DNA from: an uncultured Dehalococcoidia bacterium
Lineage (GTDB): Bacteria > Chloroflexota > Dehalococcoidia > Lucifugimonadales > CATOSD01
Reading direction: 5' to 3'
DNA length: 64,000 nt
Assembly: GCA_951812395.1 (NCBI GenBank)
Contig: CATOSD010000001.1
Location: 1,461,108 to 1,525,107, forward strand
Below, in pieces: positions 1 through 64,000 of this stretch (within the stretch, counting starts at the first letter, position 1; every line of letters begins with the position of its first letter). Under the pieces are notes generated by a model. The model was not told where the DNA came from, ran no database searches, and saw only the letters and a list, made by a program, of their open reading frames with translations. Made by a program: the position numbers and the translations under genes.

Positions 1-776
1 GGCTCCCATGATTGAGCAAGCTGAGAAAACGATGGGAACGAAGTCAGAGATGACGTTGGCCGACGCCGCTTACCACTCCGGCAAGGGCTTGGAAGAATGC
101 GCTCGCAAAGGCCAGTCAGTTGCGATGCCGGAGACGCGACAACAGCTGCTTGGGGACCCGTATCACAAGGACCGATTCACGTACGACAAGCGCACCGACA
201 GCTTCATGTGCCCGCAGGGGCAGAGGCTCCAGTATCTTCGTATCCAACGCTTGAATGGAGTCCCGTGGCGTCTGTACCGAACCTCTGAAGGCGTCTGCCA
301 GGCGTGCCCAGCCTTCGGAGTCTGTACGAGGTCCGAAAGGTTCGGCCGTAGTGTGACGATAGGACCTTACGACGCTGCGTTGCGCCATCATCGTGTCTGG
401 ATGTCTACTGACGAAGCCTGGGTTGCGTACAAGCGGAGAAAGCAGTTGGTCGAACCAGTCTTCGGAATCATCAAGGAGCAACTGGCGGCTCGGAGATTCC
501 TGCTGCGTGGCTTCGCGAACGTGTCGGCCGAGTGGACTCTGTTGGGCACAGCATTCAACCTGCGCACCCTGTGGCGGGTGTGGAGCCTCGGCGTCTTTGC
601 CGATCTACTCCTTCATGGCCCAAAGCCTCACTTCGCTTCCTAGAACTGTCGCGATAACAGCATGGGCCATTGGTCGCAAGTCCCGGCGTCTGCCTTTCGT
701 CCTACAGGCTAACCCGGTCGGCGACCATCGTTGACCCAAGTCGATCACAACATCGCTTCTGAGACAGGCTCATACA
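1..776 (+). mobile_element. Right part of an IS1182-type insertion sequence
   Basis: The element holds the transposase and about 130 bases of non-coding DNA behind it. I place the right end near 776 because a plausible terminal sequence (CTTCTGAGACAGGCTC) ends there and the leader repeat of the host operon begins at 785. The left terminal repeat is outside the window, so the inverted repeat and target duplication cannot be verified. The IS appears to have landed just after a leader repeat, cutting the leftward operon from whatever gene came next. Confidence 0.5.
2..643 (+). CDS. IS1182-type DDE transposase, 5' truncated by window edge
   Basis: The frame is open to the left edge, so the true start is outside the window; at least 213 residues of the C-terminal part are present. 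The protein has the late DDE region of IS1182-like transposases: an ADAAYHSGK segment, a cysteine cluster (CPQGQ, CQACP, CTRSE), then the RKQLVEPVFGIIKEQ helix that carries the last acidic catalytic residue, and an AEWTLLGTAFNLR tail. Full-length members are about 450-550 residues. It opposes the neighbouring element genes in direction and has no co-directional partner, as expected of an insertion sequence. Whether the missing N-terminal part is intact cannot be judged. Confidence 0.85.
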   Translation, partial: APMIEQAEKTMGTKSEMTLADAAYHSGKGLEECARKGQSVAMPETRQQLLGDPYHKDRFTYDKRTDSFMCPQGQRLQYLRIQRLNGVPWRLYRTSEGVCQACPAFGVCTRSERFGRSVTIGPYDAALRHHRVWMSTDEAWVAYKRRKQLVEPVFGIIKEQLAARRFLLRGFANVSAEWTLLGTAFNLRTLWRVWSLGVFADLLLHGPKPHFAS

Positions 777-784
777 TGGCTGTG

Positions 785-846
785 CGGGGGAGGCCGTCGC
801 ATGACGTGCGACAACCTCCCCCCGTGTGTCTGCGCTCTAGCGTCCC
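785..846 (-). promoter_or_regulatory. Leader repeat copy 1 (two-hairpin element), orphaned by the IS
   Basis: Read on the minus strand: a short hairpin with a TAGA loop (complement of 832-843), then a long hairpin pairing 815-822 with 786-793 and 808-812 with 796-800. The plus-strand string GCGGGGGAGGCCGTCGC is identical to copy 2 at 5268-5284. Its downstream gene is missing because the IS begins a few bases later. Confidence 0.7.
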
Positions 847-860
847 TCGCCAACCGGCTC

Positions 861-1358
861 CTAGAACAGCCTCAGCGTCTGCTGTTGCGTCTGCTCCGCC
901 TCTCCCTCGGCGTCTGAAGCCTGCGCCGTTCCCTGCCCGCGCCGGTTCCTGCGTCTGGCCGGGGGAGCGGGCCTTTCATGTGCCGGATGCTTGGGTTCGT
1001 CCTCCCACTTGGCCCTCGCCCGTTCGACCACCGCCGGGACCTCCTGCGTGAGCCCGGATTCGTCCAGATCGTCGAAGGACTCGATGTGCGGGTCCGACGA
1101 GGGCTGTTGCACCCCGATGGTGGCCCTGCCTCCCTTGATGGACACGACGACCTTCAGGTCCTCGGACGCGCCGGTGTCGTCCCCAGCGTCCTGCTCTCCG
1201 GCGTCATCGGAACCCTGTGCGTCCTGTGCGGTCTCCTTGTTGGCGTCCTGCTCGTCGGCAACCGCGGCTTCCGTGTCGTCCGCCGCATCGCCGAAGAGAC
1301 CGTCGTCTGCGCTCGGGGCATCCGAGCGGGTTGCTTCCGTTCCAACTTCGTCAGGCAT
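861..1358 (-). CDS. Hypothetical acidic protein at the end of the PRTRC cluster
   Basis: A 165-residue protein. The first 65 residues are almost all Asp, Glu, Ala, Thr and Ser and look disordered. Residues 68-115 form a compact segment starting LKVVVSIKGGRATIGVQ that is probably beta-rich. The tail is basic (PPARRRNRRGQG), then Gln-rich, ending QTLRLF. A good ribosome site (AAAGGAG) precedes the ATG. Being the last gene of the PRTRC run it could be a diverged PRTRC protein E, but I see no motif that proves this. The stop is followed in frame by GAGCCGGTTGGCGAGGGACGC and a second TAG, which mimics the end of the helicase gene at 5318. Confidence 0.6.
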   Translation of the reverse strand: MPDEVGTEATRSDAPSADDGLFGDAADDTEAAVADEQDANKETAQDAQGSDDAGEQDAGDDTGASEDLKVVVSIKGGRATIGVQQPSSDPHIESFDDLDESGLTQEVPAVVERARAKWEDEPKHPAHERPAPPARRRNRRGQGTAQASDAEGEAEQTQQQTLRLF

Positions 1359-1394
1359 GGTTGCTCCTTTTGTTGTTTCTTCTCTGGCCCTTGC

Positions 1395-1778
1395 TCAGGC
1401 TGCGAGCCTCGACTGTCTCCTGATCTCGCCGAGGGTCTGCGGCTCCCAGTACAGGTCCCGCTCCACGGCGGGGACGCTGCCGAACACGGTTACTTCCGAG
1501 AGTTCCGTCAGGTCGAAGTAGCCCAGTTCGACTTCAAACCCTTCGACGAGGCCGAAGCACGTTCCGGTCTCAGCGTCCCACTCGGTGACGTACCAGCGCC
1601 AGCCGTTGTAGGGCGAGAAGAGCTTCACCCTGGCGACCACGGTGTCGGGGTCGTCCGCGCCGTCATTGGCGTACAGGGGCGGGATGGTGTCGGCGAGCTC
1701 CTTGGTCATCAGCTTGTGCCTGCGGAGCCCGCTGTGGTTGTCCTGCCAGATCGTGGTGGTTCCCTTTTCGTTAGGCAT
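1395..1778 (-). CDS. DUF2958 family protein
   Basis: 127 residues, function unknown. It carries the run typical of DUF2958: LMTKELADTIPPLYAN, then FSPYNGWRWYVTEWD, GFEVELGYFDLTEL, and a final VERDLYWEP. DUF2958 genes occur mostly on plasmids and conjugative elements close to DNA-processing genes. The start at 1778 (MPNEKGT) is chosen because AAGGAG sits at the right distance before it; the frame stays open further upstream but the extra residues are arginine-rich shadow translation. Likely co-transcribed with the PRTRC genes. Confidence 0.85.
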   Translation of the reverse strand: MPNEKGTTTIWQDNHSGLRRHKLMTKELADTIPPLYANDGADDPDTVVARVKLFSPYNGWRWYVTEWDAETGTCFGLVEGFEVELGYFDLTELSEVTVFGSVPAVERDLYWEPQTLGEIRRQSRLAA

Positions 1779-1827
1779 GGTTTTCTCCTTGTTTCCTTCT
1801 TTGAATGCGTCCGTTGAGCGCTGTTCC

Positions 1828-2643
1828 CTAAGCCACGATTGCCAGCTCGGAGCCAGACCGCACCACCCGCGCCACCGTCTCCGGGGTGGCATACGTGGGG
1901 GTGACCGTTCCCTGCTCCATGTCCAGGTAGAGGCCCATGAAGGGGCAGGTTCCCGCCGCCATGCGGCGGACCACCTGTAGCGCCAGCGACGCCATCATCT
2001 GGTTGATGGTCGGGTCCTGATCGGTCAGGTCGAGGGCCGCCGCGCAGTCCACGTCGGGAGGCGTGGTCGACACGGCGGTCAGCAGGTCGGGCCGCTGCAC
2101 CGTAGGCGCGGGGAGCAGGTAGCAGGTCTGGTCGACGAAGGCTTGTTCGTCCCCAAAGTCCCGGTCGGCGACGTTGCCTATAAGCACCTGCCCCCAGTTG
2201 GTGTCGTTGCCCGCGTCGATGAGCCACCGGCGCGGGTCGCCCGGCAGGGACTCCGCCATCGCCCTGCGAGCTGCGGCGTTGTCGGCGCAGCCGATGATGA
2301 GGCTGTTCCCGTAGTGGGGAAGGCCGGGGTAGCGGCCCCCATCCGAGCGGGAGTCCTCTTCCCGGAAGGCGTACACCGAGTAGCCGACGGGACGCCGGTA
2401 GGCACTGGCCAGCCGGTCCGCGAGGGCCTGACTCTTGAATCGACCGACATCCTCCGGGTAGAAGTTCTGCCGCAGCAGGTTGTGGGGCTCCACCCGGTCG
2501 TGGTCGACCAGGACGATGGTGGCCTCCCGTCCCTGGAAGAGTCGGCAGAGACCCTCGGCCACGAAGCCGCCGGTCCCGCCGCAGCCGACCACCGTTATCC
2601 AGGGGTTGTCCAGCAGGAACGTGTTGTCCAGGTAGTAGGGCAT
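1828..2643 (-). CDS. PRTRC system ThiF/E1-like protein
   Basis: 271 residues, an E1-like adenylating enzyme of the ThiF/MoeB fold. The nucleotide-binding glycine loop is GCGGTGG at residues 20-26, preceded by WITVV, and the VDHDRVEPHNLLRQNF segment holds the conserved Asp, Arg and Asn residues of the adenylation site. A conserved cysteine lies in VDCAAALDL. This pattern matches the ThiF member of PRTRC (ParB-related, ThiF-related cassette) systems, where it sits beside an E2-like protein, a JAMM peptidase and a small ubiquitin-like protein, as here. In E1 chemistry it would adenylate the C-terminus of the ubiquitin-like protein; that role is inferred. It overlaps the upstream gene by 49 bases and has an AAAGGAGGTGA ribosome site inside it. 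Confidence 0.9.
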   Translation of the reverse strand: MPYYLDNTFLLDNPWITVVGCGGTGGFVAEGLCRLFQGREATIVLVDHDRVEPHNLLRQNFYPEDVGRFKSQALADRLASAYRRPVGYSVYAFREEDSRSDGGRYPGLPHYGNSLIIGCADNAAARRAMAESLPGDPRRWLIDAGNDTNWGQVLIGNVADRDFGDEQAFVDQTCYLLPAPTVQRPDLLTAVSTTPPDVDCAAALDLTDQDPTINQMMASLALQVVRRMAAGTCPFMGLYLDMEQGTVTPTYATPETVARVVRSGSELAIVA

Positions 2644-3368
2644 TTCTCAGTCACCTCCTTTTCTCTTGCCTCGTTTGAATCCGGCTCTTCGCCCGTCAGC
2701 CGGACGCCCGGAACTGGGCCGTCGAACACCTGCGGCCACTCCACCGGGGCGAAGTGGCCGTAGACGCCGACCCGCAGGCTCAGCTCGGGCCGGTCGCTGT
2801 CGAGGCGTCCCACGACGCCGTAGATGCGGAAGCCCTGCTCGTCGCCGTCGTCGGTCTTCGAGAAGAAGGCGCAGGAGCTTCCGTGGGAGTGGAACTCGGC
2901 GACCACCCCGGCGGGCGGCGTGTAGGTGAGGGACGAAGCCGTCCCTTCCTGTTCGGGAACCACCAGCCGGTAGGCTCGCCCGTCCCACCGCACGGCGAAG
3001 AACCGCTCGGTGCCGGGGTCGTCCTGGAACCAGCGCAGGCCAAACTCGAAGAGCCGGGCCGGGATGGGGCCGTGGGCAAGCTCCACCTTGTCGGCGACGG
3101 GAGCCAGGCCCCGCACCTCGCAGGATGCGACAATGACCCGCGCCGTCAGGTGGGCGCTCTCGGACTGGACGTAGAGGCCGCCCGATCCGAGCACGTAGTC
3201 GTAGCCGATTCCCTGGACTCCCGCGAGCCCGCCGGGGTGGTTGACCAGGTAGCCCACCGGCCCCGGCGCCCCGCTAGCGGTAGCCACGTCTCCCCTCGGA
3301 GACCGCCATCGCCTGGCCCACCGTGCACTGGGGAACCAGGTCTTCAGTCGGGTATACAGTTGTTCCAT
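2595..3368 (-). CDS. PRTRC system protein A (JAB/MPN JAMM metallopeptidase)
   Basis: 257 residues. A textbook JAMM zinc site is visible at residues 158-173: Glu158, His160-Ser-His162, Ser170 and Asp173, giving the HxH-x10-D spacing. The surrounding AEFHSHGSSCAFFSKTD and the later FRIYGVVGRL are characteristic of PRTRC protein A (Mov34/MPN/PAD-1 family). JAMM proteins cut isopeptide bonds or trim C-terminal tails of ubiquitin-like proteins, so trimming of the product of the gene ending at 5026 is a reasonable guess. The gene starts inside the end of the E2-like gene (95-base overlap) with GGAGGAG before the ATG, and ends inside the ThiF gene, so translation of the three is probably coupled. 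Confidence 0.9.
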   Translation of the reverse strand: MEQLYTRLKTWFPSARWARRWRSPRGDVATASGAPGPVGYLVNHPGGLAGVQGIGYDYVLGSGGLYVQSESAHLTARVIVASCEVRGLAPVADKVELAHGPIPARLFEFGLRWFQDDPGTERFFAVRWDGRAYRLVVPEQEGTASSLTYTPPAGVVAEFHSHGSSCAFFSKTDDGDEQGFRIYGVVGRLDSDRPELSLRVGVYGHFAPVEWPQVFDGPVPGVRLTGEEPDSNEAREKEVTEKCPTTWTTRSCWTTPG

Positions 3369-3978
3369 CGAGCTCCTCCCATAGCGCGTGCAGGTTGTCG
3401 GGGTGCTTCTTCGAGCGGTCCCGGGTGTCTCCGGTTAGGGAGAAGAAGGACTGGAAGAAGCCTTCCGGTATCAGGTCCACCTCCTCGGGGAACCTGTGGC
3501 TTCCGGGACAGACCCGACCGTCCCTGAAGACGTTGAAGGCCGGGGCCCGGAAGAGGAGTTGCTCGGGGTCGTTTGGCCGGCCAAGCGCGGCATAGACCCA
3601 GGGCGCACGCCCCGGCGAGCAGACGAAGACCAGCCCCGGCATGGGGAGCCGGAGCCGGGCGGGTGGCTTGAACGCCTCCCGTTGCAGGGCCACGGGCCAG
3701 ACCTGCGGAGGCCGCCAAAGGGCCACCACCTGCCCGGTCTCGCCCTGGTTCCACCAGAGGGCCTCCTGTGGCAGCAGTCCCGATGAGAAGCCCAGGTGCT
3801 GGGTGAACACGTTGGCGATCTCGTCCGCCGAGACGGTCCTGACCCACACCGAGTCGCCCTCGAAGCCCCGAAGCAGGAGCGTCTCGTCGTAGACCTCCAG
3901 TTGGAGGTTCAGCTTGTCCCTGGGCATATCGTCCGGGCCGGGCAGGGACCACCCGGTCTTCTCAACGTCAGTCGTCAT
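3274..3978 (-). CDS. PRTRC system protein B (E2-like)
   Basis: 234 residues, matching PRTRC protein B, a divergent prokaryotic E2 (ubiquitin-conjugating enzyme-like) fold. Recognisable blocks are PGLVFVCSPGRAPWVYA at about 114-130, FRAPAFNVF at 143-151 and RVCPGSHRFP at 155-164. Cys157 is the candidate active-site cysteine that would carry a thioester. Its ATG overlaps the stop of the upstream gene by 11 bases and is preceded by AAAGGAGG. Function as a conjugating enzyme is inferred from the family and from its E1, JAMM and ubiquitin-like neighbours. Confidence 0.88.
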   Translation of the reverse strand: MTTDVEKTGWSLPGPDDMPRDKLNLQLEVYDETLLLRGFEGDSVWVRTVSADEIANVFTQHLGFSSGLLPQEALWWNQGETGQVVALWRPPQVWPVALQREAFKPPARLRLPMPGLVFVCSPGRAPWVYAALGRPNDPEQLLFRAPAFNVFRDGRVCPGSHRFPEEVDLIPEGFFQSFFSLTGDTRDRSKKHPDNLHALWEELDGTTVYPTEDLVPQCTVGQAMAVSEGRRGYR

Positions 3979-4810
3979 GGTCGTCGTCCTCCTTTCCTTG
4001 TTCTTGCTCCGGGACTCTGGGCAGGACGGTGTCCAGCATCTCGGCGAAGCGGACGGGGAGGTCCTCCTCCATCCAGTCGGCCAGCGTGAATACCGAGTCC
4101 ATCAGGGCGCTGGCCCTGCGCCACTCCTCCGTCCCTTCGGCGATGATCTCGTCCTCCCAGGGGTCGGCGAAGCCGTCGTAGCTGCCATCCTCATAGGAGT
4201 GGTCGAGGAAGAAGTTGCCGGTCTCGGCGAAGACCCAGGAGGCGGCCTTTGCCGCCCCCTCGAACCGGGTATCCTTCACCGCCTCGGTCAGTTCCTCGAC
4301 GGGTATGCCCCCTTCGGGGAGCCTCTGAAGGGTCTGTTGCGGGATGCGCTCGGCGGCCGACTCCAGCCATGCCACCCGTATCTCGTCGGACTCCCCGTAG
4401 AAGGAGTCCGGGGGTTTTGCCAGCAGGAGCAGGGCCGAGATGCCGTCCCGGTAGCCGTTCCACAGCTCGTGGAGGCCGTCGTAGCCGAAGCCCATCAGGT
4501 CGAAGGGGATGCCCCTCCGCAGCCAGGACCAGGGCGGTTCGTCCCCGTCTTCGAGGAAGAACTCAAAGTAGGGCTGGTAGAGGGGGAAGTGCTTCCCTCC
4601 GAAGAGGTTGGCGAAGCGCTCCACCCTCGTGCGCAAGTCGGGGGCCGCAAGCGTTGCCTCGGCCTCATCGGGAAAGAGGCGGCGCACCAGCCCCGCGAAC
4701 CAGGCGTAGTCGTCGGCGTAGCCGACCAGCGTCACAAGCTCCCGCAGCGACGGCGGACGCCGCAGGAGCTTTTCAGAAAGGCCGCTCAGCGTCGGCGGAG
4801 CAGCTTGCAC
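3968..4810 (-). CDS. Hypothetical protein, possible PRTRC protein F
   Basis: 280 residues, acidic and rich in Trp, Phe and Tyr, with no signal peptide or membrane segment. Blocks that stand out are MGFGYDGLHELWNGYRDGISALL in the middle (shown only as a landmark) and an Asp/His-rich C-terminus. I do not recognise catalytic residues. The position between protein C and protein B is where PRTRC protein F usually lies, so the name is by context only. The start is a GTG preceded by TGGAGG at seven bases, inside the upstream gene (25-base overlap). Confidence 0.65.
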   Translation of the reverse strand: MQAAPPTLSGLSEKLLRRPPSLRELVTLVGYADDYAWFAGLVRRLFPDEAEATLAAPDLRTRVERFANLFGGKHFPLYQPYFEFFLEDGDEPPWSWLRRGIPFDLMGFGYDGLHELWNGYRDGISALLLLAKPPDSFYGESDEIRVAWLESAAERIPQQTLQRLPEGGIPVEELTEAVKDTRFEGAAKAASWVFAETGNFFLDHSYEDGSYDGFADPWEDEIIAEGTEEWRRASALMDSVFTLADWMEEDLPVRFAEMLDTVLPRVPEQEQGKEDDDHDD

Positions 4811-5013
4811 CGCATCGCCTCCAGGAGCCGTCCCGTGGCCGAGGCGTAGTCCTGCGCCTGGGCGCAGGCCATCTCCACGTCCTTCTGCCGTGCGGCCGCG
4901 GCGTCCAGGTCGAAGGAGCCGTCTGGCCGTGTGAGCTCCGCCGTGAGCTCGATGATGCTGAGGGCCGCTGACGGTGTCGCCGCCAGCAGGCCCGCGAAGG
5001 TCCGGTTGTCCAT
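4786..5013 (-). CDS. Small hypothetical protein in the PRTRC cluster
   Basis: 75 residues, largely helical (FAGLLAATPSAALSIIELTAE, then an Ala/Gln-rich amphipathic stretch), ending in basic LLRRR. A strong GGAGGACATCCG-ATG start lies only 12 bases after the ubiquitin-like gene and its 3' end overlaps the next gene, so it is clearly part of the operon. No family is recognised. It may be a helper subunit specific to this lineage. Confidence 0.7.
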   Translation of the reverse strand: MDNRTFAGLLAATPSAALSIIELTAELTRPDGSFDLDAAAARQKDVEMACAQAQDYASATGRLLEAMRCKLLRRR

Positions 5014-5025
5014 CGGATGTCCTCC

Positions 5026-5223
5026 TTACTGTGTGCAGGCGCCCTTGGTGCCCACCCGCCGCTGGAACTCGTAGATGGTGTCGTCGCCCCGGGTGGTCTC
5101 CTTCACCGAGGCGTTGGCGATCTCGCCGTAGAAGTCGCTGAGCGTCGCTTTCACCTGGTCTACGGTCATCTCGGGGTCGGGGTCCGGGAACTCGCGGTCG
5201 TCGTATACGAAAATGCGTGCCAC
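5026..5223 (-). CDS. PRTRC system protein C (ubiquitin-like)
   Basis: 65 residues, starting at a GTG with AAGGAG eight bases before it; it is hidden inside a longer spurious frame. ARIFVYDDREFPDPDPEMT, then DFYGEIANASV, then YEFQRRVGTKG match PRTRC protein C, which I associate with the prokaryotic ubiquitin-like (Prok_Ub, beta-grasp) family. The chain ends GTKG followed by four extra residues, ACTQ. In ubiquitin systems a JAMM or other protease exposes the terminal Gly before adenylation; the neighbouring JAMM and E1 genes make that plausible here but it is not proved. Confidence 0.85.
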   Translation of the reverse strand: MARIFVYDDREFPDPDPEMTVDQVKATLSDFYGEIANASVKETTRGDDTIYEFQRRVGTKGACTQ

Positions 5224-5267
5224 TGTCTCATCTCCTTTTCTTGCTTGGTGCTGCTTCGTTGCCGTTA

Positions 5268-5330
5268 GCGGGGGAGGCCGTCGCTCCGTGGCGGCGGCCC
5301 CTCCCGTGAACTGCGGTCTAGCGTCCCGCG
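5268..5330 (-). promoter_or_regulatory. Leader repeat copy 2 between helicase and protein C genes
   Basis: The short hairpin has the helicase stop TAG in its loop (complement of 5311-5323). The long hairpin pairs GGGGAGG at 5271-5277 with CCCCTCCC at 5298-5305. Copy 1 shares the hairpin sequence and also the 25-30 bases before it, including helicase C-terminal codons. Confidence 0.7.
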
Positions 5331-7675
5331 CCGACCGGCTCCTTCTCGCGCTCCTGCTCCATCGCCCACTCGAACATCGAGATGGTCGAGACCTGGGGCT
5401 TCCCGTTCTTCCGCTTCGGCTTGACGGGCTCCTCCGCCATGAACTCCGCCCAGGAGAACAGCGACTGCTGCGGCTCCGGGTCCTCGTCCTCGTGGTGGCC
5501 GTTGGTCCCGTTGCCGTTGGCGTGGCGGCCGTTGCCGGGGACAAGCTCGACCGTCGGCCCGAAGATGTCGGACCCGTGGCCGTGGCCGTTGCCATTCCCG
5601 TTGCCGTTGACCGCAATGGTCTCCGGCTCGATCTCGACGACCTTCCAGCCGTCGTCCACCAGCAGCTCCTCGGCCTCGCTCTCGGCGTTCCGCGCCTGGG
5701 CGAACACCTCCTCCATCGTCTCGGCCTCGTCCTCCTCCTCGCCGCTGACGATCCTGCGGGCCAGGGCCATCATCATGTCGTCGCCGTCGTCCCCGTAGGC
5801 GGCAAGCCCGTCCTCCGGCAACTCCCCCTCGACGGCCAGGGAGCTCTGCATCTTCTTTGCCACCAGCTTCAGCGCGTCGGCCTGGAGGGTGTTCCGGTAG
5901 GCCAGAAACACGACCTTGACCGGGCGGGTCTGCCCGATGCGCCACGACCGCCGCGACGCCTGCCGGACGACGTACACCGAATAATCCGTTTCGTCCCAGA
6001 CGATGGTCGGGAAGTCGATCAGGTCCAGGCCGGTCTGCACCAGGCGCGGGTGGCAGATGAGGACGTCGATGCCCTCCTTCACCTTGTCGGCCACCCACTT
6101 CTCCCTGCGGTTCGGGGCCACCGCGTCGGCCTTCATCACCGCCACCTTGAACCCGTGCCGGGTGAGGAAGTCGTCCATCCGCCCGGTGATGTCCCGCGTC
6201 CCCGTGTGGGTGACGTAGACCAGCACCCGCCTTCCCTCCAGCCGCTCGGCGGCCACCAGGTCGACGAGCGCCTTCTCCTTCGGGTAGAGCTTCTCCTCGG
6301 AAAGCGGCGGAACCGCCACGATGACGTCGCCCGTCCGGGGGTCGAACACCGTCTCGCCCCTGGTGCACCCGTCCGGGTACGCCAGCAGCGTCTGGAGGTA
6401 GGTCGCCAGCAGCCGCTTCGAGCCGGACTTGAGCGCCTTCGCCAACTCCTCCTTCAGCGTCTCGAACACGTGCTTGTAGGCGCTGCGCTGGGAGTAGCCC
6501 GTGGCGTCCTCCTCCGAGTCCATCGAGGACACGAGGATCTTCTCCTCGTAGTCGGGCAGGCCGGAGGCGACGTCGGCCAGTCTGAGGAACACCGTGTTTC
6601 CGATGATGTGGAAGAGGGCGCTGGGCACGAGGCCGGGCCTCTCCCTGGTGACCTTGCGGTAGCTGCGCCTCCTGCTGTTGCGCCCGTCCTCCACCGCGTC
6701 GTCGTCGGGCTTGCCGACGGTTATCTCCTCGAAGCCGTACCGCTTGATCCAGCGCCCCTCGTCGGAGCGCCCGAACTCCGTCCTGATCTCCGGGGAGAAC
6801 CGGTAGAGCAGGTGGAAGATGGTCGAGGAGTAGCCTCCCAAGAGCGTGCCCGTTAGGGAGAGGGACTTGCCGCACACGTCGGCGAGGATGCCCGCGGCGA
6901 TGCCCTGGGCGCTCCCTCGCCCCTTGAACTCATGCACTTCGTCGCCTATAAGCAGGTCGAAGAAGCCCTTCATCCGGTGCTTGATGTAGTCGGCCAGCGG
7001 GTAGCGGGCCGGGCCGGACCGGTCGGCCTGCCAGAGGGGGGCGCCGCAGGCGGCGCAGGTGTGCTTGCGGCGGTTCAGGTCCGCGAACGTCAGCGGCACG
7101 CCGTCCTTGTCCACGACCTGCGCCGTGCAGTCGGGGCAGCAGGGGACCCGGAAGGGCTCCCCAGTCTCCTCGTCCCGCAGGAGCCTTCCCTTCGAGACGG
7201 CCCACCGCTCGATGACGGCGGGCATCCAGCGGTAGGACAGCTTGGCTTTCTCACGGCTCATCACCGCGAAGAGGGGGCCGGAGCCGATGGAGAGGCGCAG
7301 CCGCTCCAGGTCGGTGATGGACTCGACGATGGCGGCGCGGACGCCGGGCACCGTCATCTCCACCTCCCGCTTCCACTTGGGAACCAGGTGGGGCGGGCAG
7401 ATGATGAGCACCCGCTCGAAGCCCGCCATGTATGCGGCGGCGGCCCCGATGAAGGTCTTGCCGGTTCCCATCTCGCCGACGACCGTCGTGCCCCGGTGGG
7501 CCTTCAGTGAGAGGGCCGCGCCCCTGATGGCGTCGGCCTGCGCCCCCAGGGGCTTGCGGAGCAGCCTGGGGAGCGTGCCGCCGTTCTCCGAGGGCCGGTA
7601 GAGCGGCGGGTAGGACTCGACCACCCTCCTGGCTATCGCGTCCTTGAACGTGTCTATGAAACCTCCGAGGTTCAT
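5318..7675 (-). CDS. SNF2/DEAD-like superfamily 2 helicase
   Basis: 785 residues from the ATG at 7675, chosen because TAGGAGG precedes it. Walker A GEMGTGKT is at residues 67-74, motif II is DEVH near 245 in LLIGDEVHEFKG, and motif VI reads SWRIGQTRPV near 560, the SNF2-type arginine-finger region. Between motifs I and II lies an insert with two CxxC pairs (CCPDC and CAAC) that should bind zinc. The C-terminal 170 residues are low complexity, with NGNGNGNGHGHG and a second Asn-Gly run, and end EPVGAGR. Such ATPases usually translocate on double-stranded DNA; a role in element replication or remodelling is inferred. The gene sits between the PRTRC cluster and a methylase. Confidence 0.88.
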   Translation of the reverse strand: MNLGGFIDTFKDAIARRVVESYPPLYRPSENGGTLPRLLRKPLGAQADAIRGAALSLKAHRGTTVVGEMGTGKTFIGAAAAYMAGFERVLIICPPHLVPKWKREVEMTVPGVRAAIVESITDLERLRLSIGSGPLFAVMSREKAKLSYRWMPAVIERWAVSKGRLLRDEETGEPFRVPCCPDCTAQVVDKDGVPLTFADLNRRKHTCAACGAPLWQADRSGPARYPLADYIKHRMKGFFDLLIGDEVHEFKGRGSAQGIAAGILADVCGKSLSLTGTLLGGYSSTIFHLLYRFSPEIRTEFGRSDEGRWIKRYGFEEITVGKPDDDAVEDGRNSRRRSYRKVTRERPGLVPSALFHIIGNTVFLRLADVASGLPDYEEKILVSSMDSEEDATGYSQRSAYKHVFETLKEELAKALKSGSKRLLATYLQTLLAYPDGCTRGETVFDPRTGDVIVAVPPLSEEKLYPKEKALVDLVAAERLEGRRVLVYVTHTGTRDITGRMDDFLTRHGFKVAVMKADAVAPNRREKWVADKVKEGIDVLICHPRLVQTGLDLIDFPTIVWDETDYSVYVVRQASRRSWRIGQTRPVKVVFLAYRNTLQADALKLVAKKMQSSLAVEGELPEDGLAAYGDDGDDMMMALARRIVSGEEEDEAETMEEVFAQARNAESEAEELLVDDGWKVVEIEPETIAVNGNGNGNGHGHGSDIFGPTVELVPGNGRHANGNGTNGHHEDEDPEPQQSLFSWAEFMAEEPVKPKRKNGKPQVSTISMFEWAMEQEREKEPVGAGR

Positions 7676-7746
7676 TTGAGTCGTCCTCCTATTCCGTGGT
7701 GGGCCGGAGGACGACGCCGGGACCCGGGACGCACCACGCCCCCGGT

Positions 7747-7785
7747 GGGGACGCTTGTGAGTCACGGGCTCCTGGAAGCGTCCCC
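7747..7785 (-). repeat. Perfect 10-bp inverted repeat in the helicase leader
   Basis: GGGGACGCTT at 7747-7756 pairs with AAGCGTCCCC at 7776-7785 across a 19-base loop, in the 180-base gap before the helicase start. It is stronger than the usual second hairpin of the leader family and may replace it in this copy. Confidence 0.7.
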
Positions 7786-7837
7786 TGGCGGTTGTTTGAA
7801 CGTGCGAACCCGCGCCAGTCGGCGGGCATCGTGAGTG

Positions 7838-7858
7838 CGGCTCGGTGCGAGCCGTCTA
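7838..7858 (-). promoter_or_regulatory. Leader repeat copy 3, short hairpin before helicase gene
   Basis: CGGCTCG at 7838-7844 pairs with CGAGCCG at 7848-7854 around GTG, directly after the TAG stop of the upstream gene on the minus strand. The order stop, GACG, hairpin, GCAC is the same as in the other copies. Confidence 0.6.
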
Positions 7859-8071
7859 TGCCGCTTTCAGGGCCTCCCTGCGGGCGGCTTCGGCGGCCCT
7901 GTACTCGTCGTAGCAGCGGCCGCTGAGGTGGTAGGACTTCACCGGCGAGGACACGGCCCTTCCGTAGTCGTCGATATCCACCGATGCGGTCTGCATGGCG
8001 GGCTCGCCGGGGGCGATGGGCTGTCCGCACCGGCAGCAGGCTTCGAGTACCATGATGGTCTGCGTCTGCAT
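7856..8071 (-). CDS. Small putative zinc-binding protein
   Basis: 71 residues. CCRCGQPI near the start and HLSGRCYDEY further on give a Cys-x2-Cys ... His-x3-Cys arrangement suited to one zinc ion. The rest is charged helix. The ATG at 8071 has AAAGGAG before it. Family not recognised; perhaps a small adaptor or regulator of the helicase-methylase block. Confidence 0.65.
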   Translation of the reverse strand: MQTQTIMVLEACCRCGQPIAPGEPAMQTASVDIDDYGRAVSSPVKSYHLSGRCYDEYRAAEAARREALKAA

Positions 8072-8118
8072 CTTTCTTCTCCTTTCAGTATGTGGAGGGG
8101 TGTTCGGTGACATCCGTG

Positions 8119-9168
8119 CTACGCTGCGATGTCCTCGATCCGTCCGTCGTCCAGGTCGAGGGCGACGACGGTCGTGTTGAGCTTCTCGCGGTGGACCTCC
8201 TTCTCGGGGGCGTCCTCGACCATCACCATCTCCTTGCTGGTGCGGCCCTTGACCAGGATGCGCCGGCCCTCGGCTTCGAGGACGAGGTTGTTCAGGAAGC
8301 CCGCCGCCACCAACATCGCCATGTGCCCCCGTCTGAGGGGCATCAGCGGGCGGGTGCGGTTGTCATTCGCGGGCCAGAGGGTGTCGGTGATGTCCGTGCT
8401 GGTCCACAGCCCCGACCGCCGCGCCTCAGCCGCCGCAGCGACGGGATCGACGGTGCGAGTGGTGAACAGGACATCGCCGCTCGGCGTGGTGGCGGGGGTG
8501 TACTCCGGGTAGGAGTAGGAGTTGCGCTGGGAGCGCAGAGGCTCCGGCTCGCCCAGCGACCACTCCAGGACCATGCTCTCGGCGGGGGCGTCGGGAACGG
8601 GGTCGGCCTTGCGGTAGCCGAACAACACCACCTGGTCGAAGACCTCCCGTTCAGGAACGGGGAAGGCCCAGCAGCGCATCCGCCCGTAGTGGGTGGACAG
8701 GTAGCGGGCCGAGACCGCGAGACGCTGCCGTGGCACGATGAAGACCAGCAGGCCGCTCTCGGCCAGGTAGCGCGTGCAGTGCGTCAGGAAGGCGTGCTCC
8801 GTCCGCTTGTCCTCCGAGTCGTAGTCGTAGGGAGGATTCAAGAGGAGCAAGCCGAAGGCCCCGTTCGCTATCGAGGTGGCGAACAGGTCCGAGGCCAGGG
8901 CGCCGTGGAGGTGTTCCGCGGCCTCCTGCGCCCGGTCACGGTGCAGCTCCACGCCGTAGGTCTCGATGGGGATGGCGTTGGGCCTGTCCAGGCGCTCGGC
9001 CAGCTGCGCCAGCGCCTCCCCGGCCCCACAGCAGGGGTCGAGGATGCGCAGCGTGTCCCGCCCCCGGTTGTAGTTCCCGGAGGGGGTGTGAATCAGTTCC
9101 GCGACCAGGTCGACGACCCTGGGCGGCGTGGGGTAGAACCCCCCTTTTGCTTGAGCAGCGAGTCGCAT
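8119..9168 (-). CDS. DUF6094-like class I SAM-dependent DNA methyltransferase
   Basis: 349 residues. The N-terminal GGFYPTPPRVVDLVAE and LDPCCGAGEAL (SAM-binding motif I) lead to LLLLNPPYDYD, the NPPY catalytic motif of N6-adenine or N4-cytosine amino-methyltransferases. The set resembles DUF6094 proteins of conjugative elements. The ATG at 9168 has AAAGGAG in front. No restriction partner is next to it, so protection or marking of element DNA is more likely than a restriction-modification pair; target sequence unknown. Confidence 0.85.
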   Translation of the reverse strand: MRLAAQAKGGFYPTPPRVVDLVAELIHTPSGNYNRGRDTLRILDPCCGAGEALAQLAERLDRPNAIPIETYGVELHRDRAQEAAEHLHGALASDLFATSIANGAFGLLLLNPPYDYDSEDKRTEHAFLTHCTRYLAESGLLVFIVPRQRLAVSARYLSTHYGRMRCWAFPVPEREVFDQVVLFGYRKADPVPDAPAESMVLEWSLGEPEPLRSQRNSYSYPEYTPATTPSGDVLFTTRTVDPVAAAAEARRSGLWTSTDITDTLWPANDNRTRPLMPLRRGHMAMLVAAGFLNNLVLEAEGRRILVKGRTSKEMVMVEDAPEKEVHREKLNTTVVALDLDDGRIEDIAA

Positions 9169-9201
9169 GTCGTTTCTCCTTTCTCGTGTCTTGCGCCGCC
9201 T

Positions 9202-9633
9202 TCAGGCGGCGATTGCCAGGTCCTTGTGGCGAGTGTCGATGCCGACCACCTCGCCTATCGCCAGGTTGCGCTGGTAGCACAGCACCTGGTGGGTGCCGAT
9301 GCTCTCGGCGCACGCTGTGCAGAAGGCGGTTATCAGCTCGGCGCGGGCAGCGACGGTCATGCGCCGCACCAGCCATGTCCCGGACTCCGATCCGGGAATC
9401 GAGCCGCCGTCCGGCATGGTGTGGCGGTAGAGCATGACCGTGGGGTCTCTCCGCTCCCCCTCGGTAGCGGGCCTGTAGAAGTGGGGCTGACCGCTGCTGA
9501 GCAGGTGCTTGGAGCCGTCGTGCCCGCAGAACCGGCAGTGAACCCCGTCGGGGCAGAACCGCTCCCACGCTCCCGTGTTGCGCTCGATGCGCTTCTTGTT
9601 CCTGCGCTTGGCCCGCTTCAGCGTCCTATCCAT
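9202..9633 (-). CDS. Hypothetical protein with two Cys pairs
   Basis: 143 residues with a very basic start (KRAKRRNKKR), CRFCGHDGSKH near residue 33 and CTACAE near 105; these could form one zinc site. The last codons and the TGA stop form a perfect seven-base-pair hairpin with the stop in the tetraloop (CGCCGCC, TGAA, GGCGGCG). It overlaps the end of the upstream gene by eight bases, so translation is probably coupled. No family recognised. Confidence 0.65.
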   Translation of the reverse strand: MDRTLKRAKRRNKKRIERNTGAWERFCPDGVHCRFCGHDGSKHLLSSGQPHFYRPATEGERRDPTVMLYRHTMPDGGSIPGSESGTWLVRRMTVAARAELITAFCTACAESIGTHQVLCYQRNLAIGEVVGIDTRHKDLAIAA

Positions 9634-10276
9634 CGGACGCCTCCCTGGGCAGCGTCAGCCTTCCCGAAGCCACGGCGTCGGACAGGTCTTCGCGGAGCTT
9701 CTGGGCCTTGGGGGAGCACCGGTAGCCGAAGACGCCGACGGATTGAAGCGGGATGATCTCCCCTTCGCTCAGGCCCCGCTCCCAGAGCCAACCGGCCCAG
9801 GAGCCGTGGAGGGGCAGCGGGCTGCGCTTGTCGAGGAAGCGGTGATGGAGCGCCGGGGCCTCCTCATCCGACTGAGCCAACAGGAGGAAGGAGTCCTTTT
9901 CGTACCCGTACTCGGCGGTCTTCGTATAGACGAGCGCGTGCCATCCGCCGGTGGCCGACAGGCGGGCGATCTTGGTCGTCCAGGTGCCTATCGTCTCGTA
10001 CGGAATCTGGCACCGCTGGTAGCCGCCGGTCAGCGCCATGCCGTCGGCGCCCTTGATGATGTGGGCGACGTCCGGGGGCTGCTTGAGCAGCGACGCCCAG
10101 ATCGCCTTGAGCGCCGTCTGGGAGCCGACCATCGAGACGAACCAGAGGCCCTCGCTCTCCTCGTCGCGGGCGAAGGCGTCGGCGGTGGCCGAGAAACCCC
10201 CAGCGGTGATGGTGTAGAGAGCCTGCCCCGCATCCATTGCGGAGTCTTCGGGGTCGATGGCGTGAGTCTGCAACAT
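9626..10276 (-). CDS. Hypothetical protein
   Basis: 216 residues, soluble, with blocks such as LWFVSMVGSQTALKAIWASLL and GGWHALVYTK that suggest an alpha/beta fold. No catalytic motif is recognised. AAAGGAG precedes the ATG. It is transcribed with the zinc-pair protein that follows and is preceded by a leader repeat. Confidence 0.65.
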   Translation of the reverse strand: MLQTHAIDPEDSAMDAGQALYTITAGGFSATADAFARDEESEGLWFVSMVGSQTALKAIWASLLKQPPDVAHIIKGADGMALTGGYQRCQIPYETIGTWTTKIARLSATGGWHALVYTKTAEYGYEKDSFLLLAQSDEEAPALHHRFLDKRSPLPLHGSWAGWLWERGLSEGEIIPLQSVGVFGYRCSPKAQKLREDLSDAVASGRLTLPREASDG

Positions 10277-10315
10277 GGATAGTCTCCTTTCGTTCCTTGG
10301 TGTGGGTGATGCAAG

Positions 10316-10354
10316 CGCGGGAGTGTGTCCCCCCGCGTGAAGCCCCGGTAGGGG
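10316..10354 (-). promoter_or_regulatory. Leader repeat copy 4
   Basis: The long hairpin pairs CGCGGG at 10316-10321 with CCCGCG at 10332-10337. The short hairpin pairs CCCC at 10343-10346 with GGGG at 10351-10354. On the minus strand a GACCCC start replaces the usual GACGC. It lies 40 bases before the start of the gene at 10276. Confidence 0.6.
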
Positions 10355-10374
10355 TCGATGTGGTCCCGTTGCCG

Positions 10375-10692
10375 CTAGGACGAGTCCTCCGGGGGACGGT
10401 CCTCCAGGAGTTCGCAGTCGCTCAGGTGGTAGGCGGCGCCGAGGAACCGGCGCTCCGCCAGCGCCTGCCTCGCCTCCTCAAGCGTGTCGCCCTCCAGCGC
10501 CCATGCGGTGGCCCAGGTCTCCCTGCACGTCCTCTCGTGGGCCTCCCTCTCCTCCTCCGTGCCGTCGAAGACGACGCAGGGGAAGGGGTCGGGGTCCCTG
10601 TCCACCAGGACCACGAACCCGCCCGCTCCGATGAACCCGGCGCCCGGCGTCTTCCACCTGATGGGCGCGTTCTGGATTTCTCTGTCTGTCAT
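10375..10692 (-). CDS. Hypothetical protein
   Basis: 105 residues, acidic, beginning MTDREIQNAPIRWKTPG and containing GFVVLVDRDPDPFPCVVFDG, then a helical half rich in Glu, Ala and Trp. No family recognised. An AAAGGAGG site and a short leader hairpin precede it. It follows radC by 41 bases. Confidence 0.6.
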   Translation of the reverse strand: MTDREIQNAPIRWKTPGAGFIGAGGFVVLVDRDPDPFPCVVFDGTEEEREAHERTCRETWATAWALEGDTLEEARQALAERRFLGAAYHLSDCELLEDRPPEDSS

Positions 10693-10705
10693 GGCTTCCT
10701 CCTTT

Positions 10706-10733
10706 GGCCTCCGTCGTGATGAATCTGGAGGCC
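10706..10733 (-). repeat. Seven-bp hairpin directly after radC
   Basis: GGCCTCC at 10706-10712 and GGAGGCC at 10727-10733 are perfectly complementary; the hairpin starts right at the radC stop and ends just before the next ribosome site. It has no T-run and may be a minimal form of the leader element. Confidence 0.5.
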
Positions 10734-11288
10734 CTATGCGGCCATCAGGCCCCTCTCCTTGAGGCTCACGAACCGCCCCCTGCCGATGACCACGTGGTCG
10801 ACCAGCTCGATGTCCAGCAGGTCAGCCGCCTGCTTCAGCTTTCGGGTGATGTGCACGTCCTCCGGGCTGGGGTCTGCCGACCCCGAAGGGTGGTTGTGAG
10901 CGATGGCGATGGCGGGAACGGCCTCGACCACGGCGGGCCGGAGGACCTCCGCGGCGCGGACTATCGACGAGCTCACGTTCCCCTGGTAGACGACCCTCTG
11001 GCCGATGACGTTGTTGTGGGTGTCGAGCAGCAGCACCCGCAGCTGCTCCTGGGCCAGGGAGGACATCTCCGGCCCCAGCAGGCTGTGGATGTCCCCGGGC
11101 GACCCGATGGAAGGCGGGTCCTCCGGGCGTTCCGGCTTGGAGTTGACCTCGTAGCGCATGGCGATCTCCCCCAGCAGGCTCAGGTTGCTCCGCAGGGCGT
11201 CCAGCAACGCCTGTCCCTCCGCGCTGGGCGGAGATGCCGGGTCGAAGGTGAACGCCAGGTTCTTGGTCTGCTTGTTCTTCTTGGGCAT
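10734..11288 (-). CDS. radC: RadC/JAB domain protein
   Basis: 184 residues. The JAMM site of RadC proteins is complete: His131-Asn-His133, Ser141 and Asp144 in HNHPSGSADPSPED, preceded by IAIA. The N-terminal helix-hairpin-helix of chromosomal RadC is missing and is replaced by a short basic start and a helical region, as in plasmid and phage RadC forms. The biochemical role of RadC is still debated; mobile-element copies are common. A full leader repeat lies upstream. This is the second JAMM protein of the element besides PRTRC protein A. Confidence 0.9.
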   Translation of the reverse strand: MPKKNKQTKNLAFTFDPASPPSAEGQALLDALRSNLSLLGEIAMRYEVNSKPERPEDPPSIGSPGDIHSLLGPEMSSLAQEQLRVLLLDTHNNVIGQRVVYQGNVSSSIVRAAEVLRPAVVEAVPAIAIAHNHPSGSADPSPEDVHITRKLKQAADLLDIELVDHVVIGRGRFVSLKERGLMAA

Positions 11289-11322
11289 GACGGCCTCCTT
11301 GCCTATCGGTTAGAACAAAGGG

Positions 11323-11384
11323 CGGGGCCGCCTCCCTGTAAATGGGAAAGGCCCCGTGGGTGATGCGCCCCTGGGAGAGGCGTC
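11323..11384 (-). promoter_or_regulatory. Leader repeat copy 5, before radC
   Basis: Long hairpin: CGGGGCC at 11323-11329 with GGCCCCG at 11350-11356, with an inner CTCCC/GGGA pairing and the string CCCATTTACAGG in its apical part. Short hairpin: 11364-11383. The minus-strand order is GACGCC, hairpin, GCGCA, then the long hairpin, about 35 bases before the radC start. Confidence 0.75.
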
Positions 11385-11425
11385 GGGTGATGGTTGACCG
11401 GCTTGGAAGGCGAGGCTGCCGTGGC

Positions 11426-11791
11426 CTACCCGGCGTCACGCCCCGCGGTGGTCGAGTCCAATGCTTCCCGCATGAGCGCGTACGTCTCGGGCGCTGAGCC
11501 CCTCGCAGAGAGGGCCTCGCCGATTTCGGAGCGCAGCGTCTCCGACAGTCGGTCCCAGACCTTCACCAGGGCGGCCCACTTGGGACACCCCTCCGCCAGG
11601 ACCAGAAGTCCGTCCTCGCGGGTTTCAGGCACCTTTTCCAGGAGCAGCAGGCAACGCCGCAGGTCGGCGGGGTCGAGAGGCCACGACGCCCGCAGGCCGG
11701 TGGGACGCAGGCCGAGGGTGGTCAGGGCTATGGCCTCCGATGAAAGGCCGCGCTCCCCAATGGCCAGCCACATGGTTATGCTCGTTATCAC
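11426..11791 (-). CDS. Hypothetical protein
   Basis: 121 residues from a GTG at 11791 that has AAGGAGG five bases upstream; longer frames run through the leader and are not used. The protein is leucine-rich and helical, beginning MITSITMWLAIGERG, with PLDPADLRRCLLLLEKVPE in the middle. The segment GCPKWAALVKVWDRL is distinctive. I do not know a function. It lies between radC and ssb, each gene with its own leader repeat. Confidence 0.7.
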   Translation of the reverse strand: MITSITMWLAIGERGLSSEAIALTTLGLRPTGLRASWPLDPADLRRCLLLLEKVPETREDGLLVLAEGCPKWAALVKVWDRLSETLRSEIGEALSARGSAPETYALMREALDSTTAGRDAG

Positions 11792-11826
11792 GTCGGCCTC
11801 CTTCGTAGTGGGATTGGAAACTAAAG

Positions 11827-11882
11827 CGGGGCCGACCCCTGTGGAGGGAGACGGCCCCGTGGTTGCGCCCTTCAGGAGGGCG
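11827..11882 (-). promoter_or_regulatory. Leader repeat copy 6
   Basis: Long hairpin: CGGGGCCG at 11827-11834 with CGGCCCCG at 11852-11859. Short hairpin: CGCCCT at 11866-11871 with AGGGCG at 11877-11882. Both stems are perfect. This is one of the clearest copies. Confidence 0.8.
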
Positions 11883-11901
11883 TCGCTATTCGGTCGTGGG
11901 A

Positions 11902-12285
11902 CTAGAAGGGAGAGACGCCGACCGGCTCCTCGATGTCCGAGGCGTCGCCGGCGCCGTTGCCGTTGCGGGAGTCGAGGAACACGACCTCGGAGGCGTGGAC
12001 CTCGGTGCGGTGGCGGCGCTGGCCGTCCTCGTTCTCCCACGAGTTCTGGACGAGGCGGCCCGCGACGTAGACCCGCTGGCCCGTCCCGACGTACTGGTTC
12101 ACGGCCTCCGCGGTAGCGCCCCAGACCACGACGTCGTGCCAATCCGTCTCGTCCTCGGCGTCCTTGCGGTAGCGGTCGGTCGCCAGCCGCAGCTTGGTGA
12201 CGGCGGTGCCGTTCGGCGTGTAGCGCATCTCGGGGTCGGTCCCGACCCTGCCCAGAAGCTCGACTTTGTTGATGGTGCGTGACAT
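11902..12285 (-). CDS. ssb: Single-stranded DNA-binding protein
   Basis: 127 residues with the OB-fold sequence of bacterial SSB: MSRTINKVELLGRVGTDPE, then RLATDRY, DWHDVVVWG and GQRVYVAGRLVQ. It is shorter than chromosomal SSB (about 160-180) because the flexible linker is short; the tail ends EEPVGVSPF rather than the acidic DDIPF type, so docking of host partners may differ. AAGGAG stands before the ATG. It should coat single strands made during transfer or replication and works with the RAD52, nuclease and primase genes nearby. Confidence 0.92.
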   Translation of the reverse strand: MSRTINKVELLGRVGTDPEMRYTPNGTAVTKLRLATDRYRKDAEDETDWHDVVVWGATAEAVNQYVGTGQRVYVAGRLVQNSWENEDGQRRHRTEVHASEVVFLDSRNGNGAGDASDIEEPVGVSPF

Positions 12286-12308
12286 GTGATTCTCCTTGTG
12301 TGTGTAGT

Positions 12309-12403
12309 GGCGCGGTCTTGCCGCGCCCGTCTTGAATGAGAGCGGGGCCGACTCCCCAATAGAGGGAAGACGGCCCCGTCCTGCGCTCCCAACAGGGGGA
12401 GCG
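12309..12403 (-). promoter_or_regulatory. Leader repeat copy 7, before ssb, with an extra hairpin
   Basis: Short hairpin: CGCTCCC 12384-12390 with GGGAGCG 12397-12403, starting at the TAG of the upstream gene. Long hairpin: CGGGGCCG 12343-12350 with CGGCCCCG 12371-12378. A third perfect hairpin, GGCGCGG 12309-12315 with CCGCGCC 12321-12327, lies between it and the ssb ribosome site and is unique to this copy. Confidence 0.8.
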
Positions 12404-12404
12404 T

Positions 12405-13502
12405 CTAGGTGTTCACCCGCACGTATTCCGACTCGCTCTCCGTGACGATCTCGGCCCGGACCTCGGGGTCGAGGGCCTCGTTGAGCCTGCGGTGGTTCAC
12501 GGAGTACCTGGTGGAGCTGACGAGGGTGACCGTCCGGCCCCCCACCGTCGCCTTGGAGTCGCCCTGCCGGCGCATCCACGCCTTCAGGGTGTCCAGCGCG
12601 GCGCGCTTGGCCTTCTCCGGCTCCTTGATGGACTCCTGAGCCTCTGCGTAGGCCGCCACCGCGTCCCGTGCCTCTTCGTCTGTCACCTCCTCTGTCTCGG
12701 TCTGTTCGTCCTCGCCGACCTCAGCCGCACCCGGCAGACAGACCGCCAGGAACGGGCAGCTTCGGCACTGCCAGGTATTGGCCGAGAAGTCGCGGTCCGG
12801 CAGCGCGTCCGGGTCGGGTCCGTTGAGGGAATGGTGGCTCGCCACCTCGCCGAGCCACTCGCAAGCGTCCTGCATGGCCCTCTCCAGCCGTCCGGCCGGT
12901 ATCCGCTCCCAGTCCCAGGTGCGAGCCCCCGTGTCCATCGTGGCTATGACCGCGTCCCGCAGGTCGCCGAACTCGCCGAGCGAGTAGAGGGCGGCCTGAG
13001 CCACCGACGCCGGGTGGCTGCGCTCCGCTCCCAGCGTCTGCCAGCGCTTGAACGCATCCGGCCCCCGCGTCTTGATCTCGACGACCATCGGGTCGCCGAA
13101 TGCGGGGGTCTCCGGCTCTCCCTCGAAGAGGAAGAGTTGAGGGGGCGCTTCGCCCGGTTCCACCGGCATCCGCACCGTGCCGTCGGGGTGTCCGGTGACC
13201 AGCAGGTTAGGGCCAATCCGCACGGTCACCTGGTGCGGGTCCTGGGGATCGGGGGCGTCCACCTTCCAGCCCGCCCGCTCCATTGCCCGCACCAGCACCG
13301 GCTCCAGGGCGTTGCCCGCCTCCATCGCCGTCAGCGAGTCGTCGCTGGGGGGATTCATCGGCTCGTAGCCGGTCGCGGCGTACCAGAGGGCGCGGCGGCA
13401 GCCCAGGGCCGACGATGCCCGCACCACCAGCTCGCCCTCCTCGTTGATCTGTGCCGCAGGGCGGGAGAAGACCTCCGCCCTGTCGATAGTCTCTGTCGTC
13501 AT
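12405..13502 (-). CDS. Cas4/RecB-like PD-(D/E)XK nuclease with predicted Fe-S cluster
   Basis: 365 residues. Active-site candidates are Glu67 (ALEP), Asp107 (GHPDG), Glu142 and Lys144 (VEIK), followed by a QAALYSL motif near 169-175. Four cysteines, Cys35 in GCRRALW and Cys246, Cys249, Cys255 in WQCRSCPFLAVC, have the split one-plus-three spacing that binds a 4Fe-4S cluster in Cas4 and AddB nucleases. The C-terminal 110 residues are an acidic linker and a small domain. It is likely an exonuclease making 3' single strands for annealing by RAD52. No CRISPR array or other cas gene is present, so it should not be called a CRISPR protein. Confidence 0.85.
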   Translation of the reverse strand: MTTETIDRAEVFSRPAAQINEEGELVVRASSALGCRRALWYAATGYEPMNPPSDDSLTAMEAGNALEPVLVRAMERAGWKVDAPDPQDPHQVTVRIGPNLLVTGHPDGTVRMPVEPGEAPPQLFLFEGEPETPAFGDPMVVEIKTRGPDAFKRWQTLGAERSHPASVAQAALYSLGEFGDLRDAVIATMDTGARTWDWERIPAGRLERAMQDACEWLGEVASHHSLNGPDPDALPDRDFSANTWQCRSCPFLAVCLPGAAEVGEDEQTETEEVTDEEARDAVAAYAEAQESIKEPEKAKRAALDTLKAWMRRQGDSKATVGGRTVTLVSSTRYSVNHRRLNEALDPEVRAEIVTESESEYVRVNT

Positions 13503-13533
13503 GTCGTCACCTCCTGAGTCCTGTAAATGGGAA

Positions 13534-13580
13534 GCGGGGCTGACCGTGAAGGAGAAAACCCCGCCTCGATACCGTTGTGT
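13534..13580 (-). promoter_or_regulatory. Leader repeat copy 8
   Basis: Long hairpin: GCGGGG 13534-13539 with CCCCGC 13559-13564; the inner pairs are U-A and U-G instead of C-G, keeping the stem. The short hairpin is weak here. The string CCCATTTACAGG follows the hairpin on the minus strand. Confidence 0.65.
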
Positions 13581-13587
13581 GCGCCGT

Positions 13588-13998
13588 TCATGCGGCCGCT
13601 TTCAACTCAATCGCCGCCTCTTGCGCCGTCTCCCGCTCCTCCCTGACCTTCAGGTGCGCCTTGAGGATGTGGGCGATGCCGTCCCCGAGTCCGAGGACCG
13701 CCACGCTCCTGCCGTCCGGCATCGTGTTGAAGAACGGCTGCATCTCCTGAATCCCCCGGCACTGGTCAATCACCTCTTCGAGGGGAGTCCCGCGCCGCAG
13801 GTGCAGGGAGATCAACCGGCAGGCCAGCTCTGTGACTCCGTGCTGGAAGCTGCCGCCCTTGCCCAGCCAGCCGAACACCTCGAAGGGCTCGCCGTCCTCG
13901 TCTGTCGAGACGGTGACGTAGAGGTTCCCCATCTCCGTCTGGAGCTTCGTCGTCGCGCTGGGAAGGCTGCGTGGCCTTGGCCGTGTGGTCGCGGTCAT
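13588..13998 (-). CDS. TSCPD domain protein
   Basis: 136 residues from the ATG at 13998. The core LYVTVSTDEDGEPFEVFGWLG, GVTELACRLISLHLRRG and VIDQCRGI matches the TSCPD domain found at the C-terminus of B12-dependent ribonucleotide reductases and as small stand-alone proteins. No reductase catalytic domain is attached or nearby, so it may be a regulator or an accessory for nucleotide supply; this is speculative. Its ATG overlaps the stop of the upstream gene (ATGA). Confidence 0.78.
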   Translation of the reverse strand: MTATTRPRPRSLPSATTKLQTEMGNLYVTVSTDEDGEPFEVFGWLGKGGSFQHGVTELACRLISLHLRRGTPLEEVIDQCRGIQEMQPFFNTMPDGRSVAVLGLGDGIAHILKAHLKVREERETAQEAAIELKAAA

Positions 13999-14495
13999 GG
14001 CCGTCCCCCTTCCGACCGGCAGAGCGGGCGGGTCCCTGTGCACTCGACGGCCTTCATCCGCCCGTACTTCCGCACCATCTCCGGGTCGTTGGCGAACGAC
14101 TCGGCCTCGATGCAGGTGTCAAACCGCCCGAAGGGGTCCGTCCCGGAGCCGCCCCAGTGGGAGACGGCGTGGTGGTGGATGCCCGGCGGGCAGTCGCGGA
14201 GGTACGGGAGCGCCGCACCGTAGCGGTCGAAGTAGCCCGCGACCTTCAGGGCCATCTCCCTCTCGCATTCGTCGCCCAGGCCGAGCAGCGTCCTGACGAT
14301 GGGCTCCTCGCAGTCCTCCTCGGCGAAGGTCTGGGTGTACATGGCGGACCGGAGGGCGGCGGGCAGCTCAGCCCACCGCTTGCGGCTGAGCTTCAGCCCG
14401 CCGTGGCTCGGCGTCGAGACCCGCCAGACGCCCTCGGCAAGCTCCTTGACGTCCTTGGTCCAGCCCCAGGGTGTGTAGGTAACGTTCGTCGTCAT
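13995..14495 (-). CDS. DUF7007-like hypothetical protein
   Basis: 166 residues from the ATG at 14495 (AAGGAGG upstream). It begins MTTNVTYTPWGWTKDVKELA, then GVWRVSTPSHGGLKLS, and FAEEDCEEPIV; this TPWG ... STPSHGG ... EED order resembles the DUF7007 family of plasmid and ICE proteins. The C-terminal third has Cys and His residues (CPPGIHHHAVSHWG). Molecular role unknown. Its stop overlaps the start of the TSCPD gene, so the two are translated together. Confidence 0.7.
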   Translation of the reverse strand: MTTNVTYTPWGWTKDVKELAEGVWRVSTPSHGGLKLSRKRWAELPAALRSAMYTQTFAEEDCEEPIVRTLLGLGDECEREMALKVAGYFDRYGAALPYLRDCPPGIHHHAVSHWGGSGTDPFGRFDTCIEAESFANDPEMVRKYGRMKAVECTGTRPLCRSEGGRP

Positions 14496-14527
14496 TTCAG
14501 ACCTCCTTGTCATCCTGTAATGGGAGA

Positions 14528-14558
14528 GCGGGGCTGCCCCCAACGGAGACAACCTCGC
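14528..14558 (-). promoter_or_regulatory. Leader repeat copy 9
   Basis: The long hairpin pairs GCGGGG 14528-14533 with CCTCGC 14553-14558, one mismatch on the RNA strand; the inner GGUUG/CAGCC pairing is kept. CCCATTACAGG follows. A GCCGGTCG box lies about 25 bases upstream. Confidence 0.6.
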
Positions 14559-14587
14559 TCCATTCCGAACCCGAATCGACCGGCGGA

Positions 14588-15487
14588 CTAGGCGGCCTGC
14601 GCCTGCTTCATCTGCCGGAGCTTGTTGGCGGCGGCCTCGACCAGCGGCCCGAGCTCGGCGGCCGTCAGGTCGTCGATGCTCTTGCCCGTCCGGTCGACCA
14701 CGGCCGTCCGCACCTGGTCCTCGTCGAGGCCCTGCTCGGCGGCGATCTCGAAGAGCCGCCTCCGCAGCATCTCCTCCTGGGACTCGTTGCGCCTGTCCCC
14801 CGATCCAGTCGAGGGCAAGCTCTGAGCCTGCCGAACGGGGCTCTTGCCGTTGGACTGGGCCTGGCCGGAGTTGCCGTTGGCCGGAGCGGGGACGCGCTGC
14901 GGTTGCGGCTGGTTGCCGACCTGCGGCTGGTCCCCGTAGAACCCGTTGCCGAACTGGACTCCGAAGCTGCGGAATGCCCGCTTCAGGCCGTCGGTCACGG
15001 CACCCTTCATGGCCGTGTCGTGGCCGTCGAAGGTGTCCTCGGCCACCGGGTGGACGCCGACGTCGGTGCGGGGCAGCGCGCCCGCCACGGTGACCCGCAC
15101 GGGGGCGCTGTAGCCCTGTTCCACCTTCACCTCGCCGGTCTGGGGATTGACCGTCTCGATCCGGCGCAGGGTCACGTCTCCGGCCAGTTCGTAGCCCCAT
15201 CCGCCGTAGCCGAAGATGTGGTTGGCCTGGTCGATGACGGCGTGGCCTTCGAGGTAGTCGAAGGACCTGCCGCCGCGCCCCTTGCGCTGGGAGACCAGAT
15301 CGGGGTCGATGGGCTGTGCGAGCGCCTGCGTGACGGTGGGCGAGAGCCCGTCCCAGAGCAGGTCGTGCTCGCTGACGATGGCGGCGTCGGGCTTGTGCCC
15401 GTTGCCGTTCCTGGCGACGACTGCGGTGTCCTTGTGGACGCCGTTCGCGCTCCCGTGTCCGTTGTTGTTGCCGTTCCTGTTCACCAT
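14588..15487 (-). CDS. RAD52/Rad22 family single-strand annealing protein
   Basis: 299 residues. Residues 55-185 carry the RAD52 core: PIDPDLVSQRKGRGGRSFDY, then GYGGWGYEL, a TVAGALPRTDVGVHP strand region and DTAMKGAVTDGLKRAFRSFG, the basic DNA-binding helix. The first 30 residues are Asn-Gly-rich and the 180-250 region is a Gln/Asn/Pro linker to a small helical tail. RAD52 proteins anneal complementary single strands coated by SSB; with SSB and the nuclease downstream this forms a phage-like recombination set. A full leader gap of 180 bases precedes it. Confidence 0.9.
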   Translation of the reverse strand: MVNRNGNNNGHGSANGVHKDTAVVARNGNGHKPDAAIVSEHDLLWDGLSPTVTQALAQPIDPDLVSQRKGRGGRSFDYLEGHAVIDQANHIFGYGGWGYELAGDVTLRRIETVNPQTGEVKVEQGYSAPVRVTVAGALPRTDVGVHPVAEDTFDGHDTAMKGAVTDGLKRAFRSFGVQFGNGFYGDQPQVGNQPQPQRVPAPANGNSGQAQSNGKSPVRQAQSLPSTGSGDRRNESQEEMLRRRLFEIAAEQGLDEDQVRTAVVDRTGKSIDDLTAAELGPLVEAAANKLRQMKQAQAA

Positions 15488-15537
15488 GTCTGTCTCCTTC
15501 TTGACTGTGGTGTGTTCCTGTAGCGAATGAGCGATGG

Positions 15538-15579
15538 CGGCTGCCTCTATGGGAAGCCGTGCGCGGGCAAGGCCCGGCG
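15538..15579 (-). promoter_or_regulatory. Leader repeat copy 10, before the RAD52 gene
   Basis: Long hairpin: CGGC 15538-15541 with GCCG 15556-15559, with CCCAT and AGGC in the loop. Short hairpin: CGGGC 15564-15568 with GCCCG 15572-15576 flanked by GCG/CGC. The stem is shorter than in other copies. The rest of the 180-base gap shows a second GC-rich palindromic stretch at 15640-15666 and no gene. Confidence 0.6.
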
Positions 15580-15667
15580 TGAATTGGGCATAGGACCTCC
15601 TGGGTGGTGAGAGTGGGAGTGGGAAAGAAGCGGGCGGGGAAGCCCGCTGGGGAGCGGCGGGGAGCCG

Positions 15668-16732
15668 CTAGCGGGCGGAGCGGGCCGCCTGCGCCATCAG
15701 GCGCAGGAAGGCGGCGCGTCCGTGTGGCCGGGCCGCAAGCTCGGCCACGTCGCCGATGTCTTCGGGAAGGGTGACTGCGGCGGCCCTGCGACCGAGCAGG
15801 GTCAGAAGCCGCTCCGTCGCCTCATGGCCCGCGTCGTCGTTGTCGAAGGCGAGGAAGACGCGGGGGCAGCCCCGGAGGGCGGAGGCGACACGCTCGACGC
15901 CCTGGGTGCCCAGGGCAGCGACGGATGGGATGCCCCATCCGGTAAGGGCGAGCCAGTCGAACAACCCCTCGGCCACGACCGCCCAATCAGGGGCGGGGCC
16001 GAGGCGACCCAGACCCAGCACCGGCTTGGGGCCGGGAAGGGCCTGGAAGCGGGGAGTCCGGTCGGGATCGACCGCCCGCCCGGCGAGCCAGCGGACGAGG
16101 CCGTCAGCCTGCCCCGTACTTGATACGGGGTCGGGGACGACGACCATGCCGGCGAACCGCTCCGCTCCCCGCTCCATGAACAGACCGGAGTCCCTGATTC
16201 GCTTCTCGGAGAAGCCGAGGGACTCCAGGGCCTGCCGCAGCCCGCCGCCCGGCGCATAGCCGAGACAGAGGCGGGCTGCGGCGACCGGGCCGACGCCCCG
16301 CGAGGCCAGGTACTCCCGCGCTTCTGAGGAACGCCGGAGAGTACCGGCGTAGAAGCGCGCGGCCGCCGTCAGCAGGGCGGGGTCCCTGGGGGGCAGCGCG
16401 GCGGACGCAGGACGCCGCGTTCCGGCTGGACGAATGGCGGCGCTGGGCGCAAGCCCAGGGCTGCCGTCCAGCCGCGCGATGGCATCGGGCAGCGACAGCC
16501 CCTCGGCCTGCTGGATGAAGTCCAGCACGTCGCCGCCGAGACCGCAGCCGAAGCAGTAGAACCTTTCCGAATCGGCGTACACCGTGAAGCTGCCCTCCGC
16601 TTCGTCATGGAAGGGGCAGACGCCCTGGCGGACCCTGCCCCTTCCCCTGAGCCGCACCCCCGAAGCTTCCACCGTGTCGCCCAGCGAGTGCCGGGCCTTC
16701 AGCGCGGTGATGTCCACGTTGGCCGTGACCAT
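15668..16732 (-). CDS. DnaG-like DNA primase (CHC2 zinc finger plus TOPRIM)
   Basis: 354 residues, shorter than chromosomal DnaG (about 600) because the DnaB-binding C-terminal domain is absent. The zinc ligands are Cys39, His42, Cys60 and Cys63 (CPFH, CFGC). A TOPRIM fold follows, with Glu in VVAEGLFDWLAL and the acidic pair in FLAFDNDDAGHEA. It would make RNA primers for lagging-strand synthesis after single-strand transfer. The ATG overlaps the stop of the preceding gene as TGATG. The stop lies in the centre of the palindrome CCGCTAGCGG. Confidence 0.9.
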   Translation of the reverse strand: MVTANVDITALKARHSLGDTVEASGVRLRGRGRVRQGVCPFHDEAEGSFTVYADSERFYCFGCGLGGDVLDFIQQAEGLSLPDAIARLDGSPGLAPSAAIRPAGTRRPASAALPPRDPALLTAAARFYAGTLRRSSEAREYLASRGVGPVAAARLCLGYAPGGGLRQALESLGFSEKRIRDSGLFMERGAERFAGMVVVPDPVSSTGQADGLVRWLAGRAVDPDRTPRFQALPGPKPVLGLGRLGPAPDWAVVAEGLFDWLALTGWGIPSVAALGTQGVERVASALRGCPRVFLAFDNDDAGHEATERLLTLLGRRAAAVTLPEDIGDVAELAARPHGRAAFLRLMAQAARSAR

Positions 16733-17229
16733 CACGCACCCCCGGCCAGGGGCCGCAGGCCCCGGAGGCTGCGACCCGAGACGACCTTGCCGGGCCGCCA
16801 GCGCATCCCCAGGACCGCCGCGACCTCCAGCGTCCCGCCGTCTCCGGTGGGCACCAGCGCGGCGGCCTTCCCGGTGCCCTGGCTGTAGACCAGGGCGCCG
16901 CTGCCGCCGAACCGCCGCTTGACCAGCTGCGTCCACTCGGAGAAGGCCCACCGCGCCTCCCGCGTCTCAACCTTCGTCGCGTCCACGCCGGCGAGGACCG
17001 CCAGCGCCCCGTCGACGTCCCCCGACTGCCTGAGCCGCCGGGCCTCGTGGATCGAGCGTGTCGCGCTCGGCTCCGCCGTCTCCGCCGATGCCGTCTGCGT
17101 TGCGGCTCTCGGCTCCTCCACCTTGAACATCGCCGCAATGAGCTGGTCGACCAGCTCCTCCAGGCTGCGCCGGGGCCTGTCCACCCCGTCCATCGTCCGA
17201 TTGCCTGCTACCAGTGTTGCCGTCGTCAT
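16732..17229 (-). CDS. Hypothetical protein coupled to primase
   Basis: 165 residues from the second of two adjacent ATGs at 17229; TAGGAGG suits it best. The N-terminal 70 residues are polar, with LEELVDQLIAAMFKVEE helix; the C-terminal half has RWAFSEWTQLVKRRFGGSGALVY and may be a small fold. No family recognised. Stop and primase start overlap, so it may act with primase. Confidence 0.62.
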   Translation of the reverse strand: MTTATLVAGNRTMDGVDRPRRSLEELVDQLIAAMFKVEEPRAATQTASAETAEPSATRSIHEARRLRQSGDVDGALAVLAGVDATKVETREARWAFSEWTQLVKRRFGGSGALVYSQGTGKAAALVPTGDGGTLEVAAVLGMRWRPGKVVSGRSLRGLRPLAGGA

Positions 17230-17296
17230 CATGCACCTCCTAAGTGCCTTTGCTTTGTTGCCTTGCCGATTGCGCCCGCTTGCGGGCAAAGAAAGA

Positions 17297-17322
17297 GGGC
17301 CGCCCCCGGATGGAGACGACCC
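17297..17322 (-). promoter_or_regulatory. Leader repeat copy 11
   Basis: Long hairpin only: GGGCCG 17297-17302 with CGACCC 17317-17322; on RNA the mismatch becomes a G-U pair. GTCTCC and GGGGGC of the consensus are kept. Confidence 0.6.
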
Positions 17323-17367
17323 TTTGCGTGTTGGGATGGATTGTGAGGGAGCCCGAGGGCCCCGTCG

Positions 17368-17847
17368 TCAGCGTCGCCTTACAGGACGTCGGGGCATGAA
17401 CCGCCGTAGCAGCAGCGCCCCGATGCCCAGCCCGACGAGGTTCAGGAAGAAGAGCTCGCCGTCGCCGGTGATGAGCGGCGCCGCAATGACCAGGGCGACC
17501 ACAGCGGGCACGATTACCCGCCGCTGCTTCCACCAGGGCCGCTTCTCAGGGGCCTTGACCGGGACGTCCGTCACCGGCTCGTAGGCCGTCCAGATGGGCA
17601 GCCCGATCAAGACCTCGAGCTCGGTAATGACCACGCCAGCCGAGCAGCCCCCGGTGTGACAGCGGGTCTCGATGCCGTTGCCGTCCGGCCGCTGCCGAAA
17701 CGCCAGCCCGTCCGACTTTCCGCCGTGACAGACCGCCGTCGTCGTCCAGAACCAGCCCCGCTCGAAGCTGACCCGGTGCGGCAGCAGGTTGGCGATCCTG
17801 AGCGCGCTCGGTCCCGTGTACCGTTCCTGTGTCCGTGTTTCGTCCAT
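17368..17847 (-). CDS. Hypothetical membrane protein with N-terminal Cys/His region
   Basis: 159 residues from the ATG at 17847, which has AAGGAGG nine bases before it. Residues 20-75 contain VCHGGKSDG and RCHTGGCSAG, a possible zinc ribbon similar in spacing to primase-type fingers. Residues 110-155 hold two hydrophobic stretches, IVPAVVALVIAAPLITG and LFFLNLVGLGIGALLL, with a basic end, so the zinc domain probably faces the cytoplasm. First gene of the leftward run after a 750-base gap. Function unknown. Confidence 0.65.
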   Translation of the reverse strand: MDETRTQERYTGPSALRIANLLPHRVSFERGWFWTTTAVCHGGKSDGLAFRQRPDGNGIETRCHTGGCSAGVVITELEVLIGLPIWTAYEPVTDVPVKAPEKRPWWKQRRVIVPAVVALVIAAPLITGDGELFFLNLVGLGIGALLLRRFMPRRPVRRR

Positions 17848-18193
17848 ACTTTCGTACCTCCTTGCTGATTGGTATGCCGATGCCGTTGAACCCGTTGACT
17901 CCGTGCCGAAGACGCACTCCGCCCGCGGTCGAATGCCGAACGCAGAAGACGGAGTGGGGTGAAAGAAGACGCAGCTCGGCCCAGGGCGCAAAACGTCCGT
18001 GGGGAAAGCTGCGAGACGTGAAGCGGCCAGCCTGCTTCTCAGTGGCAGACCGGCGCGTGTCGAAGCTGCGGCCTAGCTAGTCCTAGCTATCCCACAGGCA
18101 TGTCGAATCGGCCGGGGCGAAAGACGCACTCCGACCGACTGGGTGAGGACGAGGCGCAGCAGGCGCTCCATCCTCAGAGTCCAGCGGGAGAAG

Positions 18194-18340
18194 CGATCAA
18201 CTCCAACCACCGGACGGGTGCCCGACGGGAGAAGGACTTACGCCAAACTCCAACCGCCGGACGTGGACCGAGGACGAAGGACCTACGTCAAACTCCGTCG
18301 TTTCGGCCCGTGCTGCTTGCGGAGAGCTACGTCAAATCCG
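18194..18340 (+). repeat. Iteron-like direct repeats, about 45-base spacing
   Basis: CAACTCC at 18198, CAAACTCC at 18244 and 18289 and CAAATCC at 18333 are spaced 46, 45 and 44 bases. The last three are preceded by TACGYC, giving TACGYCAAAYTCC-type units. The second and first units also share CCAACC-CCGGACG after the core. Spacing near four helical turns would put bound proteins on about one DNA face. Confidence 0.6.
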
Positions 18341-18537
18341 CAGCGGCAGCATTTCCCTCGTGGGCGACCTTTCAAAGAGCGAATCATCCGTCAAGTCAGA
18401 CCCGGGCAACAGGGATCGCGCCCCCAGGTTTCTATGGTCTGAAACCTTGGTTGAAAGCCAAACAGTGCCACCATTATTACCGCACCAAAGCCCCGATGTG
18501 AAGGCTTTCGGGCAGTCCGCGCCAACATCGTTCACAA

Positions 18538-18552
18538 AACTTCACTGAAGTT
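18538..18552. repeat. Perfect palindrome, candidate operator
   Basis: AACTTCA, a single C, then TGAAGTT. It is preceded by GTTCACAA, which recurs with CTTC at 19622-19633 in the divergent control region on the other side of the HTH gene. Confidence 0.5.
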
Positions 18553-18595
18553 AACCGGCAGACGGAGCGGCAACCCGCCGCAGTAACCCACCGGG

Positions 18596-19429
18596 TTATT
18601 TCCACAAAACTCCGAAGGTCAGTGAGTGCAGAAACTCACGCTTTCTCAGCGCTCTCCGCGTGTCGGAGAGCGCTGTCTTCCGCCAGTTCACCTGCCCGTT
18701 GCGGTCGAAGCCCCGCAGCGGAAACGTCGCCGGGGGCAGCGTCATTCCGTGCTCCTCCAAGAGCGTCAGCTCCAACGCCAGGAACCGCTCCTCGGTGCCC
18801 AGCCAGGACAGGCTCTTTCCCTCGTCGGGATGAACGGCCTTCAGCTCCCGCCACTCGACGATCAGGGGCCAGACCTCTCCGAACACCTCCTCGTCGTCCT
18901 CGGCGGGCTCCAGCGTCACGAGGTCGGGGTACTCCCGCCGCAGCGTCGCCCTTCGCCCGGGCTGCGGGCCGGCGCCGTTCGCCTTCGCCCCGTCCTGCCC
19001 ACCACGTCCCGTCTCAAGTCCCGCCAGCGTCTGGTCCAGCTTGCGAAACCCCTGCGCCATCTCCTCCCGAATGGCCCTGTCTCTGTCCTCGCTGGCCCTG
19101 TTGTTCTCCCGTATCTCCTTGCCCTGCTCTTCGACCACGCCCTCCACGTCCTCCAGACGGTCGGCCAGCTTGTCGTTGCGGTCCCGCTGCTCGGCGGCTG
19201 CGGAGCCCACCCCAGACTGGAGCGCCTTCTCCAGCGCCCCCCGGATGCGCCGCGTCAGCACCCCATCGTCGAGGCTGGCGTCCAGAGTCCTGCGGTCCAC
19301 CCCCAGCATCTCCGCCGTTTTCTTCCGCCCGTTGTCCCGCTCCAACTCCTGCAACAGCGACATGAGCCGCAGGTGGTGCATGTCCCGCACGCTCCTGCCC
19401 TTCTCGACCACGTCCTTCTTCGGTTCCAT
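18596..19429 (-). CDS. HTH protein with coiled coil
   Basis: 277 residues from the ATG at 19429 (GAGGAG upstream). Residues 15-60 look like a Fis-type helix-turn-helix: RLMSLLQELERDNGRKKTA, then EMLGVDRRTLDASLDDG. Residues 75-135 are a long charged coiled coil (LADRLEDVEGVVEEQGKEI and so on). The C-terminal 90 residues are a separate acidic/aromatic region containing EYPDLVTLEP and WREL. It probably binds element DNA as an oligomer, perhaps the repeats on either side of the gene; this is inference. Confidence 0.7.
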   Translation of the reverse strand: MEPKKDVVEKGRSVRDMHHLRLMSLLQELERDNGRKKTAEMLGVDRRTLDASLDDGVLTRRIRGALEKALQSGVGSAAAEQRDRNDKLADRLEDVEGVVEEQGKEIRENNRASEDRDRAIREEMAQGFRKLDQTLAGLETGRGGQDGAKANGAGPQPGRRATLRREYPDLVTLEPAEDDEEVFGEVWPLIVEWRELKAVHPDEGKSLSWLGTEERFLALELTLLEEHGMTLPPATFPLRGFDRNGQVNWRKTALSDTRRALRKREFLHSLTFGVLWK

Positions 19430-19883
19430 GAGTCCTCCTCTTTTCACCGGCCTCAGTCCCCGGTCTCGCCCCCGACCCAGGCCCGATTTCTCACGGGCTG
19501 CGACATGTGGACCACCTGTAGGGGGTAATGCGGGATTCCGACCTGATTCTGCCCTTCTTTCTTGCGGCCCCGCTGCGCCCCATTTTGCGGAGCGAGGCCG
19601 ACCTGGGGACTTAAGTCGAAGTGTTCACAACTTCTGCGCAATTCCGGCCCCATTTGTTCCTGTTTCAGCTTTGCCGTGACCTCACAGACAACTTCGCAAC
19701 AACCTTCGTTTTCTTGTACAGCCCCCATACTGCACGAGAGGGCGTCTTTTGCCTAGAACCTTGAAAGGGGCGACAAACATGTTGCCCCTTTCAAACAGTT
19801 TTCACCGTCATTTCGTTTGTTCAAACTCTTCTGCGAGTGCCGCGATCCGATGAATCGTGGCGAACGGAAGAGAGGTGAACGAG
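19430..19883. other. Divergent control region of the element
   Basis: 454 bases between the leftward HTH gene and the rightward transfer genes, with no gene seen. It is locally more AT-rich than its surroundings. It contains the palindrome GACTTAAGTC (19608-19617), GTTCACAACTTC (19622-19633), related CAACTTCGCAAC strings near 19690-19705 and an 11-base inverted repeat at 19761. Promoters for both directions should be here; I could not pick a convincing -35/-10 pair. Confidence 0.5.
19761..19794 (+). promoter_or_regulatory. Perfect 11-bp inverted repeat before the transfer genes
   Basis: TTGAAAGGGGC at 19761-19771 and GCCCCTTTCAA at 19784-19794 flank a 12-base loop and are followed by AAACAGTTTT. 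It lies 90 bases before the first transfer gene. It could be an operator, an attenuator in the leader, or part of a nick site. Confidence 0.65.
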
Positions 19884-20489
19884 TTGGCGCACACATCGAA
19901 ACCCCGGTCATTCAGGCGGATTTTCCCCCTGGCAATTGCGCTCGTCTTGGCGGCGCTAGTGGCGATTCCGTCCAGCGGCATCGTCCTGGCCCAGGAGCCC
20001 TTCGGTGGGGGCATCGTCCTCGTCAACGCCGACCGGGATTTCGTTGAGCGCAAGAAGGGCGGCGAGTTCGTAGCCCGCCCCGTCTTCGACCGGAAGATCA
20101 CGGCGCTCCACTACGCCGTCCGCGACGCCGACACCGGCGACTGGATCTCCGCCATGTACCGGGTCAGCGGCGGCGAGAAGGAGAGGAGCGACGGCTGGGA
20201 GTACTCCTGGGAGTACCCCGCCCTGGACGAACAGCCCGACCTCGACCCCGACCGCGCCTACCTGCTGGTCATGCTGGCCCAATCCGAGGCGGGGTTGCGG
20301 GGAGACTTCTACGCCGTCGTCCCCATCCACCAGCCGGGGAAGATCTGGGACAAGATCCTGTCCGCCCTCAACCCCGCTAGGTGGGCGAGGGCCTTCGCCG
20401 GCTGGGTGGTCGAGGGGGTCCACGGGACCCTCTGCGGCGTGGTGGAACGGGCGTCCGGCGAGGACGCCGACAACTGCGGGGGCGGGTAG
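19884..20489 (+). CDS. Secreted protein at the head of the transfer operon
   Basis: 201 residues from a TTG at 19884 with AGAGAGG upstream (in-frame GTGs at 19857 and 19875 are alternatives). The N-terminus is a signal peptide: basic KPRSFRR, hydrophobic FPLAIALVLAALVAI, cleavage near VLAQ. The mature part has VRDADTGDWISAMYRV and LLVMLAQSEAGLRGDFYAVV and ends in a Cys-containing tail. No family recognised; the position ahead of VirB6-like and pilin-like genes suggests a surface or assembly component of the transfer apparatus. Confidence 0.7.
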   Translation: MAHTSKPRSFRRIFPLAIALVLAALVAIPSSGIVLAQEPFGGGIVLVNADRDFVERKKGGEFVARPVFDRKITALHYAVRDADTGDWISAMYRVSGGEKERSDGWEYSWEYPALDEQPDLDPDRAYLLVMLAQSEAGLRGDFYAVVPIHQPGKIWDKILSALNPARWARAFAGWVVEGVHGTLCGVVERASGEDADNCGGG

Positions 20490-20492
20490 CGC

Positions 20493-21467
20493 ATGAGCGA
20501 CATCCTCACCGGCACCCCCGCAGACCTGACCTACGCCCATGACATGGTGCGCCAGGCGTGGATGGTCGTCTGGGCCATCACCTCCGGCGCGCTGATGGTG
20601 ATCCTCGGCTGGATGGGCCTCAGCTTCATCGTCTCCGAGCACCTGGGACGCTCCCAGACGGGATGGCGGGAGATGGTCCCCCGGCTCGTGCTCGGCCTGG
20701 TAGCCGCCGCCTCGTCCCTGTGGTGGTGCGCCCTGGTCCTCGACGTGGCCGACGCAGTGTCAGGATTCATAGCCGTCTCCCTCGGCGTCACCCCCGGAGA
20801 CCTGCTCAGGGCTCCCCTCGACACCTTTCTCACCGCCGTCCAGGCCGGGAGCGTCGGCATGGCGCAGCTGCTTGCCCTGCTCTACCTGGTCTACGGCTTC
20901 TTCGTCCTCTACGTCATCGTCCAGATGGTGCTGCGCCTGGCCCTCATCGACATCCTGCTCGCCCTGGCGCCCATCGCGTTGGGGCTGTGGATTCTGCCGC
21001 ACACGGCGGGATGGGGACGCCACTGGCTGCGGCTGTTCATGACGACGGTGTTCCAGCAGGCCATCCAGCTGATTGCCTTGGCCCTGGGTTTGGGCTTCCT
21101 CAACGAGTTCGCGTCGATAGCGGCCTTCGAGCCGGTGCAGGACCTCATCTGGAAGCTCCTGATGTCGCTGGCCTTCGTCTACATGGCGACCCGGGTGCCC
21201 TCGATGCTCGGCAACTCCGGGACCTTCGACTCCTGGCTCTCGATGCTCTATTTCGGCATGAACCTGCCCTCGTCGCTGATGCGCTCGGCCCGGACCATCG
21301 GGCTGATGAGCGGGGCCGCGGGAGGGCCGGGAGGCATGGCGGTGGGAGCGATTGCGGCCAGCGCGGGCGTGTCGGCAGCCGCCAGCGGCCTGAGCTCGGC
21401 GGCCTCGATGGCCACCCCATCGGCAGGCGGAGACGGCGGCGGCGAGCCCCGGAGCAGCGGCGAGTAG
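20493..21467 (+). CDS. VirB6/TrbL-like multi-pass membrane protein
   Basis: 324 residues with about six to seven hydrophobic segments between 22 and 235, for example AITSGALMVILGWMGL, VLGLVAAASSLWWCALVL and VIVQMVLRLALIDILLALAPIA. The last contains the LALxxILLALAPI signature common in TrbL/VirB6 proteins. The C-terminal 90 residues are Gly/Ala/Ser-rich and disordered. It would form part of the inner-membrane channel. It starts three bases after the secreted-protein gene. Confidence 0.8.
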   Translation: MSDILTGTPADLTYAHDMVRQAWMVVWAITSGALMVILGWMGLSFIVSEHLGRSQTGWREMVPRLVLGLVAAASSLWWCALVLDVADAVSGFIAVSLGVTPGDLLRAPLDTFLTAVQAGSVGMAQLLALLYLVYGFFVLYVIVQMVLRLALIDILLALAPIALGLWILPHTAGWGRHWLRLFMTTVFQQAIQLIALALGLGFLNEFASIAAFEPVQDLIWKLLMSLAFVYMATRVPSMLGNSGTFDSWLSMLYFGMNLPSSLMRSARTIGLMSGAAGGPGGMAVGAIAASAGVSAAASGLSSAASMATPSAGGDGGGEPRSSGE

Positions 21468-21588
21468 CCGAACACACGACAACGACGCAACGGCGCGGAA
21501 GAGACCCGCGTCAGGCGAACACCACGACGGAGGCGAAGAAATGTGCAGCTAACGGGAGCAACCGAGGCGAGAAGACCAAGAGTTGAAC

Positions 21589-21613
21589 GCCGGGCGGCAG
21601 AGAGCCGTCCGGC
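21589..21613 (+). repeat. Leader hairpin before pilin-like gene
   Basis: GCCGGGCGGC 21589-21598 and GCCGTCCGGC 21604-21613 pair with one G-U around AGAGA. It sits just before the ribosome site in a 166-base gap that otherwise shows no gene. Confidence 0.5.
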
Positions 21614-21633
21614 GCAAGAGAGGAGCGAAAGGA

Positions 21634-21939
21634 ATGGAAGACCTTACACAGACGATCTCGAACCTGGTGGGAATCCTGCTGGGCATCGTGGGAGCGGTGG
21701 GCGTCGGATTCTTCATCTACGGCGCGTACCTGTACCTGACGGCCAGCGGAGCGCCCCACCAGATGGAGCGCGGCAAGAGCGCAATGATGACCGCTTTGGC
21801 GGGCATCGTGCTGGCCCTGGTCGCCTACGGCGTCGTGGAGCTGGTGATGAACGCAGTGGTCAACCCCGGCATCGAGATAGACAGCGTGCCACCGCCTGAG
21901 ACGGGCGGCGGCGACAGCAGCCCAAGCGACGGCGGATAG
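21634..21939 (+). CDS. VirB2/TrbC-like small membrane protein
   Basis: 101 residues from the ATG at 21634. Two hydrophobic helices, NLVGILLGIVGAVGVGFFIYGAYLYL and MMTALAGIVLALVAYGVVELVM (positions about 9-33 and 51-72), are linked by a short polar loop, the layout of type IV pilins and their Gram-positive relatives. No signal peptide is obvious. The tail is Pro/Gly/Ser-rich. Confidence 0.72.
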   Translation: MEDLTQTISNLVGILLGIVGAVGVGFFIYGAYLYLTASGAPHQMERGKSAMMTALAGIVLALVAYGVVELVMNAVVNPGIEIDSVPPPETGGGDSSPSDGG

Positions 21940-21962
21940 ACGGACGTGAGGAGGAGAGACAC

Positions 21963-23696
21963 ATGAGAGAACACGAGGTACCGACTCACGTGCAGGCCGA
22001 GGACCGGGTGCTGCTGGGGTTCACCTTCCCGCAGATCGTGGCGGTGATGGCGGTGTGCGCCATCTCCTACGGCGCATACCGCTACGCCCCGGTAGGCCCC
22101 TCCGAGGTGCGTATGGCGCTGGCCGCCGTCCTGACCCTGGCGGGGATCGCCATGATCGTTGGGAAGGTGGGGGGCAGGCGGCTGCCGTTGGTGGCTGCCG
22201 ACCTGCTCAAGTACCGGCTGGGAGCCCGGCTCTACGTTGGGTCCGCGTCCCAGTTGGTGAGACCCGAGCCGCCCGCGCCGGCGCAGCCGGTGAAGAGCGG
22301 CCCCGGTCGCCTGAGCCTGATGGCGAAACGCGCCGGGCGCGGGCTGGGAAGGCTGCGCAAGAACAGGAAGACCCGCAAGAACAAAGAACGCCGCAACGGA
22401 CGGATGCGCTGGTTCGGCAAGCGCAGGGGGAAGGACGCGGGCAGCGGCCGGCGTCCCGACCACCGGGCCGAGACGCTTCAGAGCCGGAACCGGAAGCCTC
22501 GAAGAGGCATGTTTGCCCTTGCGGTCGTGGCCGTCCTGGCGGCGGCGGTCACGACCGTTCCCCAGTCGGCCCTGGCCGACGGCCACGAGCCGTGGCGGGA
22601 CGAGATCGACTTCGAGGTCAAGGAGCCGGTGGAGGGACGGCGGATATTCGTCGAGGGACTGACCGTCTCCGGCGACCGGGCCGCCGTTACCCTCCGGGCC
22701 GCCACGGAACTGGACATACGGGTGCGGGCCTTCGGAGGACCGCAGGGGACGTGGCTGCGCTTCTGGGGCTCGGCGTCCCTGGCTGAGGGGGAGCGCATCG
22801 ACTACTCGCTCCCCCTCCACGGCCCGGCGCCGTCCTTCACCGTGTCGTGGGAGGACTCCCTGGGACAGGCCGGGGCGCTGACCTTCGAGGAAGCGCAGCT
22901 TCCCTATCCCCTGCCGGTCGTGGAGGGAGAGTTGTGCGACCTGCGCATGACCTCCCTGGGCTGGACGCCCGGAGCGGTCAGCGGCGTCGTCGAGTCCGAT
23001 TGCGCCGCCGTCGTCGAGGAGTCTATCGAGCTCCAGACGGTGGCCGGACACGCCAGCGTCACCGAGACGGCCCTGATGGACGCCGAGGTGACGGCCGTCA
23101 CGGGGACGGTCTCGGCAGCCACCGGCGCGTCGAGTGCAAGCGTGACCTTCGTCCCCGACGGCGAGACCCGCTTCAGGCTCGCGGTGCCCGCCGGCGAGGC
23201 GATTCACGACGTGAGCGTGGACGTGAGCCTTGAGGCGAGCCTTCGCATCCCGATGCCCCCGCTGACGCAGCTCACCCACCACCCGGAGCGAGTGGAGCAC
23301 ATCACCAAGACTGTGAACCTCCACCGACCGGGGGACAGCGACTACGACAGCGAGACGGTGACGGTCACCTGCGACGACGGCGCCGATTCATCCGCCGCCA
23401 CAACGTCGTCCGCCACCGCTACGGCCTACGCCTACGTCCCCAGCGCCACCATCGCCAGGGAGGTGACGGTGGCCGTCGTCCACCCGGAGCACATCAAGGC
23501 CGAGACGGTGGAGCGACAGCCCATCGCCGGGACCAGGGCCGAAACGATGGCCCTGGCATCCGCCGTGGGATCGGACGACCCCTTCAAGGCCCTGGTCCTG
23601 CCTGAGCCCGAGCCGGTCGACCCGCCCGCCGAGCAGGAGCCCGCAGACGGCCTCCGCGACTGGTTCGAGGACATGGGCTGGGAGTGGCCCTGGTGA
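21963..23696 (+). CDS. PrgI/VirB3-like domain fused to a large extracellular region
   Basis: 577 residues. The first 100 match PrgI/VirB3-like proteins: PTHVQAEDRVLLGFTFPQI, then two membrane helices and a DLLKYRLG block. Residues 110-180 are an extremely basic linker. A second hydrophobic helix at about 180-200 (FALAVVAVLAAAVTTVP) ends in QSALADG, like an internal signal sequence, and is followed by 370 residues of beta-rich, Thr/Ser-rich sequence. The tail has many acidic and Trp residues. VirB3-like proteins are normally about 100 residues, so the fusion is unusual; it may join the ATPase side of the machine to the cell surface. Confidence 0.78.
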   Translation: MREHEVPTHVQAEDRVLLGFTFPQIVAVMAVCAISYGAYRYAPVGPSEVRMALAAVLTLAGIAMIVGKVGGRRLPLVAADLLKYRLGARLYVGSASQLVRPEPPAPAQPVKSGPGRLSLMAKRAGRGLGRLRKNRKTRKNKERRNGRMRWFGKRRGKDAGSGRRPDHRAETLQSRNRKPRRGMFALAVVAVLAAAVTTVPQSALADGHEPWRDEIDFEVKEPVEGRRIFVEGLTVSGDRAAVTLRAATELDIRVRAFGGPQGTWLRFWGSASLAEGERIDYSLPLHGPAPSFTVSWEDSLGQAGALTFEEAQLPYPLPVVEGELCDLRMTSLGWTPGAVSGVVESDCAAVVEESIELQTVAGHASVTETALMDAEVTAVTGTVSAATGASSASVTFVPDGETRFRLAVPAGEAIHDVSVDVSLEASLRIPMPPLTQLTHHPERVEHITKTVNLHRPGDSDYDSETVTVTCDDGADSSAATTSSATATAYAYVPSATIAREVTVAVVHPEHIKAETVERQPIAGTRAETMALASAVGSDDPFKALVLPEPEPVDPPAEQEPADGLRDWFEDMGWEWPW

Positions 23697-24010
23697 GGCG
23701 GGCGATTTCGGCAACGCTGCTGGCCGGGGTTGCGCTGGCGACCGCCGGCGCGGCCCCGGCGGAGGAGCAGGAGATGCTCCGCCAGTTCGACCGCGTGCTC
23801 ACCGGCATGGCCTACGCCGCCTCCGGCCTCTGTCTTTTCTCCATCGTCTGGGCGGGCTTCGTCCTGATGGCCGAGGGCGGCGAGGAGCGCGGCGGGGGCA
23901 GGGCCAAGACCGCCGTCGTCATGGCGGTGGTGGGCCTCGTCCTGGTCCTGTCGGCCAAGGGCGTGGCCGCGCTGCTGAGGAGCGGCCTCGTCCCCTTCCC
24001 AACCCCCTAG
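23693..24010 (+). CDS. Second pilin-like small membrane protein
   Basis: 105 residues from a GTG at 23693 that overlaps the preceding TGA; a GTG at 23684 is an alternative. Signal peptide RRAISATLLAGVALATAGAAPA, then two hydrophobic helices, MAYAASGLCLFSIVWAGFVLM and TAVVMAVVGLVLVLSAKGVAALL, with a Gly/Arg-rich loop. Size and order fit VirB2/TrbC pilins, so the operon has two pilin-type genes. Confidence 0.72.
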   Translation: MRRAISATLLAGVALATAGAAPAEEQEMLRQFDRVLTGMAYAASGLCLFSIVWAGFVLMAEGGEERGGGRAKTAVVMAVVGLVLVLSAKGVAALLRSGLVPFPTP

Positions 24011-24029
24011 AGAAAAGGAACCGAGCGAA

Positions 24030-26306
24030 TTGAAGAAACTGATTGAACTAATCACGAGACGCGGAGGAGAGACGCCGCTAAGCGAGTCCGCCGCTCCGCA
24101 GGAGATGCCGGAGGGCGGACTCCCCACGGAGCCGGCGTCCGGCGCAGCCAAAGAGACCGCGCCCAAGCTCCCGCCGGAGCCGCCGCTGTTCTTCATGTTG
24201 TCCCATCTGGACGACGACGGGCCGGTGCGCCTGGACGGGGTGAAGCTCGGCGTCTGCGAGGTGATGGGCCTTGAGATAGACGAGCCGAAGCTCGGAGCCT
24301 TCGCCGGGGCGCTCAACGCTCTGGACTTCCCGGCCCAGCTGCTCATCAGGCAGCACCCGCCTAGATTGGAACGGATGCGGGAGAAGCTGCAAGAGGCCCA
24401 GCCGGGCAACCTGCCCCCGCAGACCAAGGCGGCCGCCGAGTCCCTGGGGCGCCTGCTCACCGACCTTGAGACGAGGGACGGCATCCTCGACCGGCGCTTC
24501 TACGCCGTGTGCGAGTTCGCCCGCATCGACGACCTGCGCGGCCTGCTCTCCAGGGCCGGTCTGTCCGTCCACGCCCTGCAGGGCCGCCAGCTTCGGATGT
24601 TCTTCGTATCGGCCGCACTGGGCGGCTCACCCGCAGAGTTCGACGAGGACGCCCCCGTCGAGGTGGCGATAGGCCGCCGCGACATGCGCATAGGCGGGAC
24701 CCTCGTTCGCTCGCTCCACCTGGGCAAGTGGCCCCGGTCGCTGGCCCCCGGCTTCCTCCAGGGACTCATGGCGGCGGGCGCGCCGATGGACCTGTCCGTC
24801 CACGTCGGCCCGATACCGGCGGAGCAGGCGGCGAGGACGCTGGAGTGGCAGAAGGTCAGGTTCGAGTCGGCGCAGTCCCTCTCCCTGAAACGCGGGCGCA
24901 CCATGTCCCCGGAGGCGGAGATCGCCCTGGAAGACATCACCCGCCTCCGCGACGAGGTGCAGCGGGGCAGGGAGCGGCTGTTTCACGCCTCGCTTTCCGT
25001 GACCCTTCACGCGAAGGACGAGGCGTCGCTCAAGGAGATGACGCAGCGGGCGAAGGCTCACTTCGGCGCCACGCTGGGGAAGCTCGACAACCTGGCCTTC
25101 AGACAAAGAGAAGGTCTCTTGTCCACGCTTCCACTGGCCCTGAACGCCGTCGCCGAGTGGCGCAGCCTGGACACCTCCAGCATCGCCCGCCTGTTCCCCT
25201 TCTCGCCGCCCGACCTGGACACCAGGAGCGGCACCCTCTACGGCATCGACATGCGGGCCTGCTCCCCGGTGGTCTACGACCCCTGGGACGGGACGCACCT
25301 GAACGCCAACATCGCCGTCCTCGCAAGGTCGGGAAGCGGCAAGTCATTTGCCACCAAGCTGGGAGTGCTCAGGGGATTGACGAGAGGCATCACCGCCTAC
25401 GTCATCGACCCCGAGGGAGAGTACGCGGACATGGCCCGCGCAGCGGGAGGGCGCGTTCTCAGCCCCGGCGTGCCGGGCGAGGGCATGAACCCCTTTGTCA
25501 TCGAGCGGGGCGATTCCGAGGAGATGCTCCAGCGCATCGGCAGCCTGAGACGGTTGATCGAGGTGATGGTCGGAGAGAGTCTCGGGGCGGAGCGCCGCGC
25601 CTCCCTCGACCATGCCCTGGCGGGCTACTACGCAAGACCCAGGGAGCGCACCGGCTTCCGCGATTTCTATTCATATCTGCAAGAGGACGAGGCGGGAGAC
25701 CCCGGCCTCGCAAGACTGCTGCGGCCCTTCGCTACCGGCAGCCTCCGCCACCTCCTCTCCGACGAGGGCGACGACCTGCTGGGCAACGAGGCCCTGGTCA
25801 CCGTTTTTGACCTGCGGCTGCTGGAGCCGGAGCTCCGCCCCGCCGCCGCGATGGTCTGCACCGAGACGGTGTGGGCCGCCGCCGCCCAGGACCCCAAGCC
25901 GAGGCTTCTCGTGGTGGACGAGGTGTGGTCGATCATGCAGCACCCCGAGGGCGCGGCCTTCATGGTCAGCATGGCGAAGCGCGCCCGGAAGCACCGGCTG
26001 GGGTTGCAGTTCATAACCCAGGACGTGCAGGACCTACTGTCCGAGGATTCTTCAAGGACGATCACCGGCCACTCCGGTCGCGCACTCCTCCAGAACGCCG
26101 CCTTCAAGCTCCTGCTCCAGCAGGACGCGGCGGCCATAAGCACGGTCGGCGACGCCTTCGACCTGCCCCAGGACCTCCAGCGCTGGCTCCTGTCGTGCCC
26201 CAGGGGAGACGGGTTGCTGTTGTCGAAGGGCAACCGCTTCCCCGTCCGCATCGAGGCCACCCCGGAGGAGACGGCGGTCATCGAGTGGACGCCCGGACGC
26301 CATTAG
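24030..26306 (+). CDS. VirB4/TraE-like conjugation ATPase
   Basis: 758 residues, TTG start with AAAGGA ten bases upstream. Walker A is ARSGSGKS near residue 434, Walker B is LLVVDEVW near 625, and FITQDVQDLL near 660 is the typical sensor region of CagE/TrbE/VirB4 ATPases. The N-terminal 350 residues are the usual VirB4 domain with RLHLGKWPRSLAPG-like membrane-proximal features. It powers assembly and substrate transport in type IV secretion. Confidence 0.9.
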   Translation: MKKLIELITRRGGETPLSESAAPQEMPEGGLPTEPASGAAKETAPKLPPEPPLFFMLSHLDDDGPVRLDGVKLGVCEVMGLEIDEPKLGAFAGALNALDFPAQLLIRQHPPRLERMREKLQEAQPGNLPPQTKAAAESLGRLLTDLETRDGILDRRFYAVCEFARIDDLRGLLSRAGLSVHALQGRQLRMFFVSAALGGSPAEFDEDAPVEVAIGRRDMRIGGTLVRSLHLGKWPRSLAPGFLQGLMAAGAPMDLSVHVGPIPAEQAARTLEWQKVRFESAQSLSLKRGRTMSPEAEIALEDITRLRDEVQRGRERLFHASLSVTLHAKDEASLKEMTQRAKAHFGATLGKLDNLAFRQREGLLSTLPLALNAVAEWRSLDTSSIARLFPFSPPDLDTRSGTLYGIDMRACSPVVYDPWDGTHLNANIAVLARSGSGKSFATKLGVLRGLTRGITAYVIDPEGEYADMARAAGGRVLSPGVPGEGMNPFVIERGDSEEMLQRIGSLRRLIEVMVGESLGAERRASLDHALAGYYARPRERTGFRDFYSYLQEDEAGDPGLARLLRPFATGSLRHLLSDEGDDLLGNEALVTVFDLRLLEPELRPAAAMVCTETVWAAAAQDPKPRLLVVDEVWSIMQHPEGAAFMVSMAKRARKHRLGLQFITQDVQDLLSEDSSRTITGHSGRALLQNAAFKLLLQQDAAAISTVGDAFDLPQDLQRWLLSCPRGDGLLLSKGNRFPVRIEATPEETAVIEWTPGRH

Positions 26307-26322
26307 AGAAAGGAATAACACC

Positions 26323-28872
26323 ATGAAGCTGAACCCGAAGGAAATCCTGTTTGGAAACGACACCGAGAAGAAGCCCGTCCTGCTGACGGTGACTCCACCC
26401 CGCGCCGGGGAGCGCACCCTGCTGGGCGTGGAGAACATGCTCGGCTCCATCGCGGTGCCGGAGCCCTTCTCCCTGGAGCTGGCGGGCGACATGGACGGCG
26501 TCACCCTCATGGCCCGGTGCCTCGACGACGAGGTGGTGCGCGGCCAGCTCTCCGCCCACTACCCCCAGGCCCGCATCCAGAGGGTGGACCCGGACGACGA
26601 TCCCCTGCGCATGGGCGGGGGCGAGCAGGCGTGGAGCATGACCCTGCGGGCAGACGCCCCCGAGTACGTCCCCCTGCGCACCTTCAGGGACGACGACCTG
26701 CTCGACCCCGGCTCAGACCCCCTCATCGCCCTGATGGGCGCTCTCTCCAACATCAACAAGGGTGAGCGCATCGTGGCGCGGCTGATGCTGCGCTCCCTCG
26801 GCCCCGACTGGTCGCAGGCCCACATGGACAAGGCCCACAAGCGGCCCGGCATGGAGCCGAGGGAACCCGCCTACACCTTCCAGACCAAGCCGCTCCAGAT
26901 GGACGGCATCACGATGGCCGTGCTCGGCCTTGGCGCGCTGGCGGCCCTCAAGGGCTACCTGTGGGTGCAGGACGGGGAGATATGGAAGGCGGCGCTCCTG
27001 GGGATTGGCTCGGCCCTGGGGCTTGCGGTCGGCGGCTGGGCATGGCACCGCTGGAAGAAGGCCCGTTCCCGCGTCGAGGACCCACTCCTCATCAAGGAGA
27101 AGGTCAGCCGCATCGCCTTTGACGCCGAGCTTCAGGTCACCGCCATACTGCCCGCCGGGACGAGACCCCAGCGGGCCGGAGAGCTCCTGGGGCCGGTGGC
27201 CGCCGCCTACCGCCACTTCGACAACCCCGCCGGGGCGCGCTTCAAGGTCGGCAAGGTCCGGCCAACCGCGACCGACCCCAACATGATGCACCCCGCAGGC
27301 CCCGGCCTGTTCGGGGGGCGCAGCGTCCTGGGCGTCCGCGAGATCGCCTGCCTGTGGCACCCGCCCGGAGCGGGGGACGAGACGCCCCTGGTGGAGCGGT
27401 CCGGCGCGAGGGCGCTCCTGCCATTCGCCAAGGGTGTCAGGGGCGGCGCGCTGGTGGGAGACACCACCGCGGGCAAGCCCCGGCCCATCCGCTTCCCCGA
27501 GGACCTGCTCCGGCGGCACCACCTCTACGTGGCGCGCACCCGCATGGGCAAGTCCACCCTCATGCACCACCTCGTCACACACAAGATGCGGGAGAAAGCC
27601 GAAGGCAGGGACAACGACGCCATCGTCGTCGTCGACCCCCACGCGGACCTGGTGGCAGGGCTGCTCGAACATGTGCCGGAGTCCCTCATCGACCGGGTGC
27701 GGCTCATCGACCTGGCCGACCAGCGGAGAGCGCCGGGCATCAACCTTCTCGACACCCGCATCTTCGCCGACCGCGACCGCACCGCCGACTCGGTGGTGCG
27801 CGTGGCCAAGGGCCTCTGGGAGCAGTGGGGGCCGAGGATGCAGTCCATCCTGGAGCAGACCGTCAAGACGCTTCACGAGGCCAACGAGCACCCCGAGACG
27901 GACGAGGGCAGCCAGCACACAATCCTCGACGGCCTCAAGCTCCTCTCCGACCGGAAGTTCCGGGACGGCGTGCTCAAGAGGATCGAGGACCCCTACCTGC
28001 TTGAATGGTGGGCCAGAGACTTCGGAAGCTGGCACCAGCAGTACCGCGCCGAGGCCCTCGCCCCCGTGCAGACCCGCCTCTCCTACTACGCATCCTCCAA
28101 GCGGGCAAGGGCCATCCTGGGCCAGCGCCGCTCCACCATCGACCTGCGCGACACCATCCTGCAGGGAGGCATCCTGCTGGTCTCCACCGCCCAGGGAGCC
28201 GTCGGGAGGGACGTGTCCGCCCTTGTGGGAGCGTCGCTCCTCAACCTGGTCGATTCGGTGATACGAGAGCAGGAGAGCGTCTCACTCAGCCAGCGGCGCG
28301 GCGCGCTGGTCGTCGTGGACGAGATGCAGTCGATGCCCGGCGTGGACTACGAGTCGATGCTCTCGGAGCTGGGCAAGTACGGGGCGTCGTTCGTGCTCGC
28401 AACCCAGAGCCTCGCGAAGCTCGACGACCTCTCCCGCACCATGCGGGACACCCTCCTCGCCAACGTCGGATGCCTCGCCGTCTTCCAGGTGGCCGGGAAC
28501 GACGCAAGGCAGCTGGTGTGGGAGCTGGGCAAGGAGCGGGTGACCGAGGACGACATCACGTCGCTGCCGGTCCACCACTGCTACGTCAGGGCCACCGTGG
28601 GCATTGAGCGGATGCCCGCCTTCTCGATGATGGTCAGAAAGCCGGAGGAGGGAGACCCCGCCGTCGCCGCGCAAATCCGCAGCACGGCCTCCGCATACAC
28701 CCTGACGGCCCAGGACCTGGAGGACGCCGGGGCAGCCGCCCAGAAGAAGGTCCGGGACTTCAAGGACCGCGCAGCCGACCTGGAGGAGGACGGCGAGGAG
28801 ACGGACGGGAAGGAGAAGGCCACGGCCTCAAAGAACGCGAACACGACGGAAGAAGGGGAGGCCGAGCAATGA
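26323..28872 (+). CDS. VirD4/TraG-like coupling protein
   Basis: 849 residues. Walker A is ARTRMGKST near 405 and Walker B VVVDEMQS near 661, followed by LATQSLAKLDD. Two hydrophobic helices near 195-240 anchor it in the membrane. The C-terminus (residues 790-849) is a charged, probably disordered tail. It would bring the relaxase-DNA complex to the channel. The final TGA overlaps the next ATG. Confidence 0.88.
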   Translation: MKLNPKEILFGNDTEKKPVLLTVTPPRAGERTLLGVENMLGSIAVPEPFSLELAGDMDGVTLMARCLDDEVVRGQLSAHYPQARIQRVDPDDDPLRMGGGEQAWSMTLRADAPEYVPLRTFRDDDLLDPGSDPLIALMGALSNINKGERIVARLMLRSLGPDWSQAHMDKAHKRPGMEPREPAYTFQTKPLQMDGITMAVLGLGALAALKGYLWVQDGEIWKAALLGIGSALGLAVGGWAWHRWKKARSRVEDPLLIKEKVSRIAFDAELQVTAILPAGTRPQRAGELLGPVAAAYRHFDNPAGARFKVGKVRPTATDPNMMHPAGPGLFGGRSVLGVREIACLWHPPGAGDETPLVERSGARALLPFAKGVRGGALVGDTTAGKPRPIRFPEDLLRRHHLYVARTRMGKSTLMHHLVTHKMREKAEGRDNDAIVVVDPHADLVAGLLEHVPESLIDRVRLIDLADQRRAPGINLLDTRIFADRDRTADSVVRVAKGLWEQWGPRMQSILEQTVKTLHEANEHPETDEGSQHTILDGLKLLSDRKFRDGVLKRIEDPYLLEWWARDFGSWHQQYRAEALAPVQTRLSYYASSKRARAILGQRRSTIDLRDTILQGGILLVSTAQGAVGRDVSALVGASLLNLVDSVIREQESVSLSQRRGALVVVDEMQSMPGVDYESMLSELGKYGASFVLATQSLAKLDDLSRTMRDTLLANVGCLAVFQVAGNDARQLVWELGKERVTEDDITSLPVHHCYVRATVGIERMPAFSMMVRKPEEGDPAVAAQIRSTASAYTLTAQDLEDAGAAAQKKVRDFKDRAADLEEDGEETDGKEKATASKNANTTEEGEAEQ

Positions 28873-29678
28873 GAGCCGAAGGATGTGAAGCCCAGACCCT
28901 CCGCGCCGTGGCGGGAATGCCATTCCTCGACCGGACGGAGATCGTGGCCGTCACCGGCTGGTCGAAGGCCGCGGTCCACGAGGCCGTCGACAGGCTGGAC
29001 TCCGGCGGCTTCTGCGCCGCCGTACCCCACGCCACCGCCCTCTTTCCCTCATCGACCCAGAGGTTCCACCTCACCGCCGCCGGGCTGGGGCGGCTCACCG
29101 AGCAGGAAGAGACCTCCCTGGACGATCTCGTCCGCGACCGCCCCGTATCCGCCGAGTGGCGGCGCAACCTGATGGGACGGCTCGACTCCCTAGCCGCGAT
29201 CTACCGCCTGGCGGCCGCCGTCTCCGGCGTCGCATACCCCATCAGCTTCCGGTGGTACAGGGCCTCGACCCTGGACGCCGCCATCGAGCTTCCCGGCGGC
29301 CGCACCGTCGGCATCGTCAGGCAGGGGCTCACCGCCGACAGGACCGGCTTCTCCAACCGGATGTGGAGGCTGCGCCAGGGGCCGCTCCCCGGAGCCGTGC
29401 TCGTGATGATGGCCGACGACGTGCGGCTCAGGCACGTCCGCAGGACGCTGGCCGGCGCCCCCGTCCCCTTCTATCTCGCCCTCGAGCGCGAGGCCGTCGC
29501 GGCGTCGCCGGACGACCCGGTGTGGAGCCCGCCCGCGGTCAGCGCCTCCGTCGAGCTGCGCTCTGTCCTCGACCGGATAGAGAAGGGAAGCCTCCTTCCC
29601 GAGGAGGACGAGCCCCGCATGGTCTCGCTCCCAGCCGACCTCTCCGTCGAGGGTCCGGGGTGGAAGGTCCCCGACTAG
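28869..29678 (+). CDS. Replication-relaxation family protein, N-terminal part up to in-frame TAG
   Basis: 269 residues. The first 75 residues are a winged helix: LRAVAGMPFLDRTEIVAVTG, then AVHEAVDRLDSGGFCAAV and RFHLTAAGLGRL. The rest has YPISFRWYRASTLDAAIELPGGR and VLVMMADDVRLRH, resembling the nucleotidyl/nuclease-like region of Replic_Relax proteins (PF13814-type). Translation should stop at TAG 29676-29678, but the same frame stays open for another 282 codons and carries the second half of the protein. Either a single nonsense substitution, stop readthrough, or an old fusion that has split. Confidence 0.75.
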   Translation: MRAEGCEAQTLRAVAGMPFLDRTEIVAVTGWSKAAVHEAVDRLDSGGFCAAVPHATALFPSSTQRFHLTAAGLGRLTEQEETSLDDLVRDRPVSAEWRRNLMGRLDSLAAIYRLAAAVSGVAYPISFRWYRASTLDAAIELPGGRTVGIVRQGLTADRTGFSNRMWRLRQGPLPGAVLVMMADDVRLRHVRRTLAGAPVPFYLALEREAVAASPDDPVWSPPAVSASVELRSVLDRIEKGSLLPEEDEPRMVSLPADLSVEGPGWKVPD

Positions 29679-30524
29679 CTGCTGCCCGCGACCCTCAAGC
29701 CCGCCGAGAAGCGCGCCCTCGACCTCATCTCCGACTGGCCCTGGATCACCCTGACGGACCTGGCGGGAATGATGGCCGTCTCGGTCCCTAGGGCCTCCCA
29801 GATCGTCACCCCCCTCGAAGGGTTCCGCCTCGTCACCCGGCCCATCGCCGGAAGCGGGCGCATGGCCCTCACCGACCGGGCATTGGCCCTCCTGGCCCGC
29901 AGGGACCGGACGTCCGTGGCCGTCGCGAAGAAGCGGTGGAGCGCCGCTCCCCTGTTCCCCGGCACCCCATTCGTCTGGGACAACGTGACGGGCGCGAGGA
30001 GCCGCCAGCTGCTCAGGAACGTCGAGCACACCGCCGCCGTCCACGCCTTCCTTGCCGCACTCACCGTGCAGGCGGGCCTCCTGGATTGGGAGGTCTCCCA
30101 GGTGGACCCGCCCCGCAGGGCCTCCCGACACTTCAAGCACGGCGACGGGATGCGCTCGGTCAACCCCGACGCCTTCGGCGTCCTCAGAAAGGGCGAGACC
30201 AAGTGGCCCTTCCTGCTGGAGTGGGAGCGGAGGGCGGTGCGTCCCTCGACCATGTCGGAGCGCCTAGCCCCCTATCTGCGCTACTTCTCCTCTCACCGGC
30301 CCACCGACGACCACGGCGCACGGCCCTCCGTCCTCATCGTCTTCGACGACGAGATCGTCCAGACCCACTTCCTGCGCCTGGCGCGGGAGGAGATGCAGGC
30401 GAAGGGCGTGACGGTGGCCCTGTGGGTGTCCCACAGGGCCGCAATCGAGCGGATGGGGCCGCTGGGACGCGCATGGCGCGACCCCGGCGACTGGCAGTCG
30501 CCCCAGGCCATGCCGCCTCAATGA
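29679..30524 (+). pseudogene. Replication-relaxation family protein, C-terminal part after the TAG
   Basis: The frame continues from 29679 as LLPATLKPAEKRALDLI; the first ATG is only at 29769 and has no ribosome site. This part contains a second winged helix (LTDLAGMMAVSVPRASQIV, GFRLVTR, RMALTDRALALL) and then the most conserved piece of the family, NPDAFGVLRKGETKWPFLLEWERR followed by RLAPYLRYF (landmarks only). Since the conserved core lies after the stop, loss of this part would probably inactivate the protein, unless the two halves act as separate chains. Confidence 0.65.
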
Positions 30525-30539
30525 CCAACTACCGACATC

Positions 30540-30574
30540 GGGGAAGCGGCGCGACGGCTCGCGCTCCCTTCCCC
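30540..30574 (+). terminator. Hairpin after the transfer operon
   Basis: GGGGAAG 30540-30546 pairs with CTTCCCC 30568-30574, with GCG/CGC pairs inside. There is no T-run (AAAGG follows), so termination is uncertain. The 169-base gap to the next gene holds no other feature. Confidence 0.4.
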
Positions 30575-30693
30575 AAAGGAAGGCTGAAAGCCATGCGTTC
30601 GCAAGACGACCACAACAAGAAGAAAGGCCCCGGAGGCGTGGTGGACGGACCGTTGTCCGGCTCGACACGGCGGCCCTATGGGGACGGCTCACG

Positions 30694-30876
30694 TTGCTGA
30701 ACCGCTCCCAGAACTGGCTCGCCAGGGAAGTCGGGGTCAGCCCCGGCTACATCTCGATGCTGGTCAACGCGGGGCGCACACCCTCCGGTCGCATTCGCCG
30801 CCGGATGCTCAAGGCCCTGGGTTTCGACGACTTCGACCAACTCTTCACTATGGAGGATAGAGATGACGAACCATAA
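30694..30876 (+). CDS. Small helix-turn-helix regulator (Xre-like)
   Basis: 60 residues from a TTG; the frame is open for 30 codons upstream without a clear start or ribosome site, so the start is unsure. QNWLAREVGVSPGYISMLVN is a clean helix-turn-helix, followed by PSGRIRRRMLKALG. It overlaps the next gene by 14 bases. Likely a DNA-binding repressor of element functions. Confidence 0.7.
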   Translation: MLNRSQNWLAREVGVSPGYISMLVNAGRTPSGRIRRRMLKALGFDDFDQLFTMEDRDDEP

Positions 30877-31189
30877 CGATTCGTTCCGTTTCGACGGGAC
30901 CGAGGAACAGTTCAGCGAGGAGCAGGACCTGGCCCTCCAGGCCGCCGTGCTGGCGGTGGACTTCCCCAAGCGCCTCGAACGGCTGCACGAGGTCAGCGGC
31001 CTCACCTGGGCCGCCTTCGCAAGGGCCATCGGCGTGGACCCCAAGCTGGTCCACCGGTGGCGCAACGGGGTCGAGCCCCGAGGCTGGGCGATGCACGCCC
31101 TCTTCCGCTTCGCGGCGCGGATGCCCGGAGGCATGGCGATCCTCGTGACCGAGAGCTTCCAGATGAGCTTCTTCAAGGAAGACAGCTAG
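30863..31189 (+). CDS. Helix-turn-helix regulator
   Basis: 108 residues, ATG with GAGGA upstream. The helix-turn-helix is RLHEVSGLTWAAFARAIGVDPKLVHRWRNG (residues 45-74). It begins with an acidic stretch and ends with a hydrophobic FFKEDS tail. Paired and overlapping with the previous regulator, as in switch modules of ICEs next to the integrase. Confidence 0.75.
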   Translation: MTNHNDSFRFDGTEEQFSEEQDLALQAAVLAVDFPKRLERLHEVSGLTWAAFARAIGVDPKLVHRWRNGVEPRGWAMHALFRFAARMPGGMAILVTESFQMSFFKEDS

Positions 31190-31195
31190 ACAAGC

Positions 31196-31236
31196 GGCCC
31201 CGCCGGGCGCAGGCGCAACGGCGGTACGGCGGGGCC
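31196..31236. terminator. Ten-bp GC hairpin after the regulators
   Basis: GGCCCCGCCG 31196-31205 pairs perfectly with CGGCGGGGCC 31227-31236, starting seven bases after the stop. No T-run. It may stop or slow transcription before the recombinase gene. Confidence 0.5.
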
Positions 31237-31348
31237 TGAGACGGCTGGCTGTCGCCGGCGCTCGCCCGTTCCGTCGGCTCCGGCGGCCCAGCCGCAAACC
31301 GGTAATGAGAGGCCAGCGGCCCACCAGACGCCGCTGCGACTACGCAAC

Positions 31349-31615
31349 ATGAAAGATAGCACCCGAAAGAACAGGCACAAGAGACGAGAGAGGCCCGCAG
31401 GGGACGCCCCTGACGGCTCTCCGGCCGACCTGATGCCGTCCTACACGCCCAAGCAGCGCGAGACGGTCCTCAAGGGGTTCCGCATCCTGGCAGAGGTCGC
31501 CGTCCGCGCCCACATGAGGCGGCAGGAGTCGGCGTCCGACGACGCGCCGGACCACCGCGAGGAGGACGGCCGATCACTGCCCGGACAGGACAGACACATG
31601 GAGGCTGACGGATGA
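31349..31615 (+). CDS. Small charged protein coupled to the first recombinase
   Basis: 88 residues, very polar, with a basic start (STRKNRHKRRERP) and one helix, TPKQRETVLKGFRILAEVAVRAHMRR. Stop and recombinase start overlap (ATGA). Possibly a directionality factor or helper, which serine integrases need for excision, but there is no sequence proof. Confidence 0.55.
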   Translation: MKDSTRKNRHKRRERPAGDAPDGSPADLMPSYTPKQRETVLKGFRILAEVAVRAHMRRQESASDDAPDHREEDGRSLPGQDRHMEADG

Positions 31616-33177
31616 GCGGGCACCAGGCCACCACGCCGGCGGCGCTCTACGCCAGGGTGTCTAGCGACAGGCAGGACGTGGACCTTTCCATTGCCGCACA
31701 GCTGCGAGCCCTCAGGGACTACGCCCGCAAGAACGACTACGTCGTCACCCGCGAGTACGTGGACGAGGCCGAGAGTGGACGCATCGCCGACAGGCCGGAG
31801 TTCGGCAAGATGATCGACGAGGCCAAAACGCCCAACGCTCCCTTCAGGGAGATTCTGGTCTGGAAGTTCTCCCGCTTCACCAGAAAGCGCGAGCACGCCG
31901 TCGCCTTCAAGTCCATGCTCAGGCGCAGGGGCATCAGGGTGGTCTCCATCACCGAGCACGCCGACGACTCCCCGACGGGAAAGCTCCTGGAGGCCATCAT
32001 AGAGAGCGTGGACGAGTTCTACAGCGAAAATCTCGCCCAGGAGGTCACGAGAGGGATGCGGGAGGCCGCCTCTCGCGGCTTCTGGGTCGCCAGCAGGACG
32101 CCTTACGGCTACAACAGGGTCATGGTGCAGGATGGGCCCAAGAAACGCCCCACGCTGGAACCCAATGAGGATGCAGCCCGTGTCGTCAAGCGCATGTTCG
32201 AGATGGCTGAGGCCGGAACGGGGATGCTGCCCATCGCCAAGACCCTCAACGACGAGGGTGTCGCCAGTCCCACGGGAAGGCTCTGGTCCAAGAGAGGCGT
32301 CAACTTCATCCTCAGTAACGAGGTGTACACGGGTACGCTGGTCTGGGGCGCCAGGGCCAAGGACAAGGCCGAGCCGGTTCGCATCGAAGAGGCGCACCCC
32401 GCCATTGTCTCCATGACCCGCTTCCGCCGGGTCAACGGTCTGATGCGCTCCCGGGCGCCCAGGGTCGCCCACCCACGGCGAGTCGCAAGCTCCTATCTGC
32501 TCAGCGGACTGGTCAAGTGCAAGGCCTGCAACGGGGCGCTCAGCGGCCAGGACGCCAAGAGCGGCCAGTTCTCCTACTACGTCTGCCAGTCGATCATGAA
32601 GCGCGGCAAGGACGCCTGCGAGACTCCCAGGCTCAATGCCCGCCGCTTCGAGGGGATGGTCGTGGATAGGATTCGGTCCAACGTACTCACCGAGGGCAAC
32701 GTCCGCGCTCTCGTGAAGGTCGTGGACGAGCAGATCGACCGCGTAGCCAGCGAGCAACGCAAGAGACTGGAGACCATCGAGAAGGAGCTTGAAGACGCGA
32801 AGCGGGCTCTGGGCCGTATCTGGCACGCCATCGAGACATCCGACATACAGCTATCCGACGCCTCAGACCGCATCAGGGAGCACCGCGAGCGACGGGAGCG
32901 CCTTGAGGACGCAGCCACCGATGCGAAGGCCATCCTGTCCCAGCGCAGGGTCGTCCTGGACGACGCAGAAACCATTGCAGTCTACGCCCATGACATGAGC
33001 GAGTTCCTGAACGAGAGCCAGACGACCGAACGCAGGGCCTTCATCGAGACCTTCGTGAAGGAGATCGTCGTGATGCCCGGAAGCGCCCTGCTGCGCTACA
33101 CCATCCCCATGCCCGTCGATGGCCTGATGCCCGGCAGAAGAGCTGAGGCGATAGCACTTGACGGCCCGGCCATGTGA
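31612..33177 (+). CDS. Large serine recombinase 1
   Basis: 521 residues. Resolvase domain 1-145 with catalytic Ser17 in YARVSSDRQ, then the recombinase domain with GYNRVMVQDGPKKRPTLEP and GRLWSKRGVNFILSN, a zinc-ribbon region (CKACNGAL ... CQSIMKRGKDAC near 305-345) and a coiled-coil of about 390-460. Complete and apparently functional. It is closely related to recombinase 2 over its whole length, but ends normally (LDGPAM, TGA). Confidence 0.92.
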   Translation: MSGHQATTPAALYARVSSDRQDVDLSIAAQLRALRDYARKNDYVVTREYVDEAESGRIADRPEFGKMIDEAKTPNAPFREILVWKFSRFTRKREHAVAFKSMLRRRGIRVVSITEHADDSPTGKLLEAIIESVDEFYSENLAQEVTRGMREAASRGFWVASRTPYGYNRVMVQDGPKKRPTLEPNEDAARVVKRMFEMAEAGTGMLPIAKTLNDEGVASPTGRLWSKRGVNFILSNEVYTGTLVWGARAKDKAEPVRIEEAHPAIVSMTRFRRVNGLMRSRAPRVAHPRRVASSYLLSGLVKCKACNGALSGQDAKSGQFSYYVCQSIMKRGKDACETPRLNARRFEGMVVDRIRSNVLTEGNVRALVKVVDEQIDRVASEQRKRLETIEKELEDAKRALGRIWHAIETSDIQLSDASDRIREHRERRERLEDAATDAKAILSQRRVVLDDAETIAVYAHDMSEFLNESQTTERRAFIETFVKEIVVMPGSALLRYTIPMPVDGLMPGRRAEAIALDGPAM

Positions 33178-33382
33178 TTGGCTTTGAGCTGCTCCGATTC
33201 GCCCACGATGACCGCGGCCATCACCGGAAGCCCGGCTCAGTAGGGAATCGCCCCAGAAGTTCCCCCTTGCAGGCACCCATCCCCGGTCCTCGGTACGTCC
33301 TCCCCACGTCGCACCAGTTGGCTCTTGCGGAGAGGCTCGACCAAGGCCCCGCCAACAGCCTACGCCCCTACGCCAGAAGAGC

Positions 33383-33433
33383 TTGACAGCCGCAGGCCGT
33401 TTCGTTCATGATAAGGGTATGACTTTGTCATAC
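33383..33433 (+). promoter_or_regulatory. Promoter with operator for the RHH gene
   Basis: TTGACA at 33383-33388, 18 bases, then CATGAT at 33407-33412. The perfect inverted repeat GTATGAC-TTT-GTCATAC (33417-33433) covers the expected transcription start. A ribbon-helix-helix protein is encoded immediately downstream and is the natural ligand. Confidence 0.65.
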
Positions 33434-33454
33434 TTAGGGAGGCAAAAAGAGAGA

Positions 33455-33652
33455 ATGCCCACGACCCGAAAGGCCATCACCTTTTCCATGCCGCCGGAAA
33501 TGGCCGAGCAGGTGCAGCAGGTGTTGAAGGAGGAAGGCCGCACCATGAGCGAGTTCCTCCGCGAGGCCATCCGCCTGTACATGCAGGAGCGGGCGTGGCT
33601 GCGGCAGGAGCGCCGCCAACGGGCCGAGGCCCGCCGGAACGACCAGGAGTGA
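33455..33652 (+). CDS. Ribbon-helix-helix (CopG-like) regulator
   Basis: 65 residues from the ATG at 33455. TTRKAITFSMPPEMAEQVQQ supplies the beta strand and first helix and RTMSEFLREAIRLYM the second, the classic RHH fold. The C-terminus is a basic RQERRQRAEARR tail. No toxin gene follows, so it is more likely a repressor of itself and recombinase 2 (17 bases downstream) than an antitoxin. Confidence 0.85.
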   Translation: MPTTRKAITFSMPPEMAEQVQQVLKEEGRTMSEFLREAIRLYMQERAWLRQERRQRAEARRNDQE

Positions 33653-33669
33653 GCAAGGAGGACACACCC

Positions 33670-35370
33670 ATGAACCAGCTGACCGACTACACGCCCGCAG
33701 CCCTCTACGCCAGAGTATCCAGCGACAGGCAGGACGTGGACCTGTCCGTGGCCGCCCAGATGCGGGCGCTCAGGGACTATGCGCGCAAGAACGGGTACCT
33801 CGTCGCCCGCGAGTACGTGGATGAGGCCGAGAGCGGGCGCATCGCTGACAGGCCGGAGTTCCGCAAGATGATCGACGCGGCCACCAAGACCAACGCTCCG
33901 TTCAGGGAGATTCTGGTCTGGAAGTTCTCCCGCTTCACACGCAAGCGCGAGCACGCCGTCGCCTTCAAATCCTTGCTCCGGCGCAAGGGCGTCCGAGTCG
34001 TCTCCATCACCGAACAGGCCGACGACACCCCCACCGGCAAGCTGCTTGAGGGAATCATCGAGAGCGTGGACGAGTTCTACAGCGAGAATCTCGCCCAGGA
34101 GGTCCTGAGGGGGATGCGGGAGGCCGCCTCTCGGGGCTTCTGGATCGGCAGCAGGACGCCCTACGGATACAACAGGGTCATGGTGCAGGACGGGCCCAAG
34201 AAACGCCCCACGCTGGAACTCGACCCGGACACGTCGCCCGTAGTCGAGCGCATCTTCGACATGGCGCAGGCCGGAAAGGGGATGCTGCCCATCGCTGAGA
34301 CCCTCAACGACGAGGGTCTCGCCAGCCCCGCAGGCAAGCTCTGGTCCAAGAACACCGTCCACTTCATCCTCAAGAACGAGGTCTACACGGGCACGCTGAT
34401 CTGGGGAGCCAGGGCCAAGGACAAGGCCGAGCCGGTGCGGGTGGAGAAGGCGTTTCCCGCCATCGTCTCCAAGACCCGCTTCCGCCGGGTCAACAGCCTG
34501 ATGCGCTCCCGCGCACCCAAGATCGCCCACCCCCGTAGAGTCGCAAGCTCCTACCTGCTCAGCGGACTGGTCAAGTGCAAATCCTGCAACAGGGCGCTGA
34601 GCGGCCAGGACGCCAAGAGCGGCCAGTTCTCCTACTACGTCTGCCAGTCGATCATGAAGCGCGGCAAGGATGCCTGCAAGACTCCCAGGCTAAACGCCCG
34701 CCGCTTCGAGGAGATGGTCGTAGGCAAGATTCGCTCCAACGTCCTTACCGACGGCAATATCCGTGCCCTGGTGAAGGTAGTCGATGAGCAGATGGACGGC
34801 GTGGCCCAAGAGCAGCGGACGAAGCTGGAGACCATCGAGGATGAGCTTGAGGACGTGAAGCGGAAGCTGGGCCGCATCTGGCACTTTATCGAGACTGCCG
34901 ATGATGTGGAGATGGCCGACGCATCAGCCCGCATCAGGGAGCACCGGGACCGCCAGGAGCGCCTGGAGGACTTGGCCGCCGAAGCCAGGGCCATCCTCTC
35001 GCAGCGCAGGGCCGACCTGGACGACGTGGAGACCATCGCGGCCTACGCCCAGGACATGAGTGAGTTCCTGAAGGAGAGCGAGCTAACCGAGCGCAGGGCC
35101 TTCATCGAAACCTTCGTCAAGGAGATCGTCGTCATGCCCGGCGACGCCCTGATGCGCTACACCATCCCCATGCCCGACGATAGCCGCATACCCGGCAGGA
35201 ACGCCGAGGAGATGCCCCTGAACGGCTCAGTTCTGTCTACGGTGAAAATTGGTGGAGCTGGGGGGACTCGAACCCCCTGCCTCTTCAATGCCATTGAAGC
35301 GCTCTCCCAGATGAGCTACAGCCCCTCCCGCGCCGCGGGACCGACCGCCGGCGCAGCGCCCCAATTCTAG
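33670..35370 (+). CDS. Large serine recombinase 2, running into tRNA-Ala antisense
   Basis: 566 residues as read, ATG at 33670 with AAGGAGG upstream. Domain order equals recombinase 1: Ser17 in YARVSSDRQ, recombinase domain, zinc-ribbon (CKSCNRAL ... CQSIMKRGKDAC), coiled coil. Homology with recombinase 1 ends near residue 518 (MPLNGSV, about 35,233). The last 40-45 codons are antisense of tRNA-Ala and its promoter (GGAGGTRTPCLFN), so the natural C-terminus has been replaced at the integration junction. In the excised circle the gene would end differently. This is the likely integrase of the element. Confidence 0.88.
   Translation: MNQLTDYTPAALYARVSSDRQDVDLSVAAQMRALRDYARKNGYLVAREYVDEAESGRIADRPEFRKMIDAATKTNAPFREILVWKFSRFTRKREHAVAFKSLLRRKGVRVVSITEQADDTPTGKLLEGIIESVDEFYSENLAQEVLRGMREAASRGFWIGSRTPYGYNRVMVQDGPKKRPTLELDPDTSPVVERIFDMAQAGKGMLPIAETLNDEGLASPAGKLWSKNTVHFILKNEVYTGTLIWGARAKDKAEPVRVEKAFPAIVSKTRFRRVNSLMRSRAPKIAHPRRVASSYLLSGLVKCKSCNRALSGQDAKSGQFSYYVCQSIMKRGKDACKTPRLNARRFEEMVVGKIRSNVLTDGNIRALVKVVDEQMDGVAQEQRTKLETIEDELEDVKRKLGRIWHFIETADDVEMADASARIREHRDRQERLEDLAAEARAILSQRRADLDDVETIAAYAQDMSEFLKESELTERRAFIETFVKEIVVMPGDALMRYTIPMPDDSRIPGRNAEEMPLNGSVLSTVKIGGAGGTRTPCLFNAIEALSQMSYSPSRAAGPTAGAAPQF
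35234..35275. other. Predicted right junction of the integrated element
   Basis: Recombinase homology stops at about 35,233 and tRNA-Ala begins (3' end) at 35,253. The crossover should lie within this short stretch or the 3' end of the tRNA. I found no matching copy of the tRNA end in the left part of the window, so the other junction is outside it. Confidence 0.6.
35253..35325 (-). tRNA. tRNA-Ala (anticodon GGC)
   Basis: Full cloverleaf on the minus strand: acceptor GGGGCTG with CAGCTCC, D arm GCTC/GAGC, anticodon stem CTTCA/TGAAG with loop ATGGCAT (anticodon GGC), T arm GGGGG-TTCGAGT-CCCCC, discriminator A. CCA is not encoded. Its 3' end faces the mobile element, its promoter is on the chromosomal side, so integration leaves it functional. 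Confidence 0.97.
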
Positions 35371-35393
35371 CAAAGCGGCCACGCGTTCCGCAA
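35364..35393 (-). promoter_or_regulatory. Promoter of tRNA-Ala
   Basis: Minus strand: TTGCGG, 18-base spacer, TAGAAT, about 40 bases before the tRNA 5' end, followed by GC-rich DNA. Confidence 0.6.
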
Positions 35394-35499
35394 CCGGAAC
35401 GCGTGGCGTGGCAGCCATGCCGGTCCTGGGTTACAATCACCGTGCCGGACGGGCAATGATGTGATGATGCGCGCTGTGTCCGGCGTGGAGGTATTGCCG

Positions 35500-37257
35500 G
35501 TGGCTTCCGAGCAGGTTAACGAGACCGTCCGATACGAGCCGCACGAGAATCCGCCGGTCGCCCTGACGGTGGGCGCGGGTGTGCAGGCCGCGCTTTCCAT
35601 CGTCGCGGGCATCGTGCTGACGCCCGTCATCATCGTCAACGTGGCGGAGGCGGGCGCGGACTACCTGGCATGGGCGGTGTTCGCGGCCATGCTGGTTAGT
35701 GGAGTCACCACCATACTGCAGGCCGTCCGCGTGTGGCGAGTAGGCTCGGGCCACGTGCTGATGATGGGCACGTCCGGCGCGTTCATCGCGGTGTGCGTCG
35801 CAGCGCTGGTGGAGGGCGGCCCGGCCACTATGGCCAGCCTGATCGTCGTCTCGTCGCTGTTTCAGTTCATGCTCGCGTTCAGGCTGTCGTGGTTCCGGCG
35901 GTTGCTTACCCCGGTCGTTTCCGGCACGGTGATTATGCTCATAGCGGCCACGGTGCTGCCGATACTGTATGGTATGATGTCCACTGTGCCGGAGGGTGTT
36001 TCGGCGTCGGCAGGGGCGACAGCCGCGGCCGTGACAGCGGTGGTCGTGGTGGCGTTGGCGATGCGCGGGCCGAAGGTCGTGCGCATCTGGGCGCCCATCA
36101 TCGGGATCGCCGTGGGCTGCGTCGTCTCCGTGCCGTTCGGCCTGTACGACGCTCAGCCAATACTGGACGCGCCCTGGTTCGGCGTGCCTATCGCGTCGTG
36201 GCCGGGCCTGGACGTGACGCCCGGCGCGGAGTTCTGGGCGCTGCTGCCGGCGTTCGTGGTGGTGACGCTGGTGGGGGCCGTGGAGACGCTGGGCGACGCG
36301 GTGGCGATCCAGCGCGTGTCGCGCCGTAGGCCGCGCGCCACCGACTTCCGGGTGGTGCAGGGGGCGCTCAACGCGGACGGCATGGGCAACCTGCTTTCCG
36401 GACTGGCGGGCACGACGCCCAACACCACCTACTCCTCCAGCATATCGCTGGCTGAGCTGACCGGAATCGGAGCGCGAAGGGTGGGAGTGGCCATCGGGAT
36501 CATATTCATACTGCTGGCCTTCCTCCCTAAGGCGACCGCACTGATCATCGCGATTCCGGGCCCCGTCGCGGGCGGTTACGTCACCTTCCTGATCGCCATC
36601 CTGTTCGTGCAGGGGATGCGAATTGCTCTTAGTGAAGGGCTGGATACGCGCAAGGCAGCGGTAATCGGCGTGGCGTTCTGGGTAGGCGTCGGATTCCAGG
36701 GCCAGCTGATTTTCCCCGACCTCATCGGTGAGGGATTCATGGCGGTGCTGCTGGGCAACGGTATGACGGCGGGCGCCATGATCGCGGTGGCGCTTTCGGC
36801 GTTCTCGGAGCTGACCGGCTCGCGCCGCCGGTCGCTGCGAGTGGCGATGGACGATGACGCGCTGCCCAGAGTGCTCGATTTCGCGCGCGGCTTCTCGTCC
36901 CGCCACAGGTGGGACGAAGCGGCGTCGGACCGGCTGGCCGCGGCGAGCGAGGAGACGCTGGCCATTCTGTCGCAGTACGGCGGGGAGGACGGCGGCACCG
37001 CGAAGAGGCTGCGTGTATCAGCGCGGCTGGAGGGCGGAGCGGCAGAGCTCGAGTTCGCGTCCGCGCTGGAGGGCGAGAACCTCGAGGACAAGCTGTCTTA
37101 CCTGAGCGAGCTACCCCAGGCGCCGGACGAGAGCGAGATTTCGTACCGGCTGCTGCGCCACTACGCGCACTCCATCAACCACCAGAAGTACTACGGCATC
37201 GACGTAGTCTCGCTGCGGGTGGATGGTCCCAGCCAAAGCGCCGCGCCTTCTCACTAG
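35500..37257 (+). CDS. NCS2-family nucleobase permease with regulatory C-terminal domain
   Basis: About 585 residues. I prefer the GTG at 35500, with GGAGGT seven bases before it; GTG/ATG codons at 35461-35467 lack a site. Around 12-14 membrane helices span 25-430, with the NCS2 landmarks TSGAFIAV and GAVETLGDAVAIQ, then GLAGTTPNTTYSSSISLAELTG. Substrate is probably a purine or uracil. The last 150 residues are cytoplasmic and resemble a HATPase-like fold (AASEETLAILSQYGGEDG, RLRVSARLEGGAAELEF), which ordinary NCS2 transporters lack. Confidence 0.85.
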   Translation: MASEQVNETVRYEPHENPPVALTVGAGVQAALSIVAGIVLTPVIIVNVAEAGADYLAWAVFAAMLVSGVTTILQAVRVWRVGSGHVLMMGTSGAFIAVCVAALVEGGPATMASLIVVSSLFQFMLAFRLSWFRRLLTPVVSGTVIMLIAATVLPILYGMMSTVPEGVSASAGATAAAVTAVVVVALAMRGPKVVRIWAPIIGIAVGCVVSVPFGLYDAQPILDAPWFGVPIASWPGLDVTPGAEFWALLPAFVVVTLVGAVETLGDAVAIQRVSRRRPRATDFRVVQGALNADGMGNLLSGLAGTTPNTTYSSSISLAELTGIGARRVGVAIGIIFILLAFLPKATALIIAIPGPVAGGYVTFLIAILFVQGMRIALSEGLDTRKAAVIGVAFWVGVGFQGQLIFPDLIGEGFMAVLLGNGMTAGAMIAVALSAFSELTGSRRRSLRVAMDDDALPRVLDFARGFSSRHRWDEAASDRLAAASEETLAILSQYGGEDGGTAKRLRVSARLEGGAAELEFASALEGENLEDKLSYLSELPQAPDESEISYRLLRHYAHSINHQKYYGIDVVSLRVDGPSQSAAPSH

Positions 37258-37326
37258 CGCGGCCGACCGACAGGCCGCGCGCAGACGTCGTGGGGCGGAA
37301 TTCATCCGTTAGTGGAGGGAGGATAC

Positions 37327-38316
37327 ATGGAACAGAGACAACTCGGGGATAGCGGTCTGTTCACCTCGGCCATCGGTTTCGGCACGTGGGAGATGAGCAC
37401 CACGATGTACGGGCACATCGACGTGGATGAGGCGGCCCAGGCGGTGCACTCGGCGATCGATCACGGTGTAACGCTGTTCGATACCGCCGAGGTCTACGGC
37501 CCTTACCATTCCGAGAGGCTGCTCGCTAAGGCGCTGGGCAACAGACGCGGTGACATTGTCCTGGTAAGCAAGGTGGGATTCCAATACGACGAGGACAACC
37601 GGAACGCCGGCCGCAACTCGAGTTACGACCACGTTATCGCGCGAACGGAGGGCTGTCTGCAGCGCCTTGAGACAGACTACCTGGACCTGCTGCTGATCCA
37701 CTGGCCCGACCACGACACGCCGTTCGAGGAGACGATGTCGGCGCTGAACAGGCTGAAGGAGGATGGCAAGATACGGCACTACGGCGTTTCCAACTTCACG
37801 CCGGAGATGATGGCCGAGTGCGAGCAATACGGCCACCTTGCCGCCAACCAGGTAGGGTACAACATGTTCGACCGCCGGATGGAATCGGCGGTGCTGCCGT
37901 TCTGCGCCGAACGCAGCATCGGCTTCATGGCGTACGGCACGCTGGGCTTTGGACTGCTGTCGGGCGCTTTCACGCCCGAGACCACGTTTGGGGAGGGCGA
38001 TTGGCGTCACCGGGGCGTGGCGTTCGGGCTTCCGATCTTCCAGCCGGACGAGTTCGCTAAGGAGCTGCGGGTGGTGGAGCGGCTGAAAGCGATCGCCGCC
38101 GATCACGGCAGAAGCGTCGCGCAGCTCGCCATCGCCTGGACGACCGGGCATCCGGCGGTCTCCGTCGGACTGGTCGGCGTCAGGAACGAGCGAGAGTTGA
38201 AGGAAAACGTCGCCGCGTCCGAATGGAAGCTGGACGACGAAACGCGCGCCCGTATCGACGCCGCGTTCGAAGCGGAGGGTGTCCCTACGCACGTGGACTC
38301 CCCGCAGGCCGTGTAG
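37327..38316 (+). CDS. Aldo/keto reductase
   Basis: 329 residues, ATG at 37327 with GGGAGG. NADPH-dependent (beta/alpha)8 barrel. The catalytic tetrad is visible: Asp and Tyr in DTAEVYGPYHSE, Lys in LVSKVG and His in LLIHWPDHD. GVSNFTPEMM and QVGYNMFDRR fit the family's C-terminal blocks, and the IAWTTGHPAV segment is typical. Substrate cannot be told from sequence. 70 bases behind the permease gene. Confidence 0.92.
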   Translation: MEQRQLGDSGLFTSAIGFGTWEMSTTMYGHIDVDEAAQAVHSAIDHGVTLFDTAEVYGPYHSERLLAKALGNRRGDIVLVSKVGFQYDEDNRNAGRNSSYDHVIARTEGCLQRLETDYLDLLLIHWPDHDTPFEETMSALNRLKEDGKIRHYGVSNFTPEMMAECEQYGHLAANQVGYNMFDRRMESAVLPFCAERSIGFMAYGTLGFGLLSGAFTPETTFGEGDWRHRGVAFGLPIFQPDEFAKELRVVERLKAIAADHGRSVAQLAIAWTTGHPAVSVGLVGVRNERELKENVAASEWKLDDETRARIDAAFEAEGVPTHVDSPQAV

Positions 38317-38346
38317 GACGCTAGACGCGGGCCGGCGGGGTGTCCG

Positions 38347-40188
38347 CTACGACGAGGAGGAGTGCAGCCTGGTCGGGGTGTCGGCAATGAAGCCGGACAG
38401 ATTGAGGGCAGTGTGGATCAGGCCTATGTGCGAGTAGGCCTGGGGAAAGTTGCCTAGCTGCCGTTGCGTAACAGGATCGAACATTTCGGCGAACAATCCC
38501 AGGTGGTTCGACTGGGTTGTGATCACTTCGTGGAAAAAGTCCATGGCCCTATCGTTCTGGCCGGTATAGATGAGGTTGCCAATCAGCCAGAAGCTCAGCA
38601 GCGTAAAAGCGCCCTCTTCCTGGCCAGCCAGCCCGTCGTCCGTCTCGTCGGGCAGGTAGCGCCACACAAGCGACCCTTGAGTAAGCTCGCGTTCGATGGC
38701 GTCTACATTCAGCCGCACGCGGGGGTCGTCGCGCTCAATTAGGTTCATGAACGGTATGCCAAGGTTCGATGCGTCCAGCGCCTCGCTGTCGTAGCGCTGC
38801 CGGAAAGCCTTTTTGCTCTCCGACCAGCCCTGGTCGAGTATTTCGTTCTTGATGTTGTCTGCCGCCAGCGACCAGCGGCGGTAAAGCCGCCGATGGCCCA
38901 GGGCCGCGGCGATGTAGGCGGCATAGTCGAGTGCGGCCCAGCACATGACCTTGGAGTAGACGAAGTGTTGGAGCTCGCCCCGAACTTCCCACACGCCTCT
39001 GTCCTTACGTCGCCAGTTTCCCATGACGAACTCGGCCAGAAACTGGACGAGGTCCCACACCGCGGGTGGCAGCCCGCCCTTGAGCACGAGCAGCGAATGG
39101 ATCGTGACGATCACCTCTCCGAAAACGTCCATCTGGACGTGGTCCGCCGCGGCGTTGCCGATGCGCACGGGGCGCGAGTCCTCGTATCCGCGCAGGTGGT
39201 CCAGCGTGTACTCTCGCAGCGACGAAACCGGACTTATGCCGTACAGGATGCGCGTTCTGCGCCGGTGCAGGTTGCACTGTTCCAGCAGCCAGTTCAGGTA
39301 TCTGTCGGCGCCATACTCGTCGCCCAGGCGGTACAGTATGTCAACGGTGAAGCTGGCGTCCCGGAGCCACGAGTAGCGGTAGTCCCAGTTACGTGAACCT
39401 CCAATAGTCTCCGGCAGGCTGGTGGTTGGAGCGGCCACGACGGCGCCGGAGTAACGGTACATCATCAGGTGCAGCGCGAGGAACGAACGCACCACCGAAT
39501 CGCGCCACAGGCCTGTGTAGTGCATCCGCGAGACCAGGCCTTCCCAGTAGATCTTCGTAGCCGCCAGCTTCTCCTCGGTACGGTAGCGTTCCACTCCCGC
39601 GGGTCGTCCGTTGCCGTAGGCAAGGACAAAGGTGGCCGACTGGCCTTGCCTAAGGGTGAAGCGTGTGTGTACGCCGCGGTCGTCGAACGGCAGCGGCGCC
39701 GTAGCCGCCAGCGTCATAGTCTGGCGGCCGCCGCTGGCCCTGACCGCGGTCGAGCCGGAGCGCGATCGCTGCGCCGAGAATGTGGGCATGGCGCGGGCGT
39801 AGTCGTGGCGCGGCTGGTAGTCGCAGAAGACTTCTACTTCGCCCGACTCGCAGCTCACGATTCGGTGAATCTCGTCGTCGGCTCTTGGCGGAGTCTCCGG
39901 GTCGTCGTCGTCATCGTGCTGGGCCGGCATGAAGTCCGTCAGGGTCAGCACCCCGTGGGATGTGGTGAACGTGGTACGAAGTATGTTGGTGTCGGTCAGG
40001 TATACCTGGTCAGTGGAGACCGCCGGGGACGCGGGGGCAATGCGAAAATGCCCGCCAACTTCAGGGTCTAGAATGGCGGCGAAAACGCTAGGCGAGTCGA
40101 AGCGGGGGAAGCAGCACCAGTCGATAGAGCCGTCGGCGCCTACCAGGGCCGCCGACGACATGTCGCCTATCAATCCGTAGCTATACAC
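38347..40188 (-). CDS. Glycoside hydrolase family 15 (glucoamylase/trehalase-like)
   Basis: 613 residues from a GTG at 40188; a longer upstream frame has no family match. The N-terminal YSYGLIGDMSSAALVGADGS and DWCCFPRFDSPSVFAAILD start, the NWDYRYSWLRDASFT block in the middle and the DRGVWEVRGE region (catalytic Glu) are typical of GH15 proteins that hydrolyse alpha-glucans or trehalose. No signal peptide, so cytoplasmic. It ends 30 bases from the convergent reductase gene. Confidence 0.92.
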   Translation of the reverse strand: MYSYGLIGDMSSAALVGADGSIDWCCFPRFDSPSVFAAILDPEVGGHFRIAPASPAVSTDQVYLTDTNILRTTFTTSHGVLTLTDFMPAQHDDDDDPETPPRADDEIHRIVSCESGEVEVFCDYQPRHDYARAMPTFSAQRSRSGSTAVRASGGRQTMTLAATAPLPFDDRGVHTRFTLRQGQSATFVLAYGNGRPAGVERYRTEEKLAATKIYWEGLVSRMHYTGLWRDSVVRSFLALHLMMYRYSGAVVAAPTTSLPETIGGSRNWDYRYSWLRDASFTVDILYRLGDEYGADRYLNWLLEQCNLHRRRTRILYGISPVSSLREYTLDHLRGYEDSRPVRIGNAAADHVQMDVFGEVIVTIHSLLVLKGGLPPAVWDLVQFLAEFVMGNWRRKDRGVWEVRGELQHFVYSKVMCWAALDYAAYIAAALGHRRLYRRWSLAADNIKNEILDQGWSESKKAFRQRYDSEALDASNLGIPFMNLIERDDPRVRLNVDAIERELTQGSLVWRYLPDETDDGLAGQEEGAFTLLSFWLIGNLIYTGQNDRAMDFFHEVITTQSNHLGLFAEMFDPVTQRQLGNFPQAYSHIGLIHTALNLSGFIADTPTRLHSSSS

Positions 40189-40491
40189 ATCACTTGCCCA
40201 TTGGGTTGTGCGGCCAGGAGTGGGGAGGTCAGTATAGCACCCGGCGCGGAACCGCCGCAACCGCCGGTAGACGCGCTATTGGGCAATCGCATTGTAGGAA
40301 CACGCGCTTTCATGTCTGTCTCAGATAACGTCGTGAATACGGCGTCGGCGGGGTCGCGCGGATGCGAAACCGCCGGCACTCCGCTCGAATGCAATAGGTC
40401 GGGGGTCAATTGGGGCTACTTCGGCCCGAAAACGTCTCCAAGCGTGCCCTGAAAATGGAGTGCGATTGCGCTTGCGCAAGAGCCATTTAGC
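40189..40491. other. Non-coding region upstream of the signalling operon
   Basis: About 300 bases with no supported gene. The perfect inverted repeat TTGCGC-TT-GCGCAA at 40466-40479 lies 12 bases before the -35 box of the operon promoter and may be an operator. Confidence 0.5.
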
Positions 40492-40520
40492 TTGACTTTC
40501 AAATATCGAAATGCTATGTA
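40492..40520 (+). promoter_or_regulatory. Sigma-70-type promoter of the partner-switching operon
   Basis: TTGACT at 40492-40497, exactly 17 bases, then TATGTA at 40515-40520, in a short AT-rich island. The first gene begins about 105 bases downstream. Confidence 0.7.
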
Positions 40521-40627
40521 TAAGCGGGACTGGGGCAGCCGCCGGGCACATGGCTTCTGTAGGCTGCGGCCTCGCCCGGCCCGCGCGCATACGCGCGACC
40601 CTATTATCCAGAGGAGACGAGAGTCCT

Positions 40628-40966
40628 ATGGAAATCAGCACCGAGCGCCAGGGTTCGACCATTTTCGCCAACGTAGGTGACCGCATCGACGGTACCGAAG
40701 CACGCAACTTCCAGGAGACCCTGACGAGCGTAGTCGACGAGGAAGTTAAGGCACTGATTCTTGATCTAGAAAAACTCACCTACATAAGCAGTGCCGGCCT
40801 CAGAGTGATTCTCCTAACCGCGAGGGTCCTGCAGCGGCAGGGTGGAAAGCTGGCGATCTGCTCGCTGTCTGATCCCATTCGAGAGGTATTCGAGATCAGC
40901 GGATTCGACAAGATCATTCCGGTTCACTCCACCAGGGAAGAGGCGGCCTCGGCCATAGGCGCGTAA
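40628..40966 (+). CDS. STAS-domain anti-sigma factor antagonist
   Basis: 112 residues, ATG at 40628 with GAGGAG upstream. STAS fold of the SpoIIAA/RsbV type: ILDLEKLTYISSAGLRVILL, where the Ser in the SSAGL loop is the phosphorylation site. It would bind the RsbW-like kinase encoded two genes later when dephosphorylated by the RsbU-like phosphatase in between. Confidence 0.93.
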   Translation: MEISTERQGSTIFANVGDRIDGTEARNFQETLTSVVDEEVKALILDLEKLTYISSAGLRVILLTARVLQRQGGKLAICSLSDPIREVFEISGFDKIIPVHSTREEAASAIGA

Positions 40967-41047
40967 CCGCACGCCACGCCCGCGAAGTCGACGCCTGGCG
41001 GAAACGCCCGGCCGTCGACTTTCGAGCGCTCTGCGCCACTTGATCAT

Positions 41048-42211
41048 ATGTCTAGTAATCGACCTTACAAGATCCTGGTTGTCGACGATGAGCCCGACCT
41101 CGAGCCGCTGATACTTCAGCGGATGCGCAGGGACATCCGAAGAAGACAGTACACGTTTGTGTTTGCGCGCAACGGCTTGGAGGCGCTCGAAAAGCTGGGC
41201 GCCGACGAGTCTATCGACTTGGTTCTGTCCGACATCAATATGCCCCAGATGGACGGGCTTACGCTGTTGAGTCAGATCCCCAACGTCAGCACCGACGTTC
41301 GCTCGGTCATCATCTCCGCTTATGGCGACATGAAGAACATTCGCACCGCCATGAACCGGGGCGCCTTCGACTTCGTTACCAAGCCCATAGACTTCGAAGA
41401 CCTTCGAGTCACTATCGAGCGCACGTTGAGCCATCTGCTCGAATGGCGGGATGCGCTGGAGTCGCGCAACAAGCTGACGGTACTGCAGAACGAGTTGGAC
41501 ATCGCCAGCAGCATGCAGCAGTCGCTGCTGCCCAGCAAGTTTCCCGAGGGTGAGACCTTCCAGGTGTTCGGAAGAATGGAGCCTGCGCGGAATGTGGGGG
41601 GAGATTTCTTCGATATTCTGAACCGCGAACAACAACGCCTGGGCGTCGTCGTAGCGGACGTTTCCGACAAGGGCGTGCCCGCCGCACTCTTCATGATGTC
41701 GAGCCGCACGCTCATCAGGGCCATGTCCATCGGCAGCGCCACGCCGGGCGAGGTGCTCGCGAGCGTCAACGAACTTCTGCTGGAAGACAACGACTCCACC
41801 ATGTTCGTAACGCTCTTCTACGCGGTGTACGATCCGGAGAACGGCACTTTCACCTATGCCAACGGCGGTCACAACCCGCCGCTGCTCTTACACCCGGACG
41901 GAACGTCCGAGGAGTTGCCGCTCACCGGGGGCATCGCGCTGGGGCTTGTGCCCGATTTCGAGTATGAAGAGCGAACGCTGGTGCTGATGCCCGGCGACGC
42001 GCTGATCCTGTACACCGACGGCGTAACCGAGGCCATGAACGAAGACCAGGAGGAGTTTGGCGTCCCGAGGCTGATTAATGTGTTCCAAGTCGACCCGCCC
42101 AGCGATGCGGAAGATACCACGGGGCGCGTGTTCGAGGCAGTGCACGACTTTGCGGGTGACGCCGATCAGTCGGACGACATCACCTGCCTGGTTCTGCACC
42201 GCAGAAAGTAA
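41048..42211 (+). CDS. Response regulator fused to RsbU-type PP2C phosphatase
   Basis: 387 residues. Receiver domain 8-125 with phospho-acceptor Asp in LVLSDINMPQMDGL and Lys in VTKPIDF; a short coiled linker (LQNELDIASSMQQSLLP); then the SpoIIE/PP2C domain with GGDFFDI, VADVSDKGVPAALFM and ILYTDGVTEAMN, which supply metal-binding aspartates. It should dephosphorylate the STAS protein, gated by phosphorylation, perhaps from the histidine kinase of the same operon. Confidence 0.93.
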   Translation: MSSNRPYKILVVDDEPDLEPLILQRMRRDIRRRQYTFVFARNGLEALEKLGADESIDLVLSDINMPQMDGLTLLSQIPNVSTDVRSVIISAYGDMKNIRTAMNRGAFDFVTKPIDFEDLRVTIERTLSHLLEWRDALESRNKLTVLQNELDIASSMQQSLLPSKFPEGETFQVFGRMEPARNVGGDFFDILNREQQRLGVVVADVSDKGVPAALFMMSSRTLIRAMSIGSATPGEVLASVNELLLEDNDSTMFVTLFYAVYDPENGTFTYANGGHNPPLLLHPDGTSEELPLTGGIALGLVPDFEYEERTLVLMPGDALILYTDGVTEAMNEDQEEFGVPRLINVFQVDPPSDAEDTTGRVFEAVHDFAGDADQSDDITCLVLHRRK

Positions 42212-42236
42212 GCGCCGCGTAAGATAGGCCAGTCTA

Positions 42237-42653
42237 TTGAGCGAGATACTGACACTCAAGTTCGAGACAAGAATTGAAGAACTGATGCGTCTCCAAAGCG
42301 AGATAGAGCAGCTCGGCGAGCGGGAGGACTGGGATCCCGCCCTGGTTTTTCACGTTAACCTCGCTGTTGAAGAGTTGGCCACGAACATCATGAGCTACGG
42401 CTATTCGGGGGGCTTGCACGAGTTCGAAGTCATCCTCAACTCAGAGCCCGATCACCTGACGATAGATATCTGGGACGATGGTCAGCCGTTCGACCCCCTC
42501 ACTGAGGCTCCCGAACCGGACCTGGACGCTACACTGGAAGATAGGCGCATAGGCGGACTTGGCATCTACTTCGCCGAAACGCTCATGGACGAGATGAGGT
42601 ACGAAAGAGAGGATGGCAGGAACCACCTGACGTTGACCAAGCGCAGGGTGTGA
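42237..42653 (+). CDS. RsbW-like serine kinase / anti-sigma factor
   Basis: 138 residues, TTG start. HATPase_c fold: NLAVEELATNIMSYGY (N box), DIWDDGQPFDP (G1) and RRIGGLGIYFAETLMDE (G2). Short single-domain form as in RsbW/SpoIIAB. Its stop overlaps the next ATG. No sigma factor gene is next to it, so its output target is elsewhere or not a sigma factor. Confidence 0.9.
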   Translation: MSEILTLKFETRIEELMRLQSEIEQLGEREDWDPALVFHVNLAVEELATNIMSYGYSGGLHEFEVILNSEPDHLTIDIWDDGQPFDPLTEAPEPDLDATLEDRRIGGLGIYFAETLMDEMRYEREDGRNHLTLTKRRV

Positions 42654-43912
42654 TGACTGCGGGCCGACTATACCTGGCATTAGCCCTGTTCGCGATTCTT
42701 GCCGCGGTGGGCGCTCAAGGATGCGATTCCGGGCCGGCCCAGCCGGAAGTCAGCCCGCCTCCAACCGTCCAAGTGGGCGGTGACCCCGCAGACGGTATGG
42801 TCACGGGCGCAATTCCCGGCATAAGCGACGACACGGTGCTGTTCGGACAGTCTGCGGCGTTCAGCGGTCCGGCGCAGGAACTCGGCGCCAACATGCACCT
42901 GGGCATCCGGGCCGCGTTCCACGAACGAAACCTCGCCGGCGGCGTCCACGGCCGCCAGCTCGAGCTGACCTCACTTGATGACGCCTACGAGCCTGAGGCC
43001 GCCGTGGTGAACACCACGGAGCTCATAGATCGCAGGAACGTGTTTGCCCTGATTGGCGCCGTTGGCACCCCCACTTCGCGCTCCGCCGTGCCGGTAGCCC
43101 TAGCCGCCGAAGTTCCCTACATTGCTCCTTTCACCGGCGCGGCCTTCCTGCGCGACGAGCAGCTTACCAACGTCATAAACGTTCGCGCCTCCTACTACCA
43201 GGAGACCGAGGAGATGGTCGAACGACTGACCACCGACCTGGGCATAACGCGCATCGCGGTGATGTACCAGGACGATTCGTACGGCCGCGCGGGCTACACC
43301 GGGGCGAGGCAGGCGCTCGAACGAAGGGGTATGGAGCCGGCAGCTATTGGCGTTTATCCCCGCAACACCACCTCTGTGAAGACCACCCTCGTTGACCTTC
43401 AGCAAGGCGACCCAGAGGCTGTGATCATGATAGGCGCGTACAAGCCGGTGTCCACGCTGGTGCTGTGGGCGCGTCACATAGGGCTGGACCCCGTGTTCAT
43501 GACCGTCTCTTTCGTTGGTAGCAACGCGCTTGCCAGGGAGTTGGGTGCGATGGGAGAAGGGGTCTACGTTACACAGGTGGTGCCGTTTCCGACCGACGAC
43601 TCCATACCCGTCGTGCGGGCCTACCTGGACGCGCTCGCTGCGTACGCCCCCGACGCGGTTCCCGGGTTCGTATCCCTCGAGGGCTACCTGGCGGGTCTTA
43701 CAGCCATTGCGGGCCTCGAGGCGTGCGGCCGTGACGTTGACCGCGCGTGCTTTCTCGAAGCTCTTCACCAACCGGGGCTCTCGGACATCGGTGGTTTCCC
43801 GGTCAGTTTCGATACGCACGACAACCAGGGCTCCGATGCCGTGTTTCTGACCACAATAGGAAGTGACGGACGGTACTATCCGCTGGAGAGGATGGCGGAG
43901 GTTACGCCGTGA
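42650..43912 (+). CDS. Periplasmic-binding-protein-like lipoprotein (Leu/Ile/Val type)
   Basis: 420 residues. Lipoprotein-like signal LYLALALFAILAAVGAQGC, a Pro-rich linker, then a two-lobe type 1 binding protein with VLFGQSAAFSGPAQELG, FALIGAVGTPTSRSAVPV and RIAVMYQDDSYGRAG. No ABC permease genes follow; instead a histidine kinase starts inside its stop, so it is probably the sensor that presents a ligand to that kinase. Confidence 0.88.
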   Translation: MMTAGRLYLALALFAILAAVGAQGCDSGPAQPEVSPPPTVQVGGDPADGMVTGAIPGISDDTVLFGQSAAFSGPAQELGANMHLGIRAAFHERNLAGGVHGRQLELTSLDDAYEPEAAVVNTTELIDRRNVFALIGAVGTPTSRSAVPVALAAEVPYIAPFTGAAFLRDEQLTNVINVRASYYQETEEMVERLTTDLGITRIAVMYQDDSYGRAGYTGARQALERRGMEPAAIGVYPRNTTSVKTTLVDLQQGDPEAVIMIGAYKPVSTLVLWARHIGLDPVFMTVSFVGSNALARELGAMGEGVYVTQVVPFPTDDSIPVVRAYLDALAAYAPDAVPGFVSLEGYLAGLTAIAGLEACGRDVDRACFLEALHQPGLSDIGGFPVSFDTHDNQGSDAVFLTTIGSDGRYYPLERMAEVTP

Positions 43913-46095
43913 GGGAGCGACTGCACCGCGTTGTCGAGTACCGAAACCGTATATCTATTCAGATGTACCTCGGCATCGGCGCCTCCGCCGCGCTGACGCT
44001 GCTGGCGGCGTTGGTCGCCTTTTACTCCTTCTACCAGGTCACGCAGCAGCAGGAAATCGTGAACGAGGAGTCGGTGCCGAATCTGGCTGCCGCGTTCGGT
44101 GTCGCCCAGCACGGCAACAGCCTCGTGGCGGCCGCGCCTCGGCTCACGGCGGCGCAGTCCATCGAAGAGCTCAATGCCGTCGCCGACGAAGTAACGGGAG
44201 TACGACGCTTATTCGAAGAGCAGCTCGACGCACTAGCCTCGCAGTCCGACAAGTCCGGTGGCGAGTACGAGACCATACGGGCGCTTGCCGAAGATCTTAT
44301 CAACAATGTTCTTCTCATAAGATACAACACGGTTGACCTGTTGCTGCTTAGAGAAGAACGCGACCAACTCGCCGCCAGGCTTGACACGTTGATTGACGAA
44401 CTGAACTTGCTGCTTGCCCCTGCTCTGGACAATCAGCTGTTCTACGCGATAACAGGCTACCAGGAGCTGGGAATGCCCGCCGCTCCGCGCGCGGAGTACT
44501 TCTCCGAAGACGAGCTTCTCCTGTACCGCCGCCTTGCCGAGCTGCAGAGCGATGCCGGGGAGGCGACCCTCCACCTATCCAACGCATTCACGGTCTCCGA
44601 TCCGTCGCTCATCGAGCCTCTAAGGGAGAAGTTCGAGTCAGCCAAAGGTCGTATCGAGCGCAACATGGCTCCGCTGAGAGGAACAGAGTTCCATGTGGCG
44701 CTCACGCCGATCATCGAGAAAATCGTCGAAGTAGGGGTGGGCGATGACAACGGCTTCGACTTGCTGGACCGCGAACTCAGACTGGTGGAGACAGAAGTTG
44801 AACTGCTCGCAATGAACCGCGAGCAGGCTGTCGACCTGGTCGCGGAAGTCGACGCCCTGGTTGGAACGGCACGGGCCGACTCGCAAGCTGCGACCGTCGC
44901 GTCGGCGCGGGCGGTGGAGACCGGGCGGAACCTGCTGATTGCAATTACTTTAGTGAGCTTCGCAGGCGCCTTCCTGATCGCATGGCTATATATCGGACGT
45001 GGCCTGTTGCGGCGCATCGAGCTGCTTTCTGTGTGGATGCGACGCATGGCCGGTGGGGACCTCGAGACGCGAATGGACGTAGGCGGGCGAGACGAAGTGA
45101 CGGATATGGCCGCGGCGCTGGACGTGTTCCGTCAGCACGCCCTGGAGGTGCAGCGCCTCAACCTCGTGGAACAGCTCGCCCAGGAGCTGCAGGGGAAGAA
45201 CGACCAATTGGAGGAGGTGCTGGGTGACCTTCGCCTGGCGCAGGATCAGATAGTGGTCAGAGAAAAGTTGGCGGCTCTCGGCGAGCTGACCGCCGGAGTG
45301 GCCCACGAGATTCGAAATCCGCTCAACTTCATAAAGAATTTCTCTGAGTCTTCTGAAGAGCTGATAGCGGAGTTAAGGGAGGTGTTGGAAGAGGGCGCCG
45401 ACGACCAGGATGAACTGATCGAGGAGATTTCGGGAGACCTGGTGGCAAACCTCGGCAGGATCCGGTCCCACGGCGACCGTGCAAATCGTATCGTGCACGA
45501 CATGTTGATGATGGGGCGTGGCGCCGGCGACTGGCATCCCACTGACATCAACCTGCTTCTCGAGGAGCACTCCCGTCTGGCCTACCACAGCGCCCGCGCG
45601 GTCGACCCCGACTTCAACCTGGACATTCAGCACGAGTTTGACGAGAACGTGGGCAAAATAGCCGTGATTCCGCAGGACCTGGCAAGGGTGTTTCTGAACA
45701 TGGTTGGCAATGCCGCATACGCAACCAATCAGAGGCGGGTAAGCATAGGCGAAGAGCTCACGTCCGTTAGCTCGTACTTCCCGACCCTGTGGCTCATTAC
45801 CGAACGCCTCGAGAACGGCGTTCGCATAAAGATAAGGGACAACGGGGGAGGCATTCCGGACGACGTGCTGGAAAAGATATTCAATCCGTTCTTCACGACC
45901 AAACCGACCGGTGAGGGGACCGGTCTTGGGCTGGCGATGTGTAACGACATCATTCGGCAGCACGCAGGCACGATTCGAGTGGAGGTCGATCCGGGAGAAG
46001 GCACCAGCATGATCATCGATCTGCCGCTCGAGCCGCCGGAAGCCGGAGCAGCGCTGGAGGGCGAAGAGGAGGTTCCCACGGCGACCGGCGACTAG
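43909..46095 (+). CDS. Membrane sensor histidine kinase
   Basis: 728 residues from a GTG overlapping the previous TGA. Helix 1 (SAALTLLAALVAFYSFY), an extracellular all-helical domain of about 310 residues, helix 2 (LLIAITLVSFAGAFLIAWLYIG), HAMP, coiled coil, H box LTAGVAHEIRNPLNF with His near 465, N box FLNMVGNAAYA, G1 IRDNGGGIPDD and G2 GEGTGLGLAM. The likely phospho-partner is the receiver-RsbU protein in the same operon. Confidence 0.93.
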   Translation: MRERLHRVVEYRNRISIQMYLGIGASAALTLLAALVAFYSFYQVTQQQEIVNEESVPNLAAAFGVAQHGNSLVAAAPRLTAAQSIEELNAVADEVTGVRRLFEEQLDALASQSDKSGGEYETIRALAEDLINNVLLIRYNTVDLLLLREERDQLAARLDTLIDELNLLLAPALDNQLFYAITGYQELGMPAAPRAEYFSEDELLLYRRLAELQSDAGEATLHLSNAFTVSDPSLIEPLREKFESAKGRIERNMAPLRGTEFHVALTPIIEKIVEVGVGDDNGFDLLDRELRLVETEVELLAMNREQAVDLVAEVDALVGTARADSQAATVASARAVETGRNLLIAITLVSFAGAFLIAWLYIGRGLLRRIELLSVWMRRMAGGDLETRMDVGGRDEVTDMAAALDVFRQHALEVQRLNLVEQLAQELQGKNDQLEEVLGDLRLAQDQIVVREKLAALGELTAGVAHEIRNPLNFIKNFSESSEELIAELREVLEEGADDQDELIEEISGDLVANLGRIRSHGDRANRIVHDMLMMGRGAGDWHPTDINLLLEEHSRLAYHSARAVDPDFNLDIQHEFDENVGKIAVIPQDLARVFLNMVGNAAYATNQRRVSIGEELTSVSSYFPTLWLITERLENGVRIKIRDNGGGIPDDVLEKIFNPFFTTKPTGEGTGLGLAMCNDIIRQHAGTIRVEVDPGEGTSMIIDLPLEPPEAGAALEGEEEVPTATGD

Positions 46096-46123
46096 CGACT
46101 AGCCCCCCACGTACAAGCCTCGA

Positions 46124-46855
46124 CTACACCCCGTCTTCCCCTACCAGGTGGAACCGGCCCACGAATTCGTCGAGCAGGTCCGGGCTCCTCTGCCTGGGCA
46201 GCCGTGCCAGCGACATCGACTCCGGCATTACGATACCACCGGTAAAGACCAATCGCATCGCCAGCTCTACGCTGATGTCGGTCTCCAAGATGTCGTCCTC
46301 GTTTACGAACGCCATGTTGCCCGACGTTGGGTTCGGCACTGTAGGGACGTATACCACCGCAATCGAAATGTGCGTGTCGCGATTGTAGATTCGGCCTGTC
46401 ACAAATCCGAGCGCCATCATCCCGTCTCTGGGCCACTCCAGCAACACGACGCGGCTGAAGTTGTACTGCGAAGTCAGCGAAGACGTCAACTGTTCGGTTA
46501 CGCCGTAAACGGTTCCCATCACGGGAACATAGCTCAACGTCCTGCCAATCACATCCATCGACTTGCGGCCCCACAACGAAGCCATAGCCAGGCCCACCAC
46601 GAATATGGCGACTGCGAAAACTATGACGCCAACGCCCGGAAAGTCCAGCGGTACACCCCACAGATCTCGCTCATTTAGCAGACCACGGACGAGCGAGTCC
46701 GCGTTTTCAATGAGGAACGTAACCACGAAAACGGTCACGAGTAGAGGAATGAGCGCCACTATGCCAGCCATAACGCGACGCTGCAACGTGGCTTTGAAGC
46801 GGCTGAAGATGTTCGGTTTCTTCTCTTCGACTTCGTTTCCATTCGCGTTGTTCAT
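46124..46855 (-). CDS. DUF502 family membrane protein
   Basis: 243 residues. Two membrane helices (VMAGIVALIPLLVTVFVVTFL and VGVIVFAVAIFVVGLAMASL), then the DUF502 pattern: PVMGTVYGVTEQL, VVLLEWPRDGMMALGFVTG, VYVPTVPNPTSGNMAFV. Function unknown in all bacteria. The 250-base gap to the next gene shows nothing else. Confidence 0.9.
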   Translation of the reverse strand: MNNANGNEVEEKKPNIFSRFKATLQRRVMAGIVALIPLLVTVFVVTFLIENADSLVRGLLNERDLWGVPLDFPGVGVIVFAVAIFVVGLAMASLWGRKSMDVIGRTLSYVPVMGTVYGVTEQLTSSLTSQYNFSRVVLLEWPRDGMMALGFVTGRIYNRDTHISIAVVYVPTVPNPTSGNMAFVNEDDILETDISVELAMRLVFTGGIVMPESMSLARLPRQRSPDLLDEFVGRFHLVGEDGV

Positions 46856-47106
46856 CTACTTGCTCCTGCCTCACTCTCCAACCATGCCGGACCCTCGCCA
46901 GTTGCCCGCGAGTCATTATACCCTAAAGCTTCGGAGTGGAACTCCGACATTCTCAACTGTGCGGCGTCCACACAGCGATCGACAACCCCCGCGAGGAGCA
47001 GGCGCCTAGCGACCTTCTCTCGCGAGTCGCGCCTGTGTTACCATTTTGGCGGCCGCGAACACCGCCGTGGTCTTTGCCGCCGCGTGCGCCGCGCAAATGC
47101 CAATAG

Positions 47107-47775
47107 ATGGGCAACACGATGAAAGCAACCGGCTGCCGACCAACGGCGCAACACCACCCCGGCCGAACGGATGCCGCCCACGACTGGTGGAAGAGACCGT
47201 TCGACCTCGCGATACTCATTGCAGTGCACGTTGTCCTCGCCCCCCTCTGGATCGTACTTTGGACGCTCATTCCGTTAGCGATCTGGCTGCACGACCGCGG
47301 TCCAGTCTTCTACACGCAGCCGCGGCTGGGAAAAGGCGGGCGCGTATTCAGAGCCTACAAGTTCAGGTCCATGGTCCCCGACGCTGAGCGGATTAGTGGG
47401 GCGGTGTGGGCATCGGAAAACGACCCGAGAATAACTCCCGTGGGCCGTGTTCTGCGTAATCGCGCGCTGGACGAGTTGCCACAGGTGATAAACATGTTCA
47501 GGGGCGACCTCAGCCTGGTGGGCCCGCGCGCCGAACGCCCGGAGCTCGCCGCCGAAATCGCCAGGCGTGTGCCCGAATTCGAACGCCGTCTCCTGGTCAG
47601 GCCCGGCCTGACGGGGCTGGCGCAGGTGTACGGCGCCTACGATACCGATCCTCACGCCAAGCTCCGCTACGACACTCTGTACATGCGGCGTATGTCTCCG
47701 TGGTTGGACTTGAAGCTGCTGGTGATGTCGGTGTGGGTAACCCTGCTGGCAAAGTGGCAGGACAGGGAGCGCTGA
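47107..47775 (+). CDS. Bacterial sugar transferase (undecaprenyl-phosphate glycosyl-1-phosphate transferase type)
   Basis: 222 residues, only the catalytic domain of WcaJ/EpsL-like enzymes: KRPFDLAILIAVHVVLAPLW membrane anchor, GPVFYTQPRLGKGGRVFRAYKFRSM, then RNRALDELPQVINMFRGDLSLVGPR and RPGLTGLAQVYG. It would start lipid-linked glycan synthesis. No other glycan genes are nearby. Confidence 0.92.
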   Translation: MGNTMKATGCRPTAQHHPGRTDAAHDWWKRPFDLAILIAVHVVLAPLWIVLWTLIPLAIWLHDRGPVFYTQPRLGKGGRVFRAYKFRSMVPDAERISGAVWASENDPRITPVGRVLRNRALDELPQVINMFRGDLSLVGPRAERPELAAEIARRVPEFERRLLVRPGLTGLAQVYGAYDTDPHAKLRYDTLYMRRMSPWLDLKLLVMSVWVTLLAKWQDRER

Positions 47776-47782
47776 CGGGCCC

Positions 47783-49510
47783 CTAACTGCGCGTACGCGC
47801 TGCTCGATCGGCCCCCCGTAGCCTCGCGTCCTCCGCAGCAGCCGTCGCGCGGCCAGACGCGACGTCCACCCAACGCAAGGCGACTGTGCCCGCCAGAATG
47901 AGCAGGGCTACCGACGTGATCGCGGCGCGCGTGTCGAGCGCGGACGTTACGGACACGTAGATCAGGGGACCGAACACTGCCGAGGCCCTGCTCATGAAAC
48001 CGAAGAAGGAGAAGAATTCGCCGCTCCGTGAAGTAGGGGTGATCTGCGAGAACAGGCTCCGCGCCAACGCCTGGCTTCCCCCGATAATGGCCCCCACGAA
48101 CACGCCGATGAACAACCACTGGAAGCCCGCGTCGAGGCCCAGCGGCTTCCACAGCAGTTTGCGCACGGTTATAGGCCACCAGTCGACCGGACCGCTTCCC
48201 AGGCGCGAGGCGTGAAGCCGTCCCACCGCCGTTTCGCCGTCCAGTGCACCGCCTCGCACCGAAGCCGAGTAGGCGGAATCGCGCGACGGCCCTACGCCTT
48301 CCAGCAGCCGCTCCGTGCGCCTCGTACCGAGCATGTCGCCCTCCTCGATGACGCCGACATCGCGCTGCCAACTCTGTGCAGTTTCCGTGTCGGACACATC
48401 GGGTGCGTGCGTTACCTCGTAGAGGCCGTCTACGGAGCGATACTCCAGCCGGTAGTCGAAGTCTCCGTGCTCCTCCGGCTCGAGAGGGGCGATGGAGATG
48501 CCAAAGCCGATGATGATGAACCAGCCGCCGAGCGAAGCGACGAGAGCCGTCTTCGTGGAATACCTTGCCGCGAGCCACCCGAAGGCCAACGCGCCTGGCA
48601 CGGCGACGAATTGAATGATGAGCACCGTCCCGACGTTGAAGACCAGCGGGATGCCAAGCGTGTCCGCGGCGAACGCCCCCGATATGGTTAGCACCGTCTG
48701 GATGCCGTCGTTGAACAGCAGGTACGCGCCCAGGTACAGGAGCACGACCCTGAACTTACGTAACTCGGTTAAGGTGCGCCTGAACTCGCTGAAGGCCAGC
48801 GCCACCGCCGAGATCGGACCGAGTCCCCTGACCGCATTCGCGACCCGGGGCTCCGGAACCGCCACGAACGTCCAGATCGCCCAGCCGAACCACCACACGC
48901 CAACCGACGCGATGGCGAGTCGAGTCACGAGGTCGGCGTAATCTGTGTCGGCGGCCAGGAAAATCGCGGCCATGTGGGCCAGCAACAAAAGACCGCCGCC
49001 GAGATAGCCATATGCATAGCCCCGGCTGCTCACATCGTCCAGCAGATTGTCCGGGGCCACGTGAGGCAACAGCGCGTTGTAAAAGACTTGCGCGCCTGCG
49101 AACCCCATGTTGGCGAAGAAGAACGAGCCGAACAACCACACCCACGGGTGCGGGCTGTAAGCGGAAAAGAATGCCATCACCATGAAGAACGAGCCGCAGA
49201 ACGTGTAAATGCTGAGGAGCAGCTTCTTGATCGGCATACGGTCGGCTATCACGCCGAGCACTGGAGTTGTGATGGCGATAATGGCCGTAGAGATGGCGAC
49301 CGCAAAGGCCCAGAGCGAACTGCCCGTGACGCGCAGGCCGAGAAACTCGGCGTCGTCGCCTAGCGCGTCCTTGAACAGGAACACCGCGTAGACGGGCAGC
49401 ACGGCGACGGCGTTGGTCGCGTACGCCGAGTTCGCCCAGTCGTACATGCACCAGGCGTGTATCGCGGCGCGCTGCTTCCGCGCGAGGTCCTTCAGTCTCG
49501 GGATGGTCAC
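47783..49510 (-). CDS. MFS transporter, Atg22/UMF1-like
   Basis: 575 residues. Begins IHAWCMYDWANSAYATNAVAV, the hallmark of the UMF1/Atg22-like group, with about 12 helices, FFANMGFAGAQVFYNALLPH in the first half, and a soluble insert of about 100 residues (350-450) between the halves. Substrate unknown. Ends eight bases from the convergent sugar transferase gene. Confidence 0.88.
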   Translation of the reverse strand: MTIPRLKDLARKQRAAIHAWCMYDWANSAYATNAVAVLPVYAVFLFKDALGDDAEFLGLRVTGSSLWAFAVAISTAIIAITTPVLGVIADRMPIKKLLLSIYTFCGSFFMVMAFFSAYSPHPWVWLFGSFFFANMGFAGAQVFYNALLPHVAPDNLLDDVSSRGYAYGYLGGGLLLLAHMAAIFLAADTDYADLVTRLAIASVGVWWFGWAIWTFVAVPEPRVANAVRGLGPISAVALAFSEFRRTLTELRKFRVVLLYLGAYLLFNDGIQTVLTISGAFAADTLGIPLVFNVGTVLIIQFVAVPGALAFGWLAARYSTKTALVASLGGWFIIIGFGISIAPLEPEEHGDFDYRLEYRSVDGLYEVTHAPDVSDTETAQSWQRDVGVIEEGDMLGTRRTERLLEGVGPSRDSAYSASVRGGALDGETAVGRLHASRLGSGPVDWWPITVRKLLWKPLGLDAGFQWLFIGVFVGAIIGGSQALARSLFSQITPTSRSGEFFSFFGFMSRASAVFGPLIYVSVTSALDTRAAITSVALLILAGTVALRWVDVASGRATAAAEDARLRGADRAARTRS

Positions 49511-49554
49511 GTCAGACGCCCCCCATTCGGCGTGCCTTCAACCGGCGGGGTCGC

Positions 49555-50307
49555 CTAGACCGCGAGATAGCCGCCGTCTACCACGATCTCGGTTCCGGTG
49601 ATGTACGACGCCTCGTCAGTTGCGAGGAACAGCACGGCATAGCCGACCTCTTCCCGCCGGCCCTCCCTGCCCATGGGCACGTGGGCCAGCATCCGCTCCC
49701 TGGTCTCGGGCGCGGCTGTCACGGTCGAGGTGTCCATCGGCGGCATGATTCCCGGATGCACCGAATTTACGCGGATGCCCTCCCGCGCGTACCGGGCCGC
49801 CGCGGTCTTGGTCATGAGGCGGACAGCGCCCTTGGAGGCGTTGTAGCCCATGTGGATGTACTCCTGCCCCACGAACCCGGAGATGGACGAAATGTTGATG
49901 ATCGATCCGCCGCCGGAGCGTTGCATCTCCGGGATGGCGTGCTTCATGCCCAGGAACACTCCCTTGGCGTTCACGTCCATGAGCGTGTCCCAGGCGCCGG
50001 TGTCGAGCACGTCGGTCGCGATGCCGCCGCTGACGCCGGCGTTGTTCACGAGCACGTCCAGCCTGCCGAACCGCTCGACGGTCCGGGCCACGGCTTCTTC
50101 CCACTGCCGTTCGTCGGTAACGTCGAGCTCTATGAACAGCGCCTCGCCGCCCGCCTCGGCAATCTCCGCCTCCACCTTTCGTCCCGCGTCCTCGGATACG
50201 TCTGCGACGACCACCTTCGCCCCCTCGGCTGCGAACATCTTCGCCTCGGTTTCGCCCATGCCGCGCGACGCTCCGGTCACTATCGCCACTTTTCCAGCCA
50301 GTCTCAT
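49555..50307 (-). CDS. Short-chain dehydrogenase/reductase
   Basis: 250 residues, classical SDR. TGASRGMGE cofactor site, VNNAGVSGG, catalytic Ser in INISSISG, Tyr and Lys in YNASKGAV, ending ITGTEIVVDGGYLAV. VVVADVSEDAG after strand two favours NAD. Substrate not predictable. It belongs to a leftward group with MFS and 3-hydroxyisobutyrate-type dehydrogenase genes. Confidence 0.92.
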   Translation of the reverse strand: MRLAGKVAIVTGASRGMGETEAKMFAAEGAKVVVADVSEDAGRKVEAEIAEAGGEALFIELDVTDERQWEEAVARTVERFGRLDVLVNNAGVSGGIATDVLDTGAWDTLMDVNAKGVFLGMKHAIPEMQRSGGGSIINISSISGFVGQEYIHMGYNASKGAVRLMTKTAAARYAREGIRVNSVHPGIMPPMDTSTVTAAPETRERMLAHVPMGREGRREEVGYAVLFLATDEASYITGTEIVVDGGYLAV

Positions 50308-50393
50308 GTCATCGCCTCCTCTGCTGCGAAGATTGGTTCCTGGAGTTGCCGCCCGAGTTGGGACGACCTGCCGCCGGACGCCTGGGCTTTGGG

Positions 50394-51923
50394 CTACTCC
50401 CCCGCGCTCGCTTCCACCTTCATGCTCTGTTTCGCGCCCGGTCTGGCGCGATCTGGGTCATCTTCAACGGCCGGCGGCTTCGGCTCGACTCTCGCGCCCT
50501 TGAAGAACGACGCCACCATGCCCAGGACCAGCAGCCCGCTCATCATTAGCAGGTAGAAACTGAACCCTTCTGTGAAGGCCTCAAGTAGGCCGAGGTCGCT
50601 GTCGGCGGTAACCCCGGACAGCGATGGCGGATAGCCCCCAGCCGCCATGAATGCCGTCACGACCGCGGTGCCCATGGCGATGCTGGCCACGTTGGATGAG
50701 TTGCGCACCAGGTTCAAGAATCCGGCCACGACGCCATACCTGCTCTTTTCGACCGCGCTCATGATGGAGCTGTTGTTCGGCCCGTAGAACACTCCCATGC
50801 CCAGGTTCTGCATCAGCAATCCCGCCAGCACGAGCCAGACCGACGAGTCTGTGCGCAACATCCCCAGCAGGAAAAGCCCAATGGCGGACAGCGCAAGCCC
50901 GCCTACGTTGAACGGCCTCCATCCATAGCGGTCCGATAACCAGCCGGCGAGCGGCCCCACGAACGCGACGATAGCGAATCCGGGCACGATTATCAGGCCC
51001 ACCTTGCTGGGGCTGAAGCCCAGCACAGCCTGGAGATAGAACGGTATCAGGAACCGGGTGGGCTGGTTCGCAAGGAAGGATAGCGTGCTGGCGAGCACGC
51101 CCAGGGCGAACAGCTTTCGGGTGAACAGGCGCACGTCCAACATCGGGAATGGAGTCCGCAATTCCCACCAGATGAATCCTCCGAACGTCACCACGAATGC
51201 CAGCCCGATCAGGGCAACACTGGGCGACATCCATCCAAGCGACGGCCCGAGAGTCATGCCGACGAGCAGCGCAAGCAAGGCGCCGGTGGAGAGGGCGGCG
51301 CCGAGCCAGTCGAAGTCAACGCGGCGAGCGCCGCCAGGGGCGCGGACCTCCGCCACGATTACGGCCGCGGCGATCAGTGCGAGCGCACCCATTATCGCGT
51401 TCACACCGAACACCCACTGCCATCCGAAGAGGGCGACGATAAAGCCGCCCATCGCCGGGCCGGCGACGCCGCCGGCGCCTACCATGCTCATCTGCAGGCC
51501 GAGCGCCTTGCCGCGCTCCTCGTCCGAGAAGGCGGAGAGGATCATGGCCATGCCCGTGCCCTGCGTCATGCCGGCGCCAATGCCCTGGAAGATCTTGGCG
51601 CCTATGAGCATCCACACGTTGAAGGACACGCCGGCCAGTACAGACCCCATGATGAAGATTACGAGCCCGGCCAGGTAGACTTTCTTGGGGCCAACGATGT
51701 CGCCCAGGCGACCCATCGGCATGAGGAACGCGCTGATGGCGAGCGCGTATCCGATGACTACCCACTGTACGGTGGGCAGGTCGGTCAGGAAGTGGTCCGC
51801 GATGGTGGGCAGCGCGACGATCACGCTGCCGTGGTCGGCCACGTTCGTGAACATGCCGAGCGCGAGCGCCCCGAACGCCCACCATTTGTAGCCGGCCCTG
51901 CGCCGGATTGCCAATGACGCCAA
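50394..51923 (-). CDS. MFS drug transporter, DHA2 (EmrB/QacA) type
   Basis: 509 residues, 14 predicted helices. PTVQWVVIGYALAISAFLMPMGRLGD is the motif A region and GIGAGMTQGTGMAMI motif C of proton antiporters. The second half has GWLSDRYGWRPFN. Charged C-terminal tail in the cytoplasm. Probably exports hydrophobic compounds; specificity unknown. Confidence 0.9.
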   Translation of the reverse strand: MASLAIRRRAGYKWWAFGALALGMFTNVADHGSVIVALPTIADHFLTDLPTVQWVVIGYALAISAFLMPMGRLGDIVGPKKVYLAGLVIFIMGSVLAGVSFNVWMLIGAKIFQGIGAGMTQGTGMAMILSAFSDEERGKALGLQMSMVGAGGVAGPAMGGFIVALFGWQWVFGVNAIMGALALIAAAVIVAEVRAPGGARRVDFDWLGAALSTGALLALLVGMTLGPSLGWMSPSVALIGLAFVVTFGGFIWWELRTPFPMLDVRLFTRKLFALGVLASTLSFLANQPTRFLIPFYLQAVLGFSPSKVGLIIVPGFAIVAFVGPLAGWLSDRYGWRPFNVGGLALSAIGLFLLGMLRTDSSVWLVLAGLLMQNLGMGVFYGPNNSSIMSAVEKSRYGVVAGFLNLVRNSSNVASIAMGTAVVTAFMAAGGYPPSLSGVTADSDLGLLEAFTEGFSFYLLMMSGLLVLGMVASFFKGARVEPKPPAVEDDPDRARPGAKQSMKVEASAGE

Positions 51924-51934
51924 CGACGTGGGCC

Positions 51935-52888
51935 CTACTCGGCGTCCGGGTGAGTCGTGATGAACTTACCGGCCTTTTCGGGGTCCACGTGTGGGGCCCG
52001 GACTTCCACGCCCGCGGCCTCTTCCTGCAACAGGAATGTGACCCCGGCGTCGCGGTCGCCCCAGCCTCGGTTGATGGCCTGTATGGCCATCTGCTCGGCC
52101 AGGTTCGCTATGGGCATAGGCACGTCGTACTCGCGGCCCAGCTCGTTAGCCAGCAATATGTCCTTGCGGGAAAGTTCGAGAGCAAAGCTGGCGCGGTCGA
52201 AATCGCCGCGGAACAGGCTGCCGGGTATGCCGCGGTGCAGTATGTTCATCTGCCCCAGGGAGCCGCGCCGCACGCACTCCCACAGCGACTCGGCGTCCAC
52301 GCCCGCCTTGACGCCCAACGTAAGGCCCTCGGCGATGGCTTGCCTGACGCCATGGCCGATCATGTTGTGCACCAGCTTGCAGATGCTGCCCGCGCCGATG
52401 GAGCCGGAGTAGAACACCTTGTCGCCGAAGGAGTCGAGCACGGGCTTGATGCGGTCGAAGAGCTCACGCTCTCCGCCCACCATCACGGCCAGGTTGCCGG
52501 TGATGGCGCCGGACTTGCCACCGCTCACCGGGGCGTCCAGCGCGTGCGCGCCCTTCTGGCGGAACAGCGGCTCGATCTGCCGGATGAGCGTGGGGCGGCT
52601 GGTCGAGAGGTCCACGTAGACGCTGCCCTCGCGGATGCCCTCCAGCACGCCCTCCGGCCCAGTCGCGACCGCTTCGACCTCGTTAGGGCCGGGCAGGGAA
52701 GTGAGGGTGACGTCGCTGAGCCGCGCCACCTCAGCCGGCGAACTCGCCAGCCGCGCGCCGTTCTCGAGCAGCGGCTTGGTCGCTTCCTCCCTGATGTCGT
52801 AGACCACCATGGGATAGCCGGCGCGCTGGATGTTCCTGGACATCCCCAGTCCCATGTTTCCCAGTCCTATGAATCCAATAGTCTCCAT
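51935..52888 (-). CDS. 3-hydroxyisobutyrate dehydrogenase family NAD(P)-dependent oxidoreductase
   Basis: 317 residues. IGFIGLGNMGLGMSRNI dinucleotide fold, DAPVSGGKSGAITG substrate loop, and catalytic Lys in GAGSICKLVHNMIGH. Members act on 3-hydroxyacids such as 3-hydroxyisobutyrate, tartronate semialdehyde or succinic semialdehyde; no closer call is possible. Twelve bases before the MFS gene, so same transcript. Confidence 0.92.
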   Translation of the reverse strand: METIGFIGLGNMGLGMSRNIQRAGYPMVVYDIREEATKPLLENGARLASSPAEVARLSDVTLTSLPGPNEVEAVATGPEGVLEGIREGSVYVDLSTSRPTLIRQIEPLFRQKGAHALDAPVSGGKSGAITGNLAVMVGGERELFDRIKPVLDSFGDKVFYSGSIGAGSICKLVHNMIGHGVRQAIAEGLTLGVKAGVDAESLWECVRRGSLGQMNILHRGIPGSLFRGDFDRASFALELSRKDILLANELGREYDVPMPIANLAEQMAIQAINRGWGDRDAGVTFLLQEEAAGVEVRAPHVDPEKAGKFITTHPDAE

Positions 52889-52949
52889 CAGGCAAACCTC
52901 CAGGTTAACAGGCTATGGTCGGGGCTTCGCAGACCGTTCGCGACTTCAC

Positions 52950-53696
52950 TTAGCGCGAGCCGTTCAGGTCCGAGGGTTTCCACCACTTTGCGCGTCCGTA
53001 GTCGGACGGTTTCCCGACGTGAAATCCCTCTACAGGGAAGAAATCGCCCTCCCTTAGCGCCTCCAGCAGGTCGCGCTCGTTGCGAACGTCGCCCCTGAAC
53101 ACGGTGACTCCCTTGCCCAGTCCCGCCGTGGAGTGGGCGTCGCTGCCGCCGGTGCCCCAGTGGCCGATGTGCGCGGCCACGCCCTGGGCGAACCTGTTCT
53201 CCACCTCTATGTTGCCACCGTTCACCACTTCGGTTTCGTCTACAAGACCGAAGATGGGGTGTTTCGCCGCGTCCTCGTGTGTCTCCGGCACCTTCGCTGC
53301 GTCCTCGAACAGTTTGTTCTGGGTGTAGATGCCCGGCAGGTCGAACAGGAAACGGAAGGGGTGGGCCAGAATCATGAAGCCGCCCACTCGGTCGACCTCA
53401 CGCCTCAGATGGCGAATGGTCTCGATGTCGCGGGAGAAGCCCGAAACGTGGTTCTCGAGCCCGAGGGTGATGACGTGGCCCAGCGGGGTGTATACCTCAA
53501 GCGCCCTGACCATGATAAGGTCCTGTTGCTTGCTCGCGAACTGCTCGAAGTCGTGACGCGACCAGCCGTCGTGCTCGGTGACCATAACGCCGGTGAGGCC
53601 AATGCGGGTTGCTTCGGCGACCAGTTCGTCGGGGGAGAGGGCGCTGTCGGGGCTGCCCCTGTTGGTGTGTACGTGTAGATCGAATATGGATGCCAA
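52950..53696 (-). CDS. PHP-domain metal-dependent phosphoesterase-like protein, paralogue 1
   Basis: 248 residues from a TTG at 53696 with AGGAGG upstream. Metal ligands of the PHP fold: FDLHVHTNRG, VTEHDGW, VRALEVYT, ILAHPFR and GSDAHST. Homologous along its length to the gene at 58937. It lacks the polymerase parts of DnaE/PolX. Substrate unknown, perhaps a nucleotide or phosphorylated sugar. Confidence 0.87.
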   Translation of the reverse strand: MASIFDLHVHTNRGSPDSALSPDELVAEATRIGLTGVMVTEHDGWSRHDFEQFASKQQDLIMVRALEVYTPLGHVITLGLENHVSGFSRDIETIRHLRREVDRVGGFMILAHPFRFLFDLPGIYTQNKLFEDAAKVPETHEDAAKHPIFGLVDETEVVNGGNIEVENRFAQGVAAHIGHWGTGGSDAHSTAGLGKGVTVFRGDVRNERDLLEALREGDFFPVEGFHVGKPSDYGRAKWWKPSDLNGSR

Positions 53697-53815
53697 GCCG
53701 GCGCGTGCCTCCTGAGCGTGTGGGTGGTCGAGCCGAATTGTAACACGCCCGGCGTCGGAGGGCACGGGCGGGCGCGTTGACACCCGCGGCGGGTTGCCAG
53801 TACCATTGGCTGCAA

Positions 53816-54083
53816 GGCCGTGCTAGGCGGGGAGCTAGCGGTGCCCTGTACTCGAAACCCGCTTACGCGAGGCTGAATTCCTCTTGGAGGTCGACTTTAC
53901 GGGGCCACTGCTCCAGGTAGCTGATGTTGAGAGTTGGGTCCTGCGCGGCGGAGCGCCGTGAACCCCGTCAGGTCCGGAAGGAAGCAGCGGTAAGCGGTTA
54001 CCTTCGAGCGCCGCAGGCTCGCCTGGCTCGAGTCGGCTCTCTGGTGTACGCCGCCGGGGGAGATCGAGAAGAGGTGCACGGCC
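53816..54083 (+). ncRNA. ffs: Signal recognition particle RNA, large bacterial type
   Basis: About 268 bases. Contains the universally conserved domain IV core GTCAGGTCCGGAAGGAAGCA at about 53,968-53,987 and the Alu-side start TGCTAGGCGGGGAGCTAGCG. The ends pair: GGCCGTGC 53816-53823 with GCACGGCC 54076-54083. The long form with an Alu domain, like that of Bacillus, distinguishes it from the 4.5S form of Proteobacteria. Confidence 0.95.
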
Positions 54084-54098
54084 CATTTGCAACTTCAA

Positions 54099-54126
54099 CC
54101 CGGACGCCTCGCTCGGGGCGTCCGGG
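54099..54126 (+). terminator. Hairpin after SRP RNA
   Basis: CCCGGACGCC 54099-54108 pairs perfectly with GGCGTCCGGG 54117-54126 around eight bases, 15 bases after the RNA end. A T-run is lacking, so termination strength is unsure. Confidence 0.5.
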
Positions 54127-54147
54127 CGCGCGCCGCCGCGACCACCC

Positions 54148-54993
54148 ATGCCCGCTTCCGACGCCATGTCCGTGCACCCCAACACCGGCGCGGTAGGCCC
54201 GCCGCCCAGGGCCAGGCGCTCCCTTGGCCAGAACTTCCTGGTGGACAGGCGCGTGCTCGCCCGCGTGGTGGACGCCGCCGAATTGGCCTCAACCGACCAG
54301 GTGCTGGAAATCGGCCCGGGGCGCGGCATCCTCACCGAGCGGCTGGCCGACGCCGCCGGGCGCGTTGTGGCGGTCGAGCTGGACGAGGTGCTCGCCGCGC
54401 GGCTGACCGCACGTTTCGCCGACAGGCCCAACGTCCGCGTAGTCACGGGCGACGCTAGAACGGTGGAGGTTGGCGCGCTGCTTGACACGTCTGCGGGCTA
54501 CAAGCTGGTCGCCAACCTGCCGTACTACGCCGCGACGCCTATCGTGCGCCGGTTCCTGGAGATGGACGCCGCGCCGCGGGTGATGGTGGTGATGGTGCAG
54601 AGAGAGGTCGCGCGCTCGATGGCCGCCACGCCCGGAGGCATGTCGCTGCTGGCGGTCGCTACACAGCTCTATGGCCGCCCGCGAATCGTTGCGAGTGTGC
54701 CGCCCAGGGCATTCCGGCCAGCCCCGAATGTGACCTCTGCCATCGTCAGGATCGACGTCTACGACAGGCCGGCCCTGCGTCTGCGCTCCGAGCGGGAATT
54801 TTTCAACCTCGTGAGGGCTGGATTCAGCGCCCGCCGCAAACAGCTTCGCAACGCTCTTAGCCGGGGGCTTTCCATGCCGGCGGTGGACGTTGAGAGGCTG
54901 CTGGCGCGCGCCGGCATCGATCCGAAGCGGCGCGCGGAGACCCTGGATCTGGCCGAGTGGGGTAGCCTGTACGAAGTCGCTTACCCGGACTGA
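54148..54993 (+). CDS. rsmA: 16S rRNA dimethyladenosine transferase
   Basis: 281 residues. RSLGQNFLVDRRVLARVVD start, VLEIGPGRGILTERL SAM site, and the NLPYY catalytic motif (KLVANLPYYAATPI), then VQREVARSM and FRPAPNVTSAIVRID. It dimethylates two adenines at the 3' end of 16S rRNA. No clear ribosome site before the ATG. Followed by ispE after four bases, a common pairing (ksgA-ispE) in Gram-positive-like phyla. Confidence 0.95.
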   Translation: MPASDAMSVHPNTGAVGPPPRARRSLGQNFLVDRRVLARVVDAAELASTDQVLEIGPGRGILTERLADAAGRVVAVELDEVLAARLTARFADRPNVRVVTGDARTVEVGALLDTSAGYKLVANLPYYAATPIVRRFLEMDAAPRVMVVMVQREVARSMAATPGGMSLLAVATQLYGRPRIVASVPPRAFRPAPNVTSAIVRIDVYDRPALRLRSEREFFNLVRAGFSARRKQLRNALSRGLSMPAVDVERLLARAGIDPKRRAETLDLAEWGSLYEVAYPD

Positions 54994-54997
54994 CTCC

Positions 54998-55888
54998 ATG
55001 GCGAACCAGCAGATTACGGAAAACGCCTACGCCAAGGTCAACCTGACCCTCGAGGCGCTCGGACGCCGAGACGACGGCTATCACGACGTTGTCTCCGTGG
55101 TCCAGACCGTGGACCTGCACGACACGCTGACGTTCGAGCCGGCGGATGGCCTGGAGCTGGTCTGCGACATCCCGGAGCTGGCCGGCTGCGGCAACCTTGC
55201 GTGGAGGGCCGCCCGGCTGCTGCAAGACTCCACCGGCACCGCGTGCGGCGCCCGCATCTCGATTGCAAAGCGCATCCCCATCGCCGCCGGGCTGGGCGGC
55301 GGCAGCAGCGACGCCGCCACGACGTTGGTAGCGTTGAACAGGCTGTGGCGGCTTGACTTGTCGACAAGAGACCTGACGGCGCTCGCCGCACAGCTCGGCT
55401 CAGACGTGCCATTCCTGCTGCATGGCGGAACGGCGATGGTGAGCGGCCGGGGCGAGCGTGTTACCCCGCTGCCGCCCGCCGAGCTGGAGTGGTTCGTGAT
55501 CGCCTGCCCCAGCATACAAGTGCCCAATAAGACGGCCTCGCTGTACGCGCGGCTGGAGCCGTCCAACTTTACGCGCGGCGCGCTTACGCGCAGGCTGGCG
55601 GCGCGGATACGCGGCGGGGGCGACGTGCCGCCGCAGTTCCTGTTCAACGTGTTCGACGACGTTGCGTTCGACGCGTTCCCGGGACTGCGCGACTGCTGGG
55701 ACGCGATGCACGCGCTGGGCGCGCGGGAGGTCCACGTGGCGGGCAGCGGGCCGTCGCTGTTCGCGCCGGTGTCCAGCAGGGAGGTCGGTTCGGCGCTGCA
55801 ACTGCTGCTGACCCACACGCACGGCATCGACTCTCACCTCGTCAGGACCGTGGGAGGCTACGGAGAGGGCGGCGAGTGTACGAGCTGA
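54998..55888 (+). CDS. ispE: 4-diphosphocytidyl-2-C-methyl-D-erythritol kinase
   Basis: 296 residues, GHMP kinase. AYAKVNLTLEALGRRDDGYH start and ATP site PIAAGLGGGSSDAATT; FLLHGGTAMVSGRGE and VHVAGSGPSLFAPV complete the family motifs. Step in the non-mevalonate (MEP) isoprenoid route. The ATG at 54998 is followed directly by this start block, so upstream codons are not used. Confidence 0.95.
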   Translation: MANQQITENAYAKVNLTLEALGRRDDGYHDVVSVVQTVDLHDTLTFEPADGLELVCDIPELAGCGNLAWRAARLLQDSTGTACGARISIAKRIPIAAGLGGGSSDAATTLVALNRLWRLDLSTRDLTALAAQLGSDVPFLLHGGTAMVSGRGERVTPLPPAELEWFVIACPSIQVPNKTASLYARLEPSNFTRGALTRRLAARIRGGGDVPPQFLFNVFDDVAFDAFPGLRDCWDAMHALGAREVHVAGSGPSLFAPVSSREVGSALQLLLTHTHGIDSHLVRTVGGYGEGGECTS

Positions 55889-56289
55889 TAGCGGGCATGA
55901 CGCTGGGGATGCTCATGGCGTCGGTGTTCATCTGCACCGTGGCTCTGATGCTGTTTTTCATTATGAAGAGCGGCTCCCCCTTTGCCGGGCGGATGATCGA
56001 GAACCGAAGCCCGATGGTGCTTGGCTTAGGCGCGGTGGCCGTGGCCTACCCGGCGTGGGCCGCTATCGGCGGACTGTGCGGCGTGCTATACAGGATAAGC
56101 CTGGAGCAGGCGCCTGGCGGGGGACTCGGTAGTCCGAACATGGTTTACACGCTCGCTGTCGCGGCATCGGTGCTGCTGCTGGCCGCGCCGCTGGCGGTTC
56201 TGCTGCGGCGGGCGCTTGCGGGTGTCGCCGTCATCACGCTCGCCGCTGTGGGCGTTTTCGGCTGGTTTCTGCCATACTATGCGGCGTGA
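55876..56289 (+). CDS. Small integral membrane protein
   Basis: 137 residues from a GTG inside the end of ispE. Four hydrophobic segments: LGMLMASVFICTVALMLFFI, MVLGLGAVAVAYPAWAAIGG, YTLAVAASVLLLAAPLAVLL and LAGVAVITLAAVGVFGWFLP. Nothing catalytic seen; family not recognised. Coupled to ispE by position. Confidence 0.72.
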   Translation: MYELIAGMTLGMLMASVFICTVALMLFFIMKSGSPFAGRMIENRSPMVLGLGAVAVAYPAWAAIGGLCGVLYRISLEQAPGGGLGSPNMVYTLAVAASVLLLAAPLAVLLRRALAGVAVITLAAVGVFGWFLPYYAA

Positions 56290-56382
56290 CAATGCAGCGG
56301 ACTTGGCGCCGCGGCTCTCGCGGACGTAAGACGTCTCGAACTTGGCCATAACTCTAACTGTCTACCGAGAGGATTGAGGAAC

Positions 56383-56607
56383 TTGAACCAAGCAGTGGTA
56401 CGAGCCCCGATAACAGGAACGGTGCTGGAGGTTAAGGCGTCGCAAGGTGACAAAGTTCGCCGGGATGACGTGCTTGTAGTCATTGAATCCATGAAAATGG
56501 AAAACGAGGTACTCTGTGACTACGACGGACGTATCAGTGGGGTGAACTCATTCGTGGGTCAGAGCGTGGCCGAAGGTGACGAGTTGATGACGCTGGACAT
56601 CGGCTGA
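56383..56607 (+). CDS. Biotinyl carrier (biotin/lipoyl attachment) domain protein
   Basis: 74 residues from TTG at 56383 (TTG at 56374 is an alternative). VRAPITGTVLEVKASQGDKV and VIESMKMENEV: the Lys in ESMKMEN is biotinylated. A free-standing minimal carrier domain. It lies 41 bases before the carboxyltransferase gene and should carry carboxyl groups to it. Confidence 0.92.
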   Translation: MNQAVVRAPITGTVLEVKASQGDKVRRDDVLVVIESMKMENEVLCDYDGRISGVNSFVGQSVAEGDELMTLDIG

Positions 56608-56648
56608 GCGCCGAATTCCGCATTACACCTGGGGAGGAGGACAGACCT

Positions 56649-58250
56649 ATGCCGATAGACCCGCAGCGCGAGATGTGGAAGCCGGGCATGGACTGGGAGC
56701 AAGCCATCGACGACATGGCCTACATTCGCGGCCTTGTGCGCGAGATGGGCGGACCGGACCGGATCAAGCGCCAGCATGACGGCGGGCGCTACACAGTGCG
56801 CGAGCGCATCGACAAGATGGTCGATCCGGGCAGCTTCGTGGAGGCCGGCCCCATGGTGGGCGCCGCCGAGTACGACGCGGACGGCAACCTGTGCGCCTTC
56901 ACGCCGGGAGCTTACGTCATGGGTCTGGCCGAGATCGACGGCCGCCCGGTGGCAATCGGTGGCGACGACTTCACCATTTCGGGGGGCAGCCCACACAACG
57001 TGCGCAAAGGCTCCGGCCACTTCACACAACCGCTGGCGCTCCAGTACGGCATACCCTACGTCCAGCTTGTGGAGGGGGTGGGCCACAGCTCCAAGTCCGA
57101 CGAGGCCGCCGGGCACATGGGACTTCCGGCGGGCGAACTGTGGTGGCGATCGGTCGAGTTGTTGCGCAAGGTTCCGGTGGCGGCAGGCGTCATGGGTTCC
57201 GTTGCGGGCGCGCCCGCGGCCTTTGCCCTGATGTCCCACTTCACCGTCATGATCAAGGGCCAGTCGCAGATTTTCCCATCCGGGCCGCCCGTGGTCAGGC
57301 GCGCCATCGGCGAGACGCTGGACAAAGAGGAACTCGGCGGCTATGAGATGCACGTTCACGAGAGCGGTCAGGTGGACAACGAGGCGGAGTCGGAGGAGGA
57401 CGCATTCGAGCAGATCAAGAAGTTCATCTCGTATCTGCCGAACACCACCGCCGACGTAGCGCCCCGCGTCGAGACGGGAGATCCGCCCGACCGCCGCCCC
57501 GAAGAGCTTCTGAACATCATTCCGCCCAACCGGCGGCGCAGCTACGACGCCAGAAAGCTCATCCGTCTTGTAGTCGACAACGGGGAATTCTTCGAAATGC
57601 GAAAGCACTGGGCCGGCGCGATCATCACCGGCTTCGCGAGGCTGGACGGCTACAGCGTGGGCGTGATGGCCAGCGACCCGCTAAAGCTCGCTGGTGCGAT
57701 GGATGGTTGGGCTGCCGAGAAGTACACGCACTTCGTGGACCTGTGTGACGCTTTCAATCTGCCGGTGGTGGTGTTCCTCGACATGCCGGGGTTCATGCTC
57801 GGCTCGCACGCCGAGCGCAAGGCGACCATGCGCCGCGGCGTGCGTGCGCTGATTGCCAGCGCCGAGGCGAATGTGCCGAAGGTGGAGTTCAACGTGCGCA
57901 AGGCCTACGGCGTTGCGGCAGACGCCGTTCACAGCCTGGGACAGCCCAACGGCCTGAACCTGCGGTACGGCTGGCCCGCCGGCGAGTGGGGAGGCATCCC
58001 CATCGAGGGTGGCGTCGCGGCGGCGTACAGGCGCGAGATCGAGTCGGCTCCGGACCCCGACGCTCACCGTGAGATGATCGAGAACCGGCTGCTACGCCTG
58101 CGGTCGCCCTTCCGAGCGGCGCTCAAGGGCGACGTGGTGGACCTGATAGACCCGCGCGAAACCCGCCGCCTGGCGTGCACGTTCGTCAAGCTGGCCCAGC
58201 CGTTGCTCCACAAGCTGGCCCAGCAACCCAAGCGAGCGGTGCGTCCGTAG
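56649..58250 (+). CDS. Acyl-CoA carboxyltransferase subunit
   Basis: 533 residues, with GGAGGAGG before the ATG. Two crotonase-like halves of the carboxyltransferase family (propionyl-CoA/methylcrotonoyl-CoA carboxylase beta, or methylmalonyl-CoA decarboxylase alpha): VGAAEYDADG and AYVMGLAEIDGRPVAIGGDD in the first, VVVFLDMPGFMLGSHAERKA and YGWPAGEWGGIPIEGGVAAA in the second. No biotin carboxylase is in the window, so partner and substrate are open. Confidence 0.9.
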   Translation: MPIDPQREMWKPGMDWEQAIDDMAYIRGLVREMGGPDRIKRQHDGGRYTVRERIDKMVDPGSFVEAGPMVGAAEYDADGNLCAFTPGAYVMGLAEIDGRPVAIGGDDFTISGGSPHNVRKGSGHFTQPLALQYGIPYVQLVEGVGHSSKSDEAAGHMGLPAGELWWRSVELLRKVPVAAGVMGSVAGAPAAFALMSHFTVMIKGQSQIFPSGPPVVRRAIGETLDKEELGGYEMHVHESGQVDNEAESEEDAFEQIKKFISYLPNTTADVAPRVETGDPPDRRPEELLNIIPPNRRRSYDARKLIRLVVDNGEFFEMRKHWAGAIITGFARLDGYSVGVMASDPLKLAGAMDGWAAEKYTHFVDLCDAFNLPVVVFLDMPGFMLGSHAERKATMRRGVRALIASAEANVPKVEFNVRKAYGVAADAVHSLGQPNGLNLRYGWPAGEWGGIPIEGGVAAAYRREIESAPDPDAHREMIENRLLRLRSPFRAALKGDVVDLIDPRETRRLACTFVKLAQPLLHKLAQQPKRAVRP

Positions 58251-58267
58251 GGCCTTTCCGATAAGTC

Positions 58268-58290
58268 CCTTCCCCCTCGCAGGGGGAAGG
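58268..58290. terminator. Bidirectional hairpin between convergent genes
   Basis: CCTTCCCCCT 58268-58277 pairs perfectly with AGGGGGAAGG 58281-58290 around CGC, then TTAGGATGGGGG. The sequence has the look of a dispersed genomic repeat as well as a terminator. Confidence 0.6.
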
Positions 58291-58396
58291 TTAGGATGGG
58301 GGTTATGATCCGGTAGTCGGATGAGCTCTCAATTGCTCGCCAGTGTCGGTACGGGCCACACTCTAGCGCGCAGGTAGAATATCAGGGTGCGCGGAG

Positions 58397-58783
58397 CTAC
58401 GTATCGGCCAGTCTCTCAGCGTCCCGGATGAAATCGATAGTTTCACGGATGAGCCGTTCGGTCGCGTCGATGGGATCGCAAAGGCCGGTGTAGAAACACT
58501 CGCCGTGCAGCAGTGCTTGCCTGGTGAAGTAGCGATCGTGTAGCGTCCGCGCGTTGGGGTCGGACTCCGCAAGCCGTCTCAGACCCCTGCTGGTGTCTGG
58601 CGACCTGGGTGGCAAAGAGCCGGTGCGCGCGAGGATGAGGGCGTCGGCAGCGCGCTTGGCCGCGCACCACGCCTTTTCCGCGGCGTCGCGAATGTCGTCT
58701 GCGTCCAGCCGGTCGAGAGCATCGCCGTACATGCGGTGCGCGTCTGCGAACACGCCTGCGGCATCGATGTTCAGGGTTGTCAT
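58397..58783 (-). CDS. HEPN-like protein
   Basis: 128 residues, all helical. ADDIRDAAEKAWCAAKRAADALILARTG resembles the helix pair of HEPN/PaREP1-type proteins, and RYFTRQALLHGECFYTG continues it. The RNase RxxxxH motif of toxin HEPNs is not evident, and no nucleotidyltransferase antitoxin gene is next to it. Function unknown. Confidence 0.65.
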   Translation of the reverse strand: MTTLNIDAAGVFADAHRMYGDALDRLDADDIRDAAEKAWCAAKRAADALILARTGSLPPRSPDTSRGLRRLAESDPNARTLHDRYFTRQALLHGECFYTGLCDPIDATERLIRETIDFIRDAERLADT

Positions 58784-58936
58784 CGCGGTTCAGTTCCTTT
58801 GATTCAGTGGTGTTGATTGTACATAATACCACGATGTCTCGTTGTGGTTAACTCACGTAGCCAGCGGTTTGACCGCGCCAACCTCTAAGCTATAGAATCA
58901 CCCCGTACCGGCTACTCTCGACAGGGGCACATCTAC

Positions 58937-59638
58937 TTGGCCATTTTCGATCTCCACGTCCACACCGTAAGGGGCAGCAGCGACAGCAGTCTTACACCGG
59001 AACAATTGATTTCGGAGGCGCGGAGGATCGGCCTGGACGGCGTGTGCCTTTCCGAGCACGGAGGGGGATGGGATGACCACGAGCTGCGGCGGGTGTTTGA
59101 AGGCTCAGGCCTCACCGTTGTTCGTGGGCTCGAAGTAGATACGGACATGGGCCACGTGCTGGTGTTCGGGATGCATTCCTACGTGGGCGGGATGCACCGC
59201 GTTAAGGACCTCCGGCACGCGGCCGACCGCGCGGGCGGATTTCTGGTGTCGGCCCACCCGTTCCGCAACCTGTTCAACAACCCGCCCTACAACCTGAACC
59301 TGCTCTTCCGCGAGCGCACCGGGCGGCCCAGCACCCCCGAAGAGGCGGCGCTACACCCGCTGTTCGAGATAGTGGACGACGTGGAGGTCGGCAACGGCTC
59401 GAACACCGAACGGGAGAACCTGTTCGCGCTGGAAGTCGCCCACCGGCTCGGATTCGAGGGCACCGGCGGCAGCGATGCCCACTCGACCCACGGGCTGGGC
59501 AAGTTCGCCACACAGTTCAACGGCGACATCAGATCGGAGTCCGACTTTATCGAGGCGCTCCGAGCGGGCGCGTACAGTGCGGTGCATGGGCTGCACGTGG
59601 GCGAGCTGAGCGCGTTCGGCCTTCACCCCGCCGCGTGA
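58937..59638 (+). CDS. PHP-domain metal-dependent phosphoesterase-like protein, paralogue 2
   Basis: 233 residues, TTG start. FDLHVHTVRGSSDSSLTPEQ, LSEHGGGWDDH, VRGLEVDTDMGH, VSAHPFRNLF and GTGGSDAHSTHGLGKF give the full set of metal ligands. Co-directional with and 40 bases before the acyl-CoA synthetase gene. Related to the gene at 52950. Confidence 0.88.
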   Translation: MAIFDLHVHTVRGSSDSSLTPEQLISEARRIGLDGVCLSEHGGGWDDHELRRVFEGSGLTVVRGLEVDTDMGHVLVFGMHSYVGGMHRVKDLRHAADRAGGFLVSAHPFRNLFNNPPYNLNLLFRERTGRPSTPEEAALHPLFEIVDDVEVGNGSNTERENLFALEVAHRLGFEGTGGSDAHSTHGLGKFATQFNGDIRSESDFIEALRAGAYSAVHGLHVGELSAFGLHPAA

Positions 59639-59678
59639 TTCCAAGGTCAACAAGTGTAACAGGGTCTGGAGAGCGAAA

Positions 59679-61592
59679 ATGGAGCTTATCAACCCGCTGG
59701 TGGAGAGCATCAGGCGCGAGGCGCTGGAAAACCCGGAGCAGTTCTGGGCCGCCGCCGCTGACGAACTCCACTGGTTCCGCAAGTGGGACAAGACCTTTGA
59801 CTGGGACTATCCCACGTTCCGGTGGTTCGTCGGAGGCGAGACAAACCTGGCGTACAACTGCCTCGACCTCAAGGTCGCCAACGACTGGGGCGGCCACGCG
59901 GCCCTCATCTACGTCACCGAGGGCGGCGAGAGACAGGTCTTCACCTACGCCCAGATGCTGCACGAGGTGCGCCGCCTCGCCGCCTCGCTGCGCGCCATGG
60001 GCGTGGGCAAGGGCGACCGCATCACCATCTACATGCCGCCTTGCCCCGAAGCAATCATGCTGATGCTCGCCGCGGTGCGGATAGGCGCCATCCACTCCGT
60101 GGTGTTTGCTGGATTCGGGTCGGGCGCGCTCGGCGACCGCGTTCAGGCGAGCGGCTCGCGGCTCGTGTTCGCTACCGACGTCACCTACCGCCGGGGGTCG
60201 AACGTGCCGCTGAAAGGCATAGTGGACGCGTCCATGGAGGTCGGCGGCGACAACGTAGACAACGTGATCATGCTCCAGCGCGGGGACGAGCCGGTGTCCA
60301 TGACAGACGGTCGCGACATCACCTGGCAGGACTTTCTCGCGCGTGGCGAAGGCCACGACGGCGGCTACGAGGTGATGGAGGCCAACGACCCTGCCTTCAT
60401 ACTCGCGACCTCTGGCACGACCGCGCGGCCCAAGCTTGCCGTTCACGTGCACGGCGGCTACCAGGTGGGCATTCATTCGATGGGCGACTGGTGCTTCGGA
60501 CTGCGCCCCACGGACGTGTGGTGGTCCACGTCAGACATTGGCTGGATAGTGGGCCACAGCTACATCGTGTACGCGCCGCTTTTGGCCGGGGCAACGACCA
60601 TAGCCTTCGAGGGCGCGATCGACCACCCCGGGCCCGACCTGCTCTGGAAGATCATCGAGGAGTTCGGCGTAACCGGCCTGTTCACCTCGCCGACGGCGGT
60701 GCGCGCACTCATGCGCTACGGCGCCGAGCCGACGCGCGGCGCCGACCTGTCATCACTGGAGCGCGTGTTCTGCGCTGGCGAAGCGCTCAACGCGCCGGCG
60801 TGGGAGTGGCTGCAAAAGTCGGTGCTGGAAGACCGCATCCCGGTCATAGACCACTGGTGGCAGACCGAGACGGGAGGCCCGGTAATCGGCAACCCCTATG
60901 GCATCTCCACACTGCCCATAAAGCCCGGCTCGGCCGGTATCCCTCTGCCCGGCGTCGACGTGGAGGTGCTCACGCCGGAGGGCGAGCCTGTGCCCACGGG
61001 CGAGAAGGGCATTCTCACCATCAAGCGGCCCTGGCCCAGCCTGACGCCGCGGCTGTGGGGCGAGCCTGAGCGCTACGGGAAAGACTACTGGGGCATAATC
61101 CCGGAGCGCTACTTCACCGGCGACTCGACGAGCATAGACGAGGACGGCTACGTGTGGTTCGCGGGTCGTGCGGACGAGGTGATCAAGATCGCCGCACACC
61201 GCATCGGGACTGTCGAGGTCGAGACGGCGTTCTTGAAGCACCAGGCGGTGGCCGAGGCCGGCGTGACTGGCCGGCCCGACGAGCTGCGAGGCGAGGTCAT
61301 TTCGGCGTTCGTGGTGCTCAAGAACGAGTACTCGCCGTCCAACGAGCTCCGGCGCGAACTGCTTCAGACCGTCCGGCGGGAACTGGGGCCAATTGCCGTA
61401 ATCTCCGAGCTCAACTTCGTGGACCTGCTGCCGAAGACACGCAGCGGCAAGATAATGCGGCGCGTGTTCAAGGCGGTGGTGCTCGACCAGGACCCCGGCG
61501 ACATCACCACCATCGAGGATGAGGGTTCGGTGGAAGAGGCAAGACAGGCGTGGGAACAGATGAAGGCGGCGATGGCTCGCGAAAGCGACTGA
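59679..61592 (+). CDS. AMP-forming acyl-CoA synthetase (acetyl/propionyl-CoA synthetase-like)
   Basis: 637 residues. FILATSGTTARPKLAVHVHGG is the AMP-binding signature, HWWQTETGGPV the adenine pocket, YFTGDSTSIDEDGYVWFAGR the hinge, and PKTRSGKIMRR carries the catalytic Lys. Size and HSVVFAGFGSGALGDR favour acetate or propionate as substrate. It may supply acyl-CoA for the carboxylase genes upstream. Confidence 0.92.
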   Translation: MELINPLVESIRREALENPEQFWAAAADELHWFRKWDKTFDWDYPTFRWFVGGETNLAYNCLDLKVANDWGGHAALIYVTEGGERQVFTYAQMLHEVRRLAASLRAMGVGKGDRITIYMPPCPEAIMLMLAAVRIGAIHSVVFAGFGSGALGDRVQASGSRLVFATDVTYRRGSNVPLKGIVDASMEVGGDNVDNVIMLQRGDEPVSMTDGRDITWQDFLARGEGHDGGYEVMEANDPAFILATSGTTARPKLAVHVHGGYQVGIHSMGDWCFGLRPTDVWWSTSDIGWIVGHSYIVYAPLLAGATTIAFEGAIDHPGPDLLWKIIEEFGVTGLFTSPTAVRALMRYGAEPTRGADLSSLERVFCAGEALNAPAWEWLQKSVLEDRIPVIDHWWQTETGGPVIGNPYGISTLPIKPGSAGIPLPGVDVEVLTPEGEPVPTGEKGILTIKRPWPSLTPRLWGEPERYGKDYWGIIPERYFTGDSTSIDEDGYVWFAGRADEVIKIAAHRIGTVEVETAFLKHQAVAEAGVTGRPDELRGEVISAFVVLKNEYSPSNELRRELLQTVRRELGPIAVISELNFVDLLPKTRSGKIMRRVFKAVVLDQDPGDITTIEDEGSVEEARQAWEQMKAAMARESD

Positions 61593-61602
61593 GGCGAGGG
61601 GC

Positions 61603-64000
61603 GTGACTCTGCTCCCACCTGAAACGGCGCCGGCGGATGAGGTATGGGTTGCCCTCGACCTGGAGACGACCGGCCTCAGCGTCGAGCGGGACGAGATAAT
61701 TGAGGTCGGCGCCGTGAAGTTTCGCGGCGACGACGTACTGGACACGTTCACCTCTCTAGTGAACCCGCGCCGACGCCTGGACGAGTTCATCGTACGCCTC
61801 ACAGGCATTCCCCAGCACGAGGTCGACCGCGCCCCCGAGTTCGGCGCGGTTCGTCGACCCTTCGCAGAGTTCGTGGGCCAGTCGCCCGTCGTCGGCCACA
61901 ACCTGCCCTTCGACCTGGGGTTCCTGGCCAAGAGCGGCCTGCCGCTGCGTAACCCCCGCTGCGACACCTGGGACCTGGCCTATGTTCTCTACCCTGGGCT
62001 GCCCGAATACTCGCTGGAGCGGCTCGCAGACCGCTTCGGCGCGCGAAACACTCAGCCTCACAGGGCGCTCGCGGACGCCCACGCGACCCGTAGCGTGTTC
62101 AACGTGCTGCTGCGCCGTGCGATGGAGCTCGACCCCTACTCCCTGGCCGAGATGGGCAGACTGGCCGGCCGCTCGTCCTGGGTGCTGGCCTACTTGCTCG
62201 GCGGCATCGAGTCGCGGCCGCGCCAATGGCCTGGCGCTGCGGACGGTGCGGCGTCCGCCCGCGTGGACGCATCTGGCCTGGACATGGCCGAGCTGGGCGC
62301 GCGGCTCCAGCAGGCGCGGCCCATCCGCCCCAACCAGGAAGTCGAGAAGATCGACGTCGACATGGTCGAGTCGCTGTTGCGCTCCGGCAGCCCGCTGGCC
62401 GAGGCGATGGACGGCTTCGAGGAGCGGCCCGAACAGATCGCCGTCGCCCGTGCCGTAGCCGAGGCGGTAAACGAGGGCAAGCGGCTGGTGGTGGAAGCCG
62501 GCACCGGCGTCGGCAAGTCAGTCGCCTACCTGCTGCCCGCACTGGCCTACGCCACTGCCAACAACAAGCGGGTTGTGGTATCCACGAACACCATCAACCT
62601 CCAGGAGCAGCTTGTCGAGAAGGACGTCCCCATGCTGGTGGAGGCGCTCGCGAACGTACCCGGCGTAGACACGGCAGACGTCCGCTTCTCCCAGCTCAAG
62701 GGCAGGGCCAACTACCTGTGCCTGCGGCGGTGGACTCGCATGAGGTCGGGTGACACCCTCAACGAGGACGAGGCTCGGCTGCTCGCCAAGACGCTGGTGT
62801 GGCTGGGCGAGACGTCGTCGGGCGACAGAAGCGAGCTGAACCTGGGCCACCGCAGCGCCGCGGCGCCGTGGAGCAGGCTCTCCTCCGAGCGGATGCACGA
62901 GTGCCTGGGCCTCGGCGGTCCTTGCTTCCTTCGCGCGGCGAGGGAGAAGGCCGCCGCTTCGCACGTGGTCGTGGTCAATCACGCACTGTTGCTCTCGGAC
63001 GTACTGGCAGAAGGCTCGCTGATTCCCGACTACGACGTGCTGATCGTCGACGAGGCGCATCACCTCGAGGAAGAAGCGACGCGGCGGTTCGGTTACGACC
63101 TGCCCCAGGCGTCTCTGCACGAGCACCTGCAGCGAATCGGGGGCGAGCGCGGCCTTCTTCGGGAGGCGGTGGACGCCCTGCGAGCTTCGGCGGCCGCCGG
63201 GTCGCGCGCGGACGCCGCCGAAAAGGCGGCCTCCGAGGCGACTGACCTTTCCGGCAGGGCGCTCGGCCACTCGTCCAGCCTCTTTTCGACACTGGTGGAG
63301 CTGACGCTCGATCAGGGCGCGTCCAACGACTACCGTGTAACCGACGCGGAACGCAGGCAGCCGGGCTGGTCCGACCTTGAAGTCATCTGGGAAAACCTGG
63401 ACGTGACCCTCGCCGAGTTGGGCAACAGCATGCGCAGGGTGAGCGCGTCGCTGGAGAATCTGGAAGAGGCCGGTCTCGATGATTACCCCGGGATCTTGGG
63501 CGAACTGTCGGGCATGGTCATGGCCAATGACGACTTTCGACGGATGCTCAGTGAGTTCGTGCCGCACCCACAGGAAAGCGGCGTGTACTGGATAAGCAGA
63601 AGACCGGCCGGTTCAGAGCTGTTTCTTCACATGGCGCCGCTGGACGTCGGCGAACAGCTCGCGAAGGGTTTGTTCTCGGACAAGAGCTGCGTACTGACCA
63701 GCGCGACGCTCGCCACGGGCGGTCGCTTCGATCACGTGAGGGAACGTCTGGGTCTGGACGACGCGGAGGAGCTGCTGGTCGGTTCGCCTTTCGACTATGA
63801 AAGCGCCGTTCTGTTGTGCGTGCCAGAAGACATGCCCGAACCCAACTCCTGGGCGTACCAGGACGCGCTGGAGCAGGCCGTCAGCGACGTGGCCGTCGCC
63901 GCGAACGGCAGGACCATGGCGCTGTTTACGTCACACGCTTCTCTGCGGGCCACGGCCCACGCCATACGTGGCCGGCTCAGCACGCGTGGCATCGGTGTGC
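61603..64000 (+). CDS. DnaQ-like exonuclease fused to DinG-like helicase, 3' end cut by window
   Basis: 799 codons visible, GTG start with GAGGGGC upstream, 10 bases after the synthetase stop. Exonuclease domain 14-175: ALDLETTG (DxE), GHNLPFDLGFL and HRALADAHAT. Helicase: Walker A EAGTGVGKS near 300, DEAHHLEE near 480, TSATLATGG. The Fe-S region of DinG/XPD proteins shows only three cysteines (NYLC, HEC, GPC). Fusion of both activities is usual for Gram-positive-type DinG. Acts on structured DNA in repair or replication. Confidence 0.9.
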   Translation, partial: MTLLPPETAPADEVWVALDLETTGLSVERDEIIEVGAVKFRGDDVLDTFTSLVNPRRRLDEFIVRLTGIPQHEVDRAPEFGAVRRPFAEFVGQSPVVGHNLPFDLGFLAKSGLPLRNPRCDTWDLAYVLYPGLPEYSLERLADRFGARNTQPHRALADAHATRSVFNVLLRRAMELDPYSLAEMGRLAGRSSWVLAYLLGGIESRPRQWPGAADGAASARVDASGLDMAELGARLQQARPIRPNQEVEKIDVDMVESLLRSGSPLAEAMDGFEERPEQIAVARAVAEAVNEGKRLVVEAGTGVGKSVAYLLPALAYATANNKRVVVSTNTINLQEQLVEKDVPMLVEALANVPGVDTADVRFSQLKGRANYLCLRRWTRMRSGDTLNEDEARLLAKTLVWLGETSSGDRSELNLGHRSAAAPWSRLSSERMHECLGLGGPCFLRAAREKAAASHVVVVNHALLLSDVLAEGSLIPDYDVLIVDEAHHLEEEATRRFGYDLPQASLHEHLQRIGGERGLLREAVDALRASAAAGSRADAAEKAASEATDLSGRALGHSSSLFSTLVELTLDQGASNDYRVTDAERRQPGWSDLEVIWENLDVTLAELGNSMRRVSASLENLEEAGLDDYPGILGELSGMVMANDDFRRMLSEFVPHPQESGVYWISRRPAGSELFLHMAPLDVGEQLAKGLFSDKSCVLTSATLATGGRFDHVRERLGLDDAEELLVGSPFDYESAVLLCVPEDMPEPNSWAYQDALEQAVSDVAVAANGRTMALFTSHASLRATAHAIRGRLSTRGIGV

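Follow-up and report, generated by a model that had tools for sequence, protein, structure and literature searches.

On the minus strand of the window (the 64,000-nt stretch of Dehalococcoidia contig CATOSD010000001.1 analysed here), the interval 5223..1828 encodes four conjugation components: C, which is ubiquitin-like, the E2 protein B, the JAMM peptidase A and an E1. The gene order is C, F-position gene, B, A, ThiF, which matches operon class 6d of Iyer et al., and the family scores across the four neighbouring genes are far above chance expectation. The features, all on the minus strand, are listed below.

5318..7765, minus: SNF2-like helicase directly upstream of C (PF04851, PF00271)
5026..5223, minus: protein C, ubiquitin-like, GTG start, C-terminus RRVGTKG-ACTQ (PF14454 Prok_Ub 56 bits, E 3e-15; TIGR03738 48.2 bits, cut-off 45.95)
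5029..5040, minus: ACTQ tail codons 3′ of the conserved glycine, encoding the peptide that JAMM is proposed to cut off (sequence; tail found only with JAMM across 117 loci)
5026..5028, minus: in-frame TAA, the sole separator of C and x75, which starts four codons on, after GGAGGA (sequence)
4786..5013, minus: x75, a 75-aa helical domain fused to the C tail in relatives (phmmer to fused proteins, E 4e-13 to 4e-8)
3968..4810, minus: 280-aa protein at the position of PRTRC F and of the Iyer alpha-helical protein, with invariant T197, D203 and W218 (alignment)
3274..3978, minus: protein B, E2-like, Cys157, with invariant P146, N149 and G159 (PF14460 Prok-E2_D 65 bits; 16-sequence alignment)
2595..3368, minus: protein A, JAMM peptidase (TIGR03735 57 bits; PF14464 21 bits, under the cut-off of 25)
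1828..2643, minus: E1, ThiF-like adenylating enzyme with an invariant Cys (TIGR03736 109 bits; PF00899 51 bits)
1395..1778, minus: DUF2958 protein after E1, outside the conjugation set (PF11171 36 bits)
861..1358, minus: acidic 165-aa protein whose C-terminus, QTLRLF, resembles a sliding-clamp-binding motif (upstream-protein profile E 0.005; phmmer to L020 E 0.002)

Class assignment and catalytic components

The initial annotation had placed a complete PRTRC conjugation set at 1395-5223. Family profiles matched C, B, A and E1 at that place, but the span also includes the DUF2958 gene and omits the weakly E-like gene at 861..1358. Strict PRTRC identity did not hold. In the proposed search with TIGRFAM/Pfam PRTRC models, C exceeded its curated NCBIfam cut-off, whereas A (57 bits against 101.8), B (63.5 against 131.45) and ThiF (108.9 against 144.75) fell below theirs. 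ParB and protein D had been noted as missing from the visible part. The ParB model (TIGR03734) had zero matches in the whole genome, and the D model (TIGR03739), which was silent in every control genome too, also had none; PRTRC E (TIGR03741) had no match at the locus. With A, B and E1 under the curated cut-offs and no PRTRC ParB or D match in the genome, the locus is, by its profile scores, a divergent relative of PRTRC and not strict PRTRC. Present among the features of class 6d are a Ub-like protein with a conserved glycine near the C-terminus, an E2 with its Cys, a JAB/JAMM protein with an intact active site and a separate E1 gene. The class 6d position for an alpha-helical protein, between C and the E2, is occupied by the 280-aa gene, for which hhalign (0.1%) detected no relationship to PRTRC F.

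The setting is that of a mobile element, with TrbL-like, TraG/TrwB-like coupling and Replic_Relax genes. Two large serine recombinases adjoin tRNA-Ala, and an att repeat of this tRNA was not found on the left side. Homologues of the SNF2-like helicase lie near the operon in L015, L019 and L020, and L006 also has a homologue of the DUF2958 protein (phmmer E 1e-17).

The catalytic Cys157 claimed for B was borne out, as it is invariant in 16 relatives. Class 6d also calls for an absolutely conserved His C-terminal to this Cys; the column is His in many relatives and not in B of the window or of Anabaena, and another His (KKHPDN) lies nearby. The E1 profile matched the catalytic domains of UBA6, UBA1 and NAE with E values of 1e-13 to 1e-11. 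In protein A, Glu121, His160, His162, Ser170 and Asp173 are invariant among relatives. Of the active-site residues first named, His160, His162 and Asp173 therefore stand, but the catalytic Glu is Glu121; Glu158 was rejected, its position being variable (Asp or Glu). The true start of A is probably downstream of the listed ATG. In the model of A, most 10-residue blocks between residue 61 and about 220 exceed pLDDT 90. Its top PDB hits are deubiquitinases, namely the AMSH-type Sst2, Rpn11 and archaeal Rpn11-homologue enzymes (E 6e-5 to 1e-4), some of these deubiquitinating JAMM structures having been solved with ubiquitin. At the sequence level the A profile also matched BilC and BubCD weakly, and the A model matched BubCD.

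Protein C ends in GTKG plus ACTQ, as first described, and its GTKG is conserved in relatives. In the beta-grasp check, the model of C has the order strand-strand-helix-strand-strand (pLDDT 76, residues 58-65 disordered), but a fold search with it returned no significant match and hhalign of C to ThiS did not confirm the fold. The 75-residue gene downstream had been taken for an unknown insertion. It is no foreign insertion but a helical partner domain, fused in frame to the C tail at the same place in L015, L018, L019, L020 and L021; such fusions occur in same-phylum and cyanobacterial loci. x75 matched no Pfam or NCBIfam family, and aligned to the cyanobacterial tails with an hhalign value of 81%. 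The idea that it is PRTRC E was dropped, hhalign giving less than 1%.

The C-terminal tail and the JAMM gene

Among 117 intact loci compared, 81 had both a JAMM gene and a C tail, of 2-100 residues past the conserved glycine, and 31 had neither, C in all of these terminating exactly at the conserved-glycine position. A tail was thus present in 81/86 JAMM-positive loci and in 0/31 JAMM-less loci. The other five (Rhizorhabdus, Sphingomonas, Methylomonas, L132 and Pelobacter) had JAMM and a bare end at glycine or alanine; the Pelobacter JAMM straddles the record start and was located by a whole-record search. For eight plasmids and seven Bacteroidetes-type genomes, no JAMM was found in the whole records or genomes. 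The counts leave out five loci whose genes are frameshifted or interrupted, including L054 (JAMM frameshifted, C bare), L075 (JAMM split into two parts separated by about 1.3 kb) and L016. Tails are 3-13 residues long in Burkholderiales, and most tails in cyanobacterial and same-phylum loci are long folded domains, which could have a function of their own in uncleaved form.

The tail/JAMM hypothesis was fixed before the genome scan, the IMG/VR scan and the collection of most plasmid loci, and no tail without JAMM turned up in any of them. The contig scan used a canonical E1 alignment, the broad C and E1 alignments being too diverse, so the 80 loci are biased to Burkholderiales and Bacteroidetes. 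Neither the same-phylum C type nor a Planktothrix E1 retrieved anything from IMG/VR.

We consider it likely that the locus is a self-contained class 6d conjugation module on an integrative conjugative element, in which C is synthesized as a precursor and matured by A. A would cut past the glycine of GTKG, freeing ACTQ in this locus and releasing x75 in the relatives with a fusion. The exposed glycine would be adenylated by E1, and C would be handed to Cys157 of B and then joined to target proteins; A may also undo this attachment. There are precedents: in the Bil system the BilA glycine is exposed by BilC, a JAMM protein (reviewed in PMC11354881), and Cap3 cleaves after the cGAS C-terminus in fusions (PMC10097602). 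The first proposal, that A trims C after GTKG for activation by ThiF, agrees with the counts above, but its PRTRC frame, Glu158 and inserted-gene reading need correction.

The co-occurrence might instead reflect shared ancestry, one or two clades having both tail and JAMM and others neither. Uniformity is indeed seen in large clades, Bacteroidetes and Burkholderiales for example, and the E1 tree holds about 6 JAMM changes and about 6 tail changes. Phylogenetic significance was not reached because independent changes are so few: the supported branches gave 4 independent pairs, with which p 0.05 is unreachable, although where the pairs differ all do so in the expected direction. A cluster-level Fisher test (clusters at 65% identity) gave p 5e-7 and ignores relatedness. 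However, the change recurs on several proteobacterial branches and inside the cyanobacterial clade. In the closest pair, the Oscillatoria plasmid has JAMM and a C ending GSKG-VK, while in the Planktothrix plasmid C ends GSKG and about 605 bp are missing exactly at the JAMM position; the two plasmids share 79-86% DNA identity and their E1 proteins are 92% identical. Gene and tail appear to have been lost together in Planktothrix. With zero exceptions in the direction that would break processing, we regard shared ancestry as an improbable explanation.

It is equally doubtful that A is a deconjugase only, with the C tail never cut by A and C either working unconjugated as a Ubl-domain adaptor or trimmed by another host protease. 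Bacteria do have a Ub-like protein, YukD, that is not conjugated (PMC1779556), and the five JAMM-positive loci with bare C-termini fit such a role; maturation is therefore not the sole role of A. This reading leaves unexplained why 31/31 JAMM-less loci stop at the glycine and why JAMM and tail went jointly in Planktothrix. That the module is an anti-phage defence system like Bil, Bub or type II CBASS is unlikely, since most genes around it serve replication and transfer (dnaN, dnaX, holA, ssb, SNF2, ParB), not defence, and the operon lacks an effector gene, despite the similar E1-E2-Ubl-JAMM set, the BilC and BubCD matches of A and the cGAS/SAVED genes adjoining the Oscillatoria locus.

A neighbour with a clamp-binding motif

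In 13/17 related loci, the gene directly upstream of C encodes a small protein with QLxLF at its C-terminus, which is the established clamp-binding consensus (PMC4549789); among all 11,947 ORFs of 80 aa or more, 34 have this ending. The dnaN gene is adjacent in several unrelated plasmids and in every same-phylum locus whose surroundings are available (5/5). In the window, the protein at 861..1358 has weak similarity to these upstream proteins.

These associations suggest as a possible role, which we put somewhat below an even chance, that conjugation of C acts on the replication sliding clamp or on clamp-bound proteins and serves element replication or copy control. The motif indicates clamp contact at most, not clamp modification; moreover, the window has no dnaN match, and its E-like gene lies at the opposite end of the operon with weak homology (E 0.005). 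A more tentative proposal is that JAMM matures a Ubl-helix fusion precursor while an adaptor with a C-terminal QLxLF peptide steers conjugation to the clamp, which would parallel ubiquitin/SUMO signalling on PCNA in logic, not in proven descent.

Comparison with known systems

Mobile-element E1-E2-Ubl-JAMM modules of class 6d were predicted in 2006 by Iyer, Burroughs and Aravind (PMC1779556), and we found no biochemical test of them in the open-access literature. The locus shares with the class, as described there, the Ub-like C-terminal glycine, a JAB with an extra N-terminal region, E1, an E2 with conserved Cys, a gene at the position of the alpha-helical protein and a sporadic distribution on mobile elements. 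The description of the class given there has a terminal glycine and predicts JAB processing in general terms only; fusion of C to x75, the dependence of tails on JAMM and the protein with the clamp motif come from the present analysis and are absent from that description. The rule makes precursor maturation sharply and cheaply testable, and it includes a matched pair of plasmids in which tail and JAMM seem to have gone together.

With the PRTRC cassette (TIGR03734-03742) the locus shares the gene order, a C at the curated cut-off and a nearby SNF2 helicase. It differs in that A, B and ThiF are under the cut-offs, the genome has no ParB or D match, E is weak and displaced, the F-position gene is not detectably homologous and x75 is added. 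Bil and Bub are defence or stress systems. Bil (BilABCD) and Bub have the same E1-E2-JAMM-Ubl set, but the Ubl and E2 families here are others, and the Bil Ubl is two-domain.

Together, the clamp-motif neighbour and the linkage to dnaN point to the replisome as the first concrete candidate for a target; if this holds, ubiquitin-like control at the sliding clamp would exist in bacteria too. Eukaryotic ubiquitin and NEDD8 precursors likewise consist of a Ubl with a C-terminal extension or a small unrelated fusion partner, trimmed to the glycine. Their trimming is performed by cysteine DUBs or SENP-type enzymes, whereas the trimmer proposed here is a JAMM metalloprotease.

Gene content and catalytic residues

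The initial annotation proposed a conjugation set of a ubiquitin-like protein (C), an E2 (B), a JAMM peptidase (A) and a ThiF-like adenylating enzyme (E1). All four genes were present and adjacent, each with a family match.

Genes at the locus in listed order
7765..5318, minus: SNF2-like helicase, before C
5223..5026, minus: C; Prok_Ub 56 bits, PRTRC_C above cut-off
5013..4786, minus: x75 gene (75 aa), between C and the 280-aa gene
4810..3968, minus: 280-aa gene, between x75 and B
3978..3274, minus: B; Prok-E2_D 65 bits
3368..2595, minus: A; PRTRC_A 57 bits, below the PRTRC cut-off
2643..1828, minus: E1; PRTRC_ThiF 109 bits, below the PRTRC cut-off
1778..1395, minus: DUF2958 gene, after E1
1358..861, minus: acidic 165-aa gene, last, after DUF2958

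Glu121, His160, His162, Ser170 and Asp173 of A were invariant in an alignment of 15 sequences from cyanobacteria to proteobacteria and likewise in a second sequence set. This spacing, in which the glutamate precedes HxH by about 40 residues, is the one usually seen in JAMM enzymes. Glu158, first taken as catalytic, lies in a column of Asp or Glu, and the invariant glutamate is Glu121. Between residue 61 and about residue 220, most 10-residue blocks of the A model exceeded pLDDT 90, and the model matched the structures of AMSH-type Sst2, Rpn11 and an archaeal Rpn11 homologue (E about 1e-4) and of BubCD (E 8e-3). Pro146, Asn149, Cys157 and Gly159 of B were invariant in 16 sequences, in agreement with the proposed E2 cysteine, Cys157; Asn149, eight residues before it, is reminiscent of the HPN motif found in eukaryotic E2s. 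The E1 profile matched the adenylation domains of UBA6, UBA1 and NEDD8 E1, and an invariant cysteine was found in its alignment. The model of C has the order strand-strand-helix-strand-strand, with residues 58-65 (the end) disordered, but no known structure matched it significantly; assignment of the expected beta-grasp fold therefore depends on the Pfam family and Iyer et al.

The x75 gene had been regarded as an insertion. In same-phylum genomes (probably Chloroflexota), C and x75 form a single protein, ...RIGTKG-RRPPD-x75, and fusions of this type also occur on plasmids of Nostoc, Leptolyngbya, Brasilonema, Anabaena, Trichormus and Gloeothece; the same-phylum and cyanobacterial tail families are related (hhalign 81%). 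In the window, C and x75 share a reading frame, with one TAA and four codons between them, and a second relative (L017) is split in the same manner. Split forms of C and the tail domain were also found in Pseudanabaena, Oscillatoria and Planktothrix. The fusions and the in-frame split thus make x75 a partner of C rather than an insertion.

C-terminal tails and the JAMM gene

The prediction that a tail past the conserved glycine of C (GTKG then ACTQ in the window) requires a JAMM gene was written after the first cases and before the main collection of loci from genome contigs, IMG/VR, plasmids and other genomes. Among 117 loci with intact genes, 81 had both JAMM and tail, 31 had neither, five had JAMM with a bare end, and none had a tail without JAMM. 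Tails were 2-13 or 56-100 residues long, beginning with Ala or Ser in most loci; in JAMM-less loci C ended in GTKG, GAKG, GSKG, KTNG, DSNG or close variants. No homologue of A turned up when entire records were searched for eight JAMM-less plasmids, five JAMM-less IMG/VR records, possibly fragments, and seven JAMM-less Bacteroidetes-type genomes (four via the PRTRC_A model); in Pelobacter, the whole-record search located a JAMM gene spanning the record start.

The closest contrast was between Oscillatoria and Planktothrix, with 79-86% DNA identity along the operon: Planktothrix lacks about 605 bp at the JAMM gene, and C ends GSKG-VK in Oscillatoria and GSKG in Planktothrix. On the E1 tree each trait changed about six times. 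Four independent pairs lay on supported branches, none in the wrong direction, too few for a sign test to attain 0.05; Fisher tests on clusters defined by identity gave 5e-7 (65%) and 1.5e-4 (50%) but overstate independence. A Cupriavidus locus (L054, 6085..8986) has a frameshift in its JAMM gene together with a C that stops at a bare glycine following a run of GGGG, through either coupled decay or sequencing error.

This pattern agrees with the earlier proposal that A removes the tail, and maturation of C by A has good comparative support. In the simplest reading, A would trim the C precursor to its glycine, E1 would then activate it and B would transfer it; we infer cleavage, thioesters and targets for this operon. 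That five loci combine JAMM with a bare end suggests that A may also take C off targets. There are precedents: the BilA glycine is exposed by BilC, according to a review (PMC11354881), and in fusions to cGAS, Cap3 makes its cut after the cGAS part (PMC10097602).

Mobile element and replication genes

The operon is set in a conjugative element, as shown by genes of TrbL-like, TraG/TrwB-like and Replic_Relax type and by two serine recombinases next to a tRNA-Ala gene. These large, related recombinases lie in tandem (31612..33177 and 33595..35370), and the ORF of the second crosses the tRNA (35250..35325) on the opposite strand. Just left of the window, record L002 holds a 3881-aa open frame (5620..17265, plus) adjoined by a transposase (18255..19751) that ends at window 643. 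The element also carries a second JAB-fold gene, of RadC type (10734..11288, minus), and, as replication genes near the module, SSB (11905..12579, minus) and a DnaG-like primase (15668..16951, minus). On the Oscillatoria plasmid (L127, 6934..10131), CBASS-like cGAS and SAVED genes directly follow the operon on the opposite strand.

In 13 of 17 loci from the same phylum or from cyanobacteria, the gene directly upstream of C encodes a small protein ending in Q[LI]xLF (QLSLF, QLTLF, QITLF, QISLF or QLNLF). Among the 11,947 ORFs of 80 aa or more across all loci, 34 end in this way, most of the 13 included; the search was unplanned and the motif set was picked once the first examples had been noticed. 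Proteins that bind the sliding clamp of replication do so through the consensus QLxLF at the C-terminus (PMC4549789). Where context sufficed among the same-phylum loci (five of five), the next gene upstream was dnaN, with Pfam clamp domains, and several unrelated plasmids had dnaN, dnaX, holA or ssb close to the operon. Loci with dnaN, in places with dnaX, holA or ssb, beside the operon are L015, L016, L018, L019 and L020 (upstream of C) and, in unrelated bacteria, L123, L126, L132, L135, L136, L036 and L035. The window protein at 1358..861 weakly matched the upstream-protein family (E 0.005) and ends QTLRLF. In many Burkholderiales loci (L045-L100) a protein before ParB, about 2.3 kb upstream of C, ends DQLTLF, DQLALF or DQMTLF, like the clamp-binding peptide. 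The upstream protein and its replication neighbours suggest that the module may act at the replisome; the clamp itself is at most a candidate for modification. This putative link of the class 6d module to the sliding clamp is new and was absent from the initial annotation.

Relation to known modules

The PRTRC label given at first, after the curated plasmid cassette, held for C, which passes the PRTRC_C cut-off, but A and E1 fall below theirs. ParB and D had been placed outside the visible part; profile search of the genome gave no match to PRTRC ParB, nor to D, whose model was also silent in all control genomes. Class 6d was described in 2006 as Ubl, helical protein, E2, JAB and E1 (PMC1779556); the window has this set, with the 280-aa gene in the position of the helical protein, and its operon is a divergent, apparently intact member of these conjugation modules.
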